This document shows positions 1-64,000 of a DNA stretch of 64,000 nt, in pieces. Position numbers and translations under genes: made by a program. The stretch is taken from assembly GCF_001886955.1 (NCBI RefSeq), contig NZ_CP016804.1, positions 1,736,001 to 1,800,000 on the forward strand, given 5' to 3'. The notes beneath the pieces are model-generated. The model searched no databases. It was not told the origin of the DNA and worked only from the letters and a program-made list of their open reading frames with translations. Position 1 is the stretch's first letter. Each line of letters begins with the position of its first letter. This stretch comes from Halodesulfurarchaeum formicicum (lineage in GTDB: Archaea > Halobacteriota > Halobacteria > Halobacteriales > Halobacteriaceae).

Positions 1-202
1 AGGTCCTTACCGTCGAGCCGGGAACGCCGGTCCCGGCCGAACCCGGTTTCCGGACCGGGCCACAGCATCCCTGACCGCAACAGTTCGCTAGACTCGAACA
101 GAGTTTCACCGTTCTCCCGGCTTCTCGAACCCGTATTCGCCAATATCGAGGGACAGAACCCGGACGATAACCCTTTTCAACTGCTGGAACCCCACTTCCA
201 CT

Positions 203-1000
203 ATGGCACACGCACCGATCCGGGCGGTCGACCGCTTGTTCGACATCGTCGAAGCCATCCAAGTCCGGAACGGCGCCGGTGTCTCGGAACTGGCCGACGC
301 ACTCGATATGCCGAAAAGCACCATTCATGGCCATCTCGCTACCCTCAGGGACCGTGGCTATCTGGAACAGGACGAGACCAACGACTATCATCTCAGTCTC
401 CAGTTTCTGACCCTCGGCGGAGCCGTTCGCCAGCAGCGAACGATCTACGGACACGTCGAACCGCTACTCGCTGAACTCGCCGAAGAGACCGGCGAGAGCG
501 TGAATTACGTCGTCGAGTCACAGGGAAAACTCGTGTTCGTGGGTTCGGTCTCGGGCAAGGACGGGATCCGGACCGAGGTCGACATCGGATTCACGACGGA
601 CCTGCACACCACCCCGGAAGGCAAGTTGACCCTCGCGCACCTTCCCGAGACCCGGCGTGCGGCGATCATCGATCAGATCGAGTTTCCCATCGACAACTCG
701 GTCGGTCGGGCCGCCTTCACCGCCGAACTCGAAGCGATCAGGGAGCAGGGATTCACCCACGGGAACGAGACCATCATCAAAAACGTCACGACGATCGCGG
801 CCCCAGTGATCGACAACCAGGACCGGTTCTACGGGACGGTCGTCGTCGCCGGGCCCTCCCTCAGGTTCACCGAAGAGCGCCTCGAAAACGTGACCGAGAC
901 CCTCCGCTACAAGATCGGGAAACTCAACATCGACCTGAGTTACGAGGGAACCCGACCGGTCACCGAGAACCAGGTTCGAACCGCCCGACCGAGTCAGTAG
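203..1000 (+). CDS. IclR family transcriptional regulator
   Basis: A 265-residue protein with the IclR layout. The N-terminal winged helix-turn-helix (about residues 8-65) contains the typical stretch GVSELADALDMPKSTIHGHL. A C-terminal effector-binding domain (about 80-250) contains the family-like TPEGKLTLAHLP and a late AAPVID segment. IclR proteins bind DNA as dimers or tetramers and respond to small carbon compounds; the ligand cannot be read from the sequence. The start is the first ATG, and the pyrimidine/A-T stretch near 169-180 is a plausible promoter about 25-30 bases upstream. The 202 bases before the gene show no other coding region. The next gene is on the same strand but looks functionally unrelated. 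Confidence 0.9.
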   Translation: MAHAPIRAVDRLFDIVEAIQVRNGAGVSELADALDMPKSTIHGHLATLRDRGYLEQDETNDYHLSLQFLTLGGAVRQQRTIYGHVEPLLAELAEETGESVNYVVESQGKLVFVGSVSGKDGIRTEVDIGFTTDLHTTPEGKLTLAHLPETRRAAIIDQIEFPIDNSVGRAAFTAELEAIREQGFTHGNETIIKNVTTIAAPVIDNQDRFYGTVVVAGPSLRFTEERLENVTETLRYKIGKLNIDLSYEGTRPVTENQVRTARPSQ

Positions 1001-1092
1001 AATCGGCAATTCCCTCACAAGCCTACGTTTGTTATGGAATGTGGCCGGCATCGACCAGCAACTACTTGAACACAGGCGTGTACGTGCTGGTA

Positions 1093-3012
1093 ATGAGTAA
1101 TACAAGACCCAGCACGGGGCACGTTGAGGTTCACGTGGAGAACGTTGGGGGGATCGACGAGACTGCCCTCAGCCTGACACCGGGAGTCACCGTTCTCAAG
1201 GGGGAAAACGCGACGAACCGAACCTCGCTCCTGCGGTCGATCATGGCGGCACTAGGGAGTGACCGCAACGCGCTCAAAGCCGACGCGGACGAGGGCTTCG
1301 TCGAGCTTTCGATCGACGGGGAGACCTACACTCGCCGGTTCGAGCGGACGAAGCGGGGCATCCGTCGGACCGGGGACCCGTATCTGGACGATCCAACCGT
1401 TGCAGAGCATTTTGCCTTCCTCCTGGAGACGAATCCGGCCCGCCGGGCGGTCGCCAGCGGCGAGGACCTGCGGCCGGTCATCATGGAGCCCATCGACACG
1501 ACCGCCATCCAGGCCGAGATCACACGGAAGACGGCCCGCCGGTCCCAGCTCGACGAGCAACTCGCGGAACTCGACCGGCTCCGAAACCGTCGGCCCGAAC
1601 TCACCGAGCAGGTCACGCAACTGGAGGCCGACATCGAGGAGAAGCGGGACACACTCGCCGGGGTCAGAGACGAGATCGCCGGGACCGAAGCCGACCTCTC
1701 GGAGACAAAGGAGACGAAAGCGGCCCTGGAATCGGCCTTCGAAGAGGTGCAGTCGCTTCGGTCGGAACTCAGTTCGGTCACCGACCGCCTCGCCGCGGAG
1801 CGGGAGAGTCGCTCGGCCGCCCGCGAGGAGCAGGCCGAGATCGAGGCCGAACTGGAATCCGTCCCGGAATCGGTCCGCGCCGAGCGCGAGGAGCTCGAGT
1901 CCCGACGCTCCTCGCTCCGGGCCCAGAAATCGACGCTGGAAACGGAGGTGAGCGAACTCCAGAACTTGATTCAGTTCAACGAGGACCGCCTCGACGAAGA
2001 GGGCACGCTGGGCGAGTTCCAGGTCGAGTCGGGCACCGTCACGGACCGACTCGTCGAGGACGGAACGGTTACCTGCTGGACCTGTGGCTCACAGGTCGAG
2101 CGAGCCCAGATCACGGAGACCATCGAGCGGCTCCGGGAGCTCCGGGCCGAAAAGCTCGATCAGGTCACCGACCTCGAAGACGAGATCGACACCCTCTCGT
2201 CCGAGATCGCGGAACTCGAATCGCGAGCCGACCGCCGGCAAAACCTGAAGCGAGAACTCGACTCGCTCACGTCGGAGATCGAGACGAGGACCCGTTCGAT
2301 CGAGGACCTGGAGACACGCCGGGACGAACTCGAAGCCGAGATCGAAGCCACCGAAGCCGAGATCGAGGAGCTAGAGTTCGCACAGAACCACGAGGAGCTG
2401 CTGGATCTGCACCAGCGCGCGAACCGACTCGAGCTGGAGATCGAACAGCTCCACGGGAAACGGGACGACATCGAGACGGAACTGGCAGAGATCGAAACGG
2501 AACTGGAACGGCAGGAAGAACTCGAAGCCGAGCGTGAAACAATCGCCGAGGAACTCACCGAGTTACGCACCCGTGTCGAACGGATCGAAACCGAAGCCGT
2601 CGAAGAGTTCAACGAGCGGATGGACGAGATCCTGGAGCTCATGGACTATTCGAACATCGCCAGGATCTGGATCGAACGTCGGGAGCCCGAAAGCGGCGAC
2701 ACGGCCGAGTTCGACCTCCACGTCGTTCGGAGCGATCAGCAGGGCCGGGCTTTCGAGGACGCAGTGGGTCACCTGAGCGAGAGCGAGCGGGAGGTGACTG
2801 GACTGGTCTTTGCCCTGGCCGGGTACCTCGTTCACGACGTGGGCGAAACGGTCCCGTTCATGCTGCTGGATTCCGTCGAGGCACTCGACAGTGACCGGAT
2901 CGCCAGACTGGTCTCGTACTTCGAGACACACGCCCCGTATCTCGTGATCGCGCTGCTGCCCGAGGACGCACGGGCGGTCGACAATCAGTACCCCCGGATC
3001 ACGGAGATCTGA
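1093..3012 (+). CDS. Archaea-specific SMC-related ATPase with zinc hook
   Basis: About 639 residues arranged like a Rad50/SMC protein: an N-terminal ATPase half (about 1-150), a long coiled coil interrupted by a CxxC zinc hook (Cys328-Trp-Thr-Cys331), a second coiled coil, and a C-terminal ATPase half (about 520-639). The Walker A region reads GENATNRTS, so the usual GK pair is replaced by N-R. The signature-like motif is LSESERE, and the Walker B end reads LLDS where LLDE is usual. The start at 1093 is preferred to the GTG/ATG further upstream because the extra residues do not look like protein and an A/T-rich element lies near 1061-1070. It ends 3 bases before the rdfA-like gene, so the pair is almost certainly co-transcribed. 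A role in chromosome or cell-shape biology is inferred from that partner. Confidence 0.85.
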   Translation: MSNTRPSTGHVEVHVENVGGIDETALSLTPGVTVLKGENATNRTSLLRSIMAALGSDRNALKADADEGFVELSIDGETYTRRFERTKRGIRRTGDPYLDDPTVAEHFAFLLETNPARRAVASGEDLRPVIMEPIDTTAIQAEITRKTARRSQLDEQLAELDRLRNRRPELTEQVTQLEADIEEKRDTLAGVRDEIAGTEADLSETKETKAALESAFEEVQSLRSELSSVTDRLAAERESRSAAREEQAEIEAELESVPESVRAEREELESRRSSLRAQKSTLETEVSELQNLIQFNEDRLDEEGTLGEFQVESGTVTDRLVEDGTVTCWTCGSQVERAQITETIERLRELRAEKLDQVTDLEDEIDTLSSEIAELESRADRRQNLKRELDSLTSEIETRTRSIEDLETRRDELEAEIEATEAEIEELEFAQNHEELLDLHQRANRLELEIEQLHGKRDDIETELAEIETELERQEELEAERETIAEELTELRTRVERIETEAVEEFNERMDEILELMDYSNIARIWIERREPESGDTAEFDLHVVRSDQQGRAFEDAVGHLSESEREVTGLVFALAGYLVHDVGETVPFMLLDSVEALDSDRIARLVSYFETHAPYLVIALLPEDARAVDNQYPRITEI

Positions 3013-3015
3013 TCG

Positions 3016-3624
3016 ATGAGCGAGGACGAACCCTCACGCGGGCGGTCGAGCAAGGTAGCGCGGGTGATCGAGGAGTACCAGCTCTCGGGGCTGGGTGCGG
3101 AGCTGGAAGCTGCCTGGACGGCTCCGGAAAGCGAACGCCGGAGCCTTCGAGAGCTGGCCGATCACGTCAACCGGCAAATTGTCGAAGCGGCGCTAACACG
3201 AGGGGGCGAGCGGCCCCTGGAAGGTGAAATCCAAACGGTGTCCGCGGCACTGGCCGGGGACACTGACAGCGCGACCGAACGAGACGTCAGAACCCGTCTT
3301 GAAGAACGCGGCGTGAACGTCGACCAGCTCGAGGACGACCTGGTCTCCTACCAGGCAGTCCGAACCTACCTGCAGAACGTTCGTGGGGCCGAGTACGAGC
3401 CTGCTGTTGCTGATCCCGTCCAGCGCACCCGAGACCGAATCCAGGGCCTCCGCGGGCGTTTGCGGGCCGTGGCCAGTAGCCAACTCGACTCCCTCGCCGA
3501 AAGCGGCGAGATCACGATGGACGACTCGCGGGTGCTCGTCCAGGTCCAGGTCTACTGTGAGGACTGTGGTCGGCAGTTCGATATCGAGGAACTGCTCGAC
3601 CGGGGCGGCTGTAACTGCGACTGA
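3016..3624 (+). CDS. rdfA: RdfA-like rod-determining factor
   Basis: A 202-residue acidic soluble protein. The N-terminal part has the sequence style I associate with haloarchaeal RdfA (SSKVARVIEEYQLSGLGAEL, then a RRSLRELADHVN segment). The C-terminus ends in a cysteine cluster, CEDCGR followed by CNCD, which could bind zinc. RdfA is known in Haloferax volcanii as a factor needed for rod-shaped cells. The gene starts 3 bases after the SMC-related ATPase, a pairing I recall for this family. There is no signal peptide or membrane segment. The assignment is from memory of family sequence and context and could be settled by a Pfam search. Confidence 0.7.
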   Translation: MSEDEPSRGRSSKVARVIEEYQLSGLGAELEAAWTAPESERRSLRELADHVNRQIVEAALTRGGERPLEGEIQTVSAALAGDTDSATERDVRTRLEERGVNVDQLEDDLVSYQAVRTYLQNVRGAEYEPAVADPVQRTRDRIQGLRGRLRAVASSQLDSLAESGEITMDDSRVLVQVQVYCEDCGRQFDIEELLDRGGCNCD

Positions 3625-4169
3625 GAATTTCCTAACAGCCATGCAGTTGGTAAGGTAACGGAGACATTCACGCAGGCACCAGGCCATCCATACCCACCAA
3701 TCGGGGAAGTCACGACGATTTGTATCCCCGAATTACCAGATATCCAATTATTTTTATATCGTTTACTAATACTAAACAAAGGTTTGCGATACCACGCCAC
3801 AGGCAGCGAAAATTGGAGTAAAAAATACGGCTAATTTCAGCTGATTAGCCATCTATAAGCCGTTTTCGGACTCCCCACGAATCGATCCGGACAGCCAAAG
3901 CGGAATGGCGCCACAAATCGCAAATTGTACGTCTTCTAATTCCTCAACCAGCATTAGAGCCACTATAACGACGTTTATCGGCAGTTGTAGAAAATTGGGC
4001 CAGATCGAAGTGCCAAACCGTTTGTTCAACATTATAAACAATCATATACACTACGTACCAGATTAATTATAATAGTTGGCCCCGGAGAAATGGCTGGTGT
4101 CTGCCCGGTTTCACGTCGGTGCAACCCGTCACGCAAGAACCTATTACCGTTCCCCGGGTAGCCTCTCGT
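3625..4169. other. AT-rich intergenic region
   Basis: About 545 bases clearly richer in A and T than the flanks, especially 3725-4080 (runs such as ttatttttat and attaattataat). A 62-codon open frame on the minus strand (3853-4041) is the only candidate gene; it has no convincing promoter and no recognisable domain, so I do not call it. The last 40 bases (near 4139-4147, cctattacc) look like the promoter of the small membrane protein that follows. The segment may be the scar of a decayed mobile element, but no element gene is visible. Confidence 0.5.
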
Positions 4170-4352
4170 ATGACTGCTCGTGACACGCTCGGCGGTGGCT
4201 GGGGGCCATTCCTCATCGTCTCACTCCTGGGGCTCCTCGGTATCTATCTCGTCTCGATCGCAAATCTCGGGACGACACAGCGAGTCGCTGCGATGGCGAT
4301 CATCGCCATCGTCGTCGTCGCTGCATACGAGAAATTCGTCGGCTGGGGGTGA
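4170..4352 (+). CDS. Small two-helix membrane protein, unknown function
   Basis: A 60-residue protein that is mostly two hydrophobic helices (about residues 12-31 and 38-55) joined by a short polar turn. It has no cysteines, motifs or signal-peptide processing site that suggest a function. The start at 4170 gives a compact protein and places a promoter-like cctattacc about 25 bases upstream; the longer frame from 4119 adds a polar tail that looks non-coding. It converges on the M20 amidohydrolase gene with 6 bases between the stop codons. Similar short membrane proteins are common and uncharacterised in haloarchaea. Confidence 0.55.
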   Translation: MTARDTLGGGWGPFLIVSLLGLLGIYLVSIANLGTTQRVAAMAIIAIVVVAAYEKFVGWG

Positions 4353-4358
4353 CTGAAC

Positions 4359-5780
4359 CTACGGACTGAAACCCACACCGAAGGGCGGTTCGGCGTCGTC
4401 GGGGAGCGGCGACTCGTAGGACCGATCCCCGGTCGCGTTCTCGAACTCCGCCCAGGCCGCCTCCAGCCGCTTTGGATCGGTGAACAGATCATACGCCGTC
4501 CCGGCGAGAACCTTGGCGGCGTACGGGGCACTCTTCCGACCAAATCCACCACTCGCGGCGACAGCCTGCCAGGTGTGGGGCCGGGTCCCGACCGGCCATG
4601 ACGCGGCGCGAAACTGGGCCGTCGGCGTGATCCAGCTGACGTCGCTCACGTCCGTCGAGCCGAGCATGAGCGGCGCGTCATCAGTTCGTTCCAGCGGCGT
4701 CGAATACAGCGACTCCCCTTCGACCGCTCGCGCCGCGTCTGCGGGCAGGTCCTTGAGCCGGGCATCGAGGGCTGCCTCGTCGATCGTGTCGTGCAGTTCG
4801 GCGGCGAACTCTCGATCGGCCGCCGAATAGTCGATCGGGCCGAGTTCCTCGAAGGTCTCCCACAGGAGATCAGCGAGCGTGTCGTTCGTGAGTAGCTCGT
4901 AGGCGCCCGTGATGTAGTTGCGCGTGACTGTCGTGTCCGTCATCAGCGCCGCTCCCTCGGCGATCTGCTGGACGCGTTGCGAGAGTCGATCGACCTGCGG
5001 ACGGGTCGGTGCGCGCACGAAGTACCACGCGGTGGCCTCCGCCGGTACCACGTTTGGGGCCCCGCCGCCTTCCGTGATCGTGTAATGAATGCGGGCCTTG
5101 TCGGGGATATGTTCGCGCAGGTACTCGACACCGGTATTCATCAGCTGGACGGCGTCGAGGGCGCTTCGGCCGGCTGTCGGTGACTGTGCGGCGTGGGCCG
5201 GAGTCCCTTCGAACGAGTACTTCACCGAATCGACGGCGAGCGAACTGGTCCGCTGGGGACCGGTCACGTCACAGGGATGCCAGGTGAGCGCCGCGTCGAG
5301 GTCGTCGAACACGCCGGCCCGGGCCATGTAGACCTTCCCGACGATGGTCTCCTCCGCGGGCGTTCCGTAGAATCGGATCGTCCCCTCGATTTCGCCCCGA
5401 TCGAGTGCCTCTTTGAGCGCGAGCGCGGCGCCCACGCCGGCCACCCCAAACAGGTTGTGTCCGCAGCCGTGGCCTGGCTCACCGACCTCGACGGGTTCAC
5501 GACAGGTCGAAACCGTCTGTGAGAGCTCCGGCAGCGCGTCGTACTCCCCCAGGATGCCGATCGTGGGGTCGCCCGTCCCGTAGGACGCGACGAACGCCGT
5601 CGGCATCCCGCCGACACCACGCTCGACCTCGAAACCGGCCTCCGCGAGCGTCGTGCGGAGGCGGTAGGCCGCGTGTTCCTCCTCGAGTCCGAGTTCGGGC
5701 TGCTCCCAGATGTCCCGCGCGAGCGTCAATAGACGGTCGTATTCCGACTCGACCGCGTCGTAAACCCGAGATTTTCCCAT
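4359..5780 (-). CDS. M20 family amidohydrolase, AbgB-like
   Basis: A 473-residue metallohydrolase of the M20D (aminoacylase / p-aminobenzoyl-glutamate hydrolase) type. Visible features are the early GEYDALPEL, the metal-site segment GHGCGHN (Cys106, His108), an AEETIVGK segment with the catalytic glutamate, and a central dimerisation domain. The length and layout match AbgB, which cleaves p-aminobenzoyl-glutamate, a folate breakdown product, better than shorter acyl-amino acid hydrolases. The real substrate cannot be decided. The gene is divergent from the ATP-grasp gene at 5911, with about 130 bases between the starts, so the two may share a control region. Cytoplasmic; no signal peptide. 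Confidence 0.85.
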   Translation of the reverse strand: MGKSRVYDAVESEYDRLLTLARDIWEQPELGLEEEHAAYRLRTTLAEAGFEVERGVGGMPTAFVASYGTGDPTIGILGEYDALPELSQTVSTCREPVEVGEPGHGCGHNLFGVAGVGAALALKEALDRGEIEGTIRFYGTPAEETIVGKVYMARAGVFDDLDAALTWHPCDVTGPQRTSSLAVDSVKYSFEGTPAHAAQSPTAGRSALDAVQLMNTGVEYLREHIPDKARIHYTITEGGGAPNVVPAEATAWYFVRAPTRPQVDRLSQRVQQIAEGAALMTDTTVTRNYITGAYELLTNDTLADLLWETFEELGPIDYSAADREFAAELHDTIDEAALDARLKDLPADAARAVEGESLYSTPLERTDDAPLMLGSTDVSDVSWITPTAQFRAASWPVGTRPHTWQAVAASGGFGRKSAPYAAKVLAGTAYDLFTDPKRLEAAWAEFENATGDRSYESPLPDDAEPPFGVGFSP

Positions 5781-5881
5781 TTAATAGAATGAGGAGAGAA
5801 CGCCGGATGAACATTTCGGAAGGGTCAGTCGATTTCCGTCGAACCCGGACACCTCGCGTGAAAACCGGCAACCATAACTCC

Positions 5882-5887
5882 TTTATT
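5882..5887 (+). promoter_or_regulatory. TATA-like box for the ATP-grasp gene
   Basis: An A/T-rich tttatt inside a GC-rich stretch, about 24-29 bases before the ATG at 5911. This spacing fits a leaderless haloarchaeal transcript. It is the main reason for choosing 5911 over the upstream ATG at 5896. Confidence 0.5.
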
Positions 5888-5910
5888 CCAGGTCAATGCT
5901 ATGTTATAGC

Positions 5911-7206
5911 ATGGGCATGTCTGACAATGACGATGGTACCGACCTGCTGGTGCTGCTCCCGACCGACCGCGACCACGAGAACATGGGGAAGGTCGATGCG
6001 CCCTACAACCTCCACTGGTTCGAGGACGAGGACTTCGACTATCCACAGCCGGGGTCGGACTTCGACATGGTCGAGTACACCGAACGGGCCTCCGAGTACG
6101 TCGAACAGGCGGATATCGACGGCGTGCTCTTCTCTCATGACGTGGCGAACCTGGTCGCCGGCGCCCTGGTCGACCGCCACGACCTCCCGGGTCCCGAACT
6201 CGAGCCGGTCTTTCTGGCGGATCACAAGTACTACTCCCGGATGCACCAGCCCAACGTCCCGTGGTTCGACTACATCGACCTAGAGACCGATGAGTGGGGG
6301 GACGAGCCCCGGTTCCCGGCCTACATCAAACCGCCCTTCCTCACGATGACCCTGCTGCAGTACCGGGTCGAGGACCGCGAGGAATACGAGCGAGCCATGG
6401 AGACGGTTCGAAAGGAGCTGCCGAAGTACACCGAGCCGTTCATGGACTTCTTCGACACCTACGTCGACACGGAGCGCTATCCCCTTGCGACCAGGGACAT
6501 GATGCTGGTCGAGGAGCCCCTGGAGGACTGGACTCAGCACTGTGTCGAGGGGTGGGTCGATTCCGACGGCGAGTTGCACGTCTGGGCCATCTCCGATCAC
6601 AACTACTACGACGACGGCTCGCTGGCCATCGACAACTACTCCACGCCCTCGACGTTGCCCACCGAGGCCCAGGAGGAGTTGATCGACATCGCGAGGGAGG
6701 CCATCGTCCAGCACGGCTTCGAGGAGAGTTTCTGGAACGTCGAGATCTTCAGACTCGCCGATCGGCACGTCATCACCGAGGTCAACGGCCGGACGGCGTC
6801 GGTGTGGGAACCGCTCTACGAGGGAGCCTTCGATACCTCGGTGTACGAGGGGATCATGCATCTCCACGCCGACAACCCCGAACAGACCCAGGCGGTTGCG
6901 CCGGACTGGGAGCCGGGTTCCGACTACGAGACGATGGGGACCCAGTTCCACGTGATCACCTTCGGCGAGGGGCGGGCCGATGAGTTCCTGGACTTCGAGT
7001 ACGCTCGATCCGTCCCGGACACCGACGTGGAGATCTTCGTCGACCCCGAGGACGAGATCGAACAGACCCGATCGAGTGGGTTCTGGTTGGCCCGCTTCCA
7101 CCTCTTCGGGGAGGACTACCAGGAGATGCTCGACCGTGCGGACGAGATCCGGACGAACATGCTCGAACAGCCGGAACTGTCACCCGAGCCGGAGCGGTAC
7201 ACCTGA
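5911..7206 (+). CDS. ATP-grasp domain protein, carboxylate-amine ligase-like
   Basis: About 431 residues. The central region has ATP-grasp features: a YIKPP segment that could hold the ATP-binding lysine, followed later by VITEVNGR, the E-x-N-G/R metal-binding signature near residue 290. Enzymes of this fold join a carboxylate to an amine or thiol through an acyl phosphate. The N-terminus contains LLVLLPTDRD, reminiscent of the preATP-grasp Rossmann-like domain. The C-terminal 100 residues may be a separate domain. The substrate is unknown. The gene is divergent from a peptidase-like amidohydrolase, a layout that would suit one enzyme making and one cleaving an amide bond, but that is conjecture. 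Confidence 0.75.
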   Translation: MGMSDNDDGTDLLVLLPTDRDHENMGKVDAPYNLHWFEDEDFDYPQPGSDFDMVEYTERASEYVEQADIDGVLFSHDVANLVAGALVDRHDLPGPELEPVFLADHKYYSRMHQPNVPWFDYIDLETDEWGDEPRFPAYIKPPFLTMTLLQYRVEDREEYERAMETVRKELPKYTEPFMDFFDTYVDTERYPLATRDMMLVEEPLEDWTQHCVEGWVDSDGELHVWAISDHNYYDDGSLAIDNYSTPSTLPTEAQEELIDIAREAIVQHGFEESFWNVEIFRLADRHVITEVNGRTASVWEPLYEGAFDTSVYEGIMHLHADNPEQTQAVAPDWEPGSDYETMGTQFHVITFGEGRADEFLDFEYARSVPDTDVEIFVDPEDEIEQTRSSGFWLARFHLFGEDYQEMLDRADEIRTNMLEQPELSPEPERYT

Positions 7207-7839
7207 TCAGGAGAGATACGCCATCGCTTCCTCGTCGGTCACCTGATCGAACCGCTCGTAGAACTGGCCGACGCCCATGAAACTCGTGGGCTCCTGCAGA
7301 CAGATCACCTCGTCGGCCGCCGAACGCAGTTCGCGAATCGTGTCCGGCGGCCCGACTGGGACTGCCAGGATGATCCGGTCCGTGTCTGCCTCGTCCAGCA
7401 TCGCCAGACACGCCCGGATGGTTGACCCGGTCGCCACCCCGTCGTCGACCAGCACGACAGTCTTGCCTGCCAGCTGGGGCTCCGGCCGACCGGCACGATA
7501 GGTTTTGGCCTTCTCGCGAGCGACTGCCATCTCCGCCTGCCGCTCGCGCTCGAAGTATGCTTCGTCGGCGCTCGTCCCGCGAATCGCACTCTCGTTCCGC
7601 CAGACTGTCCCGTCACTGGCGACGGCTCCAATCGCGTACTCGGGGTTCCCCGGGGCGCCGATTTTCGACGCCACGGCGATGTCGAGTGGGGCGTCGAGCG
7701 CGTCGGCGACGGCTCGACCGAGCGGCAACCCCCCACGTGGGATCGCGAGCACGAGGTCCGCCTCGACCCCCCGTTCCAGGAGGGCCTCGCCGAGCTGTTC
7801 GCCCGCGTCAGCCCGGTCCCTGAATCGAGACGTTGCCAT
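7207..7839 (-). CDS. Phosphoribosyltransferase family protein
   Basis: A 210-residue type I phosphoribosyltransferase. The PRPP-binding signature is VVLVDDGVATGST (about residues 117-130), preceded by the flexible-loop region. The N-terminus resembles the stand-alone family in which RFRDRADAG is followed by AIPRGGLPLG. In bacteria, relatives of this family are often fused or adjacent to a dienelactone-hydrolase domain, and here that partner is the divergent gene at 7943. The start is the ATG at 7839; the frame continues upstream but the extra residues are arginine-rich and unlike the family. It ends directly at the stop of the ATP-grasp gene (convergent). The substrate is unknown. Confidence 0.85.
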   Translation of the reverse strand: MATSRFRDRADAGEQLGEALLERGVEADLVLAIPRGGLPLGRAVADALDAPLDIAVASKIGAPGNPEYAIGAVASDGTVWRNESAIRGTSADEAYFERERQAEMAVAREKAKTYRAGRPEPQLAGKTVVLVDDGVATGSTIRACLAMLDEADTDRIILAVPVGPPDTIRELRSAADEVICLQEPTSFMGVGQFYERFDQVTDEEAMAYLS

Positions 7840-7942
7840 CGGGCGGTATGTTCGTCCGCGGCGGCCCTGTAGGTTGGGGGCACTTCCCACAGTTCGGGAA
7901 CGAGCAGGTGGACTGAACCGGTTCGGAAGTGTCAATCCTACT

Positions 7943-8581
7943 ATGACTCAACCGACGGGCGATTCGGTCCAGATCCCGGCCGGGGCGGTCGAACTACCGG
8001 GAGCGCTATCGATTCCGGCGGACGCGCCCGGGCTGGTCGTATTCGCCCACGGGAGTGGATCGAGCCGACTCAGCCCGCGGAACAACTTCGTCGCGGACGT
8101 CATCCGCGAGGCAGGGTTGGGGACGCTTCTCTTCGATCTGCTCACCGAGGAAGAGGATCGCATCCGGGAGAACCGCTTTGACATCCCGCTTTTGACCGAT
8201 CGGCTGGTCGCGGTGACCGAATGGCTGCGAGATCGGCCAGCCACGCAGGGCCTCCACGTGGGCTACTTCGGTTCCAGCACCGGCGCCGCCGCGGCGCTGC
8301 GAGGGGCGGCCAGACGGGACGACATCGACGCGGTCGTCTCCCGTGGTGGCCGGGTGGACATGGCGAGTGACGTGCTTGGAGAGATCACCGTCCCCACGCT
8401 ATTCATCGTCGGTGGGGAAGACACGCAGGTGCTCGAATACAACCGCCAGGCCCTCGAAAAACTCACCTGCGAGAAATCGTTGCACATCGTGGAGGGAGCT
8501 AATCACCTCTTCGAGGCGGAACACGAACTCGAGGAGGTGGCCGACGTGGCAGCAGATTGGTTCGCCCGGACGTTACGCTGA
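7943..8581 (+). CDS. Alpha/beta hydrolase, dienelactone hydrolase-like
   Basis: A 212-residue alpha/beta hydrolase. The oxyanion region is VVFAHGSGSS (about 33-42), the nucleophile elbow is FGSSTGAAAA (about 105), an acidic residue lies in IVGGEDTQV (about 157), and the late histidine is in GANHLFEA. This is the dienelactone-hydrolase-like subgroup that in several organisms is fused to a phosphoribosyltransferase. Here the two are separate divergent genes about 100 bases apart. The start at 7943 was chosen because the upstream part of the frame is antisense to the phosphoribosyltransferase gene. The function is not established. Confidence 0.8.
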   Translation: MTQPTGDSVQIPAGAVELPGALSIPADAPGLVVFAHGSGSSRLSPRNNFVADVIREAGLGTLLFDLLTEEEDRIRENRFDIPLLTDRLVAVTEWLRDRPATQGLHVGYFGSSTGAAAALRGAARRDDIDAVVSRGGRVDMASDVLGEITVPTLFIVGGEDTQVLEYNRQALEKLTCEKSLHIVEGANHLFEAEHELEEVADVAADWFARTLR

Positions 8582-8622
8582 TTCTGGCTCGGGCCCCAGA
8601 TAACGATGACTACCGGATTCCT

Positions 8623-8634
8623 CCCCCCCCCCCC
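8623..8634. repeat. Run of twelve cytosines
   Basis: An uninterrupted C12 homopolymer lies in the gap between the hydrolase and the radical SAM gene, about 20-30 bases upstream of the ATG at 8656. Homopolymers of this length are rare in the window and are prone to slippage or sequencing error. Confidence 0.85.
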
Positions 8635-8655
8635 TTGTCCGGTCGAAGCCGGAAT

Positions 8656-9834
8656 ATGTTCGGGTATGGGCTCTTCCCGGAGAGTCCCAAAACGAACCCA
8701 ATGGGTCCACCGAACACCGTCGACACGAACGAACGGCCCTTCGTCCTCATCTGGGAGGTCACCCAGGCCTGTGATCTCGAATGCGAGCACTGCCGGGCCG
8801 ACGCCCAACCGGAGCGTCACCCACAGGAACTCAGTACTGCTGCGGGAAAGGCACTGCTCAGGGAGGCAGCCCGATTCGACGAGAATCAGCTGGTCGTTCT
8901 CTCCGGCGGCGACCCGCTAGCACGGCCGGATATTCCGGAACTAATCGAGTACGGCACGGACCTGGGGTTGCGAATGACCTTGACCCCCAGTGGCACGTCA
9001 TCCCTCGACCCAGCCGTCATCGATGACCTGGACGCAGCGGGCCTGAAACGACTCGCCGTGAGTCTGGACGGCTCCTCGCCGGCGAATCACGACACCTTCA
9101 GAGGCGAGCCGGGCACCTTCGAACAAACAGTAACAGCAGCTGAATACGCCGGCGAACAGGGCATCCCGCTCCAGGTGAACACCACGGTCTCGCAGTCCAC
9201 CGTCGATGACCTTCCGGCCATCGCCGACCTGGTCGAGGACCTGGGTGCGGTCCTGTGGTCGGTCTTCTTCCTCGTGCCGATCGGCCGCGGGCGGCTCCTT
9301 GAACCTGTTTCGCCGGAACGAGCGGAATCCGTCATGGAGTGGCTGCTCGATCAGGCTGCCGAGCGCTCCTTCGGGGTGAAGACGACGGAAGCACCACACT
9401 ATCGCCGCGTCGCGATCGAGGCCGAACGGTCCGCAGCCGGCACACCTGGGCCGGACGATGCGATCGGTCGCCGGGGCGGCGTCAGAGCGGGGGACGGATT
9501 CGCCTTCGTCAGCCACACCGGCGCGGTGTACCCCTCCGGGTTCCTCCCGCTTGCGGCCGGGTCCGTGCGGGAGTCCTCGCTGGTCGATATCTACCGGAAC
9601 AGCGAACTCTTCCAGGCACTTCGTGACGAGGACCGGTTTCGCGGGAAGTGTGGGGCCTGTTCGTACCGGACCGTCTGTGGCGGGAGCCGGTCACGGGCGT
9701 ACGCCGACACGGGCGATCCCTTCGAGAGTGACCCGCTCTGCCCGTATGTCCCACCTGACTATGAGGGCGACCGCCCCGAGCAAGCCGTTGCCTACGACCG
9801 CTCGGGACCGGCTGTGGACGGCCACGGAAATTGA
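8656..9834 (+). CDS. Radical SAM/SPASM domain protein
   Basis: About 392 residues. The radical SAM cluster motif is CDLECEHC (C-x3-C-x2-C). It is followed by SGGDPL, the SAM-binding GGD/E motif. The C-terminal SPASM-type cysteine region (CGAC, then CGGS and LCPY) would bind auxiliary [4Fe-4S] clusters. The architecture matches the AhbC/AhbD-related and TIGR04053-type proteins of archaea, which include enzymes of the alternative heme pathway; I cannot tell which member this is. The start could be 8656 or the ATG at 8701 (MGPPNT), since both precede the first conserved residues. No partner peptide gene is visible nearby, so a peptide-maturing role is not supported. Confidence 0.75.
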   Translation: MFGYGLFPESPKTNPMGPPNTVDTNERPFVLIWEVTQACDLECEHCRADAQPERHPQELSTAAGKALLREAARFDENQLVVLSGGDPLARPDIPELIEYGTDLGLRMTLTPSGTSSLDPAVIDDLDAAGLKRLAVSLDGSSPANHDTFRGEPGTFEQTVTAAEYAGEQGIPLQVNTTVSQSTVDDLPAIADLVEDLGAVLWSVFFLVPIGRGRLLEPVSPERAESVMEWLLDQAAERSFGVKTTEAPHYRRVAIEAERSAAGTPGPDDAIGRRGGVRAGDGFAFVSHTGAVYPSGFLPLAAGSVRESSLVDIYRNSELFQALRDEDRFRGKCGACSYRTVCGGSRSRAYADTGDPFESDPLCPYVPPDYEGDRPEQAVAYDRSGPAVDGHGN

Positions 9835-9867
9835 CTGTCGGCTGTCCTGAACGGCTCGGACGGGCGT

Positions 9868-12738
9868 TCAGGAGTTCGAAATGAGGTCTCGGGCCCGCCT
9901 TCGAAGCTGGGAGATGGCTGTCGGCTCGACTGGGACCCGCTCTCCGTCTGCCGTGAAATACAGACTCGCGTCGACAGATCGATCCGGATACACAGACCCG
10001 AGCACGTGATAGTAGACGCTCAACTGGACCGCGTACTCGGGGACCCCACGCCGGCTTCGATCGGTCTTGTAATCGATGATCGCCACGCGATTCGAAGTCA
10101 CGTGAACGAGGTCGACGATGCCAGCAATCGTTACTCGCTGGTCATCGATCGTGAGAGGTAACGTCACGGGCGCTTCGACGGACAGTTCCCCGTCCAGCGA
10201 GTCGATGAAGTCCGCGATTCGCTTTTCGTCTTCTGTTTCCGGTTCGCCGGATCCGTCGCGGGCGTATTGCTCGGCGAACTCGTGGACACGCGTTCCGAAA
10301 TCGACACCCCCACTGCCACTGGACGTCTCGCCGGCACCTGCTTCTTCGAACACCGATTCGTCCATCAGGTCGTGGGCATTCAGACCGACGGGGCCGTCCG
10401 GGGGCGAGACGGTGAAGGGGAGTTGGGCCTGTGTCGTCGTTTCCTCGGTCACCTCGGCGACGTCGGTGTGTCCTTCCTCAAGATCCACGGGAAGGGATTC
10501 GAGAAAGCGATTCGGGTCCTCGCCGCCGGCGAAGACGAGATGCTGTTTCGCCCGGGTGATAGCGACGTAGAGGAGCCGGCGCTCCTCGTCGTACCCATCC
10601 GGCAGACAGTGCCGGAGCACGTCGTCCCGCCAGTTGTCATAGACGTGGGGGTACTCGCCGACCGCGGCGTAGATTTGTCGCTGCCTGAGTCCCACGGACT
10701 CCTCGTACCGGATGGCAGGCGAGTCACGAGTCGAGGGCGGGAACCGGCCGTCGTTCATGTTTGCCATGACGACGATGGGATATTCCAGTCCCTTCGCCGC
10801 GTGGATGGTCTGGACGGTGACGGAGTCCTCGCCGGCACTGGTGGCCACCTCGTGGGTCGCCCCGGTGTCGATTGCCCGGGTGATAAAGCGGATCAGATCC
10901 CCACGGGTCACCGTCGTCGCCTGGTGAACGGATTCGATCGTGTCAAGAATTACGTCCGCGTACTCCCCGTGGAACCCGTACCGATCGAAGACCCGGCGAG
11001 CGACCGACGCCACCGTGTCCATCGCCGCCAGCTTCGACCGGAACCCCGTCATGGCAGCCGGGTAGTCCCCCGTCGAGAGCACGTGATCGATTTCGTCCAG
11101 GGTGTACCCGGCTGCTTCGAGGACGACCGCCCAGCCTCTGTCGGCGTTGGATTCGAGGATTCGGAGCCAGGCGAGCAGCACCTTGGCCGGGTCGGTGCGG
11201 AACAGTTCCACGCCGCCGTCGTAGGCCATCGGGAAGTCGTACTGCTCGGCCGTCCGGAGCAATTCGCGGCCGTACTCCCGGGTTCTGGTCAGGACCGCGA
11301 TGTCCCCGTATTCGGGTTCCCGGGGGTTTCCATCCCCATCTGCGACCGAATAGGCGTCGTTGCCGACGATATCCTGGATCTTCGCGAGGACCGCCTCGTG
11401 TTCGGCTTCGTGCTGAATCGCTTCGATGTGAGTCTGGTCGAACGGCGCGTTACTCGACAGGGCGTCCGCATCCCCGAGCGCCACGTTTTCGACGGCTTCG
11501 GTGTCAGTTGCAGGAACCGTGAGCGCGTGTTTCGAGAAGTCGAGAATGGACTGGGTGGAGCGGTAGTTCTCGGACAGCCTGATAGCGGTGACCTCGGGGG
11601 TCTCGAAGTTCACTCGCGTGCTGTCGTCGTTCAAAGAAGCGCTGAACCGCTGTAAACGCTTCTCGAACTGACGGATGTTGTCGACGTCGGCGTACTGGAA
11701 GGCATAGATGCTCTGCTTCCAGTCCCCGACGACGGCGAAATTTTCGGTGCCGGCGAGCAACAACGCGAGTTTGAACTGGATCTCGCTGGTGTCCTGGAAC
11801 TCGTCGACCATCACGTACTCGAACTCCAGTCGCGCTCGAAGGTCGTGATCTTCCAGGAGCAACACGTACGCCAACACCTGCAGGAAGCCGAAATTCAGGT
11901 AATTTCGGCCGAGTGCGAATTCCAGGTATTCGAGGTAGACGTCGTGGACAAAATCAGTGAGTGACGATCGATTCCCGTCGAACACTCGCTTCGCGACGGC
12001 GGGGTCGAGTTGCTTCGTCCCGCGCCCGCCCCGGAGGTCTGCTTTGGTGGGGGCGTCCGGGAGGTAGGTCTTGTTCTTCCCGTAGCGGCCTAGCTTTTCG
12101 CGGAGTGGGGATTGCTTGCGCCCCCCGTTTCGGGGCTGGTTCATGGCGTCGAACTGGCGCTTGAAGGTCTCGAATGCCCCCGCCAACTGCTCCCGGGAAT
12201 CGCGATACCAGCCTTCTCGCGTCGGGATGATCCCTTTCGCGGCGAGTTGTGTGACGAGATCCAGCAGTTCGAGGTGGTCCTCGATTGCACGAAACTGATC
12301 GGCGTACTCCGGGTGGGCGTCCTGGAATTGCCCGATGAATTCCCGGAACAGTTCGGTCTCGACGAGTTCGTCTTCGATGAGCCGGGTCGACCCGGTGATG
12401 CGGTCGTCGATGCCGAGATGGCGTGGGGCGGCATACCCGTGTTCGTCGAGGATGTGGTGTGCGTGGGAGTGGAAGGTCCGGATCGGTGCGTCAGCGAGTT
12501 GCTGGAGGCCATATCCGGAGTGCTCGACGATTCGCTCGCGCATCTCGGTGGCCGCACTGGTGGTGAACGTGGCCAGGAGGACGTCGTCCGGTTCGACACC
12601 GGGCTGATCGATGATGTTCGCGTACCGCCGAGTGACGGCGAGGGTCTTCCCGGTTCCCGCCCCCGCATCGACGAGGTAGGTCCCCTCCGTTTCGTCGATG
12701 AGCCGCTGTTGCTGTGCGTTGGGTTCGAGGTCGCTCAT
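9868..12738 (-). CDS. UvrD/AddA-like helicase with C-terminal nuclease
   Basis: A 956-residue superfamily 1 helicase. Walker A is AGAGTGKT (about residues 26-33), Walker B is VMVDEFQDTS (about 310), motif IV includes LSENYRST, motif V is TIHAAKGLEYP, and motif VI is LLYVAITRAK. The C-terminal 150 residues form a PD-(D/E)XK nuclease domain with GIVDLVHV followed by AIIDYKTD. This is the AddA layout: a 3'-5' helicase fused to a nuclease for double-strand-end processing. The gene overlaps the upstream AddB-like gene by 4 bases (ATGA) and must be translated with it. The likely role is recombinational repair or degradation of foreign linear DNA. Confidence 0.9.
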   Translation of the reverse strand: MSDLEPNAQQQRLIDETEGTYLVDAGAGTGKTLAVTRRYANIIDQPGVEPDDVLLATFTTSAATEMRERIVEHSGYGLQQLADAPIRTFHSHAHHILDEHGYAAPRHLGIDDRITGSTRLIEDELVETELFREFIGQFQDAHPEYADQFRAIEDHLELLDLVTQLAAKGIIPTREGWYRDSREQLAGAFETFKRQFDAMNQPRNGGRKQSPLREKLGRYGKNKTYLPDAPTKADLRGGRGTKQLDPAVAKRVFDGNRSSLTDFVHDVYLEYLEFALGRNYLNFGFLQVLAYVLLLEDHDLRARLEFEYVMVDEFQDTSEIQFKLALLLAGTENFAVVGDWKQSIYAFQYADVDNIRQFEKRLQRFSASLNDDSTRVNFETPEVTAIRLSENYRSTQSILDFSKHALTVPATDTEAVENVALGDADALSSNAPFDQTHIEAIQHEAEHEAVLAKIQDIVGNDAYSVADGDGNPREPEYGDIAVLTRTREYGRELLRTAEQYDFPMAYDGGVELFRTDPAKVLLAWLRILESNADRGWAVVLEAAGYTLDEIDHVLSTGDYPAAMTGFRSKLAAMDTVASVARRVFDRYGFHGEYADVILDTIESVHQATTVTRGDLIRFITRAIDTGATHEVATSAGEDSVTVQTIHAAKGLEYPIVVMANMNDGRFPPSTRDSPAIRYEESVGLRQRQIYAAVGEYPHVYDNWRDDVLRHCLPDGYDEERRLLYVAITRAKQHLVFAGGEDPNRFLESLPVDLEEGHTDVAEVTEETTTQAQLPFTVSPPDGPVGLNAHDLMDESVFEEAGAGETSSGSGGVDFGTRVHEFAEQYARDGSGEPETEDEKRIADFIDSLDGELSVEAPVTLPLTIDDQRVTIAGIVDLVHVTSNRVAIIDYKTDRSRRGVPEYAVQLSVYYHVLGSVYPDRSVDASLYFTADGERVPVEPTAISQLRRRARDLISNS

Positions 12739-15317
12739 CGGTCGCCCTCCAGTAACAGGTCCCGGTGCTCGATCCGCCGGTAATTGGGCTCTCCGCCGGG
12801 CCCGTCGATGGGGAATCGCCCCGATCCGGCTCGATAGTCGTTGATCTCTTCGATTCGCTCCCTGACGAACGCCTCGACGGCATCCAGATCTTCCTCGAAG
12901 AACGCCCGCTTCCGGATCCCGTTCAGCGCCCTGATGGCCTGGTCGGCGCCCTTCTCGGCGTCGACGTCGTCACTCGTGCGCGCATCGACTGCAGCGGTGA
13001 ACGTCTCGGCGAATTCCGAGGCCCGGAGTTCGTCTTTTTCCGTCGTCTCGGGGAATGGGAGGTCGGACAGTATCTCGCGATACTGCTCGAACCCCAGGTC
13101 CGAGAACGTCTCGACACAGTCGTTGTAGCCATCGAGCAGGGTGTCGTAGGCCTCTCGGGACCCGACGAACTCGTCGAAGGGCTGGGGGTAGTAGGTGATC
13201 GTCGTCATCGCGTCGTCCAGGGTTGGCTCCCCCGTGACGGCCTCAGCCAGGGTTTCGAGGAAGTGGACGAAGGTGAACTGGATGCGCTCGTCCGGTTGCT
13301 GTGAGCGGACGTACGCGAGATACAGCGCCGCCTGGAAGTTGGGGGTGTCGGCCGGCGGGTCGGTCGCGGCCCGCTTTTTGACCTGGTAGGCCGACTTCTT
13401 CGACCCGCTCTTGTAATCGACGAGGTGGGTCGGGGCGCGGACGAGGTCGATTTTCCCCTTCACGCCGATGTCGAGTGCTTCGAACCAGCGCTCAGTGAGT
13501 GGGGAGTCGACGGGTTCGTCGAAGTATTCCGCGAAGACGTTCGAGCCCCACCCGGAAACCGGGGTGAGGAACTCGTGATCCTCGGGGCCGTATTCGTCGA
13601 GGTACTCGACGATCGTTTCGAGTCCGATTTCGTACTCGCTGCGCCGGAGCGGTTCCTCGCTGTCGCTGAAGAAGGGCCGGACGGTGTCGATCATCACGTC
13701 GACGAGTTCCTCGATCTCGGCGGATTCGATACGCTCGGGGTGATTCGCGTAGAACTCGGCGAAGTCGTGGAACAGATTTCCCTCCCGAAAATGCTCCTTC
13801 TCGGGGGTGTCGAGCACGCGGCTGAAGAGATAGTCACGCGGGCTGTTCACGTAGCTGTTCAAACTCGACTGGCTGATCGTCTCGATGGTCGTCGGGTCGA
13901 CATCGACTGGCGACCGGTCGAACCCCGTCCCAGTTGTCGGCTCCATTCTGGAGTGGGTCACCGAGTCGAGGTCGCTGAAGCGCTCGAACTCCGCATCGAG
14001 GAATTCGTCGAGATAGAGCGGTGGGGTCACCGGCTCTCCGCCGGCGGTATCCTGCACGAGATAGTACTGCTCGCTGCCGCTCTGGACGAGCAGCTGGAAC
14101 TGGCGGCTGTACCGCTCGTACTGGGCCTCGGCGTCGACCCAGGGGCGGTTCGGTGCCGAGTGGGTCCAGCCCTCGTCCATCCCGAGGAAGAACACGACGG
14201 GTCGATCGACGTATCCCGCCGACGTCGCATCCGCGAGGAGCACACCCTCGTTCTCGCGATCGATCGGAACGTCGTAGGTCTGGAGATAGTACGCGAGATC
14301 CTGCACGCGCTCGTTGGTGGGTTCCTCGTCCAGGAGCCCGAGGGTTTCGAGCTCTGTTCGCAGCGCATCGAGCTCCCGGTCGGCCTGTCGTTCGACGGCC
14401 TGGAGCGCCGCGTCGAAGCTCGCCGCGGCCGGGCCGTCGGTGACTGATGCACACCAGTCGAGCCCGGGATGATCGACTTCGCTGAGGCGCTTTTCGGCGT
14501 GCTCGATCGGGACGTCGATCCCCAGTTGGGTGCAGATCGGTGTGACCTCCCCGACCGTGGTGTCCGAGCCCCGGTGGGCCAGGCGGAGCAGTCGGAGGAA
14601 AGTGCGGTGGAACGGGTCGTCGGCAAAGCCCGGGCCGCCGTAGAAGGGGATATCGGCGGCTTCGAGGGCCGATTCCACGAGCGCGGAGTAGCGACTCGAT
14701 CCGTCGAGGACGACCCCCACGTCGGCAGCGTTCTCCGGGGTCACGGTATCCAGGAGGGCATCGATGATGTCACTTGACCCGTCGAAGACGTGGACCGGCG
14801 GGAGTGAGAATTCCGCTTCGGTGAAGAGGTCGACGCGGTCGGCGTCCGGTGGGAGGATCGATCGTTCGAGTTGGGTCAGTTGCTCGAAGCCGACGACGGC
14901 GACCGACTGGTCTGCGGGGGTTTCGTAGGCCTGGAGTTGGCTGGAGGTGGTCTGGAGGTCGTCCAAGACGTCGAGCACCGACTCGGTCGTCTCGTCGACG
15001 AAGGCCGGGTAGTCCTCGATCGCGGTGGCGGTCCCCTGGTGTTCCCAGCACTGGAGGACGTTCCCCACCGCGTAGGCGATCGCTTTCCAGGGGTGGTCGG
15101 TTCGGTCGACGAGTTCGAGGAACGCGGTACGATCCTCGGCCGATTCGCGGCGGCCGGTGGCGAGTCGGCGGGGCGCGGTGGCGAAGGTGCCGAAGTGTGG
15201 TTCGTCGAGGCGTCGATTGAGGGCGTCCGCGAGCGGGTTGTTGGGGACGATGACGAGGTCGTGGTCTCGAACGTCGTCGTAGATGGCTTGGAGCGGGCGA
15301 CGGCGTTGGATGGGCAC
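12735..15317 (-). CDS. AddB-like PD-(D/E)XK nuclease subunit
   Basis: About 860 residues starting at a GTG at 15317. The N-terminus (LVIVPNNPLADAL) resembles the start of AddB/RecC-like proteins. The middle is a helicase-like fold with no usable Walker motif. The C-terminal nuclease domain shows GVKGKIDLVR and LVDYKSGSKKS. The four iron-sulfur cysteines of bacterial AddB are not visible, since the protein has very few cysteines. The start is supported by a ttaaag element at 15343-15348, about 26-31 bases upstream; the longer frame to 15644 runs through arginine-rich sequence that is not protein-like. It forms an operon with the AddA-like helicase. Confidence 0.8.
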   Translation of the reverse strand: MPIQRRRPLQAIYDDVRDHDLVIVPNNPLADALNRRLDEPHFGTFATAPRRLATGRRESAEDRTAFLELVDRTDHPWKAIAYAVGNVLQCWEHQGTATAIEDYPAFVDETTESVLDVLDDLQTTSSQLQAYETPADQSVAVVGFEQLTQLERSILPPDADRVDLFTEAEFSLPPVHVFDGSSDIIDALLDTVTPENAADVGVVLDGSSRYSALVESALEAADIPFYGGPGFADDPFHRTFLRLLRLAHRGSDTTVGEVTPICTQLGIDVPIEHAEKRLSEVDHPGLDWCASVTDGPAAASFDAALQAVERQADRELDALRTELETLGLLDEEPTNERVQDLAYYLQTYDVPIDRENEGVLLADATSAGYVDRPVVFFLGMDEGWTHSAPNRPWVDAEAQYERYSRQFQLLVQSGSEQYYLVQDTAGGEPVTPPLYLDEFLDAEFERFSDLDSVTHSRMEPTTGTGFDRSPVDVDPTTIETISQSSLNSYVNSPRDYLFSRVLDTPEKEHFREGNLFHDFAEFYANHPERIESAEIEELVDVMIDTVRPFFSDSEEPLRRSEYEIGLETIVEYLDEYGPEDHEFLTPVSGWGSNVFAEYFDEPVDSPLTERWFEALDIGVKGKIDLVRAPTHLVDYKSGSKKSAYQVKKRAATDPPADTPNFQAALYLAYVRSQQPDERIQFTFVHFLETLAEAVTGEPTLDDAMTTITYYPQPFDEFVGSREAYDTLLDGYNDCVETFSDLGFEQYREILSDLPFPETTEKDELRASEFAETFTAAVDARTSDDVDAEKGADQAIRALNGIRKRAFFEEDLDAVEAFVRERIEEINDYRAGSGRFPIDGPGGEPNYRRIEHRDLLLEGDR

Positions 15318-15718
15318 GTGGTGGACTGGGTTGGTCTGTTGGTTAAAGGTGGGGGCTAGGCTTGGGGGTCGGATGTTATGAGATTGGGATGGGAGAGTGG
15401 GGTGGAATTTTTGAAAGTTCGCTCTGGTTAGATTTTGTGGTTGTTTGAGTTTGGGTGGGGAGTGCTTGCAGTAACGCCACCGCCCTCGAAAGCCCCCTCC
15501 CGCTCGGGTCGGTGCGGTCGTGGCGCTCCTCACTCGCGCTGCTCGTTGCGGTGCTTCCGTCCCGCGCCTTCCCCGAGCGGTCGGCCCCTTTCGGAGTCCC
15601 GCCACGTTCAGGAAATAGCTATGAAAACGGGTGTTTCTAACCAATGAATTATGACATTACCAACGGAGTAGGCGCTTTTTAGCAATTTCATGATGGCCTC
15701 AACCGACTATACTTATTC
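15318..15718. other. Intergenic boundary between AddAB-like operon and defence island
   Basis: About 400 bases without a convincing gene. It contains the AddB-like promoter (15343-15348), a G-rich stretch, the palindromic element described at 15487-15593, and then an abrupt fall in GC from about 15610 onwards, where the defence island begins. Open frames across it on the plus strand are arginine/serine/proline-rich shadows. Confidence 0.6.
15487..15593. repeat. Long GC-rich imperfect inverted repeat
   Basis: The left arm begins cgaaagcccc and contains cccgctcggg; the right arm contains ccgagcgg and ends gcccctttcg. Together the arms can fold into an imperfect stem of roughly 20 base pairs around a core of about 65 bases. 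The element sits exactly at the change from GC-rich to lower-GC sequence. The type of sequence is reminiscent of short repeats dispersed in haloarchaeal chromosomes, but copy number cannot be judged from one window. Confidence 0.6.
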
Positions 15719-17083
15719 TTACTTGAGGTTGAGCCGTGACAGGGTTTCCCGGATTCCCTCCTCCACTTCGCGTGCCTGTAGAATTCGTATCGGTTGTGAC
15801 CTTTCCGTTTGGTCCTCAAAAGAAATCGTCTCTTCCGAAAGATCTTGAACGACTAGCAACCCGTTCCAGCCGGAGCCGAAGTAGTCGTCATTGTCCTCCC
15901 GTCCGAAGACGAAATCTTCGTTCACTCGAAGGAACGCAAGGTATTCGAGTGTCTCTTTAATTCCTTGTCGTACTGTCTTCCTTCGCTTGCTATTCTTCAC
16001 TTCTGTAATCAAGTATTCGTACTCGTCATTCTCTTCGTCACGGATTTCGAGAACAATAACATCCGGTCGGCCAGTATGATCTTCAAAGTCTCTTTTAAAG
16101 TACGATTCCGCGACTTCGTGGGCCATAGTTTGAACTTTTTGGGCCCGTGGAATCGGATCCTCAAGTGTGCTCTCGCGTTCGGTCCGAAACGAAATATCGC
16201 GATCCCGTGCGGCCTGATCGTGATAGATCACCATCTCTGGCGATCCGGGTAATCTGGCGATTTCCTGCCGGCCCTGGCTGATCGTTTGGAAAGAAATACT
16301 TTCATCGCGCAGATCGTCTAAAACAGCGATAAATCGGAAGAGGACATACAATTCAAAAAGCGTGTCTTGGTTATCTGGGGCGATCGACGTAGATTTGAGC
16401 AATTGGCGGATTTCATTTTCTTCGCCACGAAATAGCCGGTTCCGACTGCGAAGTAAACCAGCTGCTTCTCGATAAAGCTCCTGTCGTGCGTTTTCTGCCG
16501 TTGTTAACATTCGCTCCGAAGGCTCATACTCCTCAGGAGAACGTATTCTTTTAATATTGACATTCCTTTCCATAATCGAGGTTAGTCTATCGATGAGCTC
16601 TCCATTTTCGTGCCACCGATCTTGTATCCAATCATAATCACGCCGGATGTACTCATCTGCCTCATTTAGGGTGCTATAGATCGTTTGGAGAAGATCAACT
16701 AAAACGATATTTTCCGGAATATCGAAGTCAACCGTCCGATTCTCCACGACGAACACTGAGGTGTCACGGGGATTCCGTGAATATCTTTGCTTATAAGTAG
16801 CGTTCCAATTGATCCGTCCATCAACACCTCCGCGGGATGTTCTCGCTGATCGCTCTGTTTCAGTCCGTATCCGACGTAGCCGCTCAGGTAGTTTCTCAAC
16901 AAAAGTAACGACGTCTTTTCGGAGAATAAAGTGAAGATCTAACAGCAGTTCATACTCATCGAACCGTTTGTCCAACTCCATTGGTTTGATCGTCTGGGCT
17001 ACTTCCCTCTCTGGAAAGTCTCCCGCCATCACGTAAGCGAGAATATCCTGAGTCAACGAATCTAGCAATTCCTGTCGGTTCAT
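15719..17083 (-). CDS. McrC-like nuclease of a McrBC-type restriction pair
   Basis: A 454-residue protein whose C-terminal third carries a PD-(D/E)XK nuclease site: GRPDVIVLEI (about residue 340) followed by ITEVKNSKRR (about 362). The N-terminal and middle parts are predicted helical and have no motif I recognise. It follows the McrB-like gene with an 8-base gap on the same strand, so the two form an operon. McrC proteins supply the nuclease that the McrB motor drives to cleave DNA with modified bases. Overall identity to classical McrC is not obvious; the call rests on the nuclease motif and the partner. GC is low compared with the flanks, consistent with transfer. Confidence 0.7.
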   Translation of the reverse strand: MNRQELLDSLTQDILAYVMAGDFPEREVAQTIKPMELDKRFDEYELLLDLHFILRKDVVTFVEKLPERLRRIRTETERSARTSRGGVDGRINWNATYKQRYSRNPRDTSVFVVENRTVDFDIPENIVLVDLLQTIYSTLNEADEYIRRDYDWIQDRWHENGELIDRLTSIMERNVNIKRIRSPEEYEPSERMLTTAENARQELYREAAGLLRSRNRLFRGEENEIRQLLKSTSIAPDNQDTLFELYVLFRFIAVLDDLRDESISFQTISQGRQEIARLPGSPEMVIYHDQAARDRDISFRTERESTLEDPIPRAQKVQTMAHEVAESYFKRDFEDHTGRPDVIVLEIRDEENDEYEYLITEVKNSKRRKTVRQGIKETLEYLAFLRVNEDFVFGREDNDDYFGSGWNGLLVVQDLSEETISFEDQTERSQPIRILQAREVEEGIRETLSRLNLK

Positions 17084-17091
17084 CTTCGATA

Positions 17092-20061
17092 TTAGTCCTC
17101 CTCGAAAGTAATCTGAAGCATCTCACTAGCTGCATCTTTGAGAGTCTCCGAATCGACGACATCTTGGAGTTTCGCGATACTCTCGACGATCTCTTGTCGT
17201 TTCGGCACTCCCTCCAATTGCGGGAATACATATGCAATGACCGCTCTCGTCAGCCGAGGCTTTAGCTTCCGATCGTCGTGATTCTCCACAAAGAGGACAA
17301 GGTCCCTCACGATCGCCGGGCCGATTGATCGGCCTTCTACAGCTGAATTTGTTCTTTGCCAAACTTGACCAACAGCGCGTAATTCCCGATCACTGAGATT
17401 GATTTCAAGGGCTTCATCGCCATCTTCCCATGCTGAGATATACTCCTCCATCAGGGTGTCGAGATTACCGTCGAGATCAGGAACACCAACCCGTATGAAT
17501 GCGAAACGCCGCATGAAGGCGTAGCTCATCTCGTACAGTGAAGTCTTATCATAGGTATTCATCGTCGCCAACAGACGCCACGAATTTGGGATCGGATATT
17601 GATTTTGTCGTGGACTCCCTTCGAGATCATTCACAGGTAGAATTTCAACTTCGTCTCCGTTTCGGGTATACGGGAGCGTAACTGGCTGTCCGGAAAGAAC
17701 GGTAAACAGTTGTCCGAACGCCTTGTCGATGTCAGCTCGATTCAGTTCGTCGATAACGAGTGGCTCGTTAATCGGAACATCATGGTGCGTATGGCGTAGC
17801 CGATTGAGGACGGTCCCGGGAGTGAAGGACAGGGACTCGCCAGAATTGGTGTCCTGACTCTCACTAGGCATATATCCGCCGACAGTATCAAACGTGGACC
17901 AATCAGCGGTAGCAGTCGTAACTTGGGATCCGGTGTAGAGGTGGGGATGCGATTCAGCGAGGTCTTGGGCTACTCGTTCAGCGATTTCAGTTTTCCCTGT
18001 TCCGGGAGGACCAGTCAGAATGACGTGCTTCCCCGATCGTATTGCTGCTTCAATCTCGTTAATTATCTCCTCGCCTTGATTGCCGGGGAAATACAACCCA
18101 TCTAATATTTCTGTTGAGAGATTGGGGTTTGCAGAATAGTGTATATTGACTGGTGAGCTTTCAGAAAGAGATTGAGCCAGTTCCTGGAGGATAATCCGAG
18201 GACGCTCATAGTCTAATTTCCCGTTTTCTGATCGGAAGGTTTGGAAGGAGCCCTGCGCGCCAATACCCTTTCCTACCTCTTCTTCACAGCGATCATTGAC
18301 CCTGCTGAATGTGAGGAGCCCCTCAGTTAGTGTCTCAATTTGATCCTCGATTTCCTCATCACTCTCCTCGAGGATAGTGATTGATTGGTCGATTGAAGTA
18401 ATGTCACTAGTGAGGAACAGCCGGTCGAAGCTCAAAATATACGGGAACGATTTGCCCTCATAAATCTCGTCCCACCACCAATCGTCCTCCACTGTGTAAC
18501 TTTGTCCGACAATACCTGCACCTATGAAACCCGCAGGTTGGGATTCGAGTGCCGGGTTTCCCGGTTCGGCTCGGGAATGGAAGAGTGCTAGATCTCCTTC
18601 AGAAACCTTGTTCCAACGATTTCTGTGTTCTTCACCAAATGAAATGGCCCGACGACGGAATGAGGTGAGCCAATAATCTGGAGGAGCTGTAAAGGTGTGA
18701 ACAGATATCTCGTCGGTATTGGCATTCAGGTAGTCTATCAGCGGATGCTGTACCTCATCCGCGCCCTGTCCTTCTGATACCACCGAATATTCCTCGTTAA
18801 ATATCGTCTTCAACTTTACATGATTGATATTTAACCTAGAAATCTCCGGAATCTCCGACTGGATATCTCTAAGGAGAGCCATATAGAGTACCTGGGAGGG
18901 ATCCAAGGCAAACAAAGAGCCAACGCCAAGATCCTCAGCCCGGTCAGACAACCATTCTTCATTCTCGTCGTACACGCGTTGGATTTGCTCAATAAGCACC
19001 TGCTCTTCTTTGGAAATTTCCGAGGCAGTTTGGACAGCGATGTTCTTCAACGGTTCTGTCCAATCGGAAACGATCGCCTTTGAGAGTTCAGAATGGAACT
19101 TTTGGATGTCTTCATCGGAATCTGATATTCGGTCCAATACATCGGCCGTGGCTTCTTCAACACCTTCGTATTCACCACTCTGAATGGGGCCAAAGGGATC
19201 CGTTTGTTCACCCGAATCCTCATCGAATGCGTCCAGCAGGTTCTCATAATGGCCGTCGTCGATTATCCTTTGAAACTCGCCCACTAATCGGGCTACTTCA
19301 TTGATCCAGGTTCTTGAAGACGGATTATCGTCTACTGAATATTCTTTGTGGCAAATCGACGAAGTGCCATAGAGATTGTTTTTTGACGTCAGTAAATCGC
19401 TAGTGAGTGGGATATTGCGTTCCTCAAATCCATCAACATCTACAACCGTACGTAGCAATTCGGCTCGGGTTGCAAGGATTTTCCTGGCTTTTGTCCGTCC
19501 GTATTCTTCTTGCAGATTCGTCATTCCCTGATTGAGTGTTAGAAAAACCGAATCATTCCCAGTGTCAAACAAATAGACAATATAGAGACCGTTTTTGGGG
19601 TCCGATGTTACTCGCTCATCAAAAATCCCGATCCAAGGAATGTTTGCCAGTCCACCATATCCGACTGATCCACGGATTGAGAGATGATCATAGGAAAGCG
19701 ATTGGTCAAGTATTTCGGGTATCTCATCTTTGATTATTTTGGCCGCCTCGTGGCTGAAATCATCTTTCTCTCTGGCTTCTGGGTAATCCCGAATAGCGAT
19801 TTCAAATAGATCCGCGATATCCTCCCCTGCATCGAGTAACAGCCGGTATTCCCCATCTCCATGAAACTTCACTTCCCCTTCATCCCGGAGTTCCTGAAGC
19901 GTTCGACGTAAGCCGGCCTCAATATTATCGTTATTGGGAAATTCTTCAGATAATATGGGTTTCAGTTCCGCTTCCAGCTCGCCCAACGTTACTTCCCGGC
20001 GCCCAGTTTCGGAAACCCATCGTTGTAATTCGTTTCTCACTACTGTTCGCCATTGAGACAT
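17092..20061 (-). CDS. McrB-like AAA+ protein with MrcB-like and EVE-like domains
   Basis: A 989-residue protein. The order appears to be: a winged-helix-like start (1-75); a region resembling the MrcB/DUF3578 domain (about 100-270, with YIVYLFDTG and FLTLNQG); a helical linker; an EVE/YTH-like segment (about 460-590) starting DYWLTSFRRR and containing GDLALFHSR; and a C-terminal McrB-type AAA+ motor with Walker A GPPGTGKT (near 683-690), Walker B LVIDELNRAD and a later ATMNTYDKTS in the position of the McrB NTxD signature. EVE domains read modified cytosine, so the pair is probably a modification-dependent restriction system. One sampled 60-base line has about 40% GC, far below the flanks. 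Confidence 0.8.
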   Translation of the reverse strand: MSQWRTVVRNELQRWVSETGRREVTLGELEAELKPILSEEFPNNDNIEAGLRRTLQELRDEGEVKFHGDGEYRLLLDAGEDIADLFEIAIRDYPEAREKDDFSHEAAKIIKDEIPEILDQSLSYDHLSIRGSVGYGGLANIPWIGIFDERVTSDPKNGLYIVYLFDTGNDSVFLTLNQGMTNLQEEYGRTKARKILATRAELLRTVVDVDGFEERNIPLTSDLLTSKNNLYGTSSICHKEYSVDDNPSSRTWINEVARLVGEFQRIIDDGHYENLLDAFDEDSGEQTDPFGPIQSGEYEGVEEATADVLDRISDSDEDIQKFHSELSKAIVSDWTEPLKNIAVQTASEISKEEQVLIEQIQRVYDENEEWLSDRAEDLGVGSLFALDPSQVLYMALLRDIQSEIPEISRLNINHVKLKTIFNEEYSVVSEGQGADEVQHPLIDYLNANTDEISVHTFTAPPDYWLTSFRRRAISFGEEHRNRWNKVSEGDLALFHSRAEPGNPALESQPAGFIGAGIVGQSYTVEDDWWWDEIYEGKSFPYILSFDRLFLTSDITSIDQSITILEESDEEIEDQIETLTEGLLTFSRVNDRCEEEVGKGIGAQGSFQTFRSENGKLDYERPRIILQELAQSLSESSPVNIHYSANPNLSTEILDGLYFPGNQGEEIINEIEAAIRSGKHVILTGPPGTGKTEIAERVAQDLAESHPHLYTGSQVTTATADWSTFDTVGGYMPSESQDTNSGESLSFTPGTVLNRLRHTHHDVPINEPLVIDELNRADIDKAFGQLFTVLSGQPVTLPYTRNGDEVEILPVNDLEGSPRQNQYPIPNSWRLLATMNTYDKTSLYEMSYAFMRRFAFIRVGVPDLDGNLDTLMEEYISAWEDGDEALEINLSDRELRAVGQVWQRTNSAVEGRSIGPAIVRDLVLFVENHDDRKLKPRLTRAVIAYVFPQLEGVPKRQEIVESIAKLQDVVDSETLKDAASEMLQITFEED

Positions 20062-20185
20062 ATTGTGTCCCGACTCTCCCGCGATTTATGTAATTGTATG
20101 GTATCCGCACATGGGTCAATTATATTCGGGAGGACCCCCACACAGCAAAGGCGATCGCCTGTCGGTTGGTTAAAGATGTGGGGGG

Positions 20186-20536
20186 TTATCCTCGCTCAGC
20201 AACTGAAAGGTAAAGTGCATAATTATCAGTCAATTCGCCGGTATCCCTGTCTTCAGTTCGCTGTAGATTGATTTCTACTCTTGTGCCATCGTCCTCGAAT
20301 TCGAGGAGAGCTTTGAATTTGCTCGCTGCCGCTTCAACGAAATCAGCTGTCCCTGTTACCCGAATATCAGACACCTCAGTCGCATACTTGCTTCCCGTGA
20401 ATCCGTTGGGTTTCGGGACAACGGTATCATTCAGTTCCTTTCCAGATTGTTCATCTAACCCGTCAAGCCATTTCATCGAATGGCGCTTGGTAATGTGGCC
20501 TGAATCCGTCGTGGGTAGGTCTTCCAATTCGTTCAT
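20186..20536 (-). CDS. Small hypothetical protein within the defence island
   Basis: A 116-residue acidic protein with no recognised domain. The C-terminal half (about 45-115) alternates hydrophobic and charged residues in a way that suggests a beta-rich fold. It contains no cysteines and no membrane segment. It lies between the McrB-like gene and the divergent methylase gene, about 125 bases from each. It could be an antitoxin-like, anti-restriction or regulatory protein of the island, but the sequence does not show which. An ORF of this length in lower-GC DNA with a sensible composition is likely real. Confidence 0.5.
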   Translation of the reverse strand: MNELEDLPTTDSGHITKRHSMKWLDGLDEQSGKELNDTVVPKPNGFTGSKYATEVSDIRVTGTADFVEAAASKFKALLEFEDDGTRVEINLQRTEDRDTGELTDNYALYLSVAERG

Positions 20537-20661
20537 ATTTACCCATTGTTCCGTTTTCCTATTTGAACTTCCGCAGGGTTCGTTTGAGAAACGAACCGAA
20601 CGACAAGGACAGACAATGGGTCCACCAAACTATATGAAACCTGGACGAATCGGATGGTAGT

Positions 20662-23600
20662 ATGCCATCTTCGTTTCTCGATTCAAGAACTGGCCGCCGG
20701 TGGGACTACGACCGGGGCGGCGATGAGTTCGAATATTATCAAGGAAGTGGCGCAAGTCAACTCGAAATTGCAGTTGCCGATCACGGCGAACGACCGACGA
20801 AAGAGTTCCTCCGGAAGACGTACACTGACCGACGAGGGAACCGTGCGAACCCGATTTTGATCGTCGCGATCTACGATGACAAGGTTGGCCTGTGTGGGCC
20901 GAGCGGTGAAGAGCCGCCGATCTACCGCGATGTTGACCGCGGACAGGCTGAGCGCGTGTGTGAGGCCGCGCTAGACAAACCAGACCGCTTCACCGCTCAG
21001 CAGTTCCTTAGCGAAATGCTTCCTCAACTCGACGAGGAGCTCACGGGACTCCGTAACCAAGGCCTCCTCTCGACCCACGAGCTTCGCGTTGGAGTACCCG
21101 AGCGTGATGATTGGGTAGATGCGACGAAACAGGCCCGACACGCCCTAGATGACGATGACCCGCGAGAGATGGTCAAGGGGCTGAACTACGAGATCGATCA
21201 GCTCACCGACCAGAGTTACGTCCTCAGGGATACCAGCGACGGTCACGAGCGGGCGGTCGCCATGTTCCTCCAAGAGGACGAATCGTTCGACCACGCACAG
21301 GATCGGTTCGTGGGTCAGTCGCCGGTGGCCTACGCGCTCAATGAAGCGGACAAGCGGAACCTGGATTACGTCATCGGAAGTAGCGGTGACACGCTCCGGC
21401 TGTACACGACGAACCCCGACGAAGGTTTCGGGTCGCGCGGTCGTACGGACACCTACGTCGAGGTGAACACGAACCTGCTCGCGGACGACAAAGCCGCGTA
21501 CCTTTGGCTACTATTCTCCGCGAACGCGCTCCGTGACGACGGGACGCTCCACGACATCATGGAGCGGTCGAAGGATTACGCCGCCGACCTCGGGGCTCGT
21601 CTTCGAGAGCGCATCTACGACGATGTCGTCCCTGATCTCGCGGAAGCCATCGCTCGGGCTCGTGATCTTGAGGACCCGACGAAAGAGGATCTCGACCAGA
21701 CCTACGAGATGGCACTTATCCTGCTATACCGACTTCTCTTCATCTCCTACACCGAAGACGAGGAGTTCCTCCCGCGGCGGCGCAACGCCCGGTACGACCA
21801 GGAATCGCTCAAGCGCAAAGCCCGCGACCTCCACGAGTTCGTACAGGACGACGGCGAGTTCGACGAGAACTTCTACGACCACTGGGACGACGTGATGCAC
21901 CTCTCCCGTGCCATCCATCACGGTCACGACGAGCTCGGCCTTCCTGCGTACGATGGGCGGCTTCTCTCTGAGGACCCAGAAATCTCCGAAGCCGGCGCAA
22001 GACTCGCTGACATCCGGCTCGACAACTCCGAATTCGGACCGGTACTTGTGAACCTCCTCATCGACGAGACCGAGGACGGCTACCAGGGGCCCGTCGACTT
22101 CCGAAATATCGGCGTGCGCGAGTTCGGAGTTATCTACGAGGGACTCCTCGAATCCGAACTCTCACAGGCCGATCAGCCGCTCACCGTAGACGACGGACGC
22201 TACGAGCCCGTCAGTACTGACGGACAGCAAACGCTGGGTGAGGACGACGGTGTGGTCGTCCAGGAGGGGGAGGTGTATCTCCACGGGCAGTCCGGCGAAC
22301 GTAAGGCGACCGGAACGTACTACACCAAGACTCGGTTCGTCGAGCATCTGCTGGACTACTCGTTGGAACCCGCGCTCGACGACCACATAGAACGCATTGA
22401 CCGACTCCGAGAAGAAGAGGGTGAGAACGCCGCCGCGGACGCGTTCTTTGACATCCGAGTGGCCGACATCGCGATGGGTTCGGGACACTTCCTCGTGGGT
22501 GCCGTTGACCGAATCGAGTCACGGCTCTACTCGTACCTCACCGAGAATCCGCTGCCGCCTGTCGAGGACGAACTGGACAATCTCGAAGACGCCGCCCTGG
22601 ACGCCTTCGACGACGAAGAGTACGCGCCACCGGTCGAACGTGGGCAACTACTCCGGCGGCAGGTCGCGCGACGGTGCATTTTCGGCGCTGATCTAAATCC
22701 CCTGGCGACGGAACTCGCTCGACTGTCGATCTGGGTCCACACGTTCGTTCCGGGCCTTCCGCTGACGTTCCTCGACTACAACCTCGTGACCGGCGACTCG
22801 CTCGCGGGAATCGGGACACTAGACGAGGTAACGGACATCCTTGACGTGGATCAAACGTCGCTGGGGATGTTCGCCGGCGGACAGAGTGTAATGAATGAGG
22901 TGCGTGAGGACATCTCTCGACTCGGCGACTTCGCTGACGCGAGCGCCGAACAGGTACAGGAGGCCCGGGAAACCCGCGGGGAAATCGAAGACAGTCTCGA
23001 ACAAGTCCGAGCGAGGTTCGACATTCTCGCGGCATCACGTATTGACGATGAGATTGATACGGACGCCGTTTCGGATACGAGTATCGAGGACGTAACCGAA
23101 CTACCGAGTTACGAGCGGGCACAGGAGATACTGGAATCAACTAATCCGTTACACTTCCCGGCAGCGTTCCCTGAGGTGTTCGACGGTGAGAGTTCTGGTT
23201 TCGACGTTATCGTTGGGAATCCACCATGGGAGAAAACACAAATTGAGCGTCATGAGTTCTGGGGGCGCTACCATCCCGGGCTCCGGGGCGTCTCTCAACG
23301 AGAGCGTGAAAGTATTATGGATGATCTGGAGACAGAGCGACCCGACCTTGCTGCCGAGTTTGAGCGTCTAAAAGATGCGGAGGAGAAACGCGGGAAGATA
23401 CTTACGAACGGCCCCTATCCAGGCATCGGAAAGTCACATCCCGACCTGTACAAGGCGTTCTCGTGGCGGTTTTGGAATCTCGTGAATAGGGACGGAGATG
23501 TAGGTGTTGTCCTCCCACGCAGTTGTTTCATCGGTCCAGGGATGGAACAATTCCGCCGTCGAGTTCTGGATGAGGGAGAAGTCCTTGATTTGACCTTTCT

Positions 23601-24792
23601 CAAAAATAAGGCGGGCTGGGTGTTCGATGGAGTTGAACCTCGGTACACTATTGCGCTTTTTTCGTTCCATCGAACACGGTCCAGTACAGATCCTGAACTA
23701 CCTATCAGGGGACCATATGACGATGCCCCAAGCTATGAGAAGGCCATGGAACAGAGTCCCTACAGATTCCCTGCTGAACGGGCGAAAAAATGGGGAGGTA
23801 CTGCAACAATTCCCCTCCTTCCGGATGACTTGAGATCTGTAGATGTATTTGACACCCTTGAGGGTCATACATTCATCGGCGATGATTCGGCTGAGTGGTA
23901 TCCAGTTCCCTATCAGGAGCTGAATGCAACTCAAGATAAGAAAGCCGACGACGGGACCAGAATAATGCATATGATTGAGGACCCCCCGGACAGCTACTGG
24001 CCGGTGTATAAGGGGGAATCCTTCAATATCTGGACCCCTCGCGCAGGTAGTGTATATGCCTGGGCAGATCCAGATGTCCTGGTTGATTATATGCAGGATA
24101 AAAGAGAAGGATCCTATCGGTATGCTGGCAGTCGCTCACCATTCTCTGACATGAGTGAGGAATGGGTATACGACGAAGAGACATTACCATGTTTCTCGCC
24201 AAGAATCGCATTCCGAGACATAGCTCGGCGAACAGATAGTAGAACTGTACTCTCCTCGCTTATTCCACCAAAAACCGTTATGGTGCATAATTCACCCACC
24301 CTGATCTTTCCGCAAGGAAATCAGGAAGATGAGGCATATCTTTTGGGAGTCCTCAGTTCGATCCCCCTCGATTGGTATGCGCGTCGCTTCGTTGAGGCAC
24401 ATGTTACGTTCGGGATTTTCAACACTCTCCCTCTGCCCCGTCCGGGGCGCGAGGATCGCCTACGCCAGCGTGTCGTCGAACTCTCCGGCCGCCTCGCTGC
24501 TGTCGACGACCGCTATGCCGATTGGGCCGACGCGGTCGGCGTTGACTACGGTCCCCTCGACGAGGACACCAAACAGGAGAAGATCTACGAACTCGACGCC
24601 GTCGTCGCGCATCTCTACGGTCTCTCCCGTGAGCACGTCAAGGTAGTCTTCGAGACGTTCCACGACGGCTGGGACTACGAGGAGCGTCTCGAACGCGTGC
24701 TCGACTATTACGAGGAATGGGCGGACCGACTCGATCTCGACCACGCCGACCGCGAGGCGGAACGAGCGGCTGGTACACGCAACGATGACTGA
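20662..24792 (+). CDS. Large adenine-specific DNA methylase, DrmMI/Eco57I-like
   Basis: A 1376-residue N6-adenine methyltransferase. The SAM-binding motif I is ADIAMGSGHFL (about 602-612) and the catalytic motif IV is GNPPWE (about 853-858). A long N-terminal region (1-560) is helical and charged. The C-terminal third should hold the target-recognition domain. Size, motif order and an overlapping SNF2-type helicase gene resemble DrmMI of class 1 DISARM, but also Eco57I-like and type ISP enzymes. No nuclease motif was found in this chain. GC falls to about 45-47% in sampled lines near 23,900-24,100 against 57-62% in sampled lines on either side, as expected if the recognition domain was exchanged. 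It overlaps the helicase gene by 8 bases. Confidence 0.85.
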   Translation: MPSSFLDSRTGRRWDYDRGGDEFEYYQGSGASQLEIAVADHGERPTKEFLRKTYTDRRGNRANPILIVAIYDDKVGLCGPSGEEPPIYRDVDRGQAERVCEAALDKPDRFTAQQFLSEMLPQLDEELTGLRNQGLLSTHELRVGVPERDDWVDATKQARHALDDDDPREMVKGLNYEIDQLTDQSYVLRDTSDGHERAVAMFLQEDESFDHAQDRFVGQSPVAYALNEADKRNLDYVIGSSGDTLRLYTTNPDEGFGSRGRTDTYVEVNTNLLADDKAAYLWLLFSANALRDDGTLHDIMERSKDYAADLGARLRERIYDDVVPDLAEAIARARDLEDPTKEDLDQTYEMALILLYRLLFISYTEDEEFLPRRRNARYDQESLKRKARDLHEFVQDDGEFDENFYDHWDDVMHLSRAIHHGHDELGLPAYDGRLLSEDPEISEAGARLADIRLDNSEFGPVLVNLLIDETEDGYQGPVDFRNIGVREFGVIYEGLLESELSQADQPLTVDDGRYEPVSTDGQQTLGEDDGVVVQEGEVYLHGQSGERKATGTYYTKTRFVEHLLDYSLEPALDDHIERIDRLREEEGENAAADAFFDIRVADIAMGSGHFLVGAVDRIESRLYSYLTENPLPPVEDELDNLEDAALDAFDDEEYAPPVERGQLLRRQVARRCIFGADLNPLATELARLSIWVHTFVPGLPLTFLDYNLVTGDSLAGIGTLDEVTDILDVDQTSLGMFAGGQSVMNEVREDISRLGDFADASAEQVQEARETRGEIEDSLEQVRARFDILAASRIDDEIDTDAVSDTSIEDVTELPSYERAQEILESTNPLHFPAAFPEVFDGESSGFDVIVGNPPWEKTQIERHEFWGRYHPGLRGVSQRERESIMDDLETERPDLAAEFERLKDAEEKRGKILTNGPYPGIGKSHPDLYKAFSWRFWNLVNRDGDVGVVLPRSCFIGPGMEQFRRRVLDEGEVLDLTFLKNKAGWVFDGVEPRYTIALFSFHRTRSSTDPELPIRGPYDDAPSYEKAMEQSPYRFPAERAKKWGGTATIPLLPDDLRSVDVFDTLEGHTFIGDDSAEWYPVPYQELNATQDKKADDGTRIMHMIEDPPDSYWPVYKGESFNIWTPRAGSVYAWADPDVLVDYMQDKREGSYRYAGSRSPFSDMSEEWVYDEETLPCFSPRIAFRDIARRTDSRTVLSSLIPPKTVMVHNSPTLIFPQGNQEDEAYLLGVLSSIPLDWYARRFVEAHVTFGIFNTLPLPRPGREDRLRQRVVELSGRLAAVDDRYADWADAVGVDYGPLDEDTKQEKIYELDAVVAHLYGLSREHVKVVFETFHDGWDYEERLERVLDYYEEWADRLDLDHADREAERAAGTRNDD

Positions 24793-27700
24793 ACGCAGTC
24801 GCTTCGAGCGCCCACAGTTCGTCGATAACCGGAGCGGGAACACGCTCGCTACGGCGATCAACGGCTACCTCGAGGAGATCGACGACCGCCTCGCCGACGA
24901 TCCAGATTTGGACGTCGTGACCGGCTACTTCAACCCGCGGGGCTACTTCTCGGTCGACGAAGGACTGGGGCACGTCGATCAAGTCCGACTCCTCATCGGT
25001 GCCCAACCGGAGTACGAGGGGACCGAACGGTGGCGGCAACCAGGCGATCCGCTGGACGAGGAATACGACCAGAAGCGGATCAACGATGCGCTCCAGCGAC
25101 TCGATGAGAATCTCGAACAGGACCGGAATCTGCTGGGGTTCTCACGCGAAATGGACGAGAATCTACAGGACCTCGTGGAGTTCCTTAATAGCGACCGCGT
25201 GGAGATTCGTCGGCACGAGGACCGATTCATCCACGGGAAGGCCTACCTGTTTTCCGACCACGAGGGCGTCATCGCTGGTTCGTCGAACTTCACCGGTGCC
25301 GGCCTGAACTCGAACCTCGAACTCAACCTCGGCACGTACGACCCGCACGTCACGGGGAAGGTCCAGGACTGGTTCGACGACCTCTGGAACGAGAGCGAAC
25401 CGTTCGATCTCGCCGGACTATACGAGGAACGGTTCGAGCCGTACGACCCGTATCTCGTCTACCTGCGCGTGCTCTACGAGCGATACGGTGAAGAGCTTGA
25501 GGAGGAACGCGACGAAGAGGGTGGCATCGGCCTCACGACCTTCCAGGAGGATGGTGTCCGCCGAGCGAATCGGTTCCTCGACGAACACGGTGGCGTCATA
25601 GTCGCAGACGAGGTCGGCCTCGGGAAGACATACATCGCTGGCGAATTGCTCCATCAGTACGTCCACGAAAACCGCCAGCGGGCGCTTGTTGTCGCCCCAG
25701 CGTATCTCCGGGACGGGATGTGGAACCGCAAACCCAGCGAGTGGGGCATCCAATTCGAGACGATCTCCTACGCCGAACTCCGAAACGACAGCCAACTCGG
25801 TGGCGACGCCAACAACCTGGATCTTGAGGTTGACGAATACCAGCTGGTCGTCATCGACGAGGCACACGCGTTCCGCAATCCAGGGACCCAGCAAGCGGAC
25901 GCTCTCCGTCGCCTCCTCCGTGGCGACCCTCCAAAGGACGTGGTGATGCTCACGGCAACCCCGGTCAACAACTCACTGTGGGATCTCTACTACGAACTCA
26001 ATTACTTCATCAAAAACGACGCCGAGTTCGCCCACGAGGGCATCCGATCGCTTCGTGAGCGGTTCAAACAAGCGCAGGCAGAGGACCCGTCGGATCTGAG
26101 TCCCGATATGCTGTTCGACGTGCTTGACGAGACGACCGTCCGTCGGACTCGTCAGTTCATCAAAAGTCACTACGAGAACGCCACGATGCCGGATGGCGAG
26201 GGTGGCTCTATTCGGATTAGTTTCCCTGACCAGCATCCACAGCGTGTGGATTACGAGTTCTCCGAGACGTTCGGCGACGAGTACTTCGGGGATATCGCTC
26301 GTGGACTCGCAGCGGCCGACCACGAGGAAGCTGAACTGACACTAGCTCGCTATCGTCCATCGTACTACTTGGAAGGCGAAGAGGATAGCTCTGAGCTGTC
26401 GTTGGTGGGGCTGCTCCGGACAGGACTACTCAAGAGATTCGAATCATCAAGCCACGCGTTTGCGAACACGCTGAACCGAATGATCGGGCAAAACCGGGCC
26501 GCGCTCCAGCTCATGGACGAGGGGTACTTCCCGGACACCGATGCGATCGACGAGTGGATGGAGACTGACAGCGATGAGGCCTGGGACGAACTCCTCGAGG
26601 AGGCTGAGGGCCATCATATCCCGCTTGCTGCTGCTGAAACAGACCCGAATCAGCTCCGTGCGGACCTCGAACACGATATCGAGATTCTGGAACGATGGCA
26701 CGACGGTGCGCGCGCTGTGACTCGTGAACAGGACGAAAAGCTCCACGCCCTCCGCGACACGCTTCATGATGTCGTAGAACTGGCCCGAAAAGATGCTGAG
26801 ACAGAGGGGGCTGCAGACGATACCGTGGAGGCTGCGTTCCGACAGAACCGGAAGGTCTTGTTGTTCTCCTACTACGAGGACACGGTCGACTGGATCCTCG
26901 ATTACCTAGAAGACATCGTCGCCGAGGACGATGAACTCTCGTGCTACGAGGGACGTATCGCCGGGGTGTCAGGTGATGATTCCAAGTGCGGTGTCTCAAG
27001 AGAAGACGCAGTCTACGGGTTTGCTCCGAACATCTCTGACGCACCGCCGGATGCAACGGACGACTTCGATATTCTCGTGACCACGGACGTCCTCGGTCAA
27101 GGGGTTAATCTCCAGGAAGCCCGCACAGTCATCAACTACGATTTGCCCTGGAATCCGATGCGTGTGGTACAGCGGAACGGTCGTATCGACCGCGTGAACT
27201 CGCCGCACTCCGATATCTACCCGATCTCGTTCTTCCCGGAGGATCGACTGGATGAACTGCTCGAACTCGAACATCGGGTCCGACGGAAGCTTACACAAGC
27301 GGCTCGGTCGATCGGCGTCGACAGTGAAGTGATTCCAGACATGGAGACGTTAGAGCAAAACTTCTCGGACAAGCTCGAAGAGATTGGGTCCATCCACAAT
27401 GAGGAGGAGGAACTCTACGAGCAGGGTGGGACAGAGGCAGCAGCCTATTCAGGCGAGGAGTACAGGCAGGAACTCCGAAAGGGGCTGCAAACCCGAGAGG
27501 ATCAGATTACGTCACTCCCGTGGGCGGCAGGGTCGGGATTTAAAGGCGAGAACCCGGGTTACTTTTTCTGCGCCAGGATCGGCGACGAGGTGTTCATGCG
27601 ATTCGTTCCGAAGGGGTGGGACGAGATTGAGCGGAGTGACGACAAAGATGTCTTGATCCAGGACACACTCACCTGCCTCAAACGAATCGAGTGTACAGCC

Positions 27701-28186
27701 GAAACGGACCGCACCCTCCCCGGCCGGATGCGTGAGCGAGTCTACGACGCCTGGGAGGTCGCCAGGGGCGACATCTTCCAACAGTGGCAAGAGCAAACCG
27801 ATCCGTTGAACGTACAGCCGGACATCCGTAAGCTGTTCAGGGAAGTCGGCCAACATCTCCGGGACCATTGGCCCAGCGAAATGACGGGTAAGAAGCTCCA
27901 AACGACGGTTTCTGCCGTTGAAGCCCCGTGGCCTCGTCGATACGAGCGCGAACTCCGTGAAATCTTCAAGAATGACGCCCTCGGACCAGTCGAGAAGTCA
28001 CGAAAACTCGTAGAGAAAGTGGACGACTTGGGACTACAACCGTACGAAGCGCCGGACCCACTTCCACAACTCGAAGAAAAAGAGGAAGTAAAGCTCGTGA
28101 CTTGGATGGTCGTCGCGCCGGAGGAGAACGGAACAACGGAACAAGATAAACCTAAACTCATGTCCCAGATGACATTCGAATCATAG
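24785..28186 (+). CDS. PLD-nuclease/SNF2-type helicase fusion, DrmD-like
   Basis: A 1133-residue protein. Residues about 1-230 form a phospholipase D-like domain with one HKD-type motif (HGKAYLFSD, then AGSSNFT, about 149-170). Next come superfamily 2 helicase motifs: ADEVGLGKT (about 275), VIDEAHAF (about 357), LTATPVNN, and in the second lobe TTDVLGQGVNLQ and VQRNGRIDR (about 795). The C-terminus (900-1133) is unassigned. In class 1 DISARM, DrmD is a SNF2 helicase and DrmC a separate PLD protein; here both functions are in one chain. Translation is coupled to the methylase by an 8-base overlap, so the pair probably forms one restriction-modification or DISARM-like complex. Confidence 0.85.
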   Translation: MTERSRFERPQFVDNRSGNTLATAINGYLEEIDDRLADDPDLDVVTGYFNPRGYFSVDEGLGHVDQVRLLIGAQPEYEGTERWRQPGDPLDEEYDQKRINDALQRLDENLEQDRNLLGFSREMDENLQDLVEFLNSDRVEIRRHEDRFIHGKAYLFSDHEGVIAGSSNFTGAGLNSNLELNLGTYDPHVTGKVQDWFDDLWNESEPFDLAGLYEERFEPYDPYLVYLRVLYERYGEELEEERDEEGGIGLTTFQEDGVRRANRFLDEHGGVIVADEVGLGKTYIAGELLHQYVHENRQRALVVAPAYLRDGMWNRKPSEWGIQFETISYAELRNDSQLGGDANNLDLEVDEYQLVVIDEAHAFRNPGTQQADALRRLLRGDPPKDVVMLTATPVNNSLWDLYYELNYFIKNDAEFAHEGIRSLRERFKQAQAEDPSDLSPDMLFDVLDETTVRRTRQFIKSHYENATMPDGEGGSIRISFPDQHPQRVDYEFSETFGDEYFGDIARGLAAADHEEAELTLARYRPSYYLEGEEDSSELSLVGLLRTGLLKRFESSSHAFANTLNRMIGQNRAALQLMDEGYFPDTDAIDEWMETDSDEAWDELLEEAEGHHIPLAAAETDPNQLRADLEHDIEILERWHDGARAVTREQDEKLHALRDTLHDVVELARKDAETEGAADDTVEAAFRQNRKVLLFSYYEDTVDWILDYLEDIVAEDDELSCYEGRIAGVSGDDSKCGVSREDAVYGFAPNISDAPPDATDDFDILVTTDVLGQGVNLQEARTVINYDLPWNPMRVVQRNGRIDRVNSPHSDIYPISFFPEDRLDELLELEHRVRRKLTQAARSIGVDSEVIPDMETLEQNFSDKLEEIGSIHNEEEELYEQGGTEAAAYSGEEYRQELRKGLQTREDQITSLPWAAGSGFKGENPGYFFCARIGDEVFMRFVPKGWDEIERSDDKDVLIQDTLTCLKRIECTAETDRTLPGRMRERVYDAWEVARGDIFQQWQEQTDPLNVQPDIRKLFREVGQHLRDHWPSEMTGKKLQTTVSAVEAPWPRRYERELREIFKNDALGPVEKSRKLVEKVDDLGLQPYEAPDPLPQLEEKEEVKLVTWMVVAPEENGTTEQDKPKLMSQMTFES

Positions 28187-28582
28187 TACCGAATTAGCCA
28201 ATCTTGTAATAGAAAATATTGGCATTTGCTAATTTTCTCACCTAATGATTTGAGAATAGAATCGATTTTTCCGAAACACACCCAAATCAGCGCTTCGCCC
28301 ATTATTCCCTGCGGATCACACGATGTCGCAAACTGTGTCCAATCATGGGTCGCCTGGAATCTACAGCCAATACCGTCTTTCAGGCCCTTCGTTTCGAAAA
28401 TTTCAGAACTTCAAACGACCGAAACCGAAAAATACCGAACGCACCAAATTGCCATGGCTTTGAGCGGATTCGAACCAGAGTCGCTTCGGTCGTCCCCTGC
28501 TTCGAATCCGTCTGAACCCATTCTCACACGGTGCCGCCCCTAACCACCAAAAATACTGCATAAAATAAGAGCATAATAGCAT
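28187..28582. other. AT-rich tail of the island with a tRNA-like T-arm fragment
   Basis: About 400 bases of A/T-rich sequence with no supported gene. At 28464-28476 it holds gcggattcgaacc, identical to 13 bases of the tRNA-Val T arm at 28748-28760. A short frame through this piece gives a peptide with SGFEPES, a kind of false ORF often seen over tRNA-like sequence. The fragment could be a remnant attachment site or chance similarity to the conserved T arm. Confidence 0.4.
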
Positions 28583-28733
28583 CCGGCGACCGAGTGGTCC
28601 GAAGGACCCGGAAGGTCGCCGGTTCACCGAGCGCGAAGCGCTCGGGCCGAGGAACCCCCGGAGGGGGTGACGACGGCTTTTGGTGCAGCTTTTGCAAGCG
28701 GAGCGAGCGCTAGCGAGCGAAGCGCAGCAAAAG
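28583..28733. repeat. Run of four perfect hairpins beside tRNA-Val
   Basis: Four stem-loops follow one another. 28583-28622 has a 9-base-pair outer stem (ccggcgacc / ggtcgccgg) enclosing ggtcc-gaa-ggacc. 28627-28645 is ccgagcgc-gaa-gcgctcgg. 28654-28668 is accccc-gga-gggggt. In the last, cttttgc at 28689-28695 pairs with gcaaaag at 28727-28733. Purine triloops recur in the first three. No ORF of quality crosses the region. It may be a structured RNA, a dispersed repeat or recombination-prone DNA at the island edge. Confidence 0.6.
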
Positions 28734-28739
28734 GTGCAT

Positions 28740-28811
28740 GGGTTCGGGCGGATTCGAACCGCCGATCTCGTCCTTGTAAGGGACGCGTCATAACCACTAG
28801 ACCACGAACCC
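28740..28811 (-). tRNA. tRNA-Val (anticodon TAC)
   Basis: Read on the minus strand, the 72 bases fold into a full cloverleaf. The acceptor stem is GGGTTCG pairing with CGAACCC. The D arm contains GGTCTAGTGGTTATGAC. The anticodon stem is CGTCC/GGACG with loop CTTACAA giving anticodon TAC. The T arm is CGGCGGTTCGAATCCGCC-like with loop TTCGAAT. CCA is not encoded. The 3' end of the gene faces the defence island, the usual side for integration at tRNA genes. Confidence 0.95.
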
Positions 28812-28884
28812 AGTACCGGAGAAAGCCCGTCCTGGCTTTTAAAGCTTCTTGCTCGCGGCGAGAACCCGGACGAATTTCGCCTCG

Positions 28885-28892
28885 CTTATATT
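28885..28892 (+). promoter_or_regulatory. TATA box for formate dehydrogenase gene 1
   Basis: cttatatt lies about 27 bases before the ATG at 28919, the spacing expected for a leaderless haloarchaeal transcript. It is the only A/T-rich patch between the tRNA and the gene. Confidence 0.6.
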
Positions 28893-28918
28893 GGAGCACG
28901 CCGAACCACGAAAGTAGA

Positions 28919-30964
28919 ATGGCAACATCCAGCGACGGTGAACTGGAGCCGAAGAAGTCCATCTGTCCCTTCTGTGGGGTCGGATGTGGACTGACCTACA
29001 ACGAAGACAACGGCAAGGGCACCGGCTGGGAGGGGCCGGTCAACACCCGCGGCGAGCTCTGCCCCAAGGGGGCGGCCGCCTTCGAGATGCTCGATGCGGA
29101 CGACCGCATCACCCAGCCGATGGTCCGGGAGAACGGCCATCTGGTCACCGCCTCCTGGGAGGAGGCCATGGACCGCGTGGCCGAGAACTTCGGGGAGATC
29201 GTCGAGGAACACGGCCCCGAGGCCCTGGGCTTTTTCGCCTCCTCGAACTGCACCAACGAGGAGAACTACCTCCTCCAGAAGATCGCTCGCAAGATCGGCA
29301 CGAACACGATCGACAACTGCGCGCGACTCTGCCATGCCTCCACGGTCGCCGCGATGGGCAAACAGCTCAACGTCGGCGCGATGACCAACACCACCGACGA
29401 CCTGGGCGAGGCCGACGTCTTCCTCGTCTGCGGGGCCAACCCCGCCGAGCAGCACCCGGTCATCTTCAACTCCTATCTCGGGGCCGCCCTGCGGGATGGC
29501 ACCGAGATGGTCCACATCGACCCGCGGGAGAACCAGACCACCCAGCAGGCCGACATGCACGTGGGTGTCACCCCGGGCTATGACATCCCGGTGCTGAACG
29601 CGATGGCGAAGGTCATCATCGAGGAGGAACTCCACGACGAGGAGTTCGTCGCGGAGCGCACCGAGGGCTTCGAGGCTTTCGAGGAGCATCTCGCCGACGT
29701 CGACGTCGCCGAGAACGCCGAACTCGCGGGCGTGCCCGAGGAGAACATCCGCGAGGCCGCACACAAGGTCGCCGAAGCCGACCGCGTGGCCTCCTTCACC
29801 GGCATGGGCATGAGCCAGCACAAGTACGGGACGGACAACGTCCACGCGCTCATCAACCTCGTCCTGCTCACGGGCAACATCGGCAAGCCCGGGACGGGTG
29901 TGAACCCGCTCCGCGGCCAGAACAACGTCCAGGGCGCGGCCGACGTGGGCGCGAGCCCGAGCTCCCTGCCGGGCTATCAGTCCGTCGAGGACCCCGAGGT
30001 CCGGGCCGACTTCGAGGAAGCCTGGGGCTTCGAGCCGCCGGCCGAACCCGGCCTGACCGAGGTCGAGGCCAGTCACGCGGCGGGCGACGAGATCCAGGGC
30101 CTGTACGTGTTCGCCGAGAACCCCGCGATCACCGAACCCCACTCCGACCGGATTCACGAGGACCTCCAGGAGGCCTTCCTGGTCGTCCAGGACCTCTTCA
30201 TGACCGAGACGGCCGAATACGCCGACGTCATCCTGCCCGGGAGCGCCTGGGCGGAGAAGGAGGGGACCTACACCAACACGGACCGTCGCCTGCAGCGGGT
30301 CCGACAGATGCGCTCCCCGCCCGGGGACGCCAAGTCCGACCTGGAGATCATCGCCGAGTTCGGTCGTCGGATGACCGACCTGGAGATCGACTATGACGGT
30401 GCCGAGGCGGTCTTCGATGAACTCGCGAGCGTGAGCCCGATCTACGCGGGCATCACCTACGACGGTATCGGCGAGAGCTACCAGCGCTGGCCGTTCTACG
30501 AGGGGGCCGAATCCGGCGTGGACATCCTGCACGAGGACGAGTTCTACGGCGGCGAGAAGACCGCCCCGTTCGCGCTCGTCGAGCATATCGACCCGGGCGA
30601 CGAGGTCGAGGAGGGCGAACTCGTGCTGACCACCGGGCGGGTCATGCAGCACTTCAACAGCGGGGCGCTCTCCCGTCGCACCGAGACCCTGATGCGCATG
30701 CGCGGCGAGGACGTCCTGGAGATGCACCCCACGGACGCCGAGGAACGTGGCATCGAGGACGGCGACTGGGTGCGAGTCGAGAACGAGCGCGGCGAGGTCG
30801 AGGTCGAGGTCGCCGTCACCCCCGCCATCGCCGAGGGGACGGTCTTCATGACCTTCCACTACGCCGACCCGCTCGTCAACCGCCTGACCGGCGACTACCT
30901 CGATCCGGTCGCGAAGATCCCCGAGTACAAGCACAGCGCCGTCTCGGTCTCGAAGACCGAGTAG
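28919..30964 (+). CDS. Formate dehydrogenase catalytic subunit (copy 1)
   Basis: A 681-residue molybdopterin oxidoreductase. Cys16, Cys19, Cys23 and Cys48 are the ligands for an N-terminal [4Fe-4S] cluster. CARLCHASTV places Cys138 as the Mo/W ligand with His139 beside it, the formate dehydrogenase pattern with cysteine instead of selenocysteine. A C-terminal molybdopterin dinucleotide-binding domain (about 560-675) ends YADPLVNRLTGDYLDPVAKIPEYK. There is no Tat signal, so it should be cytoplasmic. No beta or gamma subunit gene is adjacent, and the electron partner is unknown. It is followed by a cupin and the methyltransferase gene, which fits oxidation of formate released from the folate pathway. 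Confidence 0.9.
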   Translation: MATSSDGELEPKKSICPFCGVGCGLTYNEDNGKGTGWEGPVNTRGELCPKGAAAFEMLDADDRITQPMVRENGHLVTASWEEAMDRVAENFGEIVEEHGPEALGFFASSNCTNEENYLLQKIARKIGTNTIDNCARLCHASTVAAMGKQLNVGAMTNTTDDLGEADVFLVCGANPAEQHPVIFNSYLGAALRDGTEMVHIDPRENQTTQQADMHVGVTPGYDIPVLNAMAKVIIEEELHDEEFVAERTEGFEAFEEHLADVDVAENAELAGVPEENIREAAHKVAEADRVASFTGMGMSQHKYGTDNVHALINLVLLTGNIGKPGTGVNPLRGQNNVQGAADVGASPSSLPGYQSVEDPEVRADFEEAWGFEPPAEPGLTEVEASHAAGDEIQGLYVFAENPAITEPHSDRIHEDLQEAFLVVQDLFMTETAEYADVILPGSAWAEKEGTYTNTDRRLQRVRQMRSPPGDAKSDLEIIAEFGRRMTDLEIDYDGAEAVFDELASVSPIYAGITYDGIGESYQRWPFYEGAESGVDILHEDEFYGGEKTAPFALVEHIDPGDEVEEGELVLTTGRVMQHFNSGALSRRTETLMRMRGEDVLEMHPTDAEERGIEDGDWVRVENERGEVEVEVAVTPAIAEGTVFMTFHYADPLVNRLTGDYLDPVAKIPEYKHSAVSVSKTE

Positions 30965-30983
30965 GCAGCCCCGGCGGTCGATC

Positions 30984-30991
30984 TTTTTATA
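30984..30991 (+). promoter_or_regulatory. TATA-like box / T-rich stretch before the cupin gene
   Basis: tttttata lies about 23-30 bases before the ATG at 31014 and about 20 bases after the formate dehydrogenase stop. It could serve both as a T-rich terminator of the first gene and as the TATA element of the second. Confidence 0.5.
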
Positions 30992-31013
30992 CGAGGCGGA
31001 CGAACGGCCGGTG

Positions 31014-31415
31014 ATGGCGGAGAACTTCAAGATCGTCGATCCGGATTCGGTCCCGGAGACGCCGTTCCCGGAGTCGGGCGTGACTCACACCAAACTCAGC
31101 GGCGAGTTGCGGGCCCAGGAGATGCGGATCAATCAGGTCACCGTCGACCCAGGTGAGGTCGTCGGCTATCACAGCCACACCCGCCAGGAAGAGATCTACG
31201 TCTGTCACAGGGGGCCGGGCGAGGTCTACATCGACGGCGAGCACTACGAGGTGCCGGAGGGTGGAATCGTGCGGATCGGCTGTGATGTCCCCCGACAGGT
31301 GTTAAATACTGGTGAGGAGCCGACAGTCTGGATCATGTTCGGGGCCCCGCCGATCGGAACCGTCCAGGACTTCGGGGAGTACGAGGTCGCCGAGGGCGGC
31401 TACGACGAGGCGTAG
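31014..31415 (+). CDS. Small cupin domain protein
   Basis: A 133-residue single-domain cupin. The first cupin motif is clear (GYHSHTRQEEIYVCHRG), with two histidines and a glutamate as metal ligands. The second motif, where a histidine is usual, reads GCDVPRQVLNTG, so the fourth ligand appears to be missing or replaced. A role in sensing or binding a small molecule, or a metal-dependent isomerase-like reaction, is possible. A GTG lies 3 bases before the chosen ATG. It is placed between formate dehydrogenase and the MttB-family methyltransferase, with its own TATA-like element. Function unknown. Confidence 0.75.
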   Translation: MAENFKIVDPDSVPETPFPESGVTHTKLSGELRAQEMRINQVTVDPGEVVGYHSHTRQEEIYVCHRGPGEVYIDGEHYEVPEGGIVRIGCDVPRQVLNTGEEPTVWIMFGAPPIGTVQDFGEYEVAEGGYDEA

Positions 31416-31495
31416 CCGCCGACTGTCGGTACCGGCGAAACCGAGACGGTTTCAGGTATACTTAACTGGCGATACGTTGAAGGTCGTGTTGGACT

Positions 31496-32959
31496 ATGAG
31501 TATGGACTTCGATCTCGAAACACAGGACACGCCGTTCATCGATCGCCTCGACGAGGAAGGCAAAGAGGCCATCCACGAGGCGTCGATGTACATCATCGAA
31601 GAACTGGGGATTCAGGTCAAGCACGACGAGGCCATCGAGTACTTCGAGGAGGCCGGGGCGACCATCGAGGACGACTATCTGGTCAAGGCCGACCGCTCGC
31701 TGATCGAGGAGAAAGTCGAGGAGGCGCCGGAGTCCTTTACCCTCCACGCGCGCAACCCCGAGAACAACCTGGAGATCGGCGGCGGGGACACCTTCCGAGC
31801 CCCGGGCTATGGCGCGCCGAACATCCGGACCTTCGAGGACGGTCGACGCAGTTCGACCATCGAAGACTACGAGATGTTCATGAAGCTGGCCCAGGAGGAA
31901 GACGTCATCAACTCCACGGGCTACAACGTGGCCGAGCCCACAAACGTCGATCAGGAAGTCAAGCACCTGGAGATGGTCAAGCGGTCCCTGGAGTACACGG
32001 ACCTGCCCGTGATGGTCTCGACCTACGGCCAGGACCGCACGGACCCCACCCTCGAGATGGTCGGCATCGCCGTCGGCGATCGCGACCTCTCGAAGACCTA
32101 CGCGGCCGGCCTGGTCAACACCGTGCCGCCGCGGACCCTCGATAAGGCCATGACCGGCGGGCTGGTCGGGCTGGCCAAGGAGGGGCAGGCGCCGGTCGTC
32201 TCGTCGTTCATCCAGGCCGGGGCCTCCGGCCCGGGCACCATGGCCGGGGCAGTCGCCCTCGCGAACGCCGAGAACCTGATGGGCATCACGCTGACCCAGC
32301 TCATCAACCCCGGCAACCCCGTGGTCTACGGGGTGCCGGCCTCGAACCTGGACATGCGCTATGGCTCGCTCTCCATTGGCAGCGCCGAGTCCGCGCTGTT
32401 CGCCAACGTCGCCGGGACGATGGGTCGGTTCTACGGCGTCCCGTCCCGCGGTGGCGGCGGACTGACCGACTCGAAGACCGTGGACTACCAGGCCGGCTTC
32501 GAATCGATGCTGGTCAACGGCGTGGCGGAACTCTCCGGCGTGGACTTCATCCTGCACTCCGCGGGTATCATCGAGTCCTACTCCACCATCTCTCCCGAGA
32601 AGTTCGTCCTCGACGCCGAGGCACTGCGTTTCCTCGACCGGTTCCAGGACGGCTACGAGATCAACGAGGAGATGCTGGCCCTGGACATCGTCGAGTCGAT
32701 CGATCCGGACGATCACTTCCTCGGCGAGTCCCACACGCTCAAGTACGCCGGGAAGGAGTTCCTCATCCCGGAAGTCGTCGACAAGCGCTCGCACGGTGAC
32801 TGGAAGGGCGACGGCGAGAAGTCCGCCTTCGAGATGGGCCACGACCGCGTCCAGGAGCTGCTCGACTCCTACTCGAAGCCGGAACTCGACGAGGAGACCC
32901 AGGCGGAACTCGACGAGCTCTACGAATCGGCCAAAGCAGAGGTCTGGGAGAACGCCTAA
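31496..32959 (+). CDS. MttB-family corrinoid methyltransferase, non-pyrrolysine
   Basis: A 487-residue protein of the trimethylamine methyltransferase (MttB) superfamily, close to the family's usual length. Family-like segments include the glycine/alanine-rich barrel stretch AGASGPGTMAGAVALANAE and later PSRGGGGLTDSKTVDYQAG, in the region where methanogen MttB carries pyrrolysine. No in-frame amber codon interrupts the gene. Non-pyrrolysine members such as MtgB demethylate glycine betaine or other quaternary amines, passing the methyl group to a corrinoid protein. The corrinoid partner here is 51149-51823 and a BCCT carrier follows it, so glycine betaine is the best guess. A gtatacttaac element lies about 30 bases upstream of the start. 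Confidence 0.9.
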   Translation: MSMDFDLETQDTPFIDRLDEEGKEAIHEASMYIIEELGIQVKHDEAIEYFEEAGATIEDDYLVKADRSLIEEKVEEAPESFTLHARNPENNLEIGGGDTFRAPGYGAPNIRTFEDGRRSSTIEDYEMFMKLAQEEDVINSTGYNVAEPTNVDQEVKHLEMVKRSLEYTDLPVMVSTYGQDRTDPTLEMVGIAVGDRDLSKTYAAGLVNTVPPRTLDKAMTGGLVGLAKEGQAPVVSSFIQAGASGPGTMAGAVALANAENLMGITLTQLINPGNPVVYGVPASNLDMRYGSLSIGSAESALFANVAGTMGRFYGVPSRGGGGLTDSKTVDYQAGFESMLVNGVAELSGVDFILHSAGIIESYSTISPEKFVLDAEALRFLDRFQDGYEINEEMLALDIVESIDPDDHFLGESHTLKYAGKEFLIPEVVDKRSHGDWKGDGEKSAFEMGHDRVQELLDSYSKPELDEETQAELDELYESAKAEVWENA

Positions 32960-33316
32960 CGGCGATCGGTCGCTCCAACAGTTTCGGTCGGCACGACTCT
33001 TTTTGCGGCTGGGAAATGACCCGGATCGATCGACCCGCTGGGCCATAGCTATCAGTGATCGGACACGGGTTCGATCGGCCATGGTACCAAATGCCAAGTG
33101 TGTCTGTAACATGTTTTGAGTGGGGACCACCTGCTGGCAAAACGCCTTCGAGACGCCGGGAGATGAGCGAACGCACCGAATTTCGTGAGGCGTTCCCGTG
33201 CCAGGTGATCGCCGGGTTCGACTTTCCAGTCCGAGTTCGCCGTTCGGGCAGTCCGGCGGTCCTATCAGGCAAGATGAGTAGATTAATGAGGGGATGTGCC
33301 GAACAAACGTAGTGAT
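32960..33316. other. Intergenic region with terminator and fhs promoter
   Basis: A T5 run at 33000-33004 is a plausible terminator for the methyltransferase gene. agattaatga at about 33280-33289 is a plausible TATA element 28 bases before the formate-THF ligase start. The 270 bases between contain no supported gene or repeat that I can see. Confidence 0.45.
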
Positions 33317-35020
33317 ATGTCCTCGGAACCAGAGACAGACTACGAGATTGCAAAATCAGTAGAGGAACAGCCGATCTGGGAAGTCACAGAGCCCTTCGGG
33401 CTCGACAAGGACGACCTCGAGCTGTACGGCGACTACAAGGCCAAGATCAGCCAGGACGCCATCGACGAGCTCCTGGAGGGCGACACGGAGGACGGTGACG
33501 TCATCCTCGTCACCGGCATGACCCCCACCCCGATGGGCGAGGGCAAGACGGTGACCACCGTCGGTCTGGGTCAGGCGCTGAACCAGATCGGCGAGGACGC
33601 GATGATCGCGATCCGCGAGCCCTCGCTCGGCCCGGTCTTCGGGATCAAGGGCGGTGCCGCCGGCGGCGGCTGGTCCCAGGTCCTGCCGATGGAGGACATC
33701 AACCTCCACTTCACGGGCGACATTCACGCGCTCACGGCCGCACACAACCTGATCTCCGCGATGCTCGACGCCCACATCTCGAAGGGCAACGAGCTCAACA
33801 TCGACTCCCGGAGCGTCGCGTGGCCGCGAGCGGTCGACCACAACGACCGCGCCCTGCGCCAGACCATCGTGGGTGCCGGCGACTCCGCCGGTGTCACCCG
33901 GATGGACGAACACGTGCTCACGGCCGCCTCCGAGCTGATGGCCATCCTCTGTCTCGCCGAGGATATCGAGGACCTCAAAGAGCGCATCAGCCGCATCATC
34001 GTCGCCTACGACGAGGACGGCGAACCCGTGACGGCCGGTGACATCGAGGCTGCCGGCGCCACGGCCATCCTGCTGCGGGACGCCCTCCGGCCGAACATCG
34101 TGCAGACCATCGAGGGGACCCCCGCCCTGGTTCACGGCGGTCCCTTCGCGAACATCGCACACGGGACGAACTCCCTGCTCGCCGACTACGTCGGCAAGAA
34201 GATGGGCGACTACCTCGTCACCGAGGCCGGCTTCGGCTCGGCCCTCGGCGGCGAGAAGTTCATGGACGTCGTCAGCCAGCTTGGCGACATCGAGCCGAGC
34301 GCGATCGTCCTGGTCGCCTCCGTCCGCGCCCTGAAGTACCACGGGCTGGACATGTGGCCCTTCGAGGGCGAGGAAGTCCTGCAGGAGGAAGACGTCGACG
34401 CCGTCGAGGCCGGCTTCGAGAACCTCGACAAGCACGTCTCGAACCTCCGGCAGTTCGGCCTGCCGGTCACGATCTCCATCAACCGGTTCCCCTCGGACAC
34501 TGACGCGGAGATCGAGGCAGTTCGGGAACACTACCAGGACATGGACGGCGTGCAGGTCGCCGAGTCCACGGTCTTCGGCGAAGGTGGCGAGGGCGGTGTC
34601 GAACTCGCCGAGAAGGTCACCGACGCCGTCGAGAACTACGACGGCGGCTTCGAGCCGCTCTACGATCTCGACGCCTCCCTCAAGGAGAAGATCGAGACCG
34701 TCGCGACCCAGATCTACGGCGCGGACGGCGTGAACTACGTCGGCTCCGCCGAGGACGACATCGCCCAGCTCGAGGAGATGGGCATGGACGATGTCCCGGT
34801 CGTGCTCTCGAAGACCTTCCACTCGCTCAGTGACGACCCGGCCAAGAAGGGCGCCCCCGAGGGCTGGACCCTCGACGTCCGCGAGCTGTACCCCTCCGCC
34901 GGGGCTGGCTTCGTGGTCGCACTCACCGGCGACGTCATGACCATGCCCGGTCTGCCCGCCCGCCCGGCGGCCGCCGACATGGACATCGACGCGGACGGCA
35001 CGATCTCCGGCCTGTTCTAG
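33317..35020 (+). CDS. fhs: Formate-tetrahydrofolate ligase
   Basis: A 567-residue protein with the P-loop TPMGEGKTVTTVGL (about residues 62-75), followed by GIKGGAAGGGWSQV and DIHALTAAHNL, all typical of formyltetrahydrofolate synthetase, and the late LPARPAAADMDID. The enzyme joins formate, ATP and THF to 10-formyl-THF. In organisms that oxidise methyl groups the reverse reaction yields ATP and formate. The start at 33317 is preferred to the in-frame GTG at 33296 because a TATA-like element sits 28 bases before it. It is flanked by two formate dehydrogenase genes, which supports a formate-forming role. This is inference from context. Confidence 0.95.
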   Translation: MSSEPETDYEIAKSVEEQPIWEVTEPFGLDKDDLELYGDYKAKISQDAIDELLEGDTEDGDVILVTGMTPTPMGEGKTVTTVGLGQALNQIGEDAMIAIREPSLGPVFGIKGGAAGGGWSQVLPMEDINLHFTGDIHALTAAHNLISAMLDAHISKGNELNIDSRSVAWPRAVDHNDRALRQTIVGAGDSAGVTRMDEHVLTAASELMAILCLAEDIEDLKERISRIIVAYDEDGEPVTAGDIEAAGATAILLRDALRPNIVQTIEGTPALVHGGPFANIAHGTNSLLADYVGKKMGDYLVTEAGFGSALGGEKFMDVVSQLGDIEPSAIVLVASVRALKYHGLDMWPFEGEEVLQEEDVDAVEAGFENLDKHVSNLRQFGLPVTISINRFPSDTDAEIEAVREHYQDMDGVQVAESTVFGEGGEGGVELAEKVTDAVENYDGGFEPLYDLDASLKEKIETVATQIYGADGVNYVGSAEDDIAQLEEMGMDDVPVVLSKTFHSLSDDPAKKGAPEGWTLDVRELYPSAGAGFVVALTGDVMTMPGLPARPAAADMDIDADGTISGLF

Positions 35021-35046
35021 GCCGTCGCGCCATCGGCTGAGTCGAA

Positions 35047-35052
35047 TTTTTT
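35047..35052 (+). terminator. T-run terminator after fhs
   Basis: A T6 run begins 27 bases after the fhs stop codon in otherwise GC-rich DNA, which matches archaeal intrinsic termination at oligo-T. Confidence 0.5.
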
Positions 35053-35176
35053 CTTTGGTTCCGAGACGAACAGACGTCCGTCTACGGAGAGCCGGCGAGG
35101 AGCCCCCGCTGGCGAAGCTTATTATTCGTTCCGTGAGTATGGACACCGAACCCGGACACCCGGGAACACGATCATC

Positions 35177-37249
35177 ATGAGCTCCGAGGACGAACCAGTC
35201 AAGACGATCTGTCCGTACTGTGGCGTGGGGTGTGGTCTCAAACTCGAACCGGGCGAGGAACCCGGCTCGGTGAACTTCAAGCCGTGGTTCGATGCGCCGG
35301 TGAACGAGGGGGCGCTGTGCATCAAAGGTAGTTCGGCGGTCCAGCACGTCGACCACGAGGACCGACTCACCGAACCGCTGATCAAGGAGGACGGGGAGTT
35401 CCGCGAGGCGACCTGGGAGGAAGCCCTCGACCGCGTGGTCGAGGGCCTCATGGAGGTACGAGAGGAGTACGGCCCGGACGCCACCGGCTTTTTCGCCTCC
35501 TCGCAGGTGATGAACGAGGAGAACTACCTGATGCAGAAGTTGGCCCGTCGCTATGGGACCAACAACGTCGACAACTGCACACGGCTCTGTCACGCCTCGA
35601 CCGTCGCCGCGCTCCGGGACAGCCTGGGCGCTGGCGCGATGACAAACAGCATGGCCGACCTGCGGGATTCGGCGGACGCCTACTGGATCCAGGGCGCGAA
35701 CCCGGCCGAACAGCACGTCATCGGTCACTCGAAATACTTCAAGCAGGCCGCAAACGACGGCACCACCGTCGTCCAGGTCGACCCACACGAGAACAAGACC
35801 TCGGAGGTCGCGGACATCCACCTCCAGGTGAAACCGGGGACGGACATCCCGATTCTGAACGTCGTCCTGGAGACGATCCTGGAGGAAGAACTCTACGACG
35901 AGGAATTCATCGCCGAGCGCACGAAGGGCTTTGAATCCCTGGAGGCCGAACTGGCTGACTTCGACGCCGAGGAAGCCGCCGAAACCGCCGGCGTGGACCT
36001 GGAGAAGATCCGCGAGGCGGCCCGAGCGTTCGCGGAGGCCGGGAACGGCGCCATCTTCACCGGCATGGGAATGAGCCAGAAGACCTGTGGCACCGACAAC
36101 GTCCAGAACCTCATCAACCTCGCGCTGGTGACCGGGAACATCGGGAAGCCCGGGACGGGGGTCAACCCGCTCCGCGGCCAGAACAACGTCCAGGGGACCA
36201 GTGACGTCGGGGCGCTCCCGAACGTCCTCCCGGGGTATCTGGAGGTCGAGGATCCCGAGGACCGGGCCCAGGTCGAGGACGTCTGGGGCTTCGAGGTGCC
36301 CCCGGAGAACGGCCTGACGAGCCTGGAAGTCACCGACGCGGCCGGTGAGGAGGTCCAGGGGCTGTACGTCATGGGCGAGAACCCGGTGTTGAGCGAACCC
36401 AACTCCAACGAGGTCGAGGCCAACCTCAAGGAACTGCAGTTCATGGTCGCCCAGGACATCTTCATGACCGAGACCGCCAAACTCGCGGACGTGGTCCTGC
36501 CGGCCACCTCCTGGGTCGAGCGCGGCGGGACGGTCACGAACACCGACCGCCGGGTCCAGCGCATGCGGCCCGCAGTCGACGTGCCGGGGAACACCCGCCA
36601 CGACTTCGACATCGTCAGTGAGATCGGGACCCGGATGTTCGGCGAGGGCTTTGATTATGACGGGCCCGAGGCAGTCTTCGAGGAGCTCCGGGAGGTCGCC
36701 TCGATCTACGGCGGCATCACCTACGACCGGATCGGCGACGAGGGCATCCAGTGGCCCTGTGAGACGACCGAGGAGGAGGGGACCCAGTACCTCCACAAGG
36801 AGGAGTTCCCGACCGAGGACGGCCTGGGGAAGATCCGCGGCGTGAGCCACCAGCCGCCCGCCGAGGTCGAGGACGAGGAGTACCCACTCGTGTTGACGAC
36901 CGGCCGCATCGAGGAACACTACAACACGGGCGAGATGAGCCGTCGGTCGGAGAACCTCATGCGGAAGACCGACCACAACTTCATCCACGTCCATCCCGCC
37001 GACGCGGAGGCCCGCGGAATCGAGGACGGCGACGTGGTCGAACTCCGCACCCGACGTGGCGAGATCGACGTGACCGCCGTCGTCACCGAGGAGACCAAAC
37101 AGGGGGTCGTCTGGACCACGCCGCACTTTGCTGACTCCCAGACGAATCGGGTCACCAACGACGCCGTGGACCCGGTGGCGAAGATCCCCGAGTTCAAGGT
37201 CGCCGCAGCGACGATCTCCGTCGACGTCGCCGAGTCCGGCGCCGACTGA
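35177..37249 (+). CDS. Formate dehydrogenase catalytic subunit (copy 2)
   Basis: A 690-residue paralogue of the gene at 28919. Cys12, Cys15, Cys19 and Cys48 bind the [4Fe-4S] cluster. CTRLCHASTV gives Cys138 as the Mo/W ligand and His139. It shares the family segment NIGKPGTGVNPLRGQNN. As with copy 1, no signal peptide and no neighbouring small subunits are present. A possible TATA element (ttattattc) lies near 35116-35126. Having two diverged copies (different N-terminal and linker sequences) suggests different electron acceptors or expression conditions; the sequence does not show which. A small membrane protein gene follows after 41 bases. Confidence 0.9.
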   Translation: MSSEDEPVKTICPYCGVGCGLKLEPGEEPGSVNFKPWFDAPVNEGALCIKGSSAVQHVDHEDRLTEPLIKEDGEFREATWEEALDRVVEGLMEVREEYGPDATGFFASSQVMNEENYLMQKLARRYGTNNVDNCTRLCHASTVAALRDSLGAGAMTNSMADLRDSADAYWIQGANPAEQHVIGHSKYFKQAANDGTTVVQVDPHENKTSEVADIHLQVKPGTDIPILNVVLETILEEELYDEEFIAERTKGFESLEAELADFDAEEAAETAGVDLEKIREAARAFAEAGNGAIFTGMGMSQKTCGTDNVQNLINLALVTGNIGKPGTGVNPLRGQNNVQGTSDVGALPNVLPGYLEVEDPEDRAQVEDVWGFEVPPENGLTSLEVTDAAGEEVQGLYVMGENPVLSEPNSNEVEANLKELQFMVAQDIFMTETAKLADVVLPATSWVERGGTVTNTDRRVQRMRPAVDVPGNTRHDFDIVSEIGTRMFGEGFDYDGPEAVFEELREVASIYGGITYDRIGDEGIQWPCETTEEEGTQYLHKEEFPTEDGLGKIRGVSHQPPAEVEDEEYPLVLTTGRIEEHYNTGEMSRRSENLMRKTDHNFIHVHPADAEARGIEDGDVVELRTRRGEIDVTAVVTEETKQGVVWTTPHFADSQTNRVTNDAVDPVAKIPEFKVAAATISVDVAESGAD

Positions 37250-37290
37250 GCCCCCACAGGTTTACTATCGGGGTTCCCCAATCGGGACCC

Positions 37291-37620
37291 ATGAGCGAGT
37301 ATCTGGATTCGGTCGAGGAAATCGACAACACCTTCTTCCGGCGGGGGATGGTCGTCGCCATCCTGTATGCGATCGTCGACGCCCTCATCATCTTCGGGGG
37401 CTCGCCCTTCATCGTCTTCCGCCTGATCGGCGTGGTGGCGGCTTACTACGCGACCCGGGACATGGTCCTGCTGCGGGAGGCGGGCCTCGACTGGGGCTGG
37501 ACCCGCTATCTGGTCCTCGTCCTCGTGGGTGCGGCCGGGTTCCTCGGCTACTTCTTCTATGCCTACAGACGGGCGGTCAACCTCTCGGGAGTGGACCTCG
37601 ATCCGCCCGAAAGCGAGTAG
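37291..37620 (+). CDS. Small membrane protein, unknown function
   Basis: 109 residues with about three hydrophobic segments (roughly 20-37, 40-58 and 72-92), and polar acidic ends. There are no heme- or cluster-binding residues that would make it a formate dehydrogenase membrane subunit. It follows the second formate dehydrogenase gene by 41 bases on the same strand and may be co-transcribed. It converges directly on the YqeC-like gene with no gap. I do not recognise the family. Confidence 0.6.
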   Translation: MSEYLDSVEEIDNTFFRRGMVVAILYAIVDALIIFGGSPFIVFRLIGVVAAYYATRDMVLLREAGLDWGWTRYLVLVLVGAAGFLGYFFYAYRRAVNLSGVDLDPPESE

Positions 37621-38349
37621 TTAGCTCCGGAGTTCGAGCAGTGGTTCACCGGGTCCGAGCAGGTGTGTGAGCGCCACCTGGGTGGCCCGCCCCGATTCGA
37701 GCACGCGATCGGCGATTTCGCGGGCGGTTTCCAGATCCGTATCGTCATCGACCTTGTTGAGGACCGGGAGGAAAGTGGCCGATTCGGGGACCCCTTTCTC
37801 GGTTCCCCGGGGACTGGACAGGACCGTGGCCATGTCCTCGACGCCGATCGGATCCCCCGGTTCGAGCCCCGTCAGTGCAGCCACACGCTCCGGTCGGTGC
37901 ACCCACTCCTCGTCGAGGGGCTTCCCGACGGCCGCCACGCTCGCGATGCCGAGCACGCGATCGGCGGTCTCCGGAATCCGTGGCTCGTTCTCGCCCGGGG
38001 CTTTGAAGTCCCGATTTCGAGCGCCGTCGGCCTTCACGAGAATGGCCTCGGGGGCCTGGCTCTCGGTGATGGTGTCGACGACGTGGGGTTCATAGCCCAG
38101 ATAGCGGTTCTCCTCGTAGCCCGGGACCAGCCCCACCGGCCAGTCCGTGACCGATTCCAGGGCGTCCCGGGGCCGATCGGTCTCCAGTACCGTGGCGACG
38201 TGCTCGTCGAAGAACGGGATTCGCACGGTGGTCGTGACGACTGCCCGGTCGAGTTCGTCGGCGACCGTGTAGATCGTGCTCTTCTTCCCGCCGGCCCCGA
38301 CCACGGCCGTAAGACCGTCGTCCAGACCGAGGTCCGTCACGAAGTCCAT
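37621..38349 (-). CDS. yqeC: YqeC-like selenium-cofactor biosynthesis protein
   Basis: A 242-residue protein with an early nucleotide-binding loop, AVVGAGGKKSTIYTVADEL, then a VTTTVRIP segment and ILVKADGARNRDFKAPGENEPRIP, which together match the YqeC family. YqeC is associated with a labile selenium cofactor in molybdenum hydroxylases and often occurs with SelD and YqeB; neither is in the window. Here it sits beside a molybdopterin formate dehydrogenase gene instead. The start at 38349 was chosen because the upstream 11 codons (to 38382) are not family-like. Function in this context is open. Confidence 0.7.
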   Translation of the reverse strand: MDFVTDLGLDDGLTAVVGAGGKKSTIYTVADELDRAVVTTTVRIPFFDEHVATVLETDRPRDALESVTDWPVGLVPGYEENRYLGYEPHVVDTITESQAPEAILVKADGARNRDFKAPGENEPRIPETADRVLGIASVAAVGKPLDEEWVHRPERVAALTGLEPGDPIGVEDMATVLSSPRGTEKGVPESATFLPVLNKVDDDTDLETAREIADRVLESGRATQVALTHLLGPGEPLLELRS

Positions 38350-38405
38350 GCCCGTCCTATCGGGGCCGTGGTAAAAAGCCAACCGTCACCCGGCCGTGGT
38401 GCCGG

Positions 38406-39359
38406 TTACTCGATTGTGATCAGGCTCCCGATCGATTCCCCCTCCATGACTGTGGAGCCGCGGTTGAGCGAGAGCAACATCCCGGCCCGGTCGGCGACGA
38501 TGGTCTGCAGGGACTCGTAGCTGGTCGGATCGAAGACCTCGCCGATCTCGGTTCCCGCATCGATTCGGTCGCCGACCGAGAGGTCATTCGACCGGAAGAG
38601 CCCCGACTCCTCGGTGAAAAGCGGGGTCTTCTCGGTCCCCACCGTCGGCTCGCCCGTCTGGAGCAGGCCGTCGATGACCCCGAGTTCGACCAGCACGTTC
38701 TCGATGCCCGCGACACCTCGATCGACGGAGGCGTCGACGATCTCACGGCTGTGAGCGAGTTCCGGCGTGATAGCCGGAATCCCGGCCGCGGCGGCCATCT
38801 CCCGGAGTTTGCCCTGGCCACCAGTATCGGGGTTCTCGATGGGCGAGCCGTCCGCCACAATCAGATCGAGGCCGAAGGCCCTGGCGAGGTCCCGCGAACG
38901 GGAATCGTCCGGGGTAAAGCGAGTGTGTGAACGCATGTAGGGGCCACCCGTGTGCAGGTCCACGATGGCGTCGGCCCCGGCGGCCCGCTGCCAGAGGCTG
39001 TCCACGAGTCGCTCCATCAGCGTTCCGTCGGGGTCCCCGGGCCAGAGCCGGTTCATGTTCGAGTTGATCGCGTCCAGGCGGGTTGGCGCCATGTAGACCC
39101 GGTGGTCGAAGGCGAAGGGGTTGGCGACCGGCACCGCAAGCACCTCCCCCGCGAGGGCGCTCTCGGTCAGTCGGTCGTGCAGACGACGAAGCACGGCCGC
39201 GCCGTTGACTTCCCCGCCGTGCTGAAGGGCCTGGAGGTAGACCGTCGGCCCGTCGGGGTCCCCCAGGTATCGGTGAAGCACCGTCTCGACCGTCCGTCCG
39301 GACGGAAGGCGGGCCAGTGGCACCGTCTCGACCGTGTGAGTCACGTCCCGATCGGTCAT
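38406..39359 (-). CDS. Succinylglutamate desuccinylase/aspartoacylase family protein
   Basis: A 317-residue zinc carboxypeptidase-like deacylase. Metal-binding segments are QHGGEVNG (about 43-50) and DLHTGG (about 135-140); the catalytic glutamate is probably in ITPELAHS. The C-terminal 80 residues resemble a biotinyl/lipoyl-like beta barrel, as in this family. Members remove acyl groups from amino acids; relatives act on N-acetyl-diaminobutyrate in ectoine breakdown. That would suit a place near osmolyte metabolism, but it is not shown by sequence. It is separated from yqeC by 56 bases on the same strand, so the two may be co-transcribed, and is divergent from the RACo-like gene. Confidence 0.8.
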   Translation of the reverse strand: MTDRDVTHTVETVPLARLPSGRTVETVLHRYLGDPDGPTVYLQALQHGGEVNGAAVLRRLHDRLTESALAGEVLAVPVANPFAFDHRVYMAPTRLDAINSNMNRLWPGDPDGTLMERLVDSLWQRAAGADAIVDLHTGGPYMRSHTRFTPDDSRSRDLARAFGLDLIVADGSPIENPDTGGQGKLREMAAAAGIPAITPELAHSREIVDASVDRGVAGIENVLVELGVIDGLLQTGEPTVGTEKTPLFTEESGLFRSNDLSVGDRIDAGTEIGEVFDPTSYESLQTIVADRAGMLLSLNRGSTVMEGESIGSLITIE

Positions 39360-39462
39360 CGTGGGGGCTCTGCCCGGAGCGGCCTTGAGAGTTCACATTT
39401 CGAGTCGGTCCAACACCACGATCTGCCCACGACTACGGGCCAAAAGGACTCCCTTCAATTCC

Positions 39463-39470
39463 CTTTTGTA
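39463..39470 (+). promoter_or_regulatory. TATA-like box for the RACo-like gene
   Basis: cttttgta lies 27 bases before the ATG at 39497 and supports that start over the GTG at 39479. Confidence 0.45.
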
Positions 39471-39496
39471 TCGGCATCGTGTACCATAGACAAGAC

Positions 39497-41449
39497 ATGT
39501 CCGAGGAGGCGCGGGTCACGTTCTATCCCTGGAAGAAGACGATCGACGTGGAACCGGACACCACCTTGCTCAATGCGGCCGAAGACGCCGGCGTGAGCAT
39601 CGAAGGGCTCTGTGCCGGCAACGGTCGGTGTGGGACTTGCAAGGCGATCATCGGCGAGGGCGAAGCGCACCTCACGCCGATCACCACCGCCGAGGAACAG
39701 ACCCTCTCCTCGGAGCAACTGGGGAACGGCTATCGGCTCACCTGCCGGGCCAAGGTCAGCGAACCGGGCGAAGTCTCCGTGACGGTGCCACCGGACTCAC
39801 AGAAGACCGCCGGGATCGTCCTCACGGAGGGCCAGGAACTGGAATATGCCATCGACCCGCTGGTCAAGAAATACCACGTCGACCTGCCAGTACCCTCACT
39901 CTCCGACAACGTCGCGGACTTCGAACGGATCGGAGAAGCCCTGGAAGACACCTACGAGATCGACATCGAGGACGTCGACTACGAGGTCCAGCGGGAGTTG
40001 CCCGGCCAGATGCGGACCGAAGAGACCGAGGATCGACTGGAAGTCACCGCGACGGTGTATGACGACCAGGAAATCATCGACGTCGAGCCGGGGCTTTCCG
40101 AGACCGCCTACGGCCTGGCGATCGACATCGGGACCACCACGGTCGCGACCTACCTGGTGAACCTGAAAAACGGGGAGACCGAGGCGATCAGCTCACAGCT
40201 CAACCCCCAGACCAAGCAGGGCGGGGACATCATGACCCGGATGCGGTACACCCGCCGAAACGACGACGGGCGGGAGACGCTCAAGGAAGAGATCCGGGCC
40301 GGGATCAACGAGACCATCGAGGAAGTGATCCAGGAGGCCGGGATCGATCGCGAGGACATCTACGAGAGTGTCTTCGTGGGCAACACGGCGATGCATCACC
40401 TCTTTTTGGGCATCGACCCGACCTACGTGGCCGGCTCGCCGTACGTCGCCGCCCGCGAGGCCCCGATCGCCGTGAAGGCCCGGGAACTGGGTATCGACAT
40501 CAACGACGCGGGCTATGTCTACTGGCTGCCCGTGAGTGGTGGGTGGGTCGGCCCGGACAAGGTTTCGGTCCTCCTCGTCTCGGGACACTACAAGGAGTCC
40601 CCAACCACCGTCTGCATCGACATCGGCACCAACGGGGAGATCTCGGTCGGCAACGACGAGGAGATGCTCGTGACCTCCGCCCCGGCCGGGCCCGCCCTCG
40701 AAGGGGCGGAACTGCGGTATGGGGTTCGCGCCCAGTCCGGCGCGATCGAGACCCTGCGAATCGACCCCGAAACGCTGGATCCGGAATATGAGACCATCGA
40801 CGACGAGCCGCCAAACGGGATCACCGGCTCGGGCGTGATCGACGCACTCGCCCAGCTCTTCGAGGTCGGCCTCGTGGATCAGCGCGGGAAGTTCCGGGAC
40901 GAGGTGCTGGATCACCCGCGAGTGAGAGAGAACGACGACGGGGAACTCGAGTACGTCGTCGCCTACGAGAAGGAAGCCGCCCTGGCCGAGGACATCGTCC
41001 TGACCCAGAACGACATCCGTTCGATCCAGATGGCAAAGGCCGCGATCCAGGCCGGAACGCGGGTCCTGATGGACGAACTGGACATCGAGAACCCCGACCG
41101 GGTGCTGATGGCCGGGGCCTTCGGGAACTACATCGACAAACACTCCGCGATGACCATCGGGATGTATCCCGACATCGACCCGGACGACGTGGTCTCACTT
41201 GGCAACGCCGCCGGCGTGGGGGCGAAGCTGGCACTCCTCGACAAGGAGCGACGGGCCGAGGCCGAGCGCATCGTCGATGAGGTCGAGTACTTCGAGATCG
41301 CCGGGACAGATGTCTTCCAGGAGAACTTCATGGAGTCGATGTATCTCCCCCACCAGGACTTCGACCTGTACCCACACGTCAAGGAGAAGGTCATGCGACG
41401 TCGCGAACTCGAAGCCGCCAGGCTCGAAGCGGCGGAGACAGAGGACTGA
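39497..41449 (+). CDS. RACo-like corrinoid activation protein (2Fe-2S, ASKHA)
   Basis: A 650-residue protein. The N-terminal ferredoxin-like domain has Cys39, Cys45, Cys48 and Cys83 in plant-type [2Fe-2S] spacing. After a linker (about 95-200) comes an ASKHA ATPase-type domain starting GLAIDIGTTTVAT (about 206-218), with a second phosphate region CIDIGTNGEIS and a late GAFGNYID. This is the DUF4445/RACo-type architecture. Such proteins reduce the inactive Co(II) form of corrinoid methyltransferase proteins to Co(I), driven by ATP and a low-potential donor. The natural client here is the corrinoid protein at 51149. The gene converges on the MtrH-like gene, with T-runs between them. Confidence 0.9.
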   Translation: MSEEARVTFYPWKKTIDVEPDTTLLNAAEDAGVSIEGLCAGNGRCGTCKAIIGEGEAHLTPITTAEEQTLSSEQLGNGYRLTCRAKVSEPGEVSVTVPPDSQKTAGIVLTEGQELEYAIDPLVKKYHVDLPVPSLSDNVADFERIGEALEDTYEIDIEDVDYEVQRELPGQMRTEETEDRLEVTATVYDDQEIIDVEPGLSETAYGLAIDIGTTTVATYLVNLKNGETEAISSQLNPQTKQGGDIMTRMRYTRRNDDGRETLKEEIRAGINETIEEVIQEAGIDREDIYESVFVGNTAMHHLFLGIDPTYVAGSPYVAAREAPIAVKARELGIDINDAGYVYWLPVSGGWVGPDKVSVLLVSGHYKESPTTVCIDIGTNGEISVGNDEEMLVTSAPAGPALEGAELRYGVRAQSGAIETLRIDPETLDPEYETIDDEPPNGITGSGVIDALAQLFEVGLVDQRGKFRDEVLDHPRVRENDDGELEYVVAYEKEAALAEDIVLTQNDIRSIQMAKAAIQAGTRVLMDELDIENPDRVLMAGAFGNYIDKHSAMTIGMYPDIDPDDVVSLGNAAGVGAKLALLDKERRAEAERIVDEVEYFEIAGTDVFQENFMESMYLPHQDFDLYPHVKEKVMRRRELEAARLEAAETED

Positions 41450-41453
41450 GCGG

Positions 41454-41476
41454 TTTTTCGAGTCGAAAAAAAAAAA
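41454..41476. terminator. Bidirectional terminator between RACo-like and MtrH-like genes
   Basis: T5 at 41454-41458 serves the plus-strand gene and an A11 run at 41466-41476 (T11 on the minus strand) serves the minus-strand gene. cgagtcg lies between them. Archaeal termination at oligo-T fits both. Confidence 0.65.
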
Positions 41477-41487
41477 CGAGACCGGGT

Positions 41488-42396
41488 TTACCGGAAGATC
41501 TTGAACAGCGGGTGGTCGGTGTCCGCGCGGCGACCCTCACCCATCTGCGCGCCGTAGGCGACGTAGGCGTCGGCGGTGGACATGACCTCGTACATCTCGG
41601 CGGCTCCGTGGACCGGGCCGTAGATGTTGAAGTCAGCGCCGAGGTGGACGATGACCGAGTTGGCAACCGCCTGCCGGAGCTGTCGGGAGTTCTCCACGAG
41701 CGGGTCGTTCATCTCCCACTGGATGACCTCGTTGTGGGGCGCACAGCCCATCGGGATGCCGTACTCGTTTTTGAGCTCGTGAATGATCTTCGCGACGTAG
41801 CCCGAGTCCGGAATGTCGATGATGCCGGGGTCGACGATCGGCTGGTCGATACCGGCCTCCTCGGCGACCTCCAGGTTCTCGTCCAGCGCGTTCCGGCGAC
41901 CGTCGATGGACATGTCCGTCGTGTCGATCGAGAGCAGGACCGCACTGTTGATACCGGACTCCTGGATGGCCTCGATCTCCTCGTCGACTTGCTTGGTGGA
42001 GGACTCGATGGAGTTGTAGATAATCTGGTCCTCGATACCGATCTCGCCGGCGAACTTCGCGGCCTCGGCGCGGATCGACGGGGTCGGACCGTCCATGAAG
42101 ATCGGCGCGTCGGTGACGTCGGCCATGAACTCGATGTGCTTTTTCAGGGCCTCGGGGGAGTCACCGATCGTGTCGAAGGCGGCCGGGTTGCCCGTCTTCT
42201 CGGAGAGTTCCTCGACGTTGCGGACCGCCTCGCGGGCAGCCTCTTCGTCGAACTCACCGGTCTCGGGGTTCTCCTGGACCTTGTCTCCCTTGTAGAAGAT
42301 GCTGCCGACCATCAGCGTGGGCGTCTCGCCGGGTTGACCGCCCATCTTCGTCCCGTTAACGTCATAGACCTCTTGCTCGGCCTCGAAGGTGAACAT
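41488..42396 (-). CDS. MtrH-family corrinoid:pterin methyltransferase
   Basis: A 302-residue TIM-barrel methyltransferase of the MtrH family, without the other Mtr subunits of methanogens. Family-like stretches include DAPIFMDGPTPSIR, LLSIDTTDMS, IVDPGIIDIPDSG and GADFNIYGPVHGA. Stand-alone MtrH-type proteins (MtgA-like) move the methyl group from a corrinoid protein to a pterin; because MetF, FolD and Fhs are all encoded nearby, THF is the likely acceptor. The ATG at 42396 is preferred to a TTG at 42399. Minus-strand agaattaact at about 42421-42430 is a possible TATA element. It is transcribed in the same direction as the MetF-like gene, 105 bases downstream of it. Confidence 0.88.
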   Translation of the reverse strand: MFTFEAEQEVYDVNGTKMGGQPGETPTLMVGSIFYKGDKVQENPETGEFDEEAAREAVRNVEELSEKTGNPAAFDTIGDSPEALKKHIEFMADVTDAPIFMDGPTPSIRAEAAKFAGEIGIEDQIIYNSIESSTKQVDEEIEAIQESGINSAVLLSIDTTDMSIDGRRNALDENLEVAEEAGIDQPIVDPGIIDIPDSGYVAKIIHELKNEYGIPMGCAPHNEVIQWEMNDPLVENSRQLRQAVANSVIVHLGADFNIYGPVHGAAEMYEVMSTADAYVAYGAQMGEGRRADTDHPLFKIFR

Positions 42397-42501
42397 CAAC
42401 TAAAATTGCAGGAGCGGGAAAGTTAATTCTTCCCATGTTCGTCCGGGTTTCAGGCGCTCTATCTGCAAATCTTACCGGTTGGCGGCGCAGCGGGGAATCG
42501 A

Positions 42502-43332
42502 TTAGACGTACTGCTGGCGCCAATCTTCGGCGTCCCCGACCTGGTTGAACGTGTACAGGTGCACGCCCTCGATGCCGTAGCTGTCATCCGCGTAGTACTC
42601 CCCGATCCCCTGGATGAAATCATCGGGCGCGTACTGCCCGCGGGACCCCAGGAACTGCTTGATGAAGTCGAACACGCCCGTGGTCTTGCGGAGATAGGAG
42701 AGTGAATCCCCGACCCCGATCTCCCGAGAGATGCTCAGGAGGCGCTGGTATTTCATCACGCCCGGAACCCCGACGATGATCGGGAGTTCGACGTCGTCCT
42801 CACGGATCTCCAGCGCCCAGTCGGCCACAGCGTCCGGGTCGAAGGTCATCTGGGTGACGATGTAGTCCGCGTACTCCTCCTTTTTCAGGAGGTGCTCACG
42901 CAGCGTGTCGTCGTCGATGAACTGGTGGCCCTCCGGGTAGCCGGTAATGCCCACGCGCTCGAACTCGTACTCCATCTCCTCGAGGTCCGAGAGCAGGGCA
43001 TAGGCGGAGTCGTAGGGGCCCTCGGGCGTCTCGTTGTCTCCACCGGGAACGAAGATGTCCTCGACCCCGGCGTCCAGAAGCGTCTCGGCGATCGTCTCCA
43101 GGTGCTCGTCGCTCCGGACCGCCCGGGCCGCGATGTGGGCCGAAACCTCGAAGCCGCGATCCGCGAGTTCGGTCGAGAGTTCCACGGTCTCGTCGACGCC
43201 CTTGTCCGGCGAGGCAGTGAGCGCGACGGTCGAGCCCTCGGGAAGCTTTGCCGCCTGGTCGAAGAGCCCGGCGAAGGGGAGTAACTCGAAGTGCGGATCG
43301 GCCAGGAGATCGCGAACTGGATCCTGTGTCAT
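42502..43332 (-). CDS. Methylenetetrahydrofolate reductase (MetF-like)
   Basis: A 276-residue protein with the MTHFR barrel layout. VALTASPDKGVDETVE opens the domain, followed by SAHIAARAV, IFVPGGDNETPEG, ITGYPEGHQ and IVTQMTFDPDAV, all typical positions of substrate and flavin binding in MetF. It interconverts methyl-THF and methylene-THF; here oxidation of methyl-THF formed by the MtrH-like protein is the expected direction. No MetV or RnfC2-type partner is present. Divergent from folD with about 140 bases between starts, so the two may share a regulatory region. Confidence 0.88.
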   Translation of the reverse strand: MTQDPVRDLLADPHFELLPFAGLFDQAAKLPEGSTVALTASPDKGVDETVELSTELADRGFEVSAHIAARAVRSDEHLETIAETLLDAGVEDIFVPGGDNETPEGPYDSAYALLSDLEEMEYEFERVGITGYPEGHQFIDDDTLREHLLKKEEYADYIVTQMTFDPDAVADWALEIREDDVELPIIVGVPGVMKYQRLLSISREIGVGDSLSYLRKTTGVFDFIKQFLGSRGQYAPDDFIQGIGEYYADDSYGIEGVHLYTFNQVGDAEDWRQQYV

Positions 43333-43470
43333 GTGTACTCATGATAGCCGGCACACGGCTTTCACTCTTTGCACTGCCGAAGTTTAGGGGGTATTCATGT
43401 GCGGCTGGCGAGTCGTTCTAGAAAACCTCAAGGTGCTTTCGAGGGAACCTATCGAACGCACGGTCGAACT

Positions 43471-44346
43471 ATGACATACATTATTGACGGTAACGAACTC
43501 GCGGACTCGATTCGCGCTGATCTGGAAGACAGCGTCGAAACACTCACGGACGAGGACATCACACCCGGCCTCGCGACGGTCCTGATGAGCGACGACCCGG
43601 CGAGTGAGACCTACGTCTCGATGAAACAGAAGGCCTGTGAGGAGATCGGGATGGAGAGTTTCCACGTCGAGATCGATCCCGAAGCGCCGGCCGAGGAGCT
43701 CTACGACACGATCGAGGACCTGAACGAGGACCCCGAAGTACACGGCATCCTCGTCCAGCTGCCGGTCCCCGATCACGTCGACGAGGAGCGGGTCCTCAAC
43801 GAGATCGACCCGATGAAGGACGTCGACGGGTTCCACCCGGAGAACGTCGGTCGGATGGTCACGGGCAACGCCCGCTTCAAGCCCTGTACGCCCCACGGCG
43901 TCATCAAGATGATCGAGGACGCCGGCGTGGACACCGAGGGCAAGGACGTCACCGTCGTCGGCCGCTCGAACATCGTCGGCAAGCCGGTCGCGAACCTGCT
44001 CATGCAGAAGACCGACAACGGCAACGCCACGGTCACGGTCTGTCACTCCCGGACCCAGAACCTCGAGGAGAAGACCAAGAACGCCGACATCGTCATCGCG
44101 GCCGCCGGCGTCCCGGAGATGATCGACGGCTCGATGCTCTCGGAGGGCCAGACGGTCATCGACGTCGGGACCAACCGCGTGGACGGTGAACTGGTCGGTG
44201 ACGTCGAGTTCGAGTCCGCCAAAGACGTCGTCGACGCCATCAGCCCCGTGCCGGGCGGTGTGGGCCCGATGACGATCACGATGTTGCTCTACAACACGGT
44301 CAAGGCCGCGGGCCTCCAGAACGACGTCGAAGTCGAACTGCCGTAG
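43471..44346 (+). CDS. folD: Bifunctional methylene-THF dehydrogenase/cyclohydrolase FolD
   Basis: A 291-residue FolD. The catalytic lysine lies in YVSMKQKACEEIGM (about residues 50-63), GILVQLPVPDHV follows, and PVGIxDxx-like IDPMKDVDGFHPENVG is present. The Rossmann part has VVGRSNIVGKPVA, then CHSRTQN and PVPGGVGPMT. It converts methylene-THF to formyl-THF with NAD(P). The start at 43471 is the family start; the frame continues upstream only as non-coding sequence. It lies between the MetF-like and EtfA genes and completes the methyl-to-formyl branch. Confidence 0.95.
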   Translation: MTYIIDGNELADSIRADLEDSVETLTDEDITPGLATVLMSDDPASETYVSMKQKACEEIGMESFHVEIDPEAPAEELYDTIEDLNEDPEVHGILVQLPVPDHVDEERVLNEIDPMKDVDGFHPENVGRMVTGNARFKPCTPHGVIKMIEDAGVDTEGKDVTVVGRSNIVGKPVANLLMQKTDNGNATVTVCHSRTQNLEEKTKNADIVIAAAGVPEMIDGSMLSEGQTVIDVGTNRVDGELVGDVEFESAKDVVDAISPVPGGVGPMTITMLLYNTVKAAGLQNDVEVELP

Positions 44347-44364
44347 ACGGGGTTGTTTTCTCCG

Positions 44365-44416
44365 TTTTTTCGCCCCGAAGAAGCGATAGCGATCGCTACC
44401 GAATCAAAAAAAAAAA
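44365..44416. terminator. Bidirectional terminator between folD and etfA
   Basis: T6 at 44365-44370 follows folD on the plus strand, and A11 at 44406-44416 gives T11 downstream of etfA on the minus strand. The arrangement mirrors the one at 41454-41476. Confidence 0.6.
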
Positions 44417-44435
44417 CAAAATTCGAGCGGCGACG

Positions 44436-45401
44436 TTACTTCGCGGCTTCGACGGCGTCGATCAGCTCGGGGACGACCTCGTGGAGGTCGCCGACGATCG
44501 CGTAATCGCCCTTGTACATGATCGCGGCCTCGGGATCGGTGTTGATCGCGAGGACGTTCTCCGACCCTTTGGCGCCGACCCAGTGCTGGACGGCCCCACT
44601 GATGCCGGCGGCGATGTACAGTTCGGGCGCGATCTTCTGCCCGGTCTGGCCGATCTGGTCGTTGTGCGGCCGCCACCCTTCGTCGACGGCGATCCGGGTC
44701 GCGCCGACCGTGGCGTTGTCGAACAGGTCAGCCAGTTCTTCGAGCTGTTCGAAGTCCTCCTCGCCACCGACACCGCGACCGCCACCGACGACGATGCGGG
44801 CCTCGGGGAGCGGAACACCCTCCAGGTCCGACTCCTCGAAGCGGTCGACCTGGACCTCCCAGGCACCCTCGCTGAGTTCGGGCTCGAGGGTCTCGACGGC
44901 GGCCTCGCCGTCGCCGACGGCCTCGATCGGGAGTTCGTGGTCGGGCGTGGTGAACAGCTTCGTCTCGCCTTCCATCGTGGCGTGCTCGATGAGGCTGCCA
45001 CCCCAGCGGTGGCGCTCGATCTCGCAGGTCTCGCCGTCCGTCTCGATCTCCGTCGTGTTGGCGGACATCGGGAGGTCCCGCTTGGCGCCGAGGTGGGCCA
45101 GGACCTCGTTTGCGGTGTCCGTGCCGCCGCCGAAGACGGCGGCGGGTTCGAGATCGTCACAGAGCGCACCGAGGGCTTCGGCGCGGGCCTCGGGGGCGTA
45201 GGTCTCCGCGAGATCGCCCGTACAGACGTAGGCGGTGTCGACGCCGTACTCGCCGAGATCGGCAGCCAGATCCTCGCCGCCGAACATCGCCGCAGTCACG
45301 TCCTCGCCGACCTGCTCGGCCAGGTCCCGGGCGAGGGTAAGCATCTCCAGGGACGTCTCGTCGATCTCGCCGTCGGCGTGTTCGATGAGTGTCAGTACCA
45401 T
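44436..45401 (-). CDS. etfA: Electron transfer flavoprotein alpha subunit
   Basis: A 321-residue EtfA. The C-terminal FAD-binding signature is visible: VVGGGRGVGG, then QIGQTGQKIAPELYIAAGISGAVQH and AINTDPEAAIMYKGDYAIVGD. The N-terminal half is the usual alpha/beta domain. Stop of etfB and start of etfA adjoin exactly, so the two are translated together. ETF takes electrons from flavoprotein dehydrogenases and passes them to the respiratory chain. The upstream gene encodes a dimethylglycine dehydrogenase-type flavoprotein, the obvious electron donor. The fixed ETF:quinone oxidoreductase is not in the window. Confidence 0.93.
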   Translation of the reverse strand: MVLTLIEHADGEIDETSLEMLTLARDLAEQVGEDVTAAMFGGEDLAADLGEYGVDTAYVCTGDLAETYAPEARAEALGALCDDLEPAAVFGGGTDTANEVLAHLGAKRDLPMSANTTEIETDGETCEIERHRWGGSLIEHATMEGETKLFTTPDHELPIEAVGDGEAAVETLEPELSEGAWEVQVDRFEESDLEGVPLPEARIVVGGGRGVGGEEDFEQLEELADLFDNATVGATRIAVDEGWRPHNDQIGQTGQKIAPELYIAAGISGAVQHWVGAKGSENVLAINTDPEAAIMYKGDYAIVGDLHEVVPELIDAVEAAK

Positions 45402-46157
45402 TTAGAGCACCTCCAGTTCTTCCATGACTTCGACCGCTTCGTCGACCGCTTCCGGGCCCTCGCCGAGGACTTCTGCCTCGCTGTCCTCGGCTTCCGGAGT
45501 CTCCAGTTCGACCATCTGGAGCCGGTCGTCGGTCTCCGTGGGGTCGATCGTCTGGATCTCCTGCTTTTTGGCCTGCATCCGGCTCCGCATCGACGGGTAG
45601 CGCGGCGTGTTCAGGCCCTCCTTGACGGTCACGACGGCCGGAGTCTCGACCTCGAAGACCTCCGAGCCGCCGGGGACGTCACGCTTGACGATCGCCGTGT
45701 CACCGTCGATCTCGAGGTCCTTCGCACCGGTGACGACCGGCAGATCGAGTTCGTGGGCCACGCGAATACCGACCTGGTAGTTCGCGTTGTCGCCCGATTC
45801 GTTGCCGAAGAAGAGGAGGTCGAAGTCCGCGAGGTCACCCTCGATGGCGTCGGCGATAGCCGTCGCCGTGGACTCCGGCCCCCAGTCGCCGCCCGCCGTC
45901 TCCAGGAGGACGCCGTTGTCGGCACCGCGACCGATTCCTTCGTAAAGCTGGTCTTCCGTGTCCTCGGGGCCGAGACTCAGGACGGTGGATTCGCCACCTT
46001 CCTCCTCGACGACCTGGACTGCCGCTTCGATGGCACACTCCTCGTGGGGACCCATCGTGTACCCCACGGCGGAGGCGTCCACCGACTGCTTGTCATCCGT
46101 CAGTACGATCTCCGCCCCGGTGTCAGCGACGCGTTTGATACAGGCTAATGTTTCCAT
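45402..46157 (-). CDS. etfB: Electron transfer flavoprotein beta subunit
   Basis: A 251-residue EtfB. It has the N-terminal CIKRVADTGAEI, AMP/FAD-region segments FGNESGDNANYQVG and a VTVKEGLNTPRYPSM stretch typical of the family's recognition region. The last 30 residues are very acidic, as in haloarchaeal proteins. It lies 70 bases downstream of the dimethylglycine dehydrogenase-type gene on the same strand and directly upstream of etfA. Whether the ETF can bifurcate electrons cannot be judged by eye. Confidence 0.93.
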   Translation of the reverse strand: METLACIKRVADTGAEIVLTDDKQSVDASAVGYTMGPHEECAIEAAVQVVEEEGGESTVLSLGPEDTEDQLYEGIGRGADNGVLLETAGGDWGPESTATAIADAIEGDLADFDLLFFGNESGDNANYQVGIRVAHELDLPVVTGAKDLEIDGDTAIVKRDVPGGSEVFEVETPAVVTVKEGLNTPRYPSMRSRMQAKKQEIQTIDPTETDDRLQMVELETPEAEDSEAEVLGEGPEAVDEAVEVMEELEVL

Positions 46158-46227
46158 GATTATGATAAGTTTGTAATTTGACCGGCGAAGTCCCAGACCC
46201 CGAGCGGACTGACCGGTCCCAGTCCGT

Positions 46228-48768
46228 TTAGCTCAGGATCCGTTCGTTGCTCGGGTCAAAGAGCGGCTTGCTGCCGACGCGGACGATCTCGACCGGGTAG
46301 TCCTCGCCGAAGTACTCGACCTGCAGCTCCTTGCCTTCCTCTGCGATGTCCGTCGGGATGTATGCCAGCATGATGTGCTTGCCGACCGAGGGGCCCGTCG
46401 CGGCGCTCGTGGTGTACGAGCGGCGGCCCTCGTCGTCGATAAGCACGTTGCCGTCGAGGTCCTTGACCGGCTCGCCGCCGAGCGGGTAGCGCTCCTCGCC
46501 ACCGTTCGGCGCGTGGTCGGTCACGGCCAGGGTGCAGAGCTTCGCGGCGGGCTCGCTCTCCATGGCTTCCACGTAGGCGTCCTTGCCGATGAAGTCGGCG
46601 TCCTTGACACCGTGGAAGTCGAGGCCAGCCTCGACCGGGTTGTAATCGTGCTCGAGTTCGGCACCGATCAGGCGGTAGCCCTTCTCCATGCGACCGGTGG
46701 AGCCGTAGACACCCGTCCCAACCGGACGGAGGTCGTACTCCTGACCGGCCTCGTAGATGGTGTCCCAGAGGCGACCGGTCTGCTCCATCGGGGCGTAGAT
46801 CTCCCAGCCGAGTTCCCCGACATAGGAGATACGCATCGCGAAGGCCTCGACGTCACCGATGTGGACTTCCTGGGCCGTGTAGGCCGGGAAGGCCTCGTCG
46901 GACATGTCCTCCTCGGTGACTTCCTGCATGACCTTCCGGGCGTTCGGACCCCAGACACCCATCGTGCCCAGGGCGGAGCTCTTGCTGACGAGCTCGACGT
47001 CCATGTCATCCTCCATGTGCTGGCGGATCCACTGCTTGTCGTGGCCGGCGTCGCCGCCACCAGTGACAAAGCGGAACTTGTTCTCGCCGAGACGCACGAC
47101 GGTGAGGTCAGCACGGAAGCCGGCGTCCTCGTCCAGCACCGGGGTGTAGACCAGGCTGCCCACGTCGACGTCCATGCGGCCGACGGTGAGCTTTTCGGCC
47201 ATCTCCAGGGCGTCGGGGCCCTGCAGCTCGTAGATACCGAAGCCCATGTCGCCGATCAGGCCGACGTTGTCCCGCATGTGCAGGTGCTCGGCCAGGATGA
47301 TCGGGGACCACCAGCGCCGGTCCCACTCGTTGGGACGCTGGAACTCGCTGATGGTTTCCTGGTACTCCTGCAGGAGGTCCGCGTTCTCACGGAACCAGCG
47401 CGGCCGTTCCCAGCCGGCGGATTCCCAGAACTCGGCCTCGTGCTCCTCCAGGCGGTCGTGGAAGCCCGTCGTCCGGAGCGGACGGGAGGACATCCACTGC
47501 TCTTTGGGGTGAACCCTGCCGTAGATCTTGCGGAAGCCTTCCTTGGAGCGCTCTTCGACGTAGCGCTCGGCGCGCCCGTACTCGTCGTAGCGGGCGATGT
47601 TGATGCCTTCGAGGTCCGTGTCGATGGCACCGTAGCCTTCGGTCATCCAGCGGGCGACTTCCTTCGCGATGGCGGGGGCCTCCTTGATCCAGATGGCGGC
47701 CACGGACCACAGGTTGTCGAGGTCCTTGACCGGACCGACGACGGGGCCACCGTCGGCGGTCATCGAGAGCAGGCCGTCGATCGAGTGACGGATCCCCGCG
47801 TCGGGGTCGTCCAGGATCTCGGGCATAAGCTCGAGGGCGTGCTCCATGGACGCCTCGAAGGCTTCGTCAGTCAGCGGCGGCTGAGTCGGGGAGAGCGGTG
47901 CCTCGTCGATGGAGGGCACGTCTTCGATGTCCCACAGCATCGGGCGGTGGGAGTAGGAACCGACCTCGATCTCGCTGCCGTGCTGGCGCTCGTATTCGCG
48001 GTGGTCCATGTCCCGAACGATCGGGTCCTCGATGCCCTCGACGCCCCGCTCCTCGAACTGCTTGATGGGGCCGACGGAGATCATCTGGTGGACGGCCGGC
48101 TTCAGCGGGATGCGCGTGCCGGCCATCTCGGCCAGCTTCGGGCTCCAGAGACCGGCGGCGATGATGAGGGTATCCTCGACTTCGACGTCGCCGCGGTCGG
48201 TCTCGATCCCGGTGACGGTGTCGGCCTCTGTGAAGATGTCCGTGACCTCCGTGTTCGGGGAGACCGTAAGTGCGCCCATGTCCTTGGCGCGCTCGCGGCA
48301 GATCTCGCCGAACTGGAGGGAGTCACACACACCAGCGTCCTCACAGTACATGGCGCCCTTGATGATGTCCTCGTTGATGTAGGGCACCATCTCCTTGACT
48401 TCCTCAGCGTCGATGACCTCGGCGGACGCGCCGTAGGCCTTCGCGGACTGGACTCGTCGCTTGTTCTCCTCCATCTGCTCCTCGGAGCGAGCGACCTCGA
48501 GCCCACCGGAGCGGGTGAACACGCCGGCTTCCTTGTACTGCTCGATCGAGTCATAGGAGAGTTCGGTCATCTCCTTGGAGTGCTCGACCGGCATCAGGAA
48601 GTTCGACGCGTGACCCGTCGATCCGCCGGGGTCCGGGAGGGGTCCCTTGTCGACGAGGAGGATATCTTCAACGCCCTGGTCTGCGAGATGGTATGCGAGA
48701 CTGTTCCCCACAATACCGGCGCCGATAATTACCGTACCGGCGCTGTCGGGTAGGTTGTTCGAACTCAT
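46228..48768 (-). CDS. Dimethylglycine/sarcosine dehydrogenase-type flavoprotein
   Basis: An 846-residue two-domain protein. The N-terminal DAO-type domain (1-420) has VIIGAGIVGNSLAYHLADQG for FAD and GGSTGHASNF, where His53 corresponds to the usual covalent FAD attachment site. The C-terminal half (about 430-846) is GcvT-like (GIYELQGPDALEMAEKLT, then SYVGELGWEIY and GMR-like late segments), which binds THF and captures the released one-carbon unit as methylene-THF. Family members oxidise dimethylglycine or sarcosine and donate electrons to ETF, encoded directly downstream. It would thus remove the second and perhaps third methyl group after the corrinoid step. The exact substrate is not decided by sequence. 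Confidence 0.88.
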   Translation of the reverse strand: MSSNNLPDSAGTVIIGAGIVGNSLAYHLADQGVEDILLVDKGPLPDPGGSTGHASNFLMPVEHSKEMTELSYDSIEQYKEAGVFTRSGGLEVARSEEQMEENKRRVQSAKAYGASAEVIDAEEVKEMVPYINEDIIKGAMYCEDAGVCDSLQFGEICRERAKDMGALTVSPNTEVTDIFTEADTVTGIETDRGDVEVEDTLIIAAGLWSPKLAEMAGTRIPLKPAVHQMISVGPIKQFEERGVEGIEDPIVRDMDHREYERQHGSEIEVGSYSHRPMLWDIEDVPSIDEAPLSPTQPPLTDEAFEASMEHALELMPEILDDPDAGIRHSIDGLLSMTADGGPVVGPVKDLDNLWSVAAIWIKEAPAIAKEVARWMTEGYGAIDTDLEGINIARYDEYGRAERYVEERSKEGFRKIYGRVHPKEQWMSSRPLRTTGFHDRLEEHEAEFWESAGWERPRWFRENADLLQEYQETISEFQRPNEWDRRWWSPIILAEHLHMRDNVGLIGDMGFGIYELQGPDALEMAEKLTVGRMDVDVGSLVYTPVLDEDAGFRADLTVVRLGENKFRFVTGGGDAGHDKQWIRQHMEDDMDVELVSKSSALGTMGVWGPNARKVMQEVTEEDMSDEAFPAYTAQEVHIGDVEAFAMRISYVGELGWEIYAPMEQTGRLWDTIYEAGQEYDLRPVGTGVYGSTGRMEKGYRLIGAELEHDYNPVEAGLDFHGVKDADFIGKDAYVEAMESEPAAKLCTLAVTDHAPNGGEERYPLGGEPVKDLDGNVLIDDEGRRSYTTSAATGPSVGKHIMLAYIPTDIAEEGKELQVEYFGEDYPVEIVRVGSKPLFDPSNERILS

Positions 48769-49173
48769 TTATTGTACCTCGGGGTGTCCACGTTCGATCC
48801 GCGCTTCGCTAGGGTGTGAACCGGCCCCACAACAATTCTTCTAGCAGACTTAGCACATATAACTAACGAAGTCGATGAAAAACCATGTATAAAATATCGA
48901 TGCCATCAAATGGCGGCCGGCGTTTCACGTTATGGAAAACCGCATGACTGCAGCGGGGCGAATATATTGTCAGTACGACAGGTCCGGGGCAATCGTGCCA
49001 GCGAGCCGATTCGGGTTCGGGCCACCGGCCGACCTGGGAACGCAAAATCGCCCCAACATATCAAAAGACGAGAAAAGGCCACAAGCAAAAAACTATCGGT
49101 TCCAGCGACCGGCGATGTCGCGGGACTGGCCGAAACCGGTGGACTTCTGAACCCGACTCTGTTATCGACACGC
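48769..49173. other. Divergent intergenic region
   Basis: About 400 bases between the divergent dehydrogenase and AOR-family genes. A/T-rich patches at about 48850-48860 (acatataact) and 48890-48900 (tataaaata) could be promoter elements for either side. An ATG-started extension of the AOR frame to 48910 is not family-like and is probably non-coding. No RNA gene or repeat was seen. Confidence 0.45.
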
Positions 49174-50943
49174 GTGACGACGGAGAGAGCCCCGCCCCGT
49201 CGAACCGCCGTCCTTCGAGTGGACCTGACCGACGGGACCGTAAAGCGAGAGCCGATCCCCGAGCAATGGCTCCGTCAGTACATCGGCGGGAAGGGCCTGG
49301 GCGCGAGGTACCTCCATGAAGTAACCGAACCTGGTGTCGACCCGCTCGCCCCGGGGAACGCGCTTCTGTTCATGGTCGGCCCCCTCTCGGGACTGATCCC
49401 GGGGGAACCACGCTACGCGGCGATCACCAAGTCGCCGCTGACCGGGACCTTTCTGGACTCCTACAGCGGCGGTGACTTCGCCGCCAGACTGGCCGGCAGC
49501 CTCGGCGAGACGATGGGACTCATCGTGACTGGCCAGGCGCCGGAGCCAGTCTCCCTGGTCGTCTCCGACGGGGACGTCTCGATCGAACCGGCCACGGCGT
49601 GGGGCGAGGGCGTGGAAGCCGCCTGTGAGGCACATCCCGATGCGGCGGTCGCCTGCACGGGCCCCGCCGGAGAGAACGAAGTGGTTTACGCGACGATCGC
49701 CTCCGACGGCGGCGACCACCACGCCGGCCGGGGCGGTGCAGGGGCCGTCATGGGATCGAAACGGCTCAAGGCCGTGATCGCGGTCGACGAGCCAGTCTCC
49801 GGACTGGACGAACTCCGGACCGAGTACGAGGAACGGTTCGGCGACGGGTCGACCGACGACTGGCACCGGGCCAGCGAGACGGTGGAGTCCGTGGACTTCG
49901 CCGACGAGATCGGGGCCCTCTCGACCCGCGGCTGGCAGGAGAGCACCTTCGAGGGGACAGACGAAATCGGCATCGAGGCCGTGGAGGCGACGGACTACGA
50001 GCGAGAGCACGAGGGCGAAGCGATTCCCGGCGGGTTCAGGGTTTCGTTCGAAGAGAGCGAAAGTACCCCACGCGGGGGCACGCAGATGACATTGGGCGCG
50101 GGGCTCGGAATCGACGATTTCGAGGACGTGGCGACGCTCGGACTGACCTGTGACCGCCTCGGGGTGGACATCATCGGCGTAGGAAACGCCATCGCCTGGG
50201 CCATCCGGGCCGGCGAGGAAGGCGTGATCGACTACGCGGGCGAGTTCGGAGATATCGAATCCGCCATCGAACTCGCCGAGGCGATCGCGGCCCGGGAGAC
50301 GGAGCTTGGTGCCACCCTGGCAGACGGCATCGACGCCGCCGCCGAGGCCTACGGCGGCGAAGACCTGATCCCGACGGTCAAGGGGATGGAACTCCCGTCC
50401 TATGACCCCCGGCGGGCACCGAGCATGGCGCTGGCCTACGCAACCAGTGACCGGGGAGCCTGCCACCGGCGGGCTCGACCCATCGAAACGGCCGTCTTCG
50501 AGCCGGACCTCGATGAGCCGACTCGGCGGGCCCGGGAAGTCATCGCCGAACAGGACTATCGCTCACTCCTCTGGAGCCTGATCGCCGATGACTTCACCGA
50601 GACCCTGTACACCAGGGACTTCGGCGCCGAGTGGCTCGCGGCTGTCGGGCTAGAGCTCACCCCCACAGCGCTCAGACGGGCCGGGACCCGCATCTGGACG
50701 CTGACTCGCCTGTTCAACGTCCGGGAGGGCTTCGATCGGGACGACGACACGCTCCCGCCGGTACTCGAAGAGCCCATCACCGACGGCCCGGGGGCCGGAG
50801 ACCAGATCTCCCAGTCGGAGTTCGAAGCGATGCGAAGTGCCTACTACGAGCAGCGGGGCTGGGACGAGCGAGGCGTCCCAACCCGGGAGACGCTTGACGC
50901 ACTCGATCTCGGGGCACTGTTCCCGTCCGTGAACCGGGCCTAA
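49174..50943 (+). CDS. Aldehyde ferredoxin oxidoreductase family protein lacking cluster cysteines
   Basis: A 589-residue protein (GTG start) with clear AOR family features: VDLTDGTVKRE at the start, QYIGGKGLGARYLHE, DSYSGGDFAARL, HAGRGGAGAVMGSKRLKAV, GLGIDDFEDVATLGL, DRGACHRRA and RLFNVREGF. These regions normally hold the tungsten bis-pterin site. The CxxCxxxC group expected around residues 265-290 is absent, as is the later cluster cysteine; the region reads WQESTFEGTDEIGIEAVE. The only cysteines are elsewhere. It may therefore lack the [4Fe-4S] cluster or have a changed function. It is divergent from the dimethylglycine dehydrogenase-type gene, so an aldehyde from demethylation is one possible substrate. 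Confidence 0.8.
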   Translation: MTTERAPPRRTAVLRVDLTDGTVKREPIPEQWLRQYIGGKGLGARYLHEVTEPGVDPLAPGNALLFMVGPLSGLIPGEPRYAAITKSPLTGTFLDSYSGGDFAARLAGSLGETMGLIVTGQAPEPVSLVVSDGDVSIEPATAWGEGVEAACEAHPDAAVACTGPAGENEVVYATIASDGGDHHAGRGGAGAVMGSKRLKAVIAVDEPVSGLDELRTEYEERFGDGSTDDWHRASETVESVDFADEIGALSTRGWQESTFEGTDEIGIEAVEATDYEREHEGEAIPGGFRVSFEESESTPRGGTQMTLGAGLGIDDFEDVATLGLTCDRLGVDIIGVGNAIAWAIRAGEEGVIDYAGEFGDIESAIELAEAIAARETELGATLADGIDAAAEAYGGEDLIPTVKGMELPSYDPRRAPSMALAYATSDRGACHRRARPIETAVFEPDLDEPTRRAREVIAEQDYRSLLWSLIADDFTETLYTRDFGAEWLAAVGLELTPTALRRAGTRIWTLTRLFNVREGFDRDDDTLPPVLEEPITDGPGAGDQISQSEFEAMRSAYYEQRGWDERGVPTRETLDALDLGALFPSVNRA

Positions 50944-50954
50944 TTGAAATCCCA

Positions 50955-50959
50955 TTTTT
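50955..50959 (+). terminator. T-run after the AOR-family gene
   Basis: A T5 run lies 12 bases after the stop codon, inside an A/T-rich gap of about 200 bases. The gap also holds cctttattc at about 51107-51115, a possible TATA element for the corrinoid protein gene. Confidence 0.4.
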
Positions 50960-51148
50960 CCTAATGAAAGTTCATTTTACAACCTGAATTGATCTAGTTA
51001 ATTTCTGATTTGACTCCCCGAATTCAACACGGAAATGGCCTGAAAATAGAGGTACTGCCGGTTTTCGAAGCATCAGTTTCGAAATGATTGGGGGAGATTT
51101 CCATAACCTTTATTCTCACAACAGCGAGCTATTCAGTTAGGGATTCAC

Positions 51149-51823
51149 ATGACAGACGAGGACTCAGCCGACGATCTCGACCCCATCATCGAGGACATCC
51201 AGCAGGCGATCATCGACCTCGAGGAGGACAAGACAGCAGAACTCACCCAGGAGGCCATCGACAAGGACCTCAATCCGCTCGTCATCCTTCAGGAGGGCCT
51301 GACCGAGGGTGTTCGGACCGTCGGTGACAAGTTCGGCCGCGGGGAGGTTTTCCTGCCCGAACTCGCCATGTCCGCGGACTGCATGAAAGCCGGCGTCGAA
51401 CTCGTCGAGCCGCTGCTGGACGAGATGGACCTCGGCGACGAGGACACGGCCGGCAAGGTCGTCATCGGAACCGTCGACGAGGACATCCACAACATCGGGA
51501 AGAACATTCTGATCACGATGCTGAAGGCAAACGGGTTCGACGTCATCGACCTGGGCGTCGAGATCCCGAACGAGGACTTCGTCGAGGCCGTCCGGGAGGA
51601 GGATCCGGACATCCTGGGCATGTCCGCGCTGATGACGATGACCATGGACCACCAGGAAGAGGTCGTCGAACTGCTCGAAGAGGAGGGCCTTCGCGACGAC
51701 GTGAAGGTAATGGTCGGCGGGGCGCCGACCTCCGAGGAGTGGCGGGACGAGATCGGCGCTGACGGCTATGCGGACAACGCCGACGCGGCCGTCCAGGAAG
51801 CGATTGAGCTACTCGCGGAATAG
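51149..51823 (+). CDS. Corrinoid-binding methyl-carrier protein (MttC/MtgC-like)
   Basis: A 224-residue protein with the two-part corrinoid layout. The N-terminal helical cap (about 10-95) contains GEVFLPELAMSADCMKAG. The Rossmann-like B12 domain has GTVDEDIHNIGKNI, the DxHxxG motif, with His114 as the lower cobalt ligand. Later segments are LGMSALMTMTM and VGGAPTS, which are also typical. It accepts the methyl group from the MttB-family protein and donates it to the MtrH-like protein. It is not adjacent to either methyltransferase gene but is followed by the BCCT carrier, which suggests shared substrate control. It appears to be the only such protein in the window. Confidence 0.93.
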   Translation: MTDEDSADDLDPIIEDIQQAIIDLEEDKTAELTQEAIDKDLNPLVILQEGLTEGVRTVGDKFGRGEVFLPELAMSADCMKAGVELVEPLLDEMDLGDEDTAGKVVIGTVDEDIHNIGKNILITMLKANGFDVIDLGVEIPNEDFVEAVREEDPDILGMSALMTMTMDHQEEVVELLEEEGLRDDVKVMVGGAPTSEEWRDEIGADGYADNADAAVQEAIELLAE

Positions 51824-51988
51824 CGCAGTTCTTGGTTTTACCGGCAGCCTTTAATATCATGTCAGTGGCAAAACTTCCCGAATACGGGTAGGGGTGGCTT
51901 TCTGCGTTCGATAATGACGAAAAAGGAATAAATAATTTCATAACCCCTCGTCCGTATCGTTAGTGCGTATCGGACCCACAACCAACGG

Positions 51989-53650
51989 ATGGGTAACGAT
52001 AACACACATATGAGTACAGGAAACAAGGGTGCAATCGGTACGTTCTTCGACGAACTCGACCCGGTGGTGTATGGAATCGGTCTCGGGGTGTCAGTCCTCG
52101 CGATTATCGCGTTGGTACTGTCCCCGGAGGCTTCGAGAAACTTCATTAATAACGCGTTCACCTGGATGACCACGTCGTTAGGATGGGCTTACCTGATGGT
52201 GGGCTTTTTCCTGGTGGTCTTCGGGCTCTTCCTGCTCTTGGGCCCGTGGGGCAATATTCGGATCGGCAAGCCCGACGAGGACCCGGAGCACTCCTTCAAG
52301 TCCTACTTCGCGATGCTTTACTCGGCCGGCATCGCCGCGGGTATCGTGTTCTGGGGACCCGCAGAGGCCGTCTCCCACTACACGCTCTACGCGCCGCCGT
52401 CGAACAGCCCGCTCGCCGGTGCTGCAGATCCCGGCACGCCTGCAGCCGCCGTGGACGCGGTCGCGTACACGTTCTTCCACTGGGGGATCTCGGCGTGGTC
52501 CTTCTACGTGCTGCTGGCGCTGCCAATCGCCTTCTTCGCCTACCGATACGGCGCACCGCTCCGTATTTCGACGGTGCTCGCGCCGTTCCTCGGCACTGAC
52601 AACCTCGACGGCTGGCTGCCGAAGCTCATCGACATCACGGGCGTGTTCGCCACCATCGGTGGCATCGCGACCTCGCTCGGCTTCGTCGGTGGCCAGTTCC
52701 TGGGTGGCCTGAACTACATCTTCGGCATCCAGACGACGGACATGCTCACCATCCTGATGATCACGGGCCTGACGGTGGCCTTCACCCTCTCCGCTGCCTT
52801 GGGGGTCGAGAAGGGCATCAAGCGGGTCTCGAACTTCAACATGGTGGTGTTCTTCTTCCTGATGGTCGTGGCCTTCGTCTTCGGCCCGACCGCGTACATC
52901 CTCGACCTGGGCGTCGAGTCCATCGGCCAGTACGTCAACAACTTCATCTCGGTCAGCATGTACACGAACTCCGCCGGCTTCGATCCGGCCGGGTTCGTGG
53001 GTGCCTGGACCGTCTTCTACTGGGCCTGGTGGTTCGCGTGGGCCCCGTTCGTCGGCCTGTTCATCGCCCGCATTTCGCGTGGCCGGACGGTCCGACAGAT
53101 GGTCGGCACCGGCGTGATCGCCTCCACGGGCGCGACCATCCCGTGGTTCGCCGCGCTCGGTGGCTCCTCCATCTGGATGGAGAACAACGGCGTGGCCCCG
53201 ATCGTCGAGACCTACAACAACATCGGGTACGACGGACTGGGATACCCGCTGTTCGAAGCGATGCTCCCGGGGGCGCTGGGCGTGTTCCTCATGCTCACGT
53301 TCCTGCTGCTCGTGACGACGTTCTTCGTCACCTCGGCTGACTCCTCCACGCTCGCGCTGGGCATGCTCACCACGGGCGGGAAGGAGAAGCCCTCGACCAT
53401 CAACCGCACCATCTGGGGTGTGACGATGGGGCTGCTCGCCGCGCTGCTCCTGGTCTTCGGTGGGGCGAACGCGCTGCAGACCGCCTCCGTGCTCACCGGC
53501 GGACCGTTCGCGATCGTCCTCCTGATCGCCGTCTGGGCGACGATCCGGACCTTCCGTCACGTCGAGCCAGTCTTCCTCACGCAGAAGGAAGTCGACCAGC
53601 GCGGGTCCGGTATCGACCCGAGTGAAGGCATCGGCACGGACGACGACTAA
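51989..53650 (+). CDS. BCCT family transporter, probably glycine betaine
   Basis: A 553-residue membrane protein with about 12 hydrophobic segments. The substrate-site region reads AGIAAGIVFWGPAEAVSHY, and the tryptophan-rich BCCT signature is VFYWAWWFAWAPFVGLFIARISRGRTVR (about 343-370; written here from its two halves, YWAWWFAWAP and FIARISRGRT). BCCT carriers import betaine, carnitine, choline or related quaternary amines with Na+ or H+. It has no long regulatory C-terminal tail such as that of BetP. Directly downstream of the corrinoid protein gene, it probably feeds substrate for demethylation instead of serving only osmoprotection. An alternative ATG lies 21 bases downstream at 52010. 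Confidence 0.9.
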   Translation: MGNDNTHMSTGNKGAIGTFFDELDPVVYGIGLGVSVLAIIALVLSPEASRNFINNAFTWMTTSLGWAYLMVGFFLVVFGLFLLLGPWGNIRIGKPDEDPEHSFKSYFAMLYSAGIAAGIVFWGPAEAVSHYTLYAPPSNSPLAGAADPGTPAAAVDAVAYTFFHWGISAWSFYVLLALPIAFFAYRYGAPLRISTVLAPFLGTDNLDGWLPKLIDITGVFATIGGIATSLGFVGGQFLGGLNYIFGIQTTDMLTILMITGLTVAFTLSAALGVEKGIKRVSNFNMVVFFFLMVVAFVFGPTAYILDLGVESIGQYVNNFISVSMYTNSAGFDPAGFVGAWTVFYWAWWFAWAPFVGLFIARISRGRTVRQMVGTGVIASTGATIPWFAALGGSSIWMENNGVAPIVETYNNIGYDGLGYPLFEAMLPGALGVFLMLTFLLLVTTFFVTSADSSTLALGMLTTGGKEKPSTINRTIWGVTMGLLAALLLVFGGANALQTASVLTGGPFAIVLLIAVWATIRTFRHVEPVFLTQKEVDQRGSGIDPSEGIGTDDD

Positions 53651-53651
53651 C

Positions 53652-53675
53652 CCCGCAACTGGCGGGTTTCTTTTT
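53652..53675 (+). terminator. Hairpin plus T-run terminator after the BCCT gene
   Basis: cccgc-aactg-gcggg forms a five-base-pair stem right after the stop codon, followed by tttcttttt at 53667-53675. The gene converges with folCP, whose stop lies 20 bases further on. Confidence 0.6.
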
Positions 53676-53695
53676 CGCGCAAAAACGACGAGTGA

Positions 53696-56107
53696 CTACT
53701 CCGTCCGGTCGGTCGCGCCGGTCGTCTTGACCGCCGCCAGGTTCTCGGCGACGTCGTGAACCCGCAAGGCAGCGGCCCCACGTTCGGCCGCCATCGCCGA
53801 GGCGACGACCGTCGGCAGGAGTCGATCCCCGTCCGCATAGCCGAGGTCCGCGAAGAGGGACTTGTGTGAGTGGGCAAAGAGCACGGGCAGCCCCAACCCC
53901 GTCAACTCGTGGAGCCGATCCAGCAGTTCGAAGTTCTCGGCTGCGGTCTTGCCGAAGCCGATGCCGGGGTCGAGGACGATCCGGTCCCGGTCGATGCCCG
54001 CCCGACGAGCCAGGAGCACCCGCTCTTTGAGTTCGGCGATGACGTCCGTGACCACGTCGTCGTAGGGCACCTCGGCGTCGGGCTGGACCGGGGTGTTGAT
54101 ACTGTGCATCAGGATCACCGGCACGTCGTGTTCGGCGACGACGGCCCGGAGCGCCGGGTCTTCCAGGCCATCCTGATCGTTGATGATGTCCGCACCGGCC
54201 TCGATGGCCGCCGTCGCGACCTCGGCCTTCCGTGTGTCCACCGAGATCATCGCGTCCAGGTCCTGCAGGGCCTCGATGACCGGGACGATCCGATCGATCT
54301 CCGCCTGAATCTCGACGGGATCCGCGCCGGGCCGGGTACTCTCCCCGCCCACGTCGAGGATGTCGGCACCGGCTTCGATTAGCTTCTCGGCCCGCTCGAC
54401 GGCCTGTGGGACGGCGTTGTACTCCCCACCGTCGTGGAAGGAGTCCGGCGTGATATTCAGAATGCCCATCAAAGCGGGCTGGTGGGCTGAGTCGAGCCCC
54501 GGGAGATCGGTGGGCGTGGGACCGAGTGCGGCCTCGATGTCCGCGGGGAGGGTCGGACAGCAGTCCCGGTCTTCGAGGGCCTCGAAGAGTGTCCGGAACT
54601 GGGTTCGCGTCCCGGAAAGGATGACATCGACGAAGCGGGCCTCCTCGATGAGCGCCGAGATCTCACACTCCCCGCCCGCCCGCAACATCTCTGCCTGGAC
54701 CGTTCGGGCCCCAGCCCGTGGGAGCCGCGTTCGAACCGTCCCGAAGCGGCGATCGGCCGCCTCGATCGGTCGTTCCGCGCGGTCGAGTGCCGCGAGCGGT
54801 TCGGTCCCGTCGGCCTCGCTCGCGAATTTGGCGTCGACCGGGATCACGGTCCGGGCCCAGCGCTGGCGGGCCTCGGCGACGGTGTACAGGGAACCCGCGA
54901 TCACCACGGCGTCCTCGGGGCCGGCCTGGCTGATGGCCCGATCGACACCCCCCAGAACGGAGCCGACTGCCTCGACGGCCTCGACACCGGCGGCCTCCCA
55001 GGCCTTCGCCAGCACCCGCTCGTCTTCGGCCCGCTTCTTGTCCGGGCGACAGGTGAAGACCTGGGTGGGGCGTGGCAGGGCCTCGATCATGGCCCCGAGG
55101 TCCTTGTCGTGCATCGCCCCGAAAACCAGATAGAGATCCTCGTAGGCCAGGTCCGCGAGCACGGACCCGAGTTGTTCGCTTGCACCAGGGTTGTGCGCGC
55201 CGTCCAGGAGGACGAGCGGGTCCTGCTCCATCACCTCGAATCGGCCCGGCCACGCGGCCTTTCTGAGCCCTCTGGCGATCGTGTCGGGATCAATCTCGGT
55301 GACCTGTCTCGCCAGCGCGACCGCCACGCCCGCGTTCTCGGCCTGGTGGCGGCCGAGGTGGGGAATCCGGGCCGTGAGATCCAGGCCGTCCATCCGAACG
55401 GTGATCTCCTGGGCCTCGTAGCCGTCCCGACCGAGCGACTCGACGACGACGTCCGTGTCCGCCCACCCGACCGTGGTGAGGGCGGTGTGCTCGCGGAGGG
55501 TGTCAAAGACCGAATCCGCGGCCGTGACCAGCGGGCCGTCCTCGGGGGCGACATGAACTTTGTCGCGGGCGATTTCCTCGCGGGTATCCCCGAGCACGTC
55601 GGTGTGTTCGAGCGAGACGTTGGTCACCGCACTCGCGATCGGGGAGACGACGCTTGTCGCGTCGTACCGCCCGCCGATCCCGACCTCGAGGATGGCGACG
55701 TCCACGTCACGCTCCCCGAAATACCAGATCGCCAGGGCCGTGAGGGCCTCGAAGTGGGTCAGCGGTTCCGAGCGGGCGGCCCCGCTGTCCAGGCGTTCGC
55801 GGTAGGTCGAGACGAATTCGGTGATCGCCGACCTGGGGATCTTCCGGCCGTTCACCTGCACTCGCTCGCGTACGTCCCCAAGGTCCGGCGAGGTGTAGAG
55901 CCCCACGTCCAGGCCCGCCTCCCGGAGGATCGAGGCAAGCATCCGGGCCGTGCTGCCCTTGCCGTTCGAGCCCGCGACCTGCACGAAATCCGTGCCAGCC
56001 TGTGGGTTGCCAGCCGTCTCCAGAAATCGGGCGATGTCTTCGATGCCGAGTTGGGTCCGGAATCGACGAAGACCGAGGAGGTAGTTCGCCGCCTCGCTGT
56101 AATCCAT
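53696..56107 (-). CDS. folCP: FolC-FolP fusion: folylpolyglutamate synthase/dihydropteroate synthase
   Basis: An 803-residue fusion. The N-terminal FolC domain (about 1-430) has the P-loop VAGSNGKGSTARM and the Mur-ligase-like VGIGGRYDAT. After a linker of about 100 residues comes the FolP domain (about 540-800) with PALMGILNITPDSF, DVGGESTRPGADPV and late DPGIGFGKTA. The first part adds glutamate to folates, the second condenses p-aminobenzoate with the pterin. The same fusion is known from haloarchaea. It provides the THF needed by the one-carbon genes upstream, which is unusual support for a folate-based pathway in an archaeon. It stands alone on the minus strand. Confidence 0.93.
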   Translation of the reverse strand: MDYSEAANYLLGLRRFRTQLGIEDIARFLETAGNPQAGTDFVQVAGSNGKGSTARMLASILREAGLDVGLYTSPDLGDVRERVQVNGRKIPRSAITEFVSTYRERLDSGAARSEPLTHFEALTALAIWYFGERDVDVAILEVGIGGRYDATSVVSPIASAVTNVSLEHTDVLGDTREEIARDKVHVAPEDGPLVTAADSVFDTLREHTALTTVGWADTDVVVESLGRDGYEAQEITVRMDGLDLTARIPHLGRHQAENAGVAVALARQVTEIDPDTIARGLRKAAWPGRFEVMEQDPLVLLDGAHNPGASEQLGSVLADLAYEDLYLVFGAMHDKDLGAMIEALPRPTQVFTCRPDKKRAEDERVLAKAWEAAGVEAVEAVGSVLGGVDRAISQAGPEDAVVIAGSLYTVAEARQRWARTVIPVDAKFASEADGTEPLAALDRAERPIEAADRRFGTVRTRLPRAGARTVQAEMLRAGGECEISALIEEARFVDVILSGTRTQFRTLFEALEDRDCCPTLPADIEAALGPTPTDLPGLDSAHQPALMGILNITPDSFHDGGEYNAVPQAVERAEKLIEAGADILDVGGESTRPGADPVEIQAEIDRIVPVIEALQDLDAMISVDTRKAEVATAAIEAGADIINDQDGLEDPALRAVVAEHDVPVILMHSINTPVQPDAEVPYDDVVTDVIAELKERVLLARRAGIDRDRIVLDPGIGFGKTAAENFELLDRLHELTGLGLPVLFAHSHKSLFADLGYADGDRLLPTVVASAMAAERGAAALRVHDVAENLAAVKTTGATDRTE

Positions 56108-56191
56108 GGTCGGGCGTTAGAGAACGGCTCGCTTCAAGCTACCGGACCAGGAACCGGACACGCTTTGGCCGCGGGGCCACACGATTCCGGC

Positions 56192-56941
56192 ATGGACGTG
56201 GCGATCATCACGGTCGGGGACGAACTCCTGACCGGCGAGACCGAGAACACGAACGCGACCTGGCTCGCCCGGGAGCTCACCGAGCGGGGCAGCCGCGTCG
56301 TCGAGATCCTCACCATCGGTGACGACCGGGAACTCATCGCCGAACGGGTCGCCACCCGGGCTGCACGTCACGACCGGGTCATCGTCACCGGCGGCCTGGG
56401 CGGGACCCCGGACGATCTGACCATGGCGGCGGTTGCAGATGCGCTGGACCGGGACCTGGTGGTCGATCCCGAAACACGGGCGGCAGCCAAAGAGTCATCC
56501 GAGGCCTTCGTCGCGGCCCACCCCGACCTCGCAGCGAAGTACGACCTGGGACTGGACGTCGACCGGGTGGCCGAGACCGTCGCGGGTGGCCGACCGATCG
56601 AGAATCCAGCGGGACTCGCCAGGGGGTGTGCAGTGGAAAACGTCTATGTCCTGCCCGGGGTGCCAAGCGAGCTCAAAGGGACCTTCCAGCAGGTCAGCGA
56701 CGCGTTCGGTGGTGACGTGGTGATGGAGACCCGCTATACGGACGCCCCGGAGGGCGTCCTCGCGGGTCACCTCGGGGAACTCGAATCGCAGTTCGCGGTC
56801 CGGGCCGGGAGCTACCCCGGTGAGCGGGCCGACCGGAACCGGGTGCGCGTGACCGGCGAGAGCGAACAGGAGATCCGAAGGGCCCTGGACTGGCTCGCAG
56901 AACGGGTCACGCTCGCCAGCACTCCCGACGCCGTCGAGTGA
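56192..56941 (+). CDS. CinA/MoaB-like molybdopterin-binding domain protein
   Basis: A 249-residue protein matching the N-terminal COG1058 domain of CinA: the start VAIITVGDELLTGETENTN, then VTGGLGGTPDDLT and VLPGVPSELK. The C-terminal nicotinamide-nucleotide amidase domain of full-length CinA is absent; archaeal members usually have only this part. The fold is shared with MoaB/MogA, which bind molybdopterin, but COG1058 proteins can also be ADP-ribose/NMN-related pyrophosphatases. The start at 56192 is 84 bases from the divergent folCP start. The function is therefore only a family call. Confidence 0.85.
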   Translation: MDVAIITVGDELLTGETENTNATWLARELTERGSRVVEILTIGDDRELIAERVATRAARHDRVIVTGGLGGTPDDLTMAAVADALDRDLVVDPETRAAAKESSEAFVAAHPDLAAKYDLGLDVDRVAETVAGGRPIENPAGLARGCAVENVYVLPGVPSELKGTFQQVSDAFGGDVVMETRYTDAPEGVLAGHLGELESQFAVRAGSYPGERADRNRVRVTGESEQEIRRALDWLAERVTLASTPDAVE

Positions 56942-56968
56942 TCGGCGCGGTACTCCCGATTCGGCCGT

Positions 56969-57262
56969 TTAGACGTCAGCGCCCCAGTCTTCGTGGTTTT
57001 TGATCTCCTCTTGAACCGGTTCAAGGTCCGCCTCGTCCTCGATGTCGAGGAAGTTCAGCACGTCCTGTCGGGTCTGGCGGTCGACAGTCTCGACGCCGTC
57101 CGCTTCCTCCAGCTTGAAGGATGGTTGTTTGCGGCCACCCAGCAGGTCAGAAACCTCGGCCTCCTCGTCGATGACCGGCACGGTCTCGTTGCGGGCCAGC
57201 AGTTCGATCGTCTCCTCGCGGCCCGATTCCATCGCTTCACGGAGTTCGCTTTGAACGACCAT
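56969..57262 (-). CDS. Hypothetical protein, tandem paralogue A
   Basis: A 97-residue acidic protein, paralogous and equal in length to the gene at 57493. Shared blocks are MVVQ.ELR.AME, LLGGR...F.LEE, GVET.DRQTRQ.VL and DLEPVQEEIKNH. No domain is recognised; the second half looks helical and charged, with neither cysteines nor membrane segments. attaat at about 57292-57297 on the plus strand (reads attaat on both strands) is a TATA-like element about 30 bases before the start, so each copy has its own promoter. Confidence 0.65.
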   Translation of the reverse strand: MVVQSELREAMESGREETIELLARNETVPVIDEEAEVSDLLGGRKQPSFKLEEADGVETVDRQTRQDVLNFLDIEDEADLEPVQEEIKNHEDWGADV

Positions 57263-57492
57263 AGTCCATCATAACCTACCGGCTCATCGATATTAATTTT
57301 CACCTCCTTTCTGATATATGACCAGTGGCATGGGACCAAACCCCAGGCGTGGAGAAAAACGGTGGCGTAGTCGGTATTTTCTGTGTGATTACTGTGACAG
57401 ATAGTTGATACTGGAGCGAGAGCCGATCGAAGAAGGACTCTGGGTGGGCGGAGACAGTCAGTCGGGACACGTCCCTGTGGGTGCCCGGCCAC

Positions 57493-57786
57493 TCAGACCT
57501 TCTCGCCCCACGCCTGATGGTTCTTGATCTCCTCCTGGACCGGTTCGAGGTCTTGTTCGTCTTCGACCCCGAGGTGTTCGAGGACCTCCTGTCGGGTCTG
57601 TCGGTCGGTCGTCTCCACGCCCCCCGGTTCTTCCAGTTTGAACTCGGTGTTCGTCCGGCCACCGAGCAGACTCGAAACTTCCTGTCCGTCGTCCACCACG
57701 GGGACGGCCTGGTACTGGGCGAGAACCTCGATGAGATCCTCACGGCTGGTTTCCATCGCCGTTCGCAATTCGTTTTGTACGACCAT
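57493..57786 (-). CDS. Hypothetical protein, tandem paralogue B
   Basis: A 97-residue protein aligning end to end with paralogue A without gaps. The start at 57786 is supported by that alignment and by a TATA-like atattaaa at 57813-57820, 27-34 bases upstream; the longer frame to 57909 adds 41 residues that A lacks. Function unknown. It is divergent from the cobalamin-binding protein gene, with about 145 bases between starts. The 230 bases between the two paralogues contain no other gene. Confidence 0.65.
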   Translation of the reverse strand: MVVQNELRTAMETSREDLIEVLAQYQAVPVVDDGQEVSSLLGGRTNTEFKLEEPGGVETTDRQTRQEVLEHLGVEDEQDLEPVQEEIKNHQAWGEKV

Positions 57787-57900
57787 ATCCGTCCGTACAT
57801 TCCGGTGCACCAATATTAAATCCCCAATATTAACAAAATCGTTATGTGTACTCATCCCTGGAGAGGCGTCCAGTTGCACAACTGAATTTGAGGTAGACAA

Positions 57901-57908
57901 ATTTAACA
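57901..57908 (+). promoter_or_regulatory. TATA-like box for the BtuF-like gene
   Basis: atttaaca lies 23-30 bases before the ATG at 57931, the leaderless spacing seen for other genes in the window. Confidence 0.55.
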
Positions 57909-57930
57909 TTCACAGCCACCATTCACAACT

Positions 57931-58980
57931 ATGCACGTTCCACGTGGATTGCTCGCGGTCGGATTGACGGCCCTGCTCCTGACCGCCGGCGTCGCCGGCG
58001 GGCTGGGGGGTGTTGCCGCCCAGAGTGGCAGTGACTGTTCGTACCCGCTCACCGTGACTGACTCGACCGGCACCGAGATCACGATCGAGGAGGAACCCGA
58101 GACGGTCGTGACCCTCGCGCCGAGCGCCGCCCAGACGATGTACGAGATCGGCGCTCAGGAGAAGGTCATCGGCATCTCCGATCGAGGCACCTACCTCGAC
58201 TGGGACGAGGAAAAGGAGATCGTCTCCGGTGACGAGGGCTTCGTGAACACCGAGCGGGTCATCGCTCAGGACCCCGACATCGTGCTCGCGCCGAACATCA
58301 TTAGCGAGGAGAAAGTCGAGCAACTGCGTGATGCGGGCCTCACGGTCTATCACTTCGGTGCCTCCGAGACCATGGACGACGTGGTCGAGAAGACCCGCCT
58401 GATCGGCCAGTTGACCGGCGAATGTGAGGCCGCAGACGCGAAGGCCACGGAGATGGAACAGACCCTCGATACCGTCGCCGAGGCCGTCGACGGCGAGGAC
58501 TCGCCCCCCGTGCTCTACGTGTTCGCGGGCTACACCTCCGGCGAGGGCACGTTCATCGACGAGATCCTCACCACCGCCGGCGCCACGAACGTGGCCAGCG
58601 AGGCCGGGATTTCGGGCTTCCAGATGGTGAGCGACGAGGTCGTCGCCAACCAGAGCCCCGAATGGATCGTCGTCAACGACGAGGCCCCGGGCATTCCGGA
58701 CAAGGAAGCCTACAACGGGACGCCAGCCGTGCAGAACGACCAGATCATCACCGTGAACGCCCACTCCATCAGTCAGGCCGCGCCGCGGACCGTCGACGTG
58801 GTCGAACACATCGCGAGTGAACTCCATCCCGACGCGTACGAGTCCGCCCAGGCGACCACGACTGCAGACACACAGAACGAGGATACCACGGCCGTGACCA
58901 CCGAGACCGAAGCGCCCGGGTTCGGCCCGATCGTCGCGCTCCTCGCACTCGGCGGGGCCGCGTTCCTGCGTCGGGACTGA
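57931..58980 (+). CDS. btuF: BtuF-like cobalamin-binding lipoprotein-type protein with PGF-CTERM
   Basis: A 349-residue exported protein. Residues 1-30 form a signal peptide (LLAVGLTALLLTAGVAGGL). Residues 40-295 are a class III periplasmic-binding-protein fold with VVTLAPSAAQTMYEIGA, typical of BtuF/FecB proteins. A threonine-rich spacer (about 305-325) is followed by APGFGPIVALLALGGAAFLRRD-like ending (quoted in parts: APGFGPIVA then LRRD), the PGF-CTERM signal for archaeosortase processing. BtuF binds cobalamin or cobinamide outside the cell. The B12 assignment rests on the following cobalamin genes. BtuC and BtuD are not in the window. Confidence 0.85.
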   Translation: MHVPRGLLAVGLTALLLTAGVAGGLGGVAAQSGSDCSYPLTVTDSTGTEITIEEEPETVVTLAPSAAQTMYEIGAQEKVIGISDRGTYLDWDEEKEIVSGDEGFVNTERVIAQDPDIVLAPNIISEEKVEQLRDAGLTVYHFGASETMDDVVEKTRLIGQLTGECEAADAKATEMEQTLDTVAEAVDGEDSPPVLYVFAGYTSGEGTFIDEILTTAGATNVASEAGISGFQMVSDEVVANQSPEWIVVNDEAPGIPDKEAYNGTPAVQNDQIITVNAHSISQAAPRTVDVVEHIASELHPDAYESAQATTTADTQNEDTTAVTTETEAPGFGPIVALLALGGAAFLRRD

Positions 58981-59043
58981 CGTGTCCCGCACGCGACTGA
59001 CGGATCGCCCGACTGATATCCCCTGGGGGGCAAGCCACCGTCA

Positions 59044-59940
59044 ATGCCCCCGATAGCGACCCTGGCGGTCGGCGTGGCACTTCTTCTCGACGCGGTCGTG
59101 GGCGAGCCACCCGAGTCGATCCATCCCGTCGCGTGGCTGGGCCGGGCGATCGGCTGGCTCGACCGACCGACCGATCACCCACGCTTCGCCGGGTTGCTGC
59201 TTGCGCTCTGGCTCCCGCTCGGTGCGGCACTCGCCACAGCCCTCCCCATCTGGCTGCTCGATGGCCACTGGCTGGCAGGGATTCTCGCAGGCGGCCTGCT
59301 CTTTACCACCGTCAGCCTCGATATGCTCTGTGACCTCACGACGACCGTGATCGAAGCGACCGAGACCGACCTCGACCGCGCCCGGGAGCGTATCATCGGG
59401 CTCGTGGGCCGGGATACCGACACGCTCGGCCCGGCCGCGTTGCGCAGCGGCGCGGTCGAGAGCCTCGCGGAGAACCTCGCGGACGGGCTGCTTGCCCCAC
59501 TCCTGGCTTTCGTGCTGGGGAGTCTCGTCTCGCTGCCGGTGGCCGTGGGCGCGGCCGCCTGGGTCAAGGCGGTGAACACCCTCGACTCGATGGTGGGGTA
59601 CCGTGATCGACAGGTCGGCACGGCGAGTGCCCGCCTGGACGACCTCGTCGAGTGGGTGCCGGCCCGACTGAGCGCCCTGCTCATCGCGCTCGCGGCCGGG
59701 AAGCCGGGAGCGCTCCAAACAGCCCGGGCCTGGGCGCGTGACCCACCCTCCCCGAACTCGGGCTGGCCGATGGCGACCCTGGCGGCCGTCCTCGACGTCC
59801 GGCTCTTGAAGCCCGAGACCTACGATCTCAACCCCGCGGCCGAACTGCCGTCACTCGGCGAGGCCAGGCAGGGCGTTCGAATCGTCCGACGGGCCGGCCT
59901 GCTCGCCTTCGCGCTGGCGGGGGTGATCGCATGGTTCTGA
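59044..59940 (+). CDS. cbiB: Adenosylcobinamide-phosphate synthase CbiB
   Basis: A 298-residue membrane protein. The early LLLDAVVGEPPESIHPVAWLG is the family's start motif. DTLGPAALRSGAVESLAENLADG and AAAWVKAVNTLDSMVGYRD are characteristic of CbiB/CobD. Several hydrophobic helices span the chain. It attaches aminopropanol phosphate to cobyric acid. It begins a tight cluster, and its end overlaps cobS by 10 bases. Confidence 0.92.
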   Translation: MPPIATLAVGVALLLDAVVGEPPESIHPVAWLGRAIGWLDRPTDHPRFAGLLLALWLPLGAALATALPIWLLDGHWLAGILAGGLLFTTVSLDMLCDLTTTVIEATETDLDRARERIIGLVGRDTDTLGPAALRSGAVESLAENLADGLLAPLLAFVLGSLVSLPVAVGAAAWVKAVNTLDSMVGYRDRQVGTASARLDDLVEWVPARLSALLIALAAGKPGALQTARAWARDPPSPNSGWPMATLAAVLDVRLLKPETYDLNPAAELPSLGEARQGVRIVRRAGLLAFALAGVIAWF

Positions 59941-60668
59941 GCGCGCTCCGGGGGGCAGTCGGCTTCCTGACGACCCTCCCGGTCGGCCAGACCGCCGCTG
60001 ACTGGGAGGCCTTCGCCGACCGTCCAGCCGCGATGATCGGCGTGGGCTACGTTCTGGGGGCGCTCGTCGCCCTCCCACTGCTCCTTCCGCTACCCGATTC
60101 GATCGTGGGCTTTGCCTTTGTCCTTGGCGTTGGAGTCTTCGGCGGCATCAACCACGCCGACGGCCTGCTCGACGTGGCCGACGGCGTGGCAACCCACGGC
60201 GACCCGGCCGAGGCCAGGGCCGCGATGAAGGACAGTTCGATCGGCGTCGGGGCCGTCCTGGCGCTGGGTGTTCTACTCCTGGGCCTGTTCGCCGTCGGCC
60301 AGACCCTCGCTGGGACCGACCTCGTTGGCCTGGTGATCGCTGCCGAGGTCGGGGCGAAACTCGGCATGGTCGAAGTCCTGATTCGGGGCACCCCCTCACA
60401 CGAGGGCCTCGGCTCGGCACTCGCTGGGAACGTCGACCGATGGACCGGTCCCATCGCCATGGCCGGGGCGCTACCGGCAGTCCTGTTGACAGTGGGCCAC
60501 CCCGCCGCGGCAGTCGCGGTCCTCGTCGGGGGCACAACCGGCATCCTGGGCGAGCGGTGGGCTGGGTCCCGCCTGGGAGGGATCAACGGCGACGTGCTCG
60601 GCGCGACGAACGAAGTCGGCCGGCTGGCCGCGCTGCTCGCGGGGGTGATCGTGTGGACGCTCTGGTGA
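59931..60668 (+). CDS. cobS: Adenosylcobinamide-GDP ribazoletransferase CobS
   Basis: A 245-residue membrane protein with GFLTTLPVG near the start and NHADGLLDVADGVATHG followed by MKDSSIGVGA, the metal/substrate-binding DGLxDxxDG region of CobS. About six hydrophobic helices follow. It joins the lower ligand nucleotide to GDP-cobinamide, the last step of the nucleotide loop. Translation overlaps both neighbours (10 bases with cbiB, 16 with cobY), so it belongs to one operon. Confidence 0.92.
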   Translation: MVLSALRGAVGFLTTLPVGQTAADWEAFADRPAAMIGVGYVLGALVALPLLLPLPDSIVGFAFVLGVGVFGGINHADGLLDVADGVATHGDPAEARAAMKDSSIGVGAVLALGVLLLGLFAVGQTLAGTDLVGLVIAAEVGAKLGMVEVLIRGTPSHEGLGSALAGNVDRWTGPIAMAGALPAVLLTVGHPAAAVAVLVGGTTGILGERWAGSRLGGINGDVLGATNEVGRLAALLAGVIVWTLW

Positions 60669-61228
60669 TGTGTGGCGGCCAGGGAACACGGCTCGACTTC
60701 GACGGGGAGAAACCGTGTTTCGAGATCGGCGGCGTGCCCATGATCGACCGGGTCATCGACGCGCTTGTAGCCAGCCGAATCGAGCAGGTGTTCGCCGTCG
60801 TCTCGCCGGACACGCCCCGGACGGCTGCCCACGTCGACGTCCCCGTGATCGAGGGGCCCGGCGAGGGCTACGTCGCCGATCTGGAACGGGCCCTCGACCG
60901 GGTCGACACGCCGGTGCTGACCGTGGGCGCGGACCTCCCGCTGCTCGCCGGCGAGGCGGTCGACTGGGTCCTCGACGAGTACGACGCCGGCTCGGCCATG
61001 GTCGCGGTCCCGGTCGAGTTGAAACGCTCCCTCGGCGTGTCGATCGACGCCACGATCGAGGCCGCGGGCCAGGAAGTGGCCCCGACCGGGGTCAACGTGG
61101 TTGGCCCACCGGAACCCGAACAGACACTCATGACGACAGACACTCGATTCGCCGTGAACGTGAACCGACTGCGAGACGCCTGGGTCGCGACGGTCCTCGA
61201 CGACCGGAGGGACGATGGACCGCGATAG
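60653..61228 (+). CDS. cobY: Adenosylcobinamide-phosphate guanylyltransferase CobY
   Basis: A 191-residue nucleotidyltransferase starting at a GTG. MCGGQGTRLDFDGEKPCFEIGG is the nucleotide-binding loop, and TVGADLPLLAGEAV holds the metal-binding aspartate. Archaea use CobY in place of bacterial CobU, with no kinase activity. The GTG gives a protein beginning VDALVMCGG as expected; the frame upstream overlaps cobS as arginine-rich sequence. It overlaps cobD by 14 bases. Confidence 0.9.
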   Translation: MDALVMCGGQGTRLDFDGEKPCFEIGGVPMIDRVIDALVASRIEQVFAVVSPDTPRTAAHVDVPVIEGPGEGYVADLERALDRVDTPVLTVGADLPLLAGEAVDWVLDEYDAGSAMVAVPVELKRSLGVSIDATIEAAGQEVAPTGVNVVGPPEPEQTLMTTDTRFAVNVNRLRDAWVATVLDDRRDDGPR

Positions 61229-62222
61229 TGTCCCGAGCGTGGAGCGGGTGCCCCACGGCAGCGAGCCCGAAGCGGCGGGCATCGACTTTAGCGCCAACGT
61301 GAACCCGGAGACTCCACCCGGGATCGAAGCCGCCTTTCAGGGGAGTTTCGCGGACGCAAGAACCTATCCGGACGACACCGCCCCGGCTTACCGGCGGGCC
61401 GCCGCGGACTACGTCGACGTGGACCCGGGCCAGGTGGTCCCGACACCGGGCGGCCTGGCCGCGATTCGGCTCGCGCTCTCGGTCACGGTCTCGCCCGGGG
61501 ACTCGGTGCTCGTGCCATACCCGAGTTTCGGCGAGTACGCCCGCGAGGTGCGACTTCAGGGCGGAACACCCGAATTCGTTCCCCACGACGAGTTGCTCGA
61601 TACCGATCCGAGCGGGCACGCCCTGGCGATCGTCTGCAACCCGAACAACCCGACCGGCGAGGCCGCCGACCCGGATCGACTCCGGGAGTTCGTGGCCGAA
61701 AGCCGGGCCGCAGACACGCCCGTGCTCGTGGACGAGGCGTTCCTCGGCTTCACCGATCAGCCCACGCTCGCTGGGACTCCGGGTGTGATCGTGGCCCGCT
61801 CGTTGACCAAGCTCTTCGGGCTGCCGGGACTCCGGGCTGGCTTTGCCGTGTCGACGGGCTCGCTTCGGGACCGACTCGAACGGGCACGCCTGACCTGGAA
61901 CCTCGGCGTCCCGGCGATGCAGGTCGGGACCCAGGCCATGCGGGCCACCGAGTTCATCGACCGGACCCGCAAGCGAGTGCGACAGGAGCGAGCACAGCTC
62001 GTCGCCACCCTGGAGGATCACTACGAGATCGCGCCCTCCGACGCCCCGTTCCTCCTGCTGGAAGTCGATGGTTCGGTGGCCGACCTCCTCGCGGCGGCCC
62101 GCGAGCGCGGAATCGTCCTCCGGGACGCCCGGACCTTCCGCGGCCTGGATGCACACGTCAGGGCAGCGGTCCGACTCCCCAGCGAGAACCGGCGGCTGGA
62201 GGAGGTGCTCCTGGATGTTTGA
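61215..62222 (+). CDS. cobD: Threonine-phosphate decarboxylase-type aminotransferase
   Basis: A 335-residue PLP enzyme of fold type I. It has IDFSANVNPETPP at the start, VCNPNNPTGE, LVDEAFLGF and the PLP lysine in RSLTKLFGLPGLRAGF. HisC-like sequences with NVNP and a cobalamin-gene context are usually threonine-phosphate decarboxylase, which supplies aminopropanol phosphate for CbiB. A histidinol-phosphate aminotransferase is the alternative, less likely from context. Overlaps cbiZ by 8 bases. Confidence 0.85.
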   Translation: MDRDSVPSVERVPHGSEPEAAGIDFSANVNPETPPGIEAAFQGSFADARTYPDDTAPAYRRAAADYVDVDPGQVVPTPGGLAAIRLALSVTVSPGDSVLVPYPSFGEYAREVRLQGGTPEFVPHDELLDTDPSGHALAIVCNPNNPTGEAADPDRLREFVAESRAADTPVLVDEAFLGFTDQPTLAGTPGVIVARSLTKLFGLPGLRAGFAVSTGSLRDRLERARLTWNLGVPAMQVGTQAMRATEFIDRTRKRVRQERAQLVATLEDHYEIAPSDAPFLLLEVDGSVADLLAAARERGIVLRDARTFRGLDAHVRAAVRLPSENRRLEEVLLDV

Positions 62223-62916
62223 GACGACGATCCGGGATGGCGTCCTCCAGGCGAACTACCCTGGCGCTCGCTGGCTGCTCACGGGCTGGAGCGGGGGGTA
62301 CACCAACAGCGACGCCGTCTACAACGTCTCCGTTCCGGAGGGCTGGGAGCGGACGGACCTAGATACCTACGTCGAGGAGCGTCGCCAGGCGGCCGGCTTC
62401 GAGACGACCGGTCCGGGGCTGCTGACTGGCGTCGAGTTACAACACGCCGCCGGGGCCGCACGGGATGGAGTGCGAGCGGTCGCGACGGTCGGACTCTCGA
62501 ATCCCGCGTCGCTCCCGCTGCACCCGGACGGCAGCGAGCCAGCCGGGCTCGCCGAGGCCGCTGGGGAACCGGGGACGATCAACCTCCTGGTCGGCACCGA
62601 CCGGGCACTCGAAGACGGCGCGCTGGCCACCTTGCTGGCCGCGGTGGTCGAGGCCAAGACCGCGACCGTCCAGGCCCACACGGGCTTCACCGGGACGACC
62701 TCGGACGCGGTGGCTGTCGCCACCGATCCCACGGGGGACCCGAGTGCGTTCGCAGGCAGCGCGACTGCGGTGGGTGATGCGGCCCGGTCGGCGGTTCGCC
62801 GGGCGGTCACGGACAGCCTCGCCTCGCGGATGGCCGAGTCCCCACCTCCGGAGACCGTCGAGGCGGCCGAGGCAGGCATCGTCACCAGCCAGGACGCGGA
62901 CCCATTCGACCCATGA
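62215..62916 (+). CDS. cbiZ: Adenosylcobinamide amidohydrolase CbiZ
   Basis: A 233-residue protein with [18 protein letters not shown] at the start, [20 protein letters not shown] and [18 protein letters not shown], typical of CbiZ. The enzyme removes the aminopropanol tail of imported cobinamides to give cobyric acid. This is the archaeal route for salvaging cobamides from the environment, and it fits the BtuF-like protein upstream. It overlaps the next gene by 4 bases (ATGA). Confidence 0.88.
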
Positions 62917-64000
62917 CAGACCACCCACACTCGGACGACGCGGCGACCATCCTCGTGGCGGGCACCGCGAGCCACGTCGGCAAATCCGTCGTGACCGCGG
63001 GCCTGGCCCGCCTGCTCGCGAATCGCGGGGTCGCCGTCGCCCCCTACAAGGCACAGAACATGAGCAACAACGCCCGGGTCGTCGTATCACCGGAGGCAGA
63101 CGGCACGGGCGCGGAGTACGGCGAGATCGGGGTCTCCCAGTACGTCCAGGCCCGGGCGGCAAACGTGACCCCGACGACGGACATGAATCCGGTCCTTCTG
63201 AAGCCACGTGGCGACGGGGAGAGCCAACTCGTGATTCATGGGCAAGCCGACGAGCATCTCGATCCTGGGGCGTACTACGACGACCACTGGGAGACCGCCC
63301 GAGAGGCCGCGATCGCCTCACATCGGCGACTCGCGACCGAGTACGACGTGCTGGTCGCGGAAGGCGCGGGCAGCGTCGCCGAGATCAACCTCCAGGACCG
63401 GGACCTCGCCAACGTCGAGACCGCTCGCTTTGCCGACGCCGACGTGGTCCTGGTCGGGGACATCGAGCGCGGCGGGGTCTTCGCCAGCCTCTATGGCACC
63501 CTGGAACTGATGCCCGAAGACGTCCGCGAGCAGGTCGAAGGGATGGTCATCAACAAGTTCCGGGGCACGCTGTCGGTCCTCGAACCCGGGATCGAACAGT
63601 TCGAGGAACTGACCGGCGTGCCGGTGCTGGGAGTGCTGCCCGCCGACGATCCGGGCCTGCCAGCGGAGGACAGCGTCTCGCTGCCGAGTGTGGGCGAGCA
63701 CACCGTCTTCGGCGCCGAAGACGGCGTTCCGGAGGCGGCGTCGGTCACCGTCGCGGTGCCACGCATCCCCTTCATCTCGAACTTCACGGACCTCGAACCG
63801 CTCGCGATGGAGCCGGGCGTGCGGGTGGAGTACGTCCCGTTGGACGTGAATTTGGCCGAGTTCGACGCGGTGGTCCTCCCCGGCTCGAAGAACACCGTCG
63901 ATGATTTGCTCGCACTCCAGGAGGCCGGGTTCGACAGTGAACTCCGGGCGTTTTCGGGGCCGGTCGTGGGCATCTGTGGGGGGTACCAGATGCTGGGCGA
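62913..64000 (+). CDS. cbiP: Cobyric acid synthase CbiP/CobQ (partial, cut by window end)
   Basis: The open frame runs for 362 codons to the end of the window without a stop. [20 protein letters not shown] is the P-loop of the CobQ/CbiP amidotransferase. [34 protein letters not shown] and [10 protein letters not shown] follow, and the start of the glutaminase domain is visible at [12 protein letters not shown]. The enzyme amidates four side chains of the corrin ring. About 130-150 residues should remain beyond the window. Last visible gene of the cobalamin operon. Confidence 0.93.

Follow-up and report, generated by a model that had tools for sequence, protein, structure and literature searches.

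The window, a 64,000-nucleotide stretch of the Halodesulfurarchaeum formicicum genome, carries two adjacent genes on the plus strand, both of them free of internal stop codons. The first, P0001 (20662..24792, 1376 aa), encodes a predicted N6-adenine DNA methyltransferase with a target-recognition domain of its own, as judged from its Pfam Eco57I and PADLOC profile matches; the second, P0002 (24785..28186, 1133 aa), encodes a fusion of a PLD nuclease to a SNF2 translocase. The methylase and helicase genes share eight bases, ATGACTGA (24785..24792, plus strand), an overlap that had been claimed in a preliminary description of this DNA and that was confirmed by reading the sequence. The identical overlap length was encountered in five other haloarchaeal loci and a four-base overlap in eight further loci, three actinobacterial plasmids among them, an overlap of either eight or four bases being the rule (14 of the 17 loci measured).

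P0001 matches the Eco57I-type N6-adenine methylase family at 63.8 bits, above the Pfam cut-off, and its motifs DIAMGSGHF (residues 602-610) and NPPW (853-856) show little or no variation in either the haloarchaeal or the cross-domain alignments; the same Pfam search gave no Methylase_S match. Its best PADLOC profile is the type IIG family REase_MTase_IIG (PDLC03620), with 878.5 bits over residues 51-1350. The N-terminal region (aa 1-561; 20662..22344, plus strand), for which AlphaFold yielded a model with a pLDDT of 85.5, is predicted to be alpha/beta and helical, perhaps an inactive nuclease-like fold. Foldseek returned only weak, non-significant matches for this region, including DrdV, BpuSI, and HsdR (E 0.009-0.07), and neither an invariant lysine nor a conserved D..(D/E)xK was found in residues 1-545 across 12 homologues from both domains of life. 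On these two grounds, the cutter is probably the PLD domain of the helicase rather than the methylase, in which an active nuclease is improbable, although it may have catalytic residues of a non-canonical kind.

In P0002, a PLDc_2 match (residues 129-201; 25169..25387, plus strand) is followed by SNF2-rel_dom and Helicase_C, each of the three exceeding its Pfam cut-off, in agreement with the earlier claim of a compact two-gene unit resembling a restriction-modification (RM) system with a PLD nuclease fused to its helicase. The PLD (HKD) domain contains one HKD half-site only, and its residues H150, K152, N168, and E179 are invariant in alignments of 13 and of 20 homologues. In kind and spacing, these residues correspond to the catalytic residues of dimeric PLD nucleases, for example Nuc and BfiI. 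The ATPase motifs of the helicase are likewise invariant in the archaeal and bacterial members, and the best PDB profile matches are RapA and other Snf2 structures; the full-length AlphaFold model is poor (pLDDT 65) and usable for the Snf2 fold only. The best PADLOC profile, C3a139 (“HKD+Snf2”), which is itself uncharacterised and unvalidated, scored 189 bits, followed by DrmD with 130 bits (158.5 bits with the NCBIfam DrmD model, against an equivalog cut-off of 610), and both were preferred over the BrxHII profiles.

Methylase sequence was located directly upstream, on the same strand, of all 27 subfamily helicases examined (37-100% identical to the window helicase), which represent 15 haloarchaea, eight bacterial genomes or plasmids, three viral contigs, and one other archaeon. 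With the two genes side by side in the same order in 26 further genomes, plasmids, or contigs, the pairing is far from chance and appears obligatory. Helicases of the subfamily, complete or nearly so, are present in 15 of 292 haloarchaeal genomes, the window's own included, at 64-100% identity and always behind methylase sequence, so that the conserved two-gene unit envisaged in the preliminary description does exist among the haloarchaea; in one haloarchaeal member (G139), the helicase is split by a frameshift. Plasmid pHLAC01 of Halorubrum lacusprofundi ATCC 49239 is among the haloarchaeal carriers of the unit. Outside the haloarchaea, the pair retains the same order at approximately 37-50% identity. 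Its bacterial carriers are plasmid pCRE138 of Rhodococcus erythropolis R138, plasmids of Euzebya pacifica, Mycobacterium gallinarum, and Paenarthrobacter aurescens TC1, and the genomes of Nonomuraea solani and of three MAGs, a range that covers Actinomycetota and acidobacterial-type MAGs. One of the three viral-collection contigs bears a pair 73-77% identical to that of the window, and in G319, from another part of the phylum, the helicase lies at a contig end and is preceded by 72 residues from the end part of the methylase. The flanks of the relatives are mixed, often consisting of plasmid or transposon genes, and their comparison revealed no conserved third gene beside the pair. In the plasmid records, RefSeq labels the two products “hypothetical protein” and “helicase-related protein”.

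Other PLD-Snf2 helicases, less closely related at 25-33% identity, also occur close to different methylase-like genes, in several haloarchaea as well as elsewhere among the archaea of the phylum, so that the pair may belong as a single branch to a broader class that is poorly named.

When pairwise orthologues were compared, the identity of the helicase followed that of methylase residues 1-850 closely, with r = 0.96 among haloarchaea (the outlier L070 left out) and 0.95 across domains, whereas the identity of residues 870-1290 showed no correlation with that of the remaining sequence (r = 0.02 and 0.03, respectively). This hypervariable stretch (aa ~870-1290; 23269..24531, plus strand) is bordered by conserved sequence on both sides, conservation resuming after residue 1300. 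Between loci L065 and L063, for instance, the identity amounts to 90% in the helicase, 92% in methylase residues 1-850, 46% in residues 870-1290, and 80% in residues 1300-1354. Because residues 870-1290 vary independently while residues 1-850 co-diverge with the helicase, the pattern bears the mark of an exchanged target-recognition domain, as in RM systems, and this region is the best evidence that the methylase would define sequence specificity under diversifying exchange. The C-terminal region encoded on a Halalkalicoccus plasmid forms a separate class, being 46% identical to that of Mycobacterium gallinarum and 20-25% identical to those of all other members tested, and the two C-terminal classes cross the divide between archaea and bacteria. 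Both the bacterial occurrence of the unit and the apparent swapping of its recognition domain go beyond what had been described before.

Together with an adjacent McrBC-like pair, the two genes lie in an apparently exchangeable island (15602..28515, no strand assigned), delimited by synteny with the sister species G001, which matches the window at 91% over 1-15601, at 97% over 28738-31262, and more weakly from 28516. In place of the island, G001 has about 10 kb with genes for HsdR, HsdS, and HsdM, which make up a type I RM system, and for a Ppl-like protein. A tRNA-Val gene (28738-28812) adjoins the island, and the synteny indicates that one putative defence cassette is replaced by another beside this gene; searches detected no direct repeat of at least 14 bases at the island ends, nor any partial copy of the tRNA-Val gene within the island. 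Of 14 relatives, only two have the McrBC-like genes linked to the pair, so these genes were rejected as part of the system and are taken as a mere neighbour.

Two haloarchaeal relatives provide natural methylase knock-outs, caused by insertion sequences. In G051, only a C-terminal piece of 118 codons is left of the methylase, behind a transposase-like open reading frame, and in G259, the methylase is broken by an IS66-family-like transposase at contig ends; the helicase reading frame is open in both. A nuclease that worked on its own should be lethal to such cells, and the simplest interpretation is that it cannot act without the methylase, as is the case for type I systems. The cases number just two, and a helicase gene that is silent or affected by polarity could also explain the survival of the cells.

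On the evidence of its sequences, the pair is a real and conserved two-gene RM-like system without a name, with a putative role in defence. The pairing in 27 of 27 cases, the co-divergence of the two proteins, the invariant catalytic residues, the replacement of one RM locus by another in G001, and the knock-outs in G051 and G259 together make it probable that the pair constitutes a two-subunit, ATP-dependent RM system of type I or type ISP logic with a PLD cutter. The methylase would combine the modification and specificity subunits in one protein, its C-terminal recognition domain finding the target sequence and its catalytic domain methylating an adenine there, by which the host DNA would be marked. 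On meeting an unmodified site, the PLD-SNF2 protein would engage, presumably in a complex with the methylase that supplies the recognition for cutting, and its ATP-fuelled SNF2 motor would move along the DNA until the PLD domain, which with its single half-site would have to dimerise, introduces the break, to the detriment of incoming viruses or plasmids. It also speaks for this reading that restriction by a PLD nuclease with an SF2 ATPase has been proven in SauUSI (PMC7913695) and CglI/NgoAVII (PMC4267653, PMC5737866).

An unlikely but foremost alternative is that the system is uncoupled, the methylase only protecting the host and the PLD-helicase being an independent effector that senses some trait of invading DNA, such as free ends or replication intermediates, in the way suggested for DrmAB in DISARM. 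The distant relationship of the helicase to DrmD would agree with this, as would the finding that DISARM helicases sense DNA structure and not a sequence site (PMC9142583). The two proteins, however, co-diverge tightly and their genes overlap, and an independent effector blocked by methylation should not permit the intact helicase to persist without methylase in G051 and G259.

It is very unlikely that the methylase polypeptide is a self-sufficient type IIG enzyme and the helicase an accessory. The type IIG profile score of 878 bits and the faint structural resemblance of the N-terminus to the type IIG enzymes DrdV and BpuSI speak for such an arrangement, but those Foldseek matches are non-significant, the helicase is always present, and residues 1-545 offer no conserved catalytic lysine or D..(D/E)xK while the PLD site is fully conserved. 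A self-contained nuclease in the methylase N-terminus was rejected on this account.

Less probable still, the pair might be what is left of a larger system of the DISARM, BREX, or DUF499 BREX-Related/Hma type after the loss of its other genes, given that homologous types of methylase and helicase occur in those systems (PMC12839542, PMC12458937). Against this, the two-gene form is conserved over two domains of life with its active sites intact. Furthermore, the entire 2.09-Mb genome contains no MZB/DUF1998 (DrmB-type), DUF499, or PglZ protein, the MZB search having found a match in eight genomes as a control, and no MZB or DUF499 gene stands near the pair in 14 other haloarchaea; where present, these genes are on other contigs or at least tens of kilobases away.

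The least probable reading is a type IV-like system, with the PLD-helicase directed at foreign DNA that bears modifications and with some other role for the methylase. This reading recalls the same PLD-SF2 order in SauUSI (PMC7913695) but conflicts with both the lack of an SRA or other reader domain in the Pfam search of P0002 and the obligatory coupling to a methylase carrying a variable recognition domain.

Taking the two-subunit RM interpretation further, the chances seem about even that the pair represents a distinct, unnamed restriction class of archaea and bacteria, in which a protein combining methylase and specificity functions licenses an Snf2 motor tipped with a PLD domain. Restriction would then depend entirely on the methylase, and specificity would change whenever a single domain is exchanged, two alternative classes of this domain passing between archaea and bacteria. 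As an RM system, the pair would rank among the smallest of the motor-driven kind: one protein would do the work of both HsdM and HsdS, and the other would bring motor and nuclease together. The pair would also constitute a barrier to foreign DNA of relevance to haloarchaeal and actinobacterial genetics, for which no listing was found. As the unit is catalogued in halves, as a “type IIG” methylase and a “helicase-related protein”, genome surveys probably miscount it. Its recurrence on plasmids across domains, the natural domain swaps, and the natural methylase knock-outs offer a ready test of how the methylase would license the PLD-tipped motor.

The preliminary description had likened the methylase to DrmMI and the helicase to DrmD, and a comparison of DISARM, BREX, and type IIG profiles did not support so close a tie to DISARM. 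The methylase scored 236 bits with DrmMI against 878 with the type IIG profile, and the helicase 130 bits with DrmD against 189 with HKD+Snf2. In a control haloarchaeal locus with clear drmA and drmB genes (L076), the corresponding DrmMI and DrmD scores were 337 and 365 bits. No drmA, drmB, or separate drmC gene was found beside the window pair, as had been stated earlier for the first two. In view of the weaker profile scores and the absent core genes, DISARM membership was rejected. Class 1 DISARM (drmD-drmMI-drmA-drmB-drmC) shares with the pair a large adenine methylase, an SNF2 helicase, and PLD nuclease activity, but the window pair lacks drmA and drmB, has its PLD domain fused to the helicase, and scores far below the control locus. 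Membership of BREX was rejected for want of PglZ in the genome, of ARMADA since no YprA-like gene adjoins the pair and the HKD+Snf2 and DrmD scores exceed those of BrxHII, and of the DUF499/Hma group since DUF499 is missing from the genome and unlinked to the pair in the 14 relatives.

Among published systems, the type-2 BREX-Related ones, relatives of “Hma”, come nearer to this helicase design than DISARM does. According to a 2026 survey (PMC12839542), they comprise an N6-methylase beside an Snf2 helicase with an N-terminal HKD nuclease, were proposed to act in RM, and are always built around a DUF499 ATPase, nearly always with DUF3780; their methylase derives from the BrxXI type and has an internal TRD insert. 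The HKD nuclease on an Snf2 helicase is indeed present in P0002, next to an N6-methylase, but the window pair is without DUF499, and the variable region of its methylase follows NPPW instead of forming an internal insert. The DUF3780 profile gave no match in 15 genomes, nor did it in the control. Neither the literature nor the profiles compared placed both proteins in a named system with the same fusion, and no paper naming the two-gene unit was found in the open-licence literature.

CglI/NgoAVII exemplify ATP-dependent PLD restriction with two proteins (PMC4267653, PMC5737866) and resemble the pair in placing a PLD nuclease and an SF2 ATPase beside a methylase. In contrast to the window system, their R protein joins the PLD domain to a B3 recognition domain, the ATPase is separate, and the site is recognised without the methylase. 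SauUSI, whose N-terminal PLD domain is joined to an SF2 motor, translocates and cuts as a dimer formed through the PLD domain (PMC7913695); it shares the fusion with P0002 but is a single type IV protein that reads 5-methylcytosine through an SRA domain and has no methylase partner.

With the type ISP enzymes LlaBIII and LlaGI, the likeness lies in motor-driven restriction with recognition from a methylase-TRD module. Type ISP enzymes consist of one polypeptide with an Mrr-type nuclease, whereas the window system is made of two proteins, encoded by two reading frames with their eight-base overlap, and has a PLD nuclease. Type I systems have separate HsdM and HsdS proteins, unlike the window methylase, which unites methylase and recognition region. 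HVO_A0079 of Haloferax volcanii, described as a 1088-aa putative type IIG protein (PMC5867850), was considered as a studied homologue but is not counted among the members here. Over its full length, the window methylase belongs to the PADLOC type IIG family PDLC03620. The PDLC03620 profile implies a self-contained enzyme, but residue conservation in 1-545 points to no active nuclease site in the window methylase, and a helicase-nuclease partner always accompanies it. What the pair does have in common with RM systems in general is a methylase with a seemingly exchangeable recognition domain and a nuclease partner.

The predicted restriction-modification unit, comprising an adenine methylase (20662-24792, + strand) and a PLD-Snf2 helicase (24785-28186, + strand), lies within a defence exchange site at 15602-28515, close to a tRNA-Val gene (28738-28812), as delineated by comparison with the sister species (loci L175/L176). 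At this site the latter carries a type I restriction-modification operon and a Ppl-like protein instead of the window's McrBC-like genes and the methylase/helicase pair. The McrBC-like pair (15719-20061, - strand) comprises a McrB-like GTPase of 989 aa with MrcB_N and a DpnI_C-type HTH, and a 454-aa partner that has no Pfam match. Genes resembling this pair are also found near the methylase/helicase unit in two other loci (L064 and the Halalkalicoccus plasmid locus L070). An AddAB-like pair at 9868-15311 (- strand), consisting of a UvrD helicase with a PD-(D/E)XK domain and a second PD-(D/E)XK protein, retains its synteny in the sister species, and its homologue directly adjoins the unit in genome G139 (610-6049 of locus L074).

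A second class of the C-terminal region of the methylase, the predicted target-recognition domain, is common to one haloarchaeal (L070/L169) and one mycobacterial (L164) plasmid. The Halorubrum lacusprofundi plasmid pHLAC01 (G064; L062, L075) harbours a second, truncated methylase copy of 1022 aa, ~130 kb distant and 99.3% identical in DNA over 3.5 kb, adjoining two copies of a 434-aa gene with an HNH-like gene between them. On the Euzebya pacifica plasmid (L163), a gene annotated as a phosphorothioated-DNA-binding restriction endonuclease (12384-13232) has a 4-base overlap with the end of the helicase gene and was seen in no other member. The pair is also present, at 73-77% identity, on an 88.7 kb contig of the IMG/VR viral collection (IMGVR_UViG_3300027007_000012; L187).

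More distant PLD-Snf2 helicases of ~1050-1270 aa (L077, L078, L079, L080, L199-L204) occur near other methylase-like genes, both in haloarchaea and in archaea elsewhere in the phylum; in some loci additional genes separate the two. The haloarchaeal control locus (L076; G144:C20) is DISARM-like, with clear drmA and drmB profiles, and its helicase scored higher against BrxHII than against DrmD.
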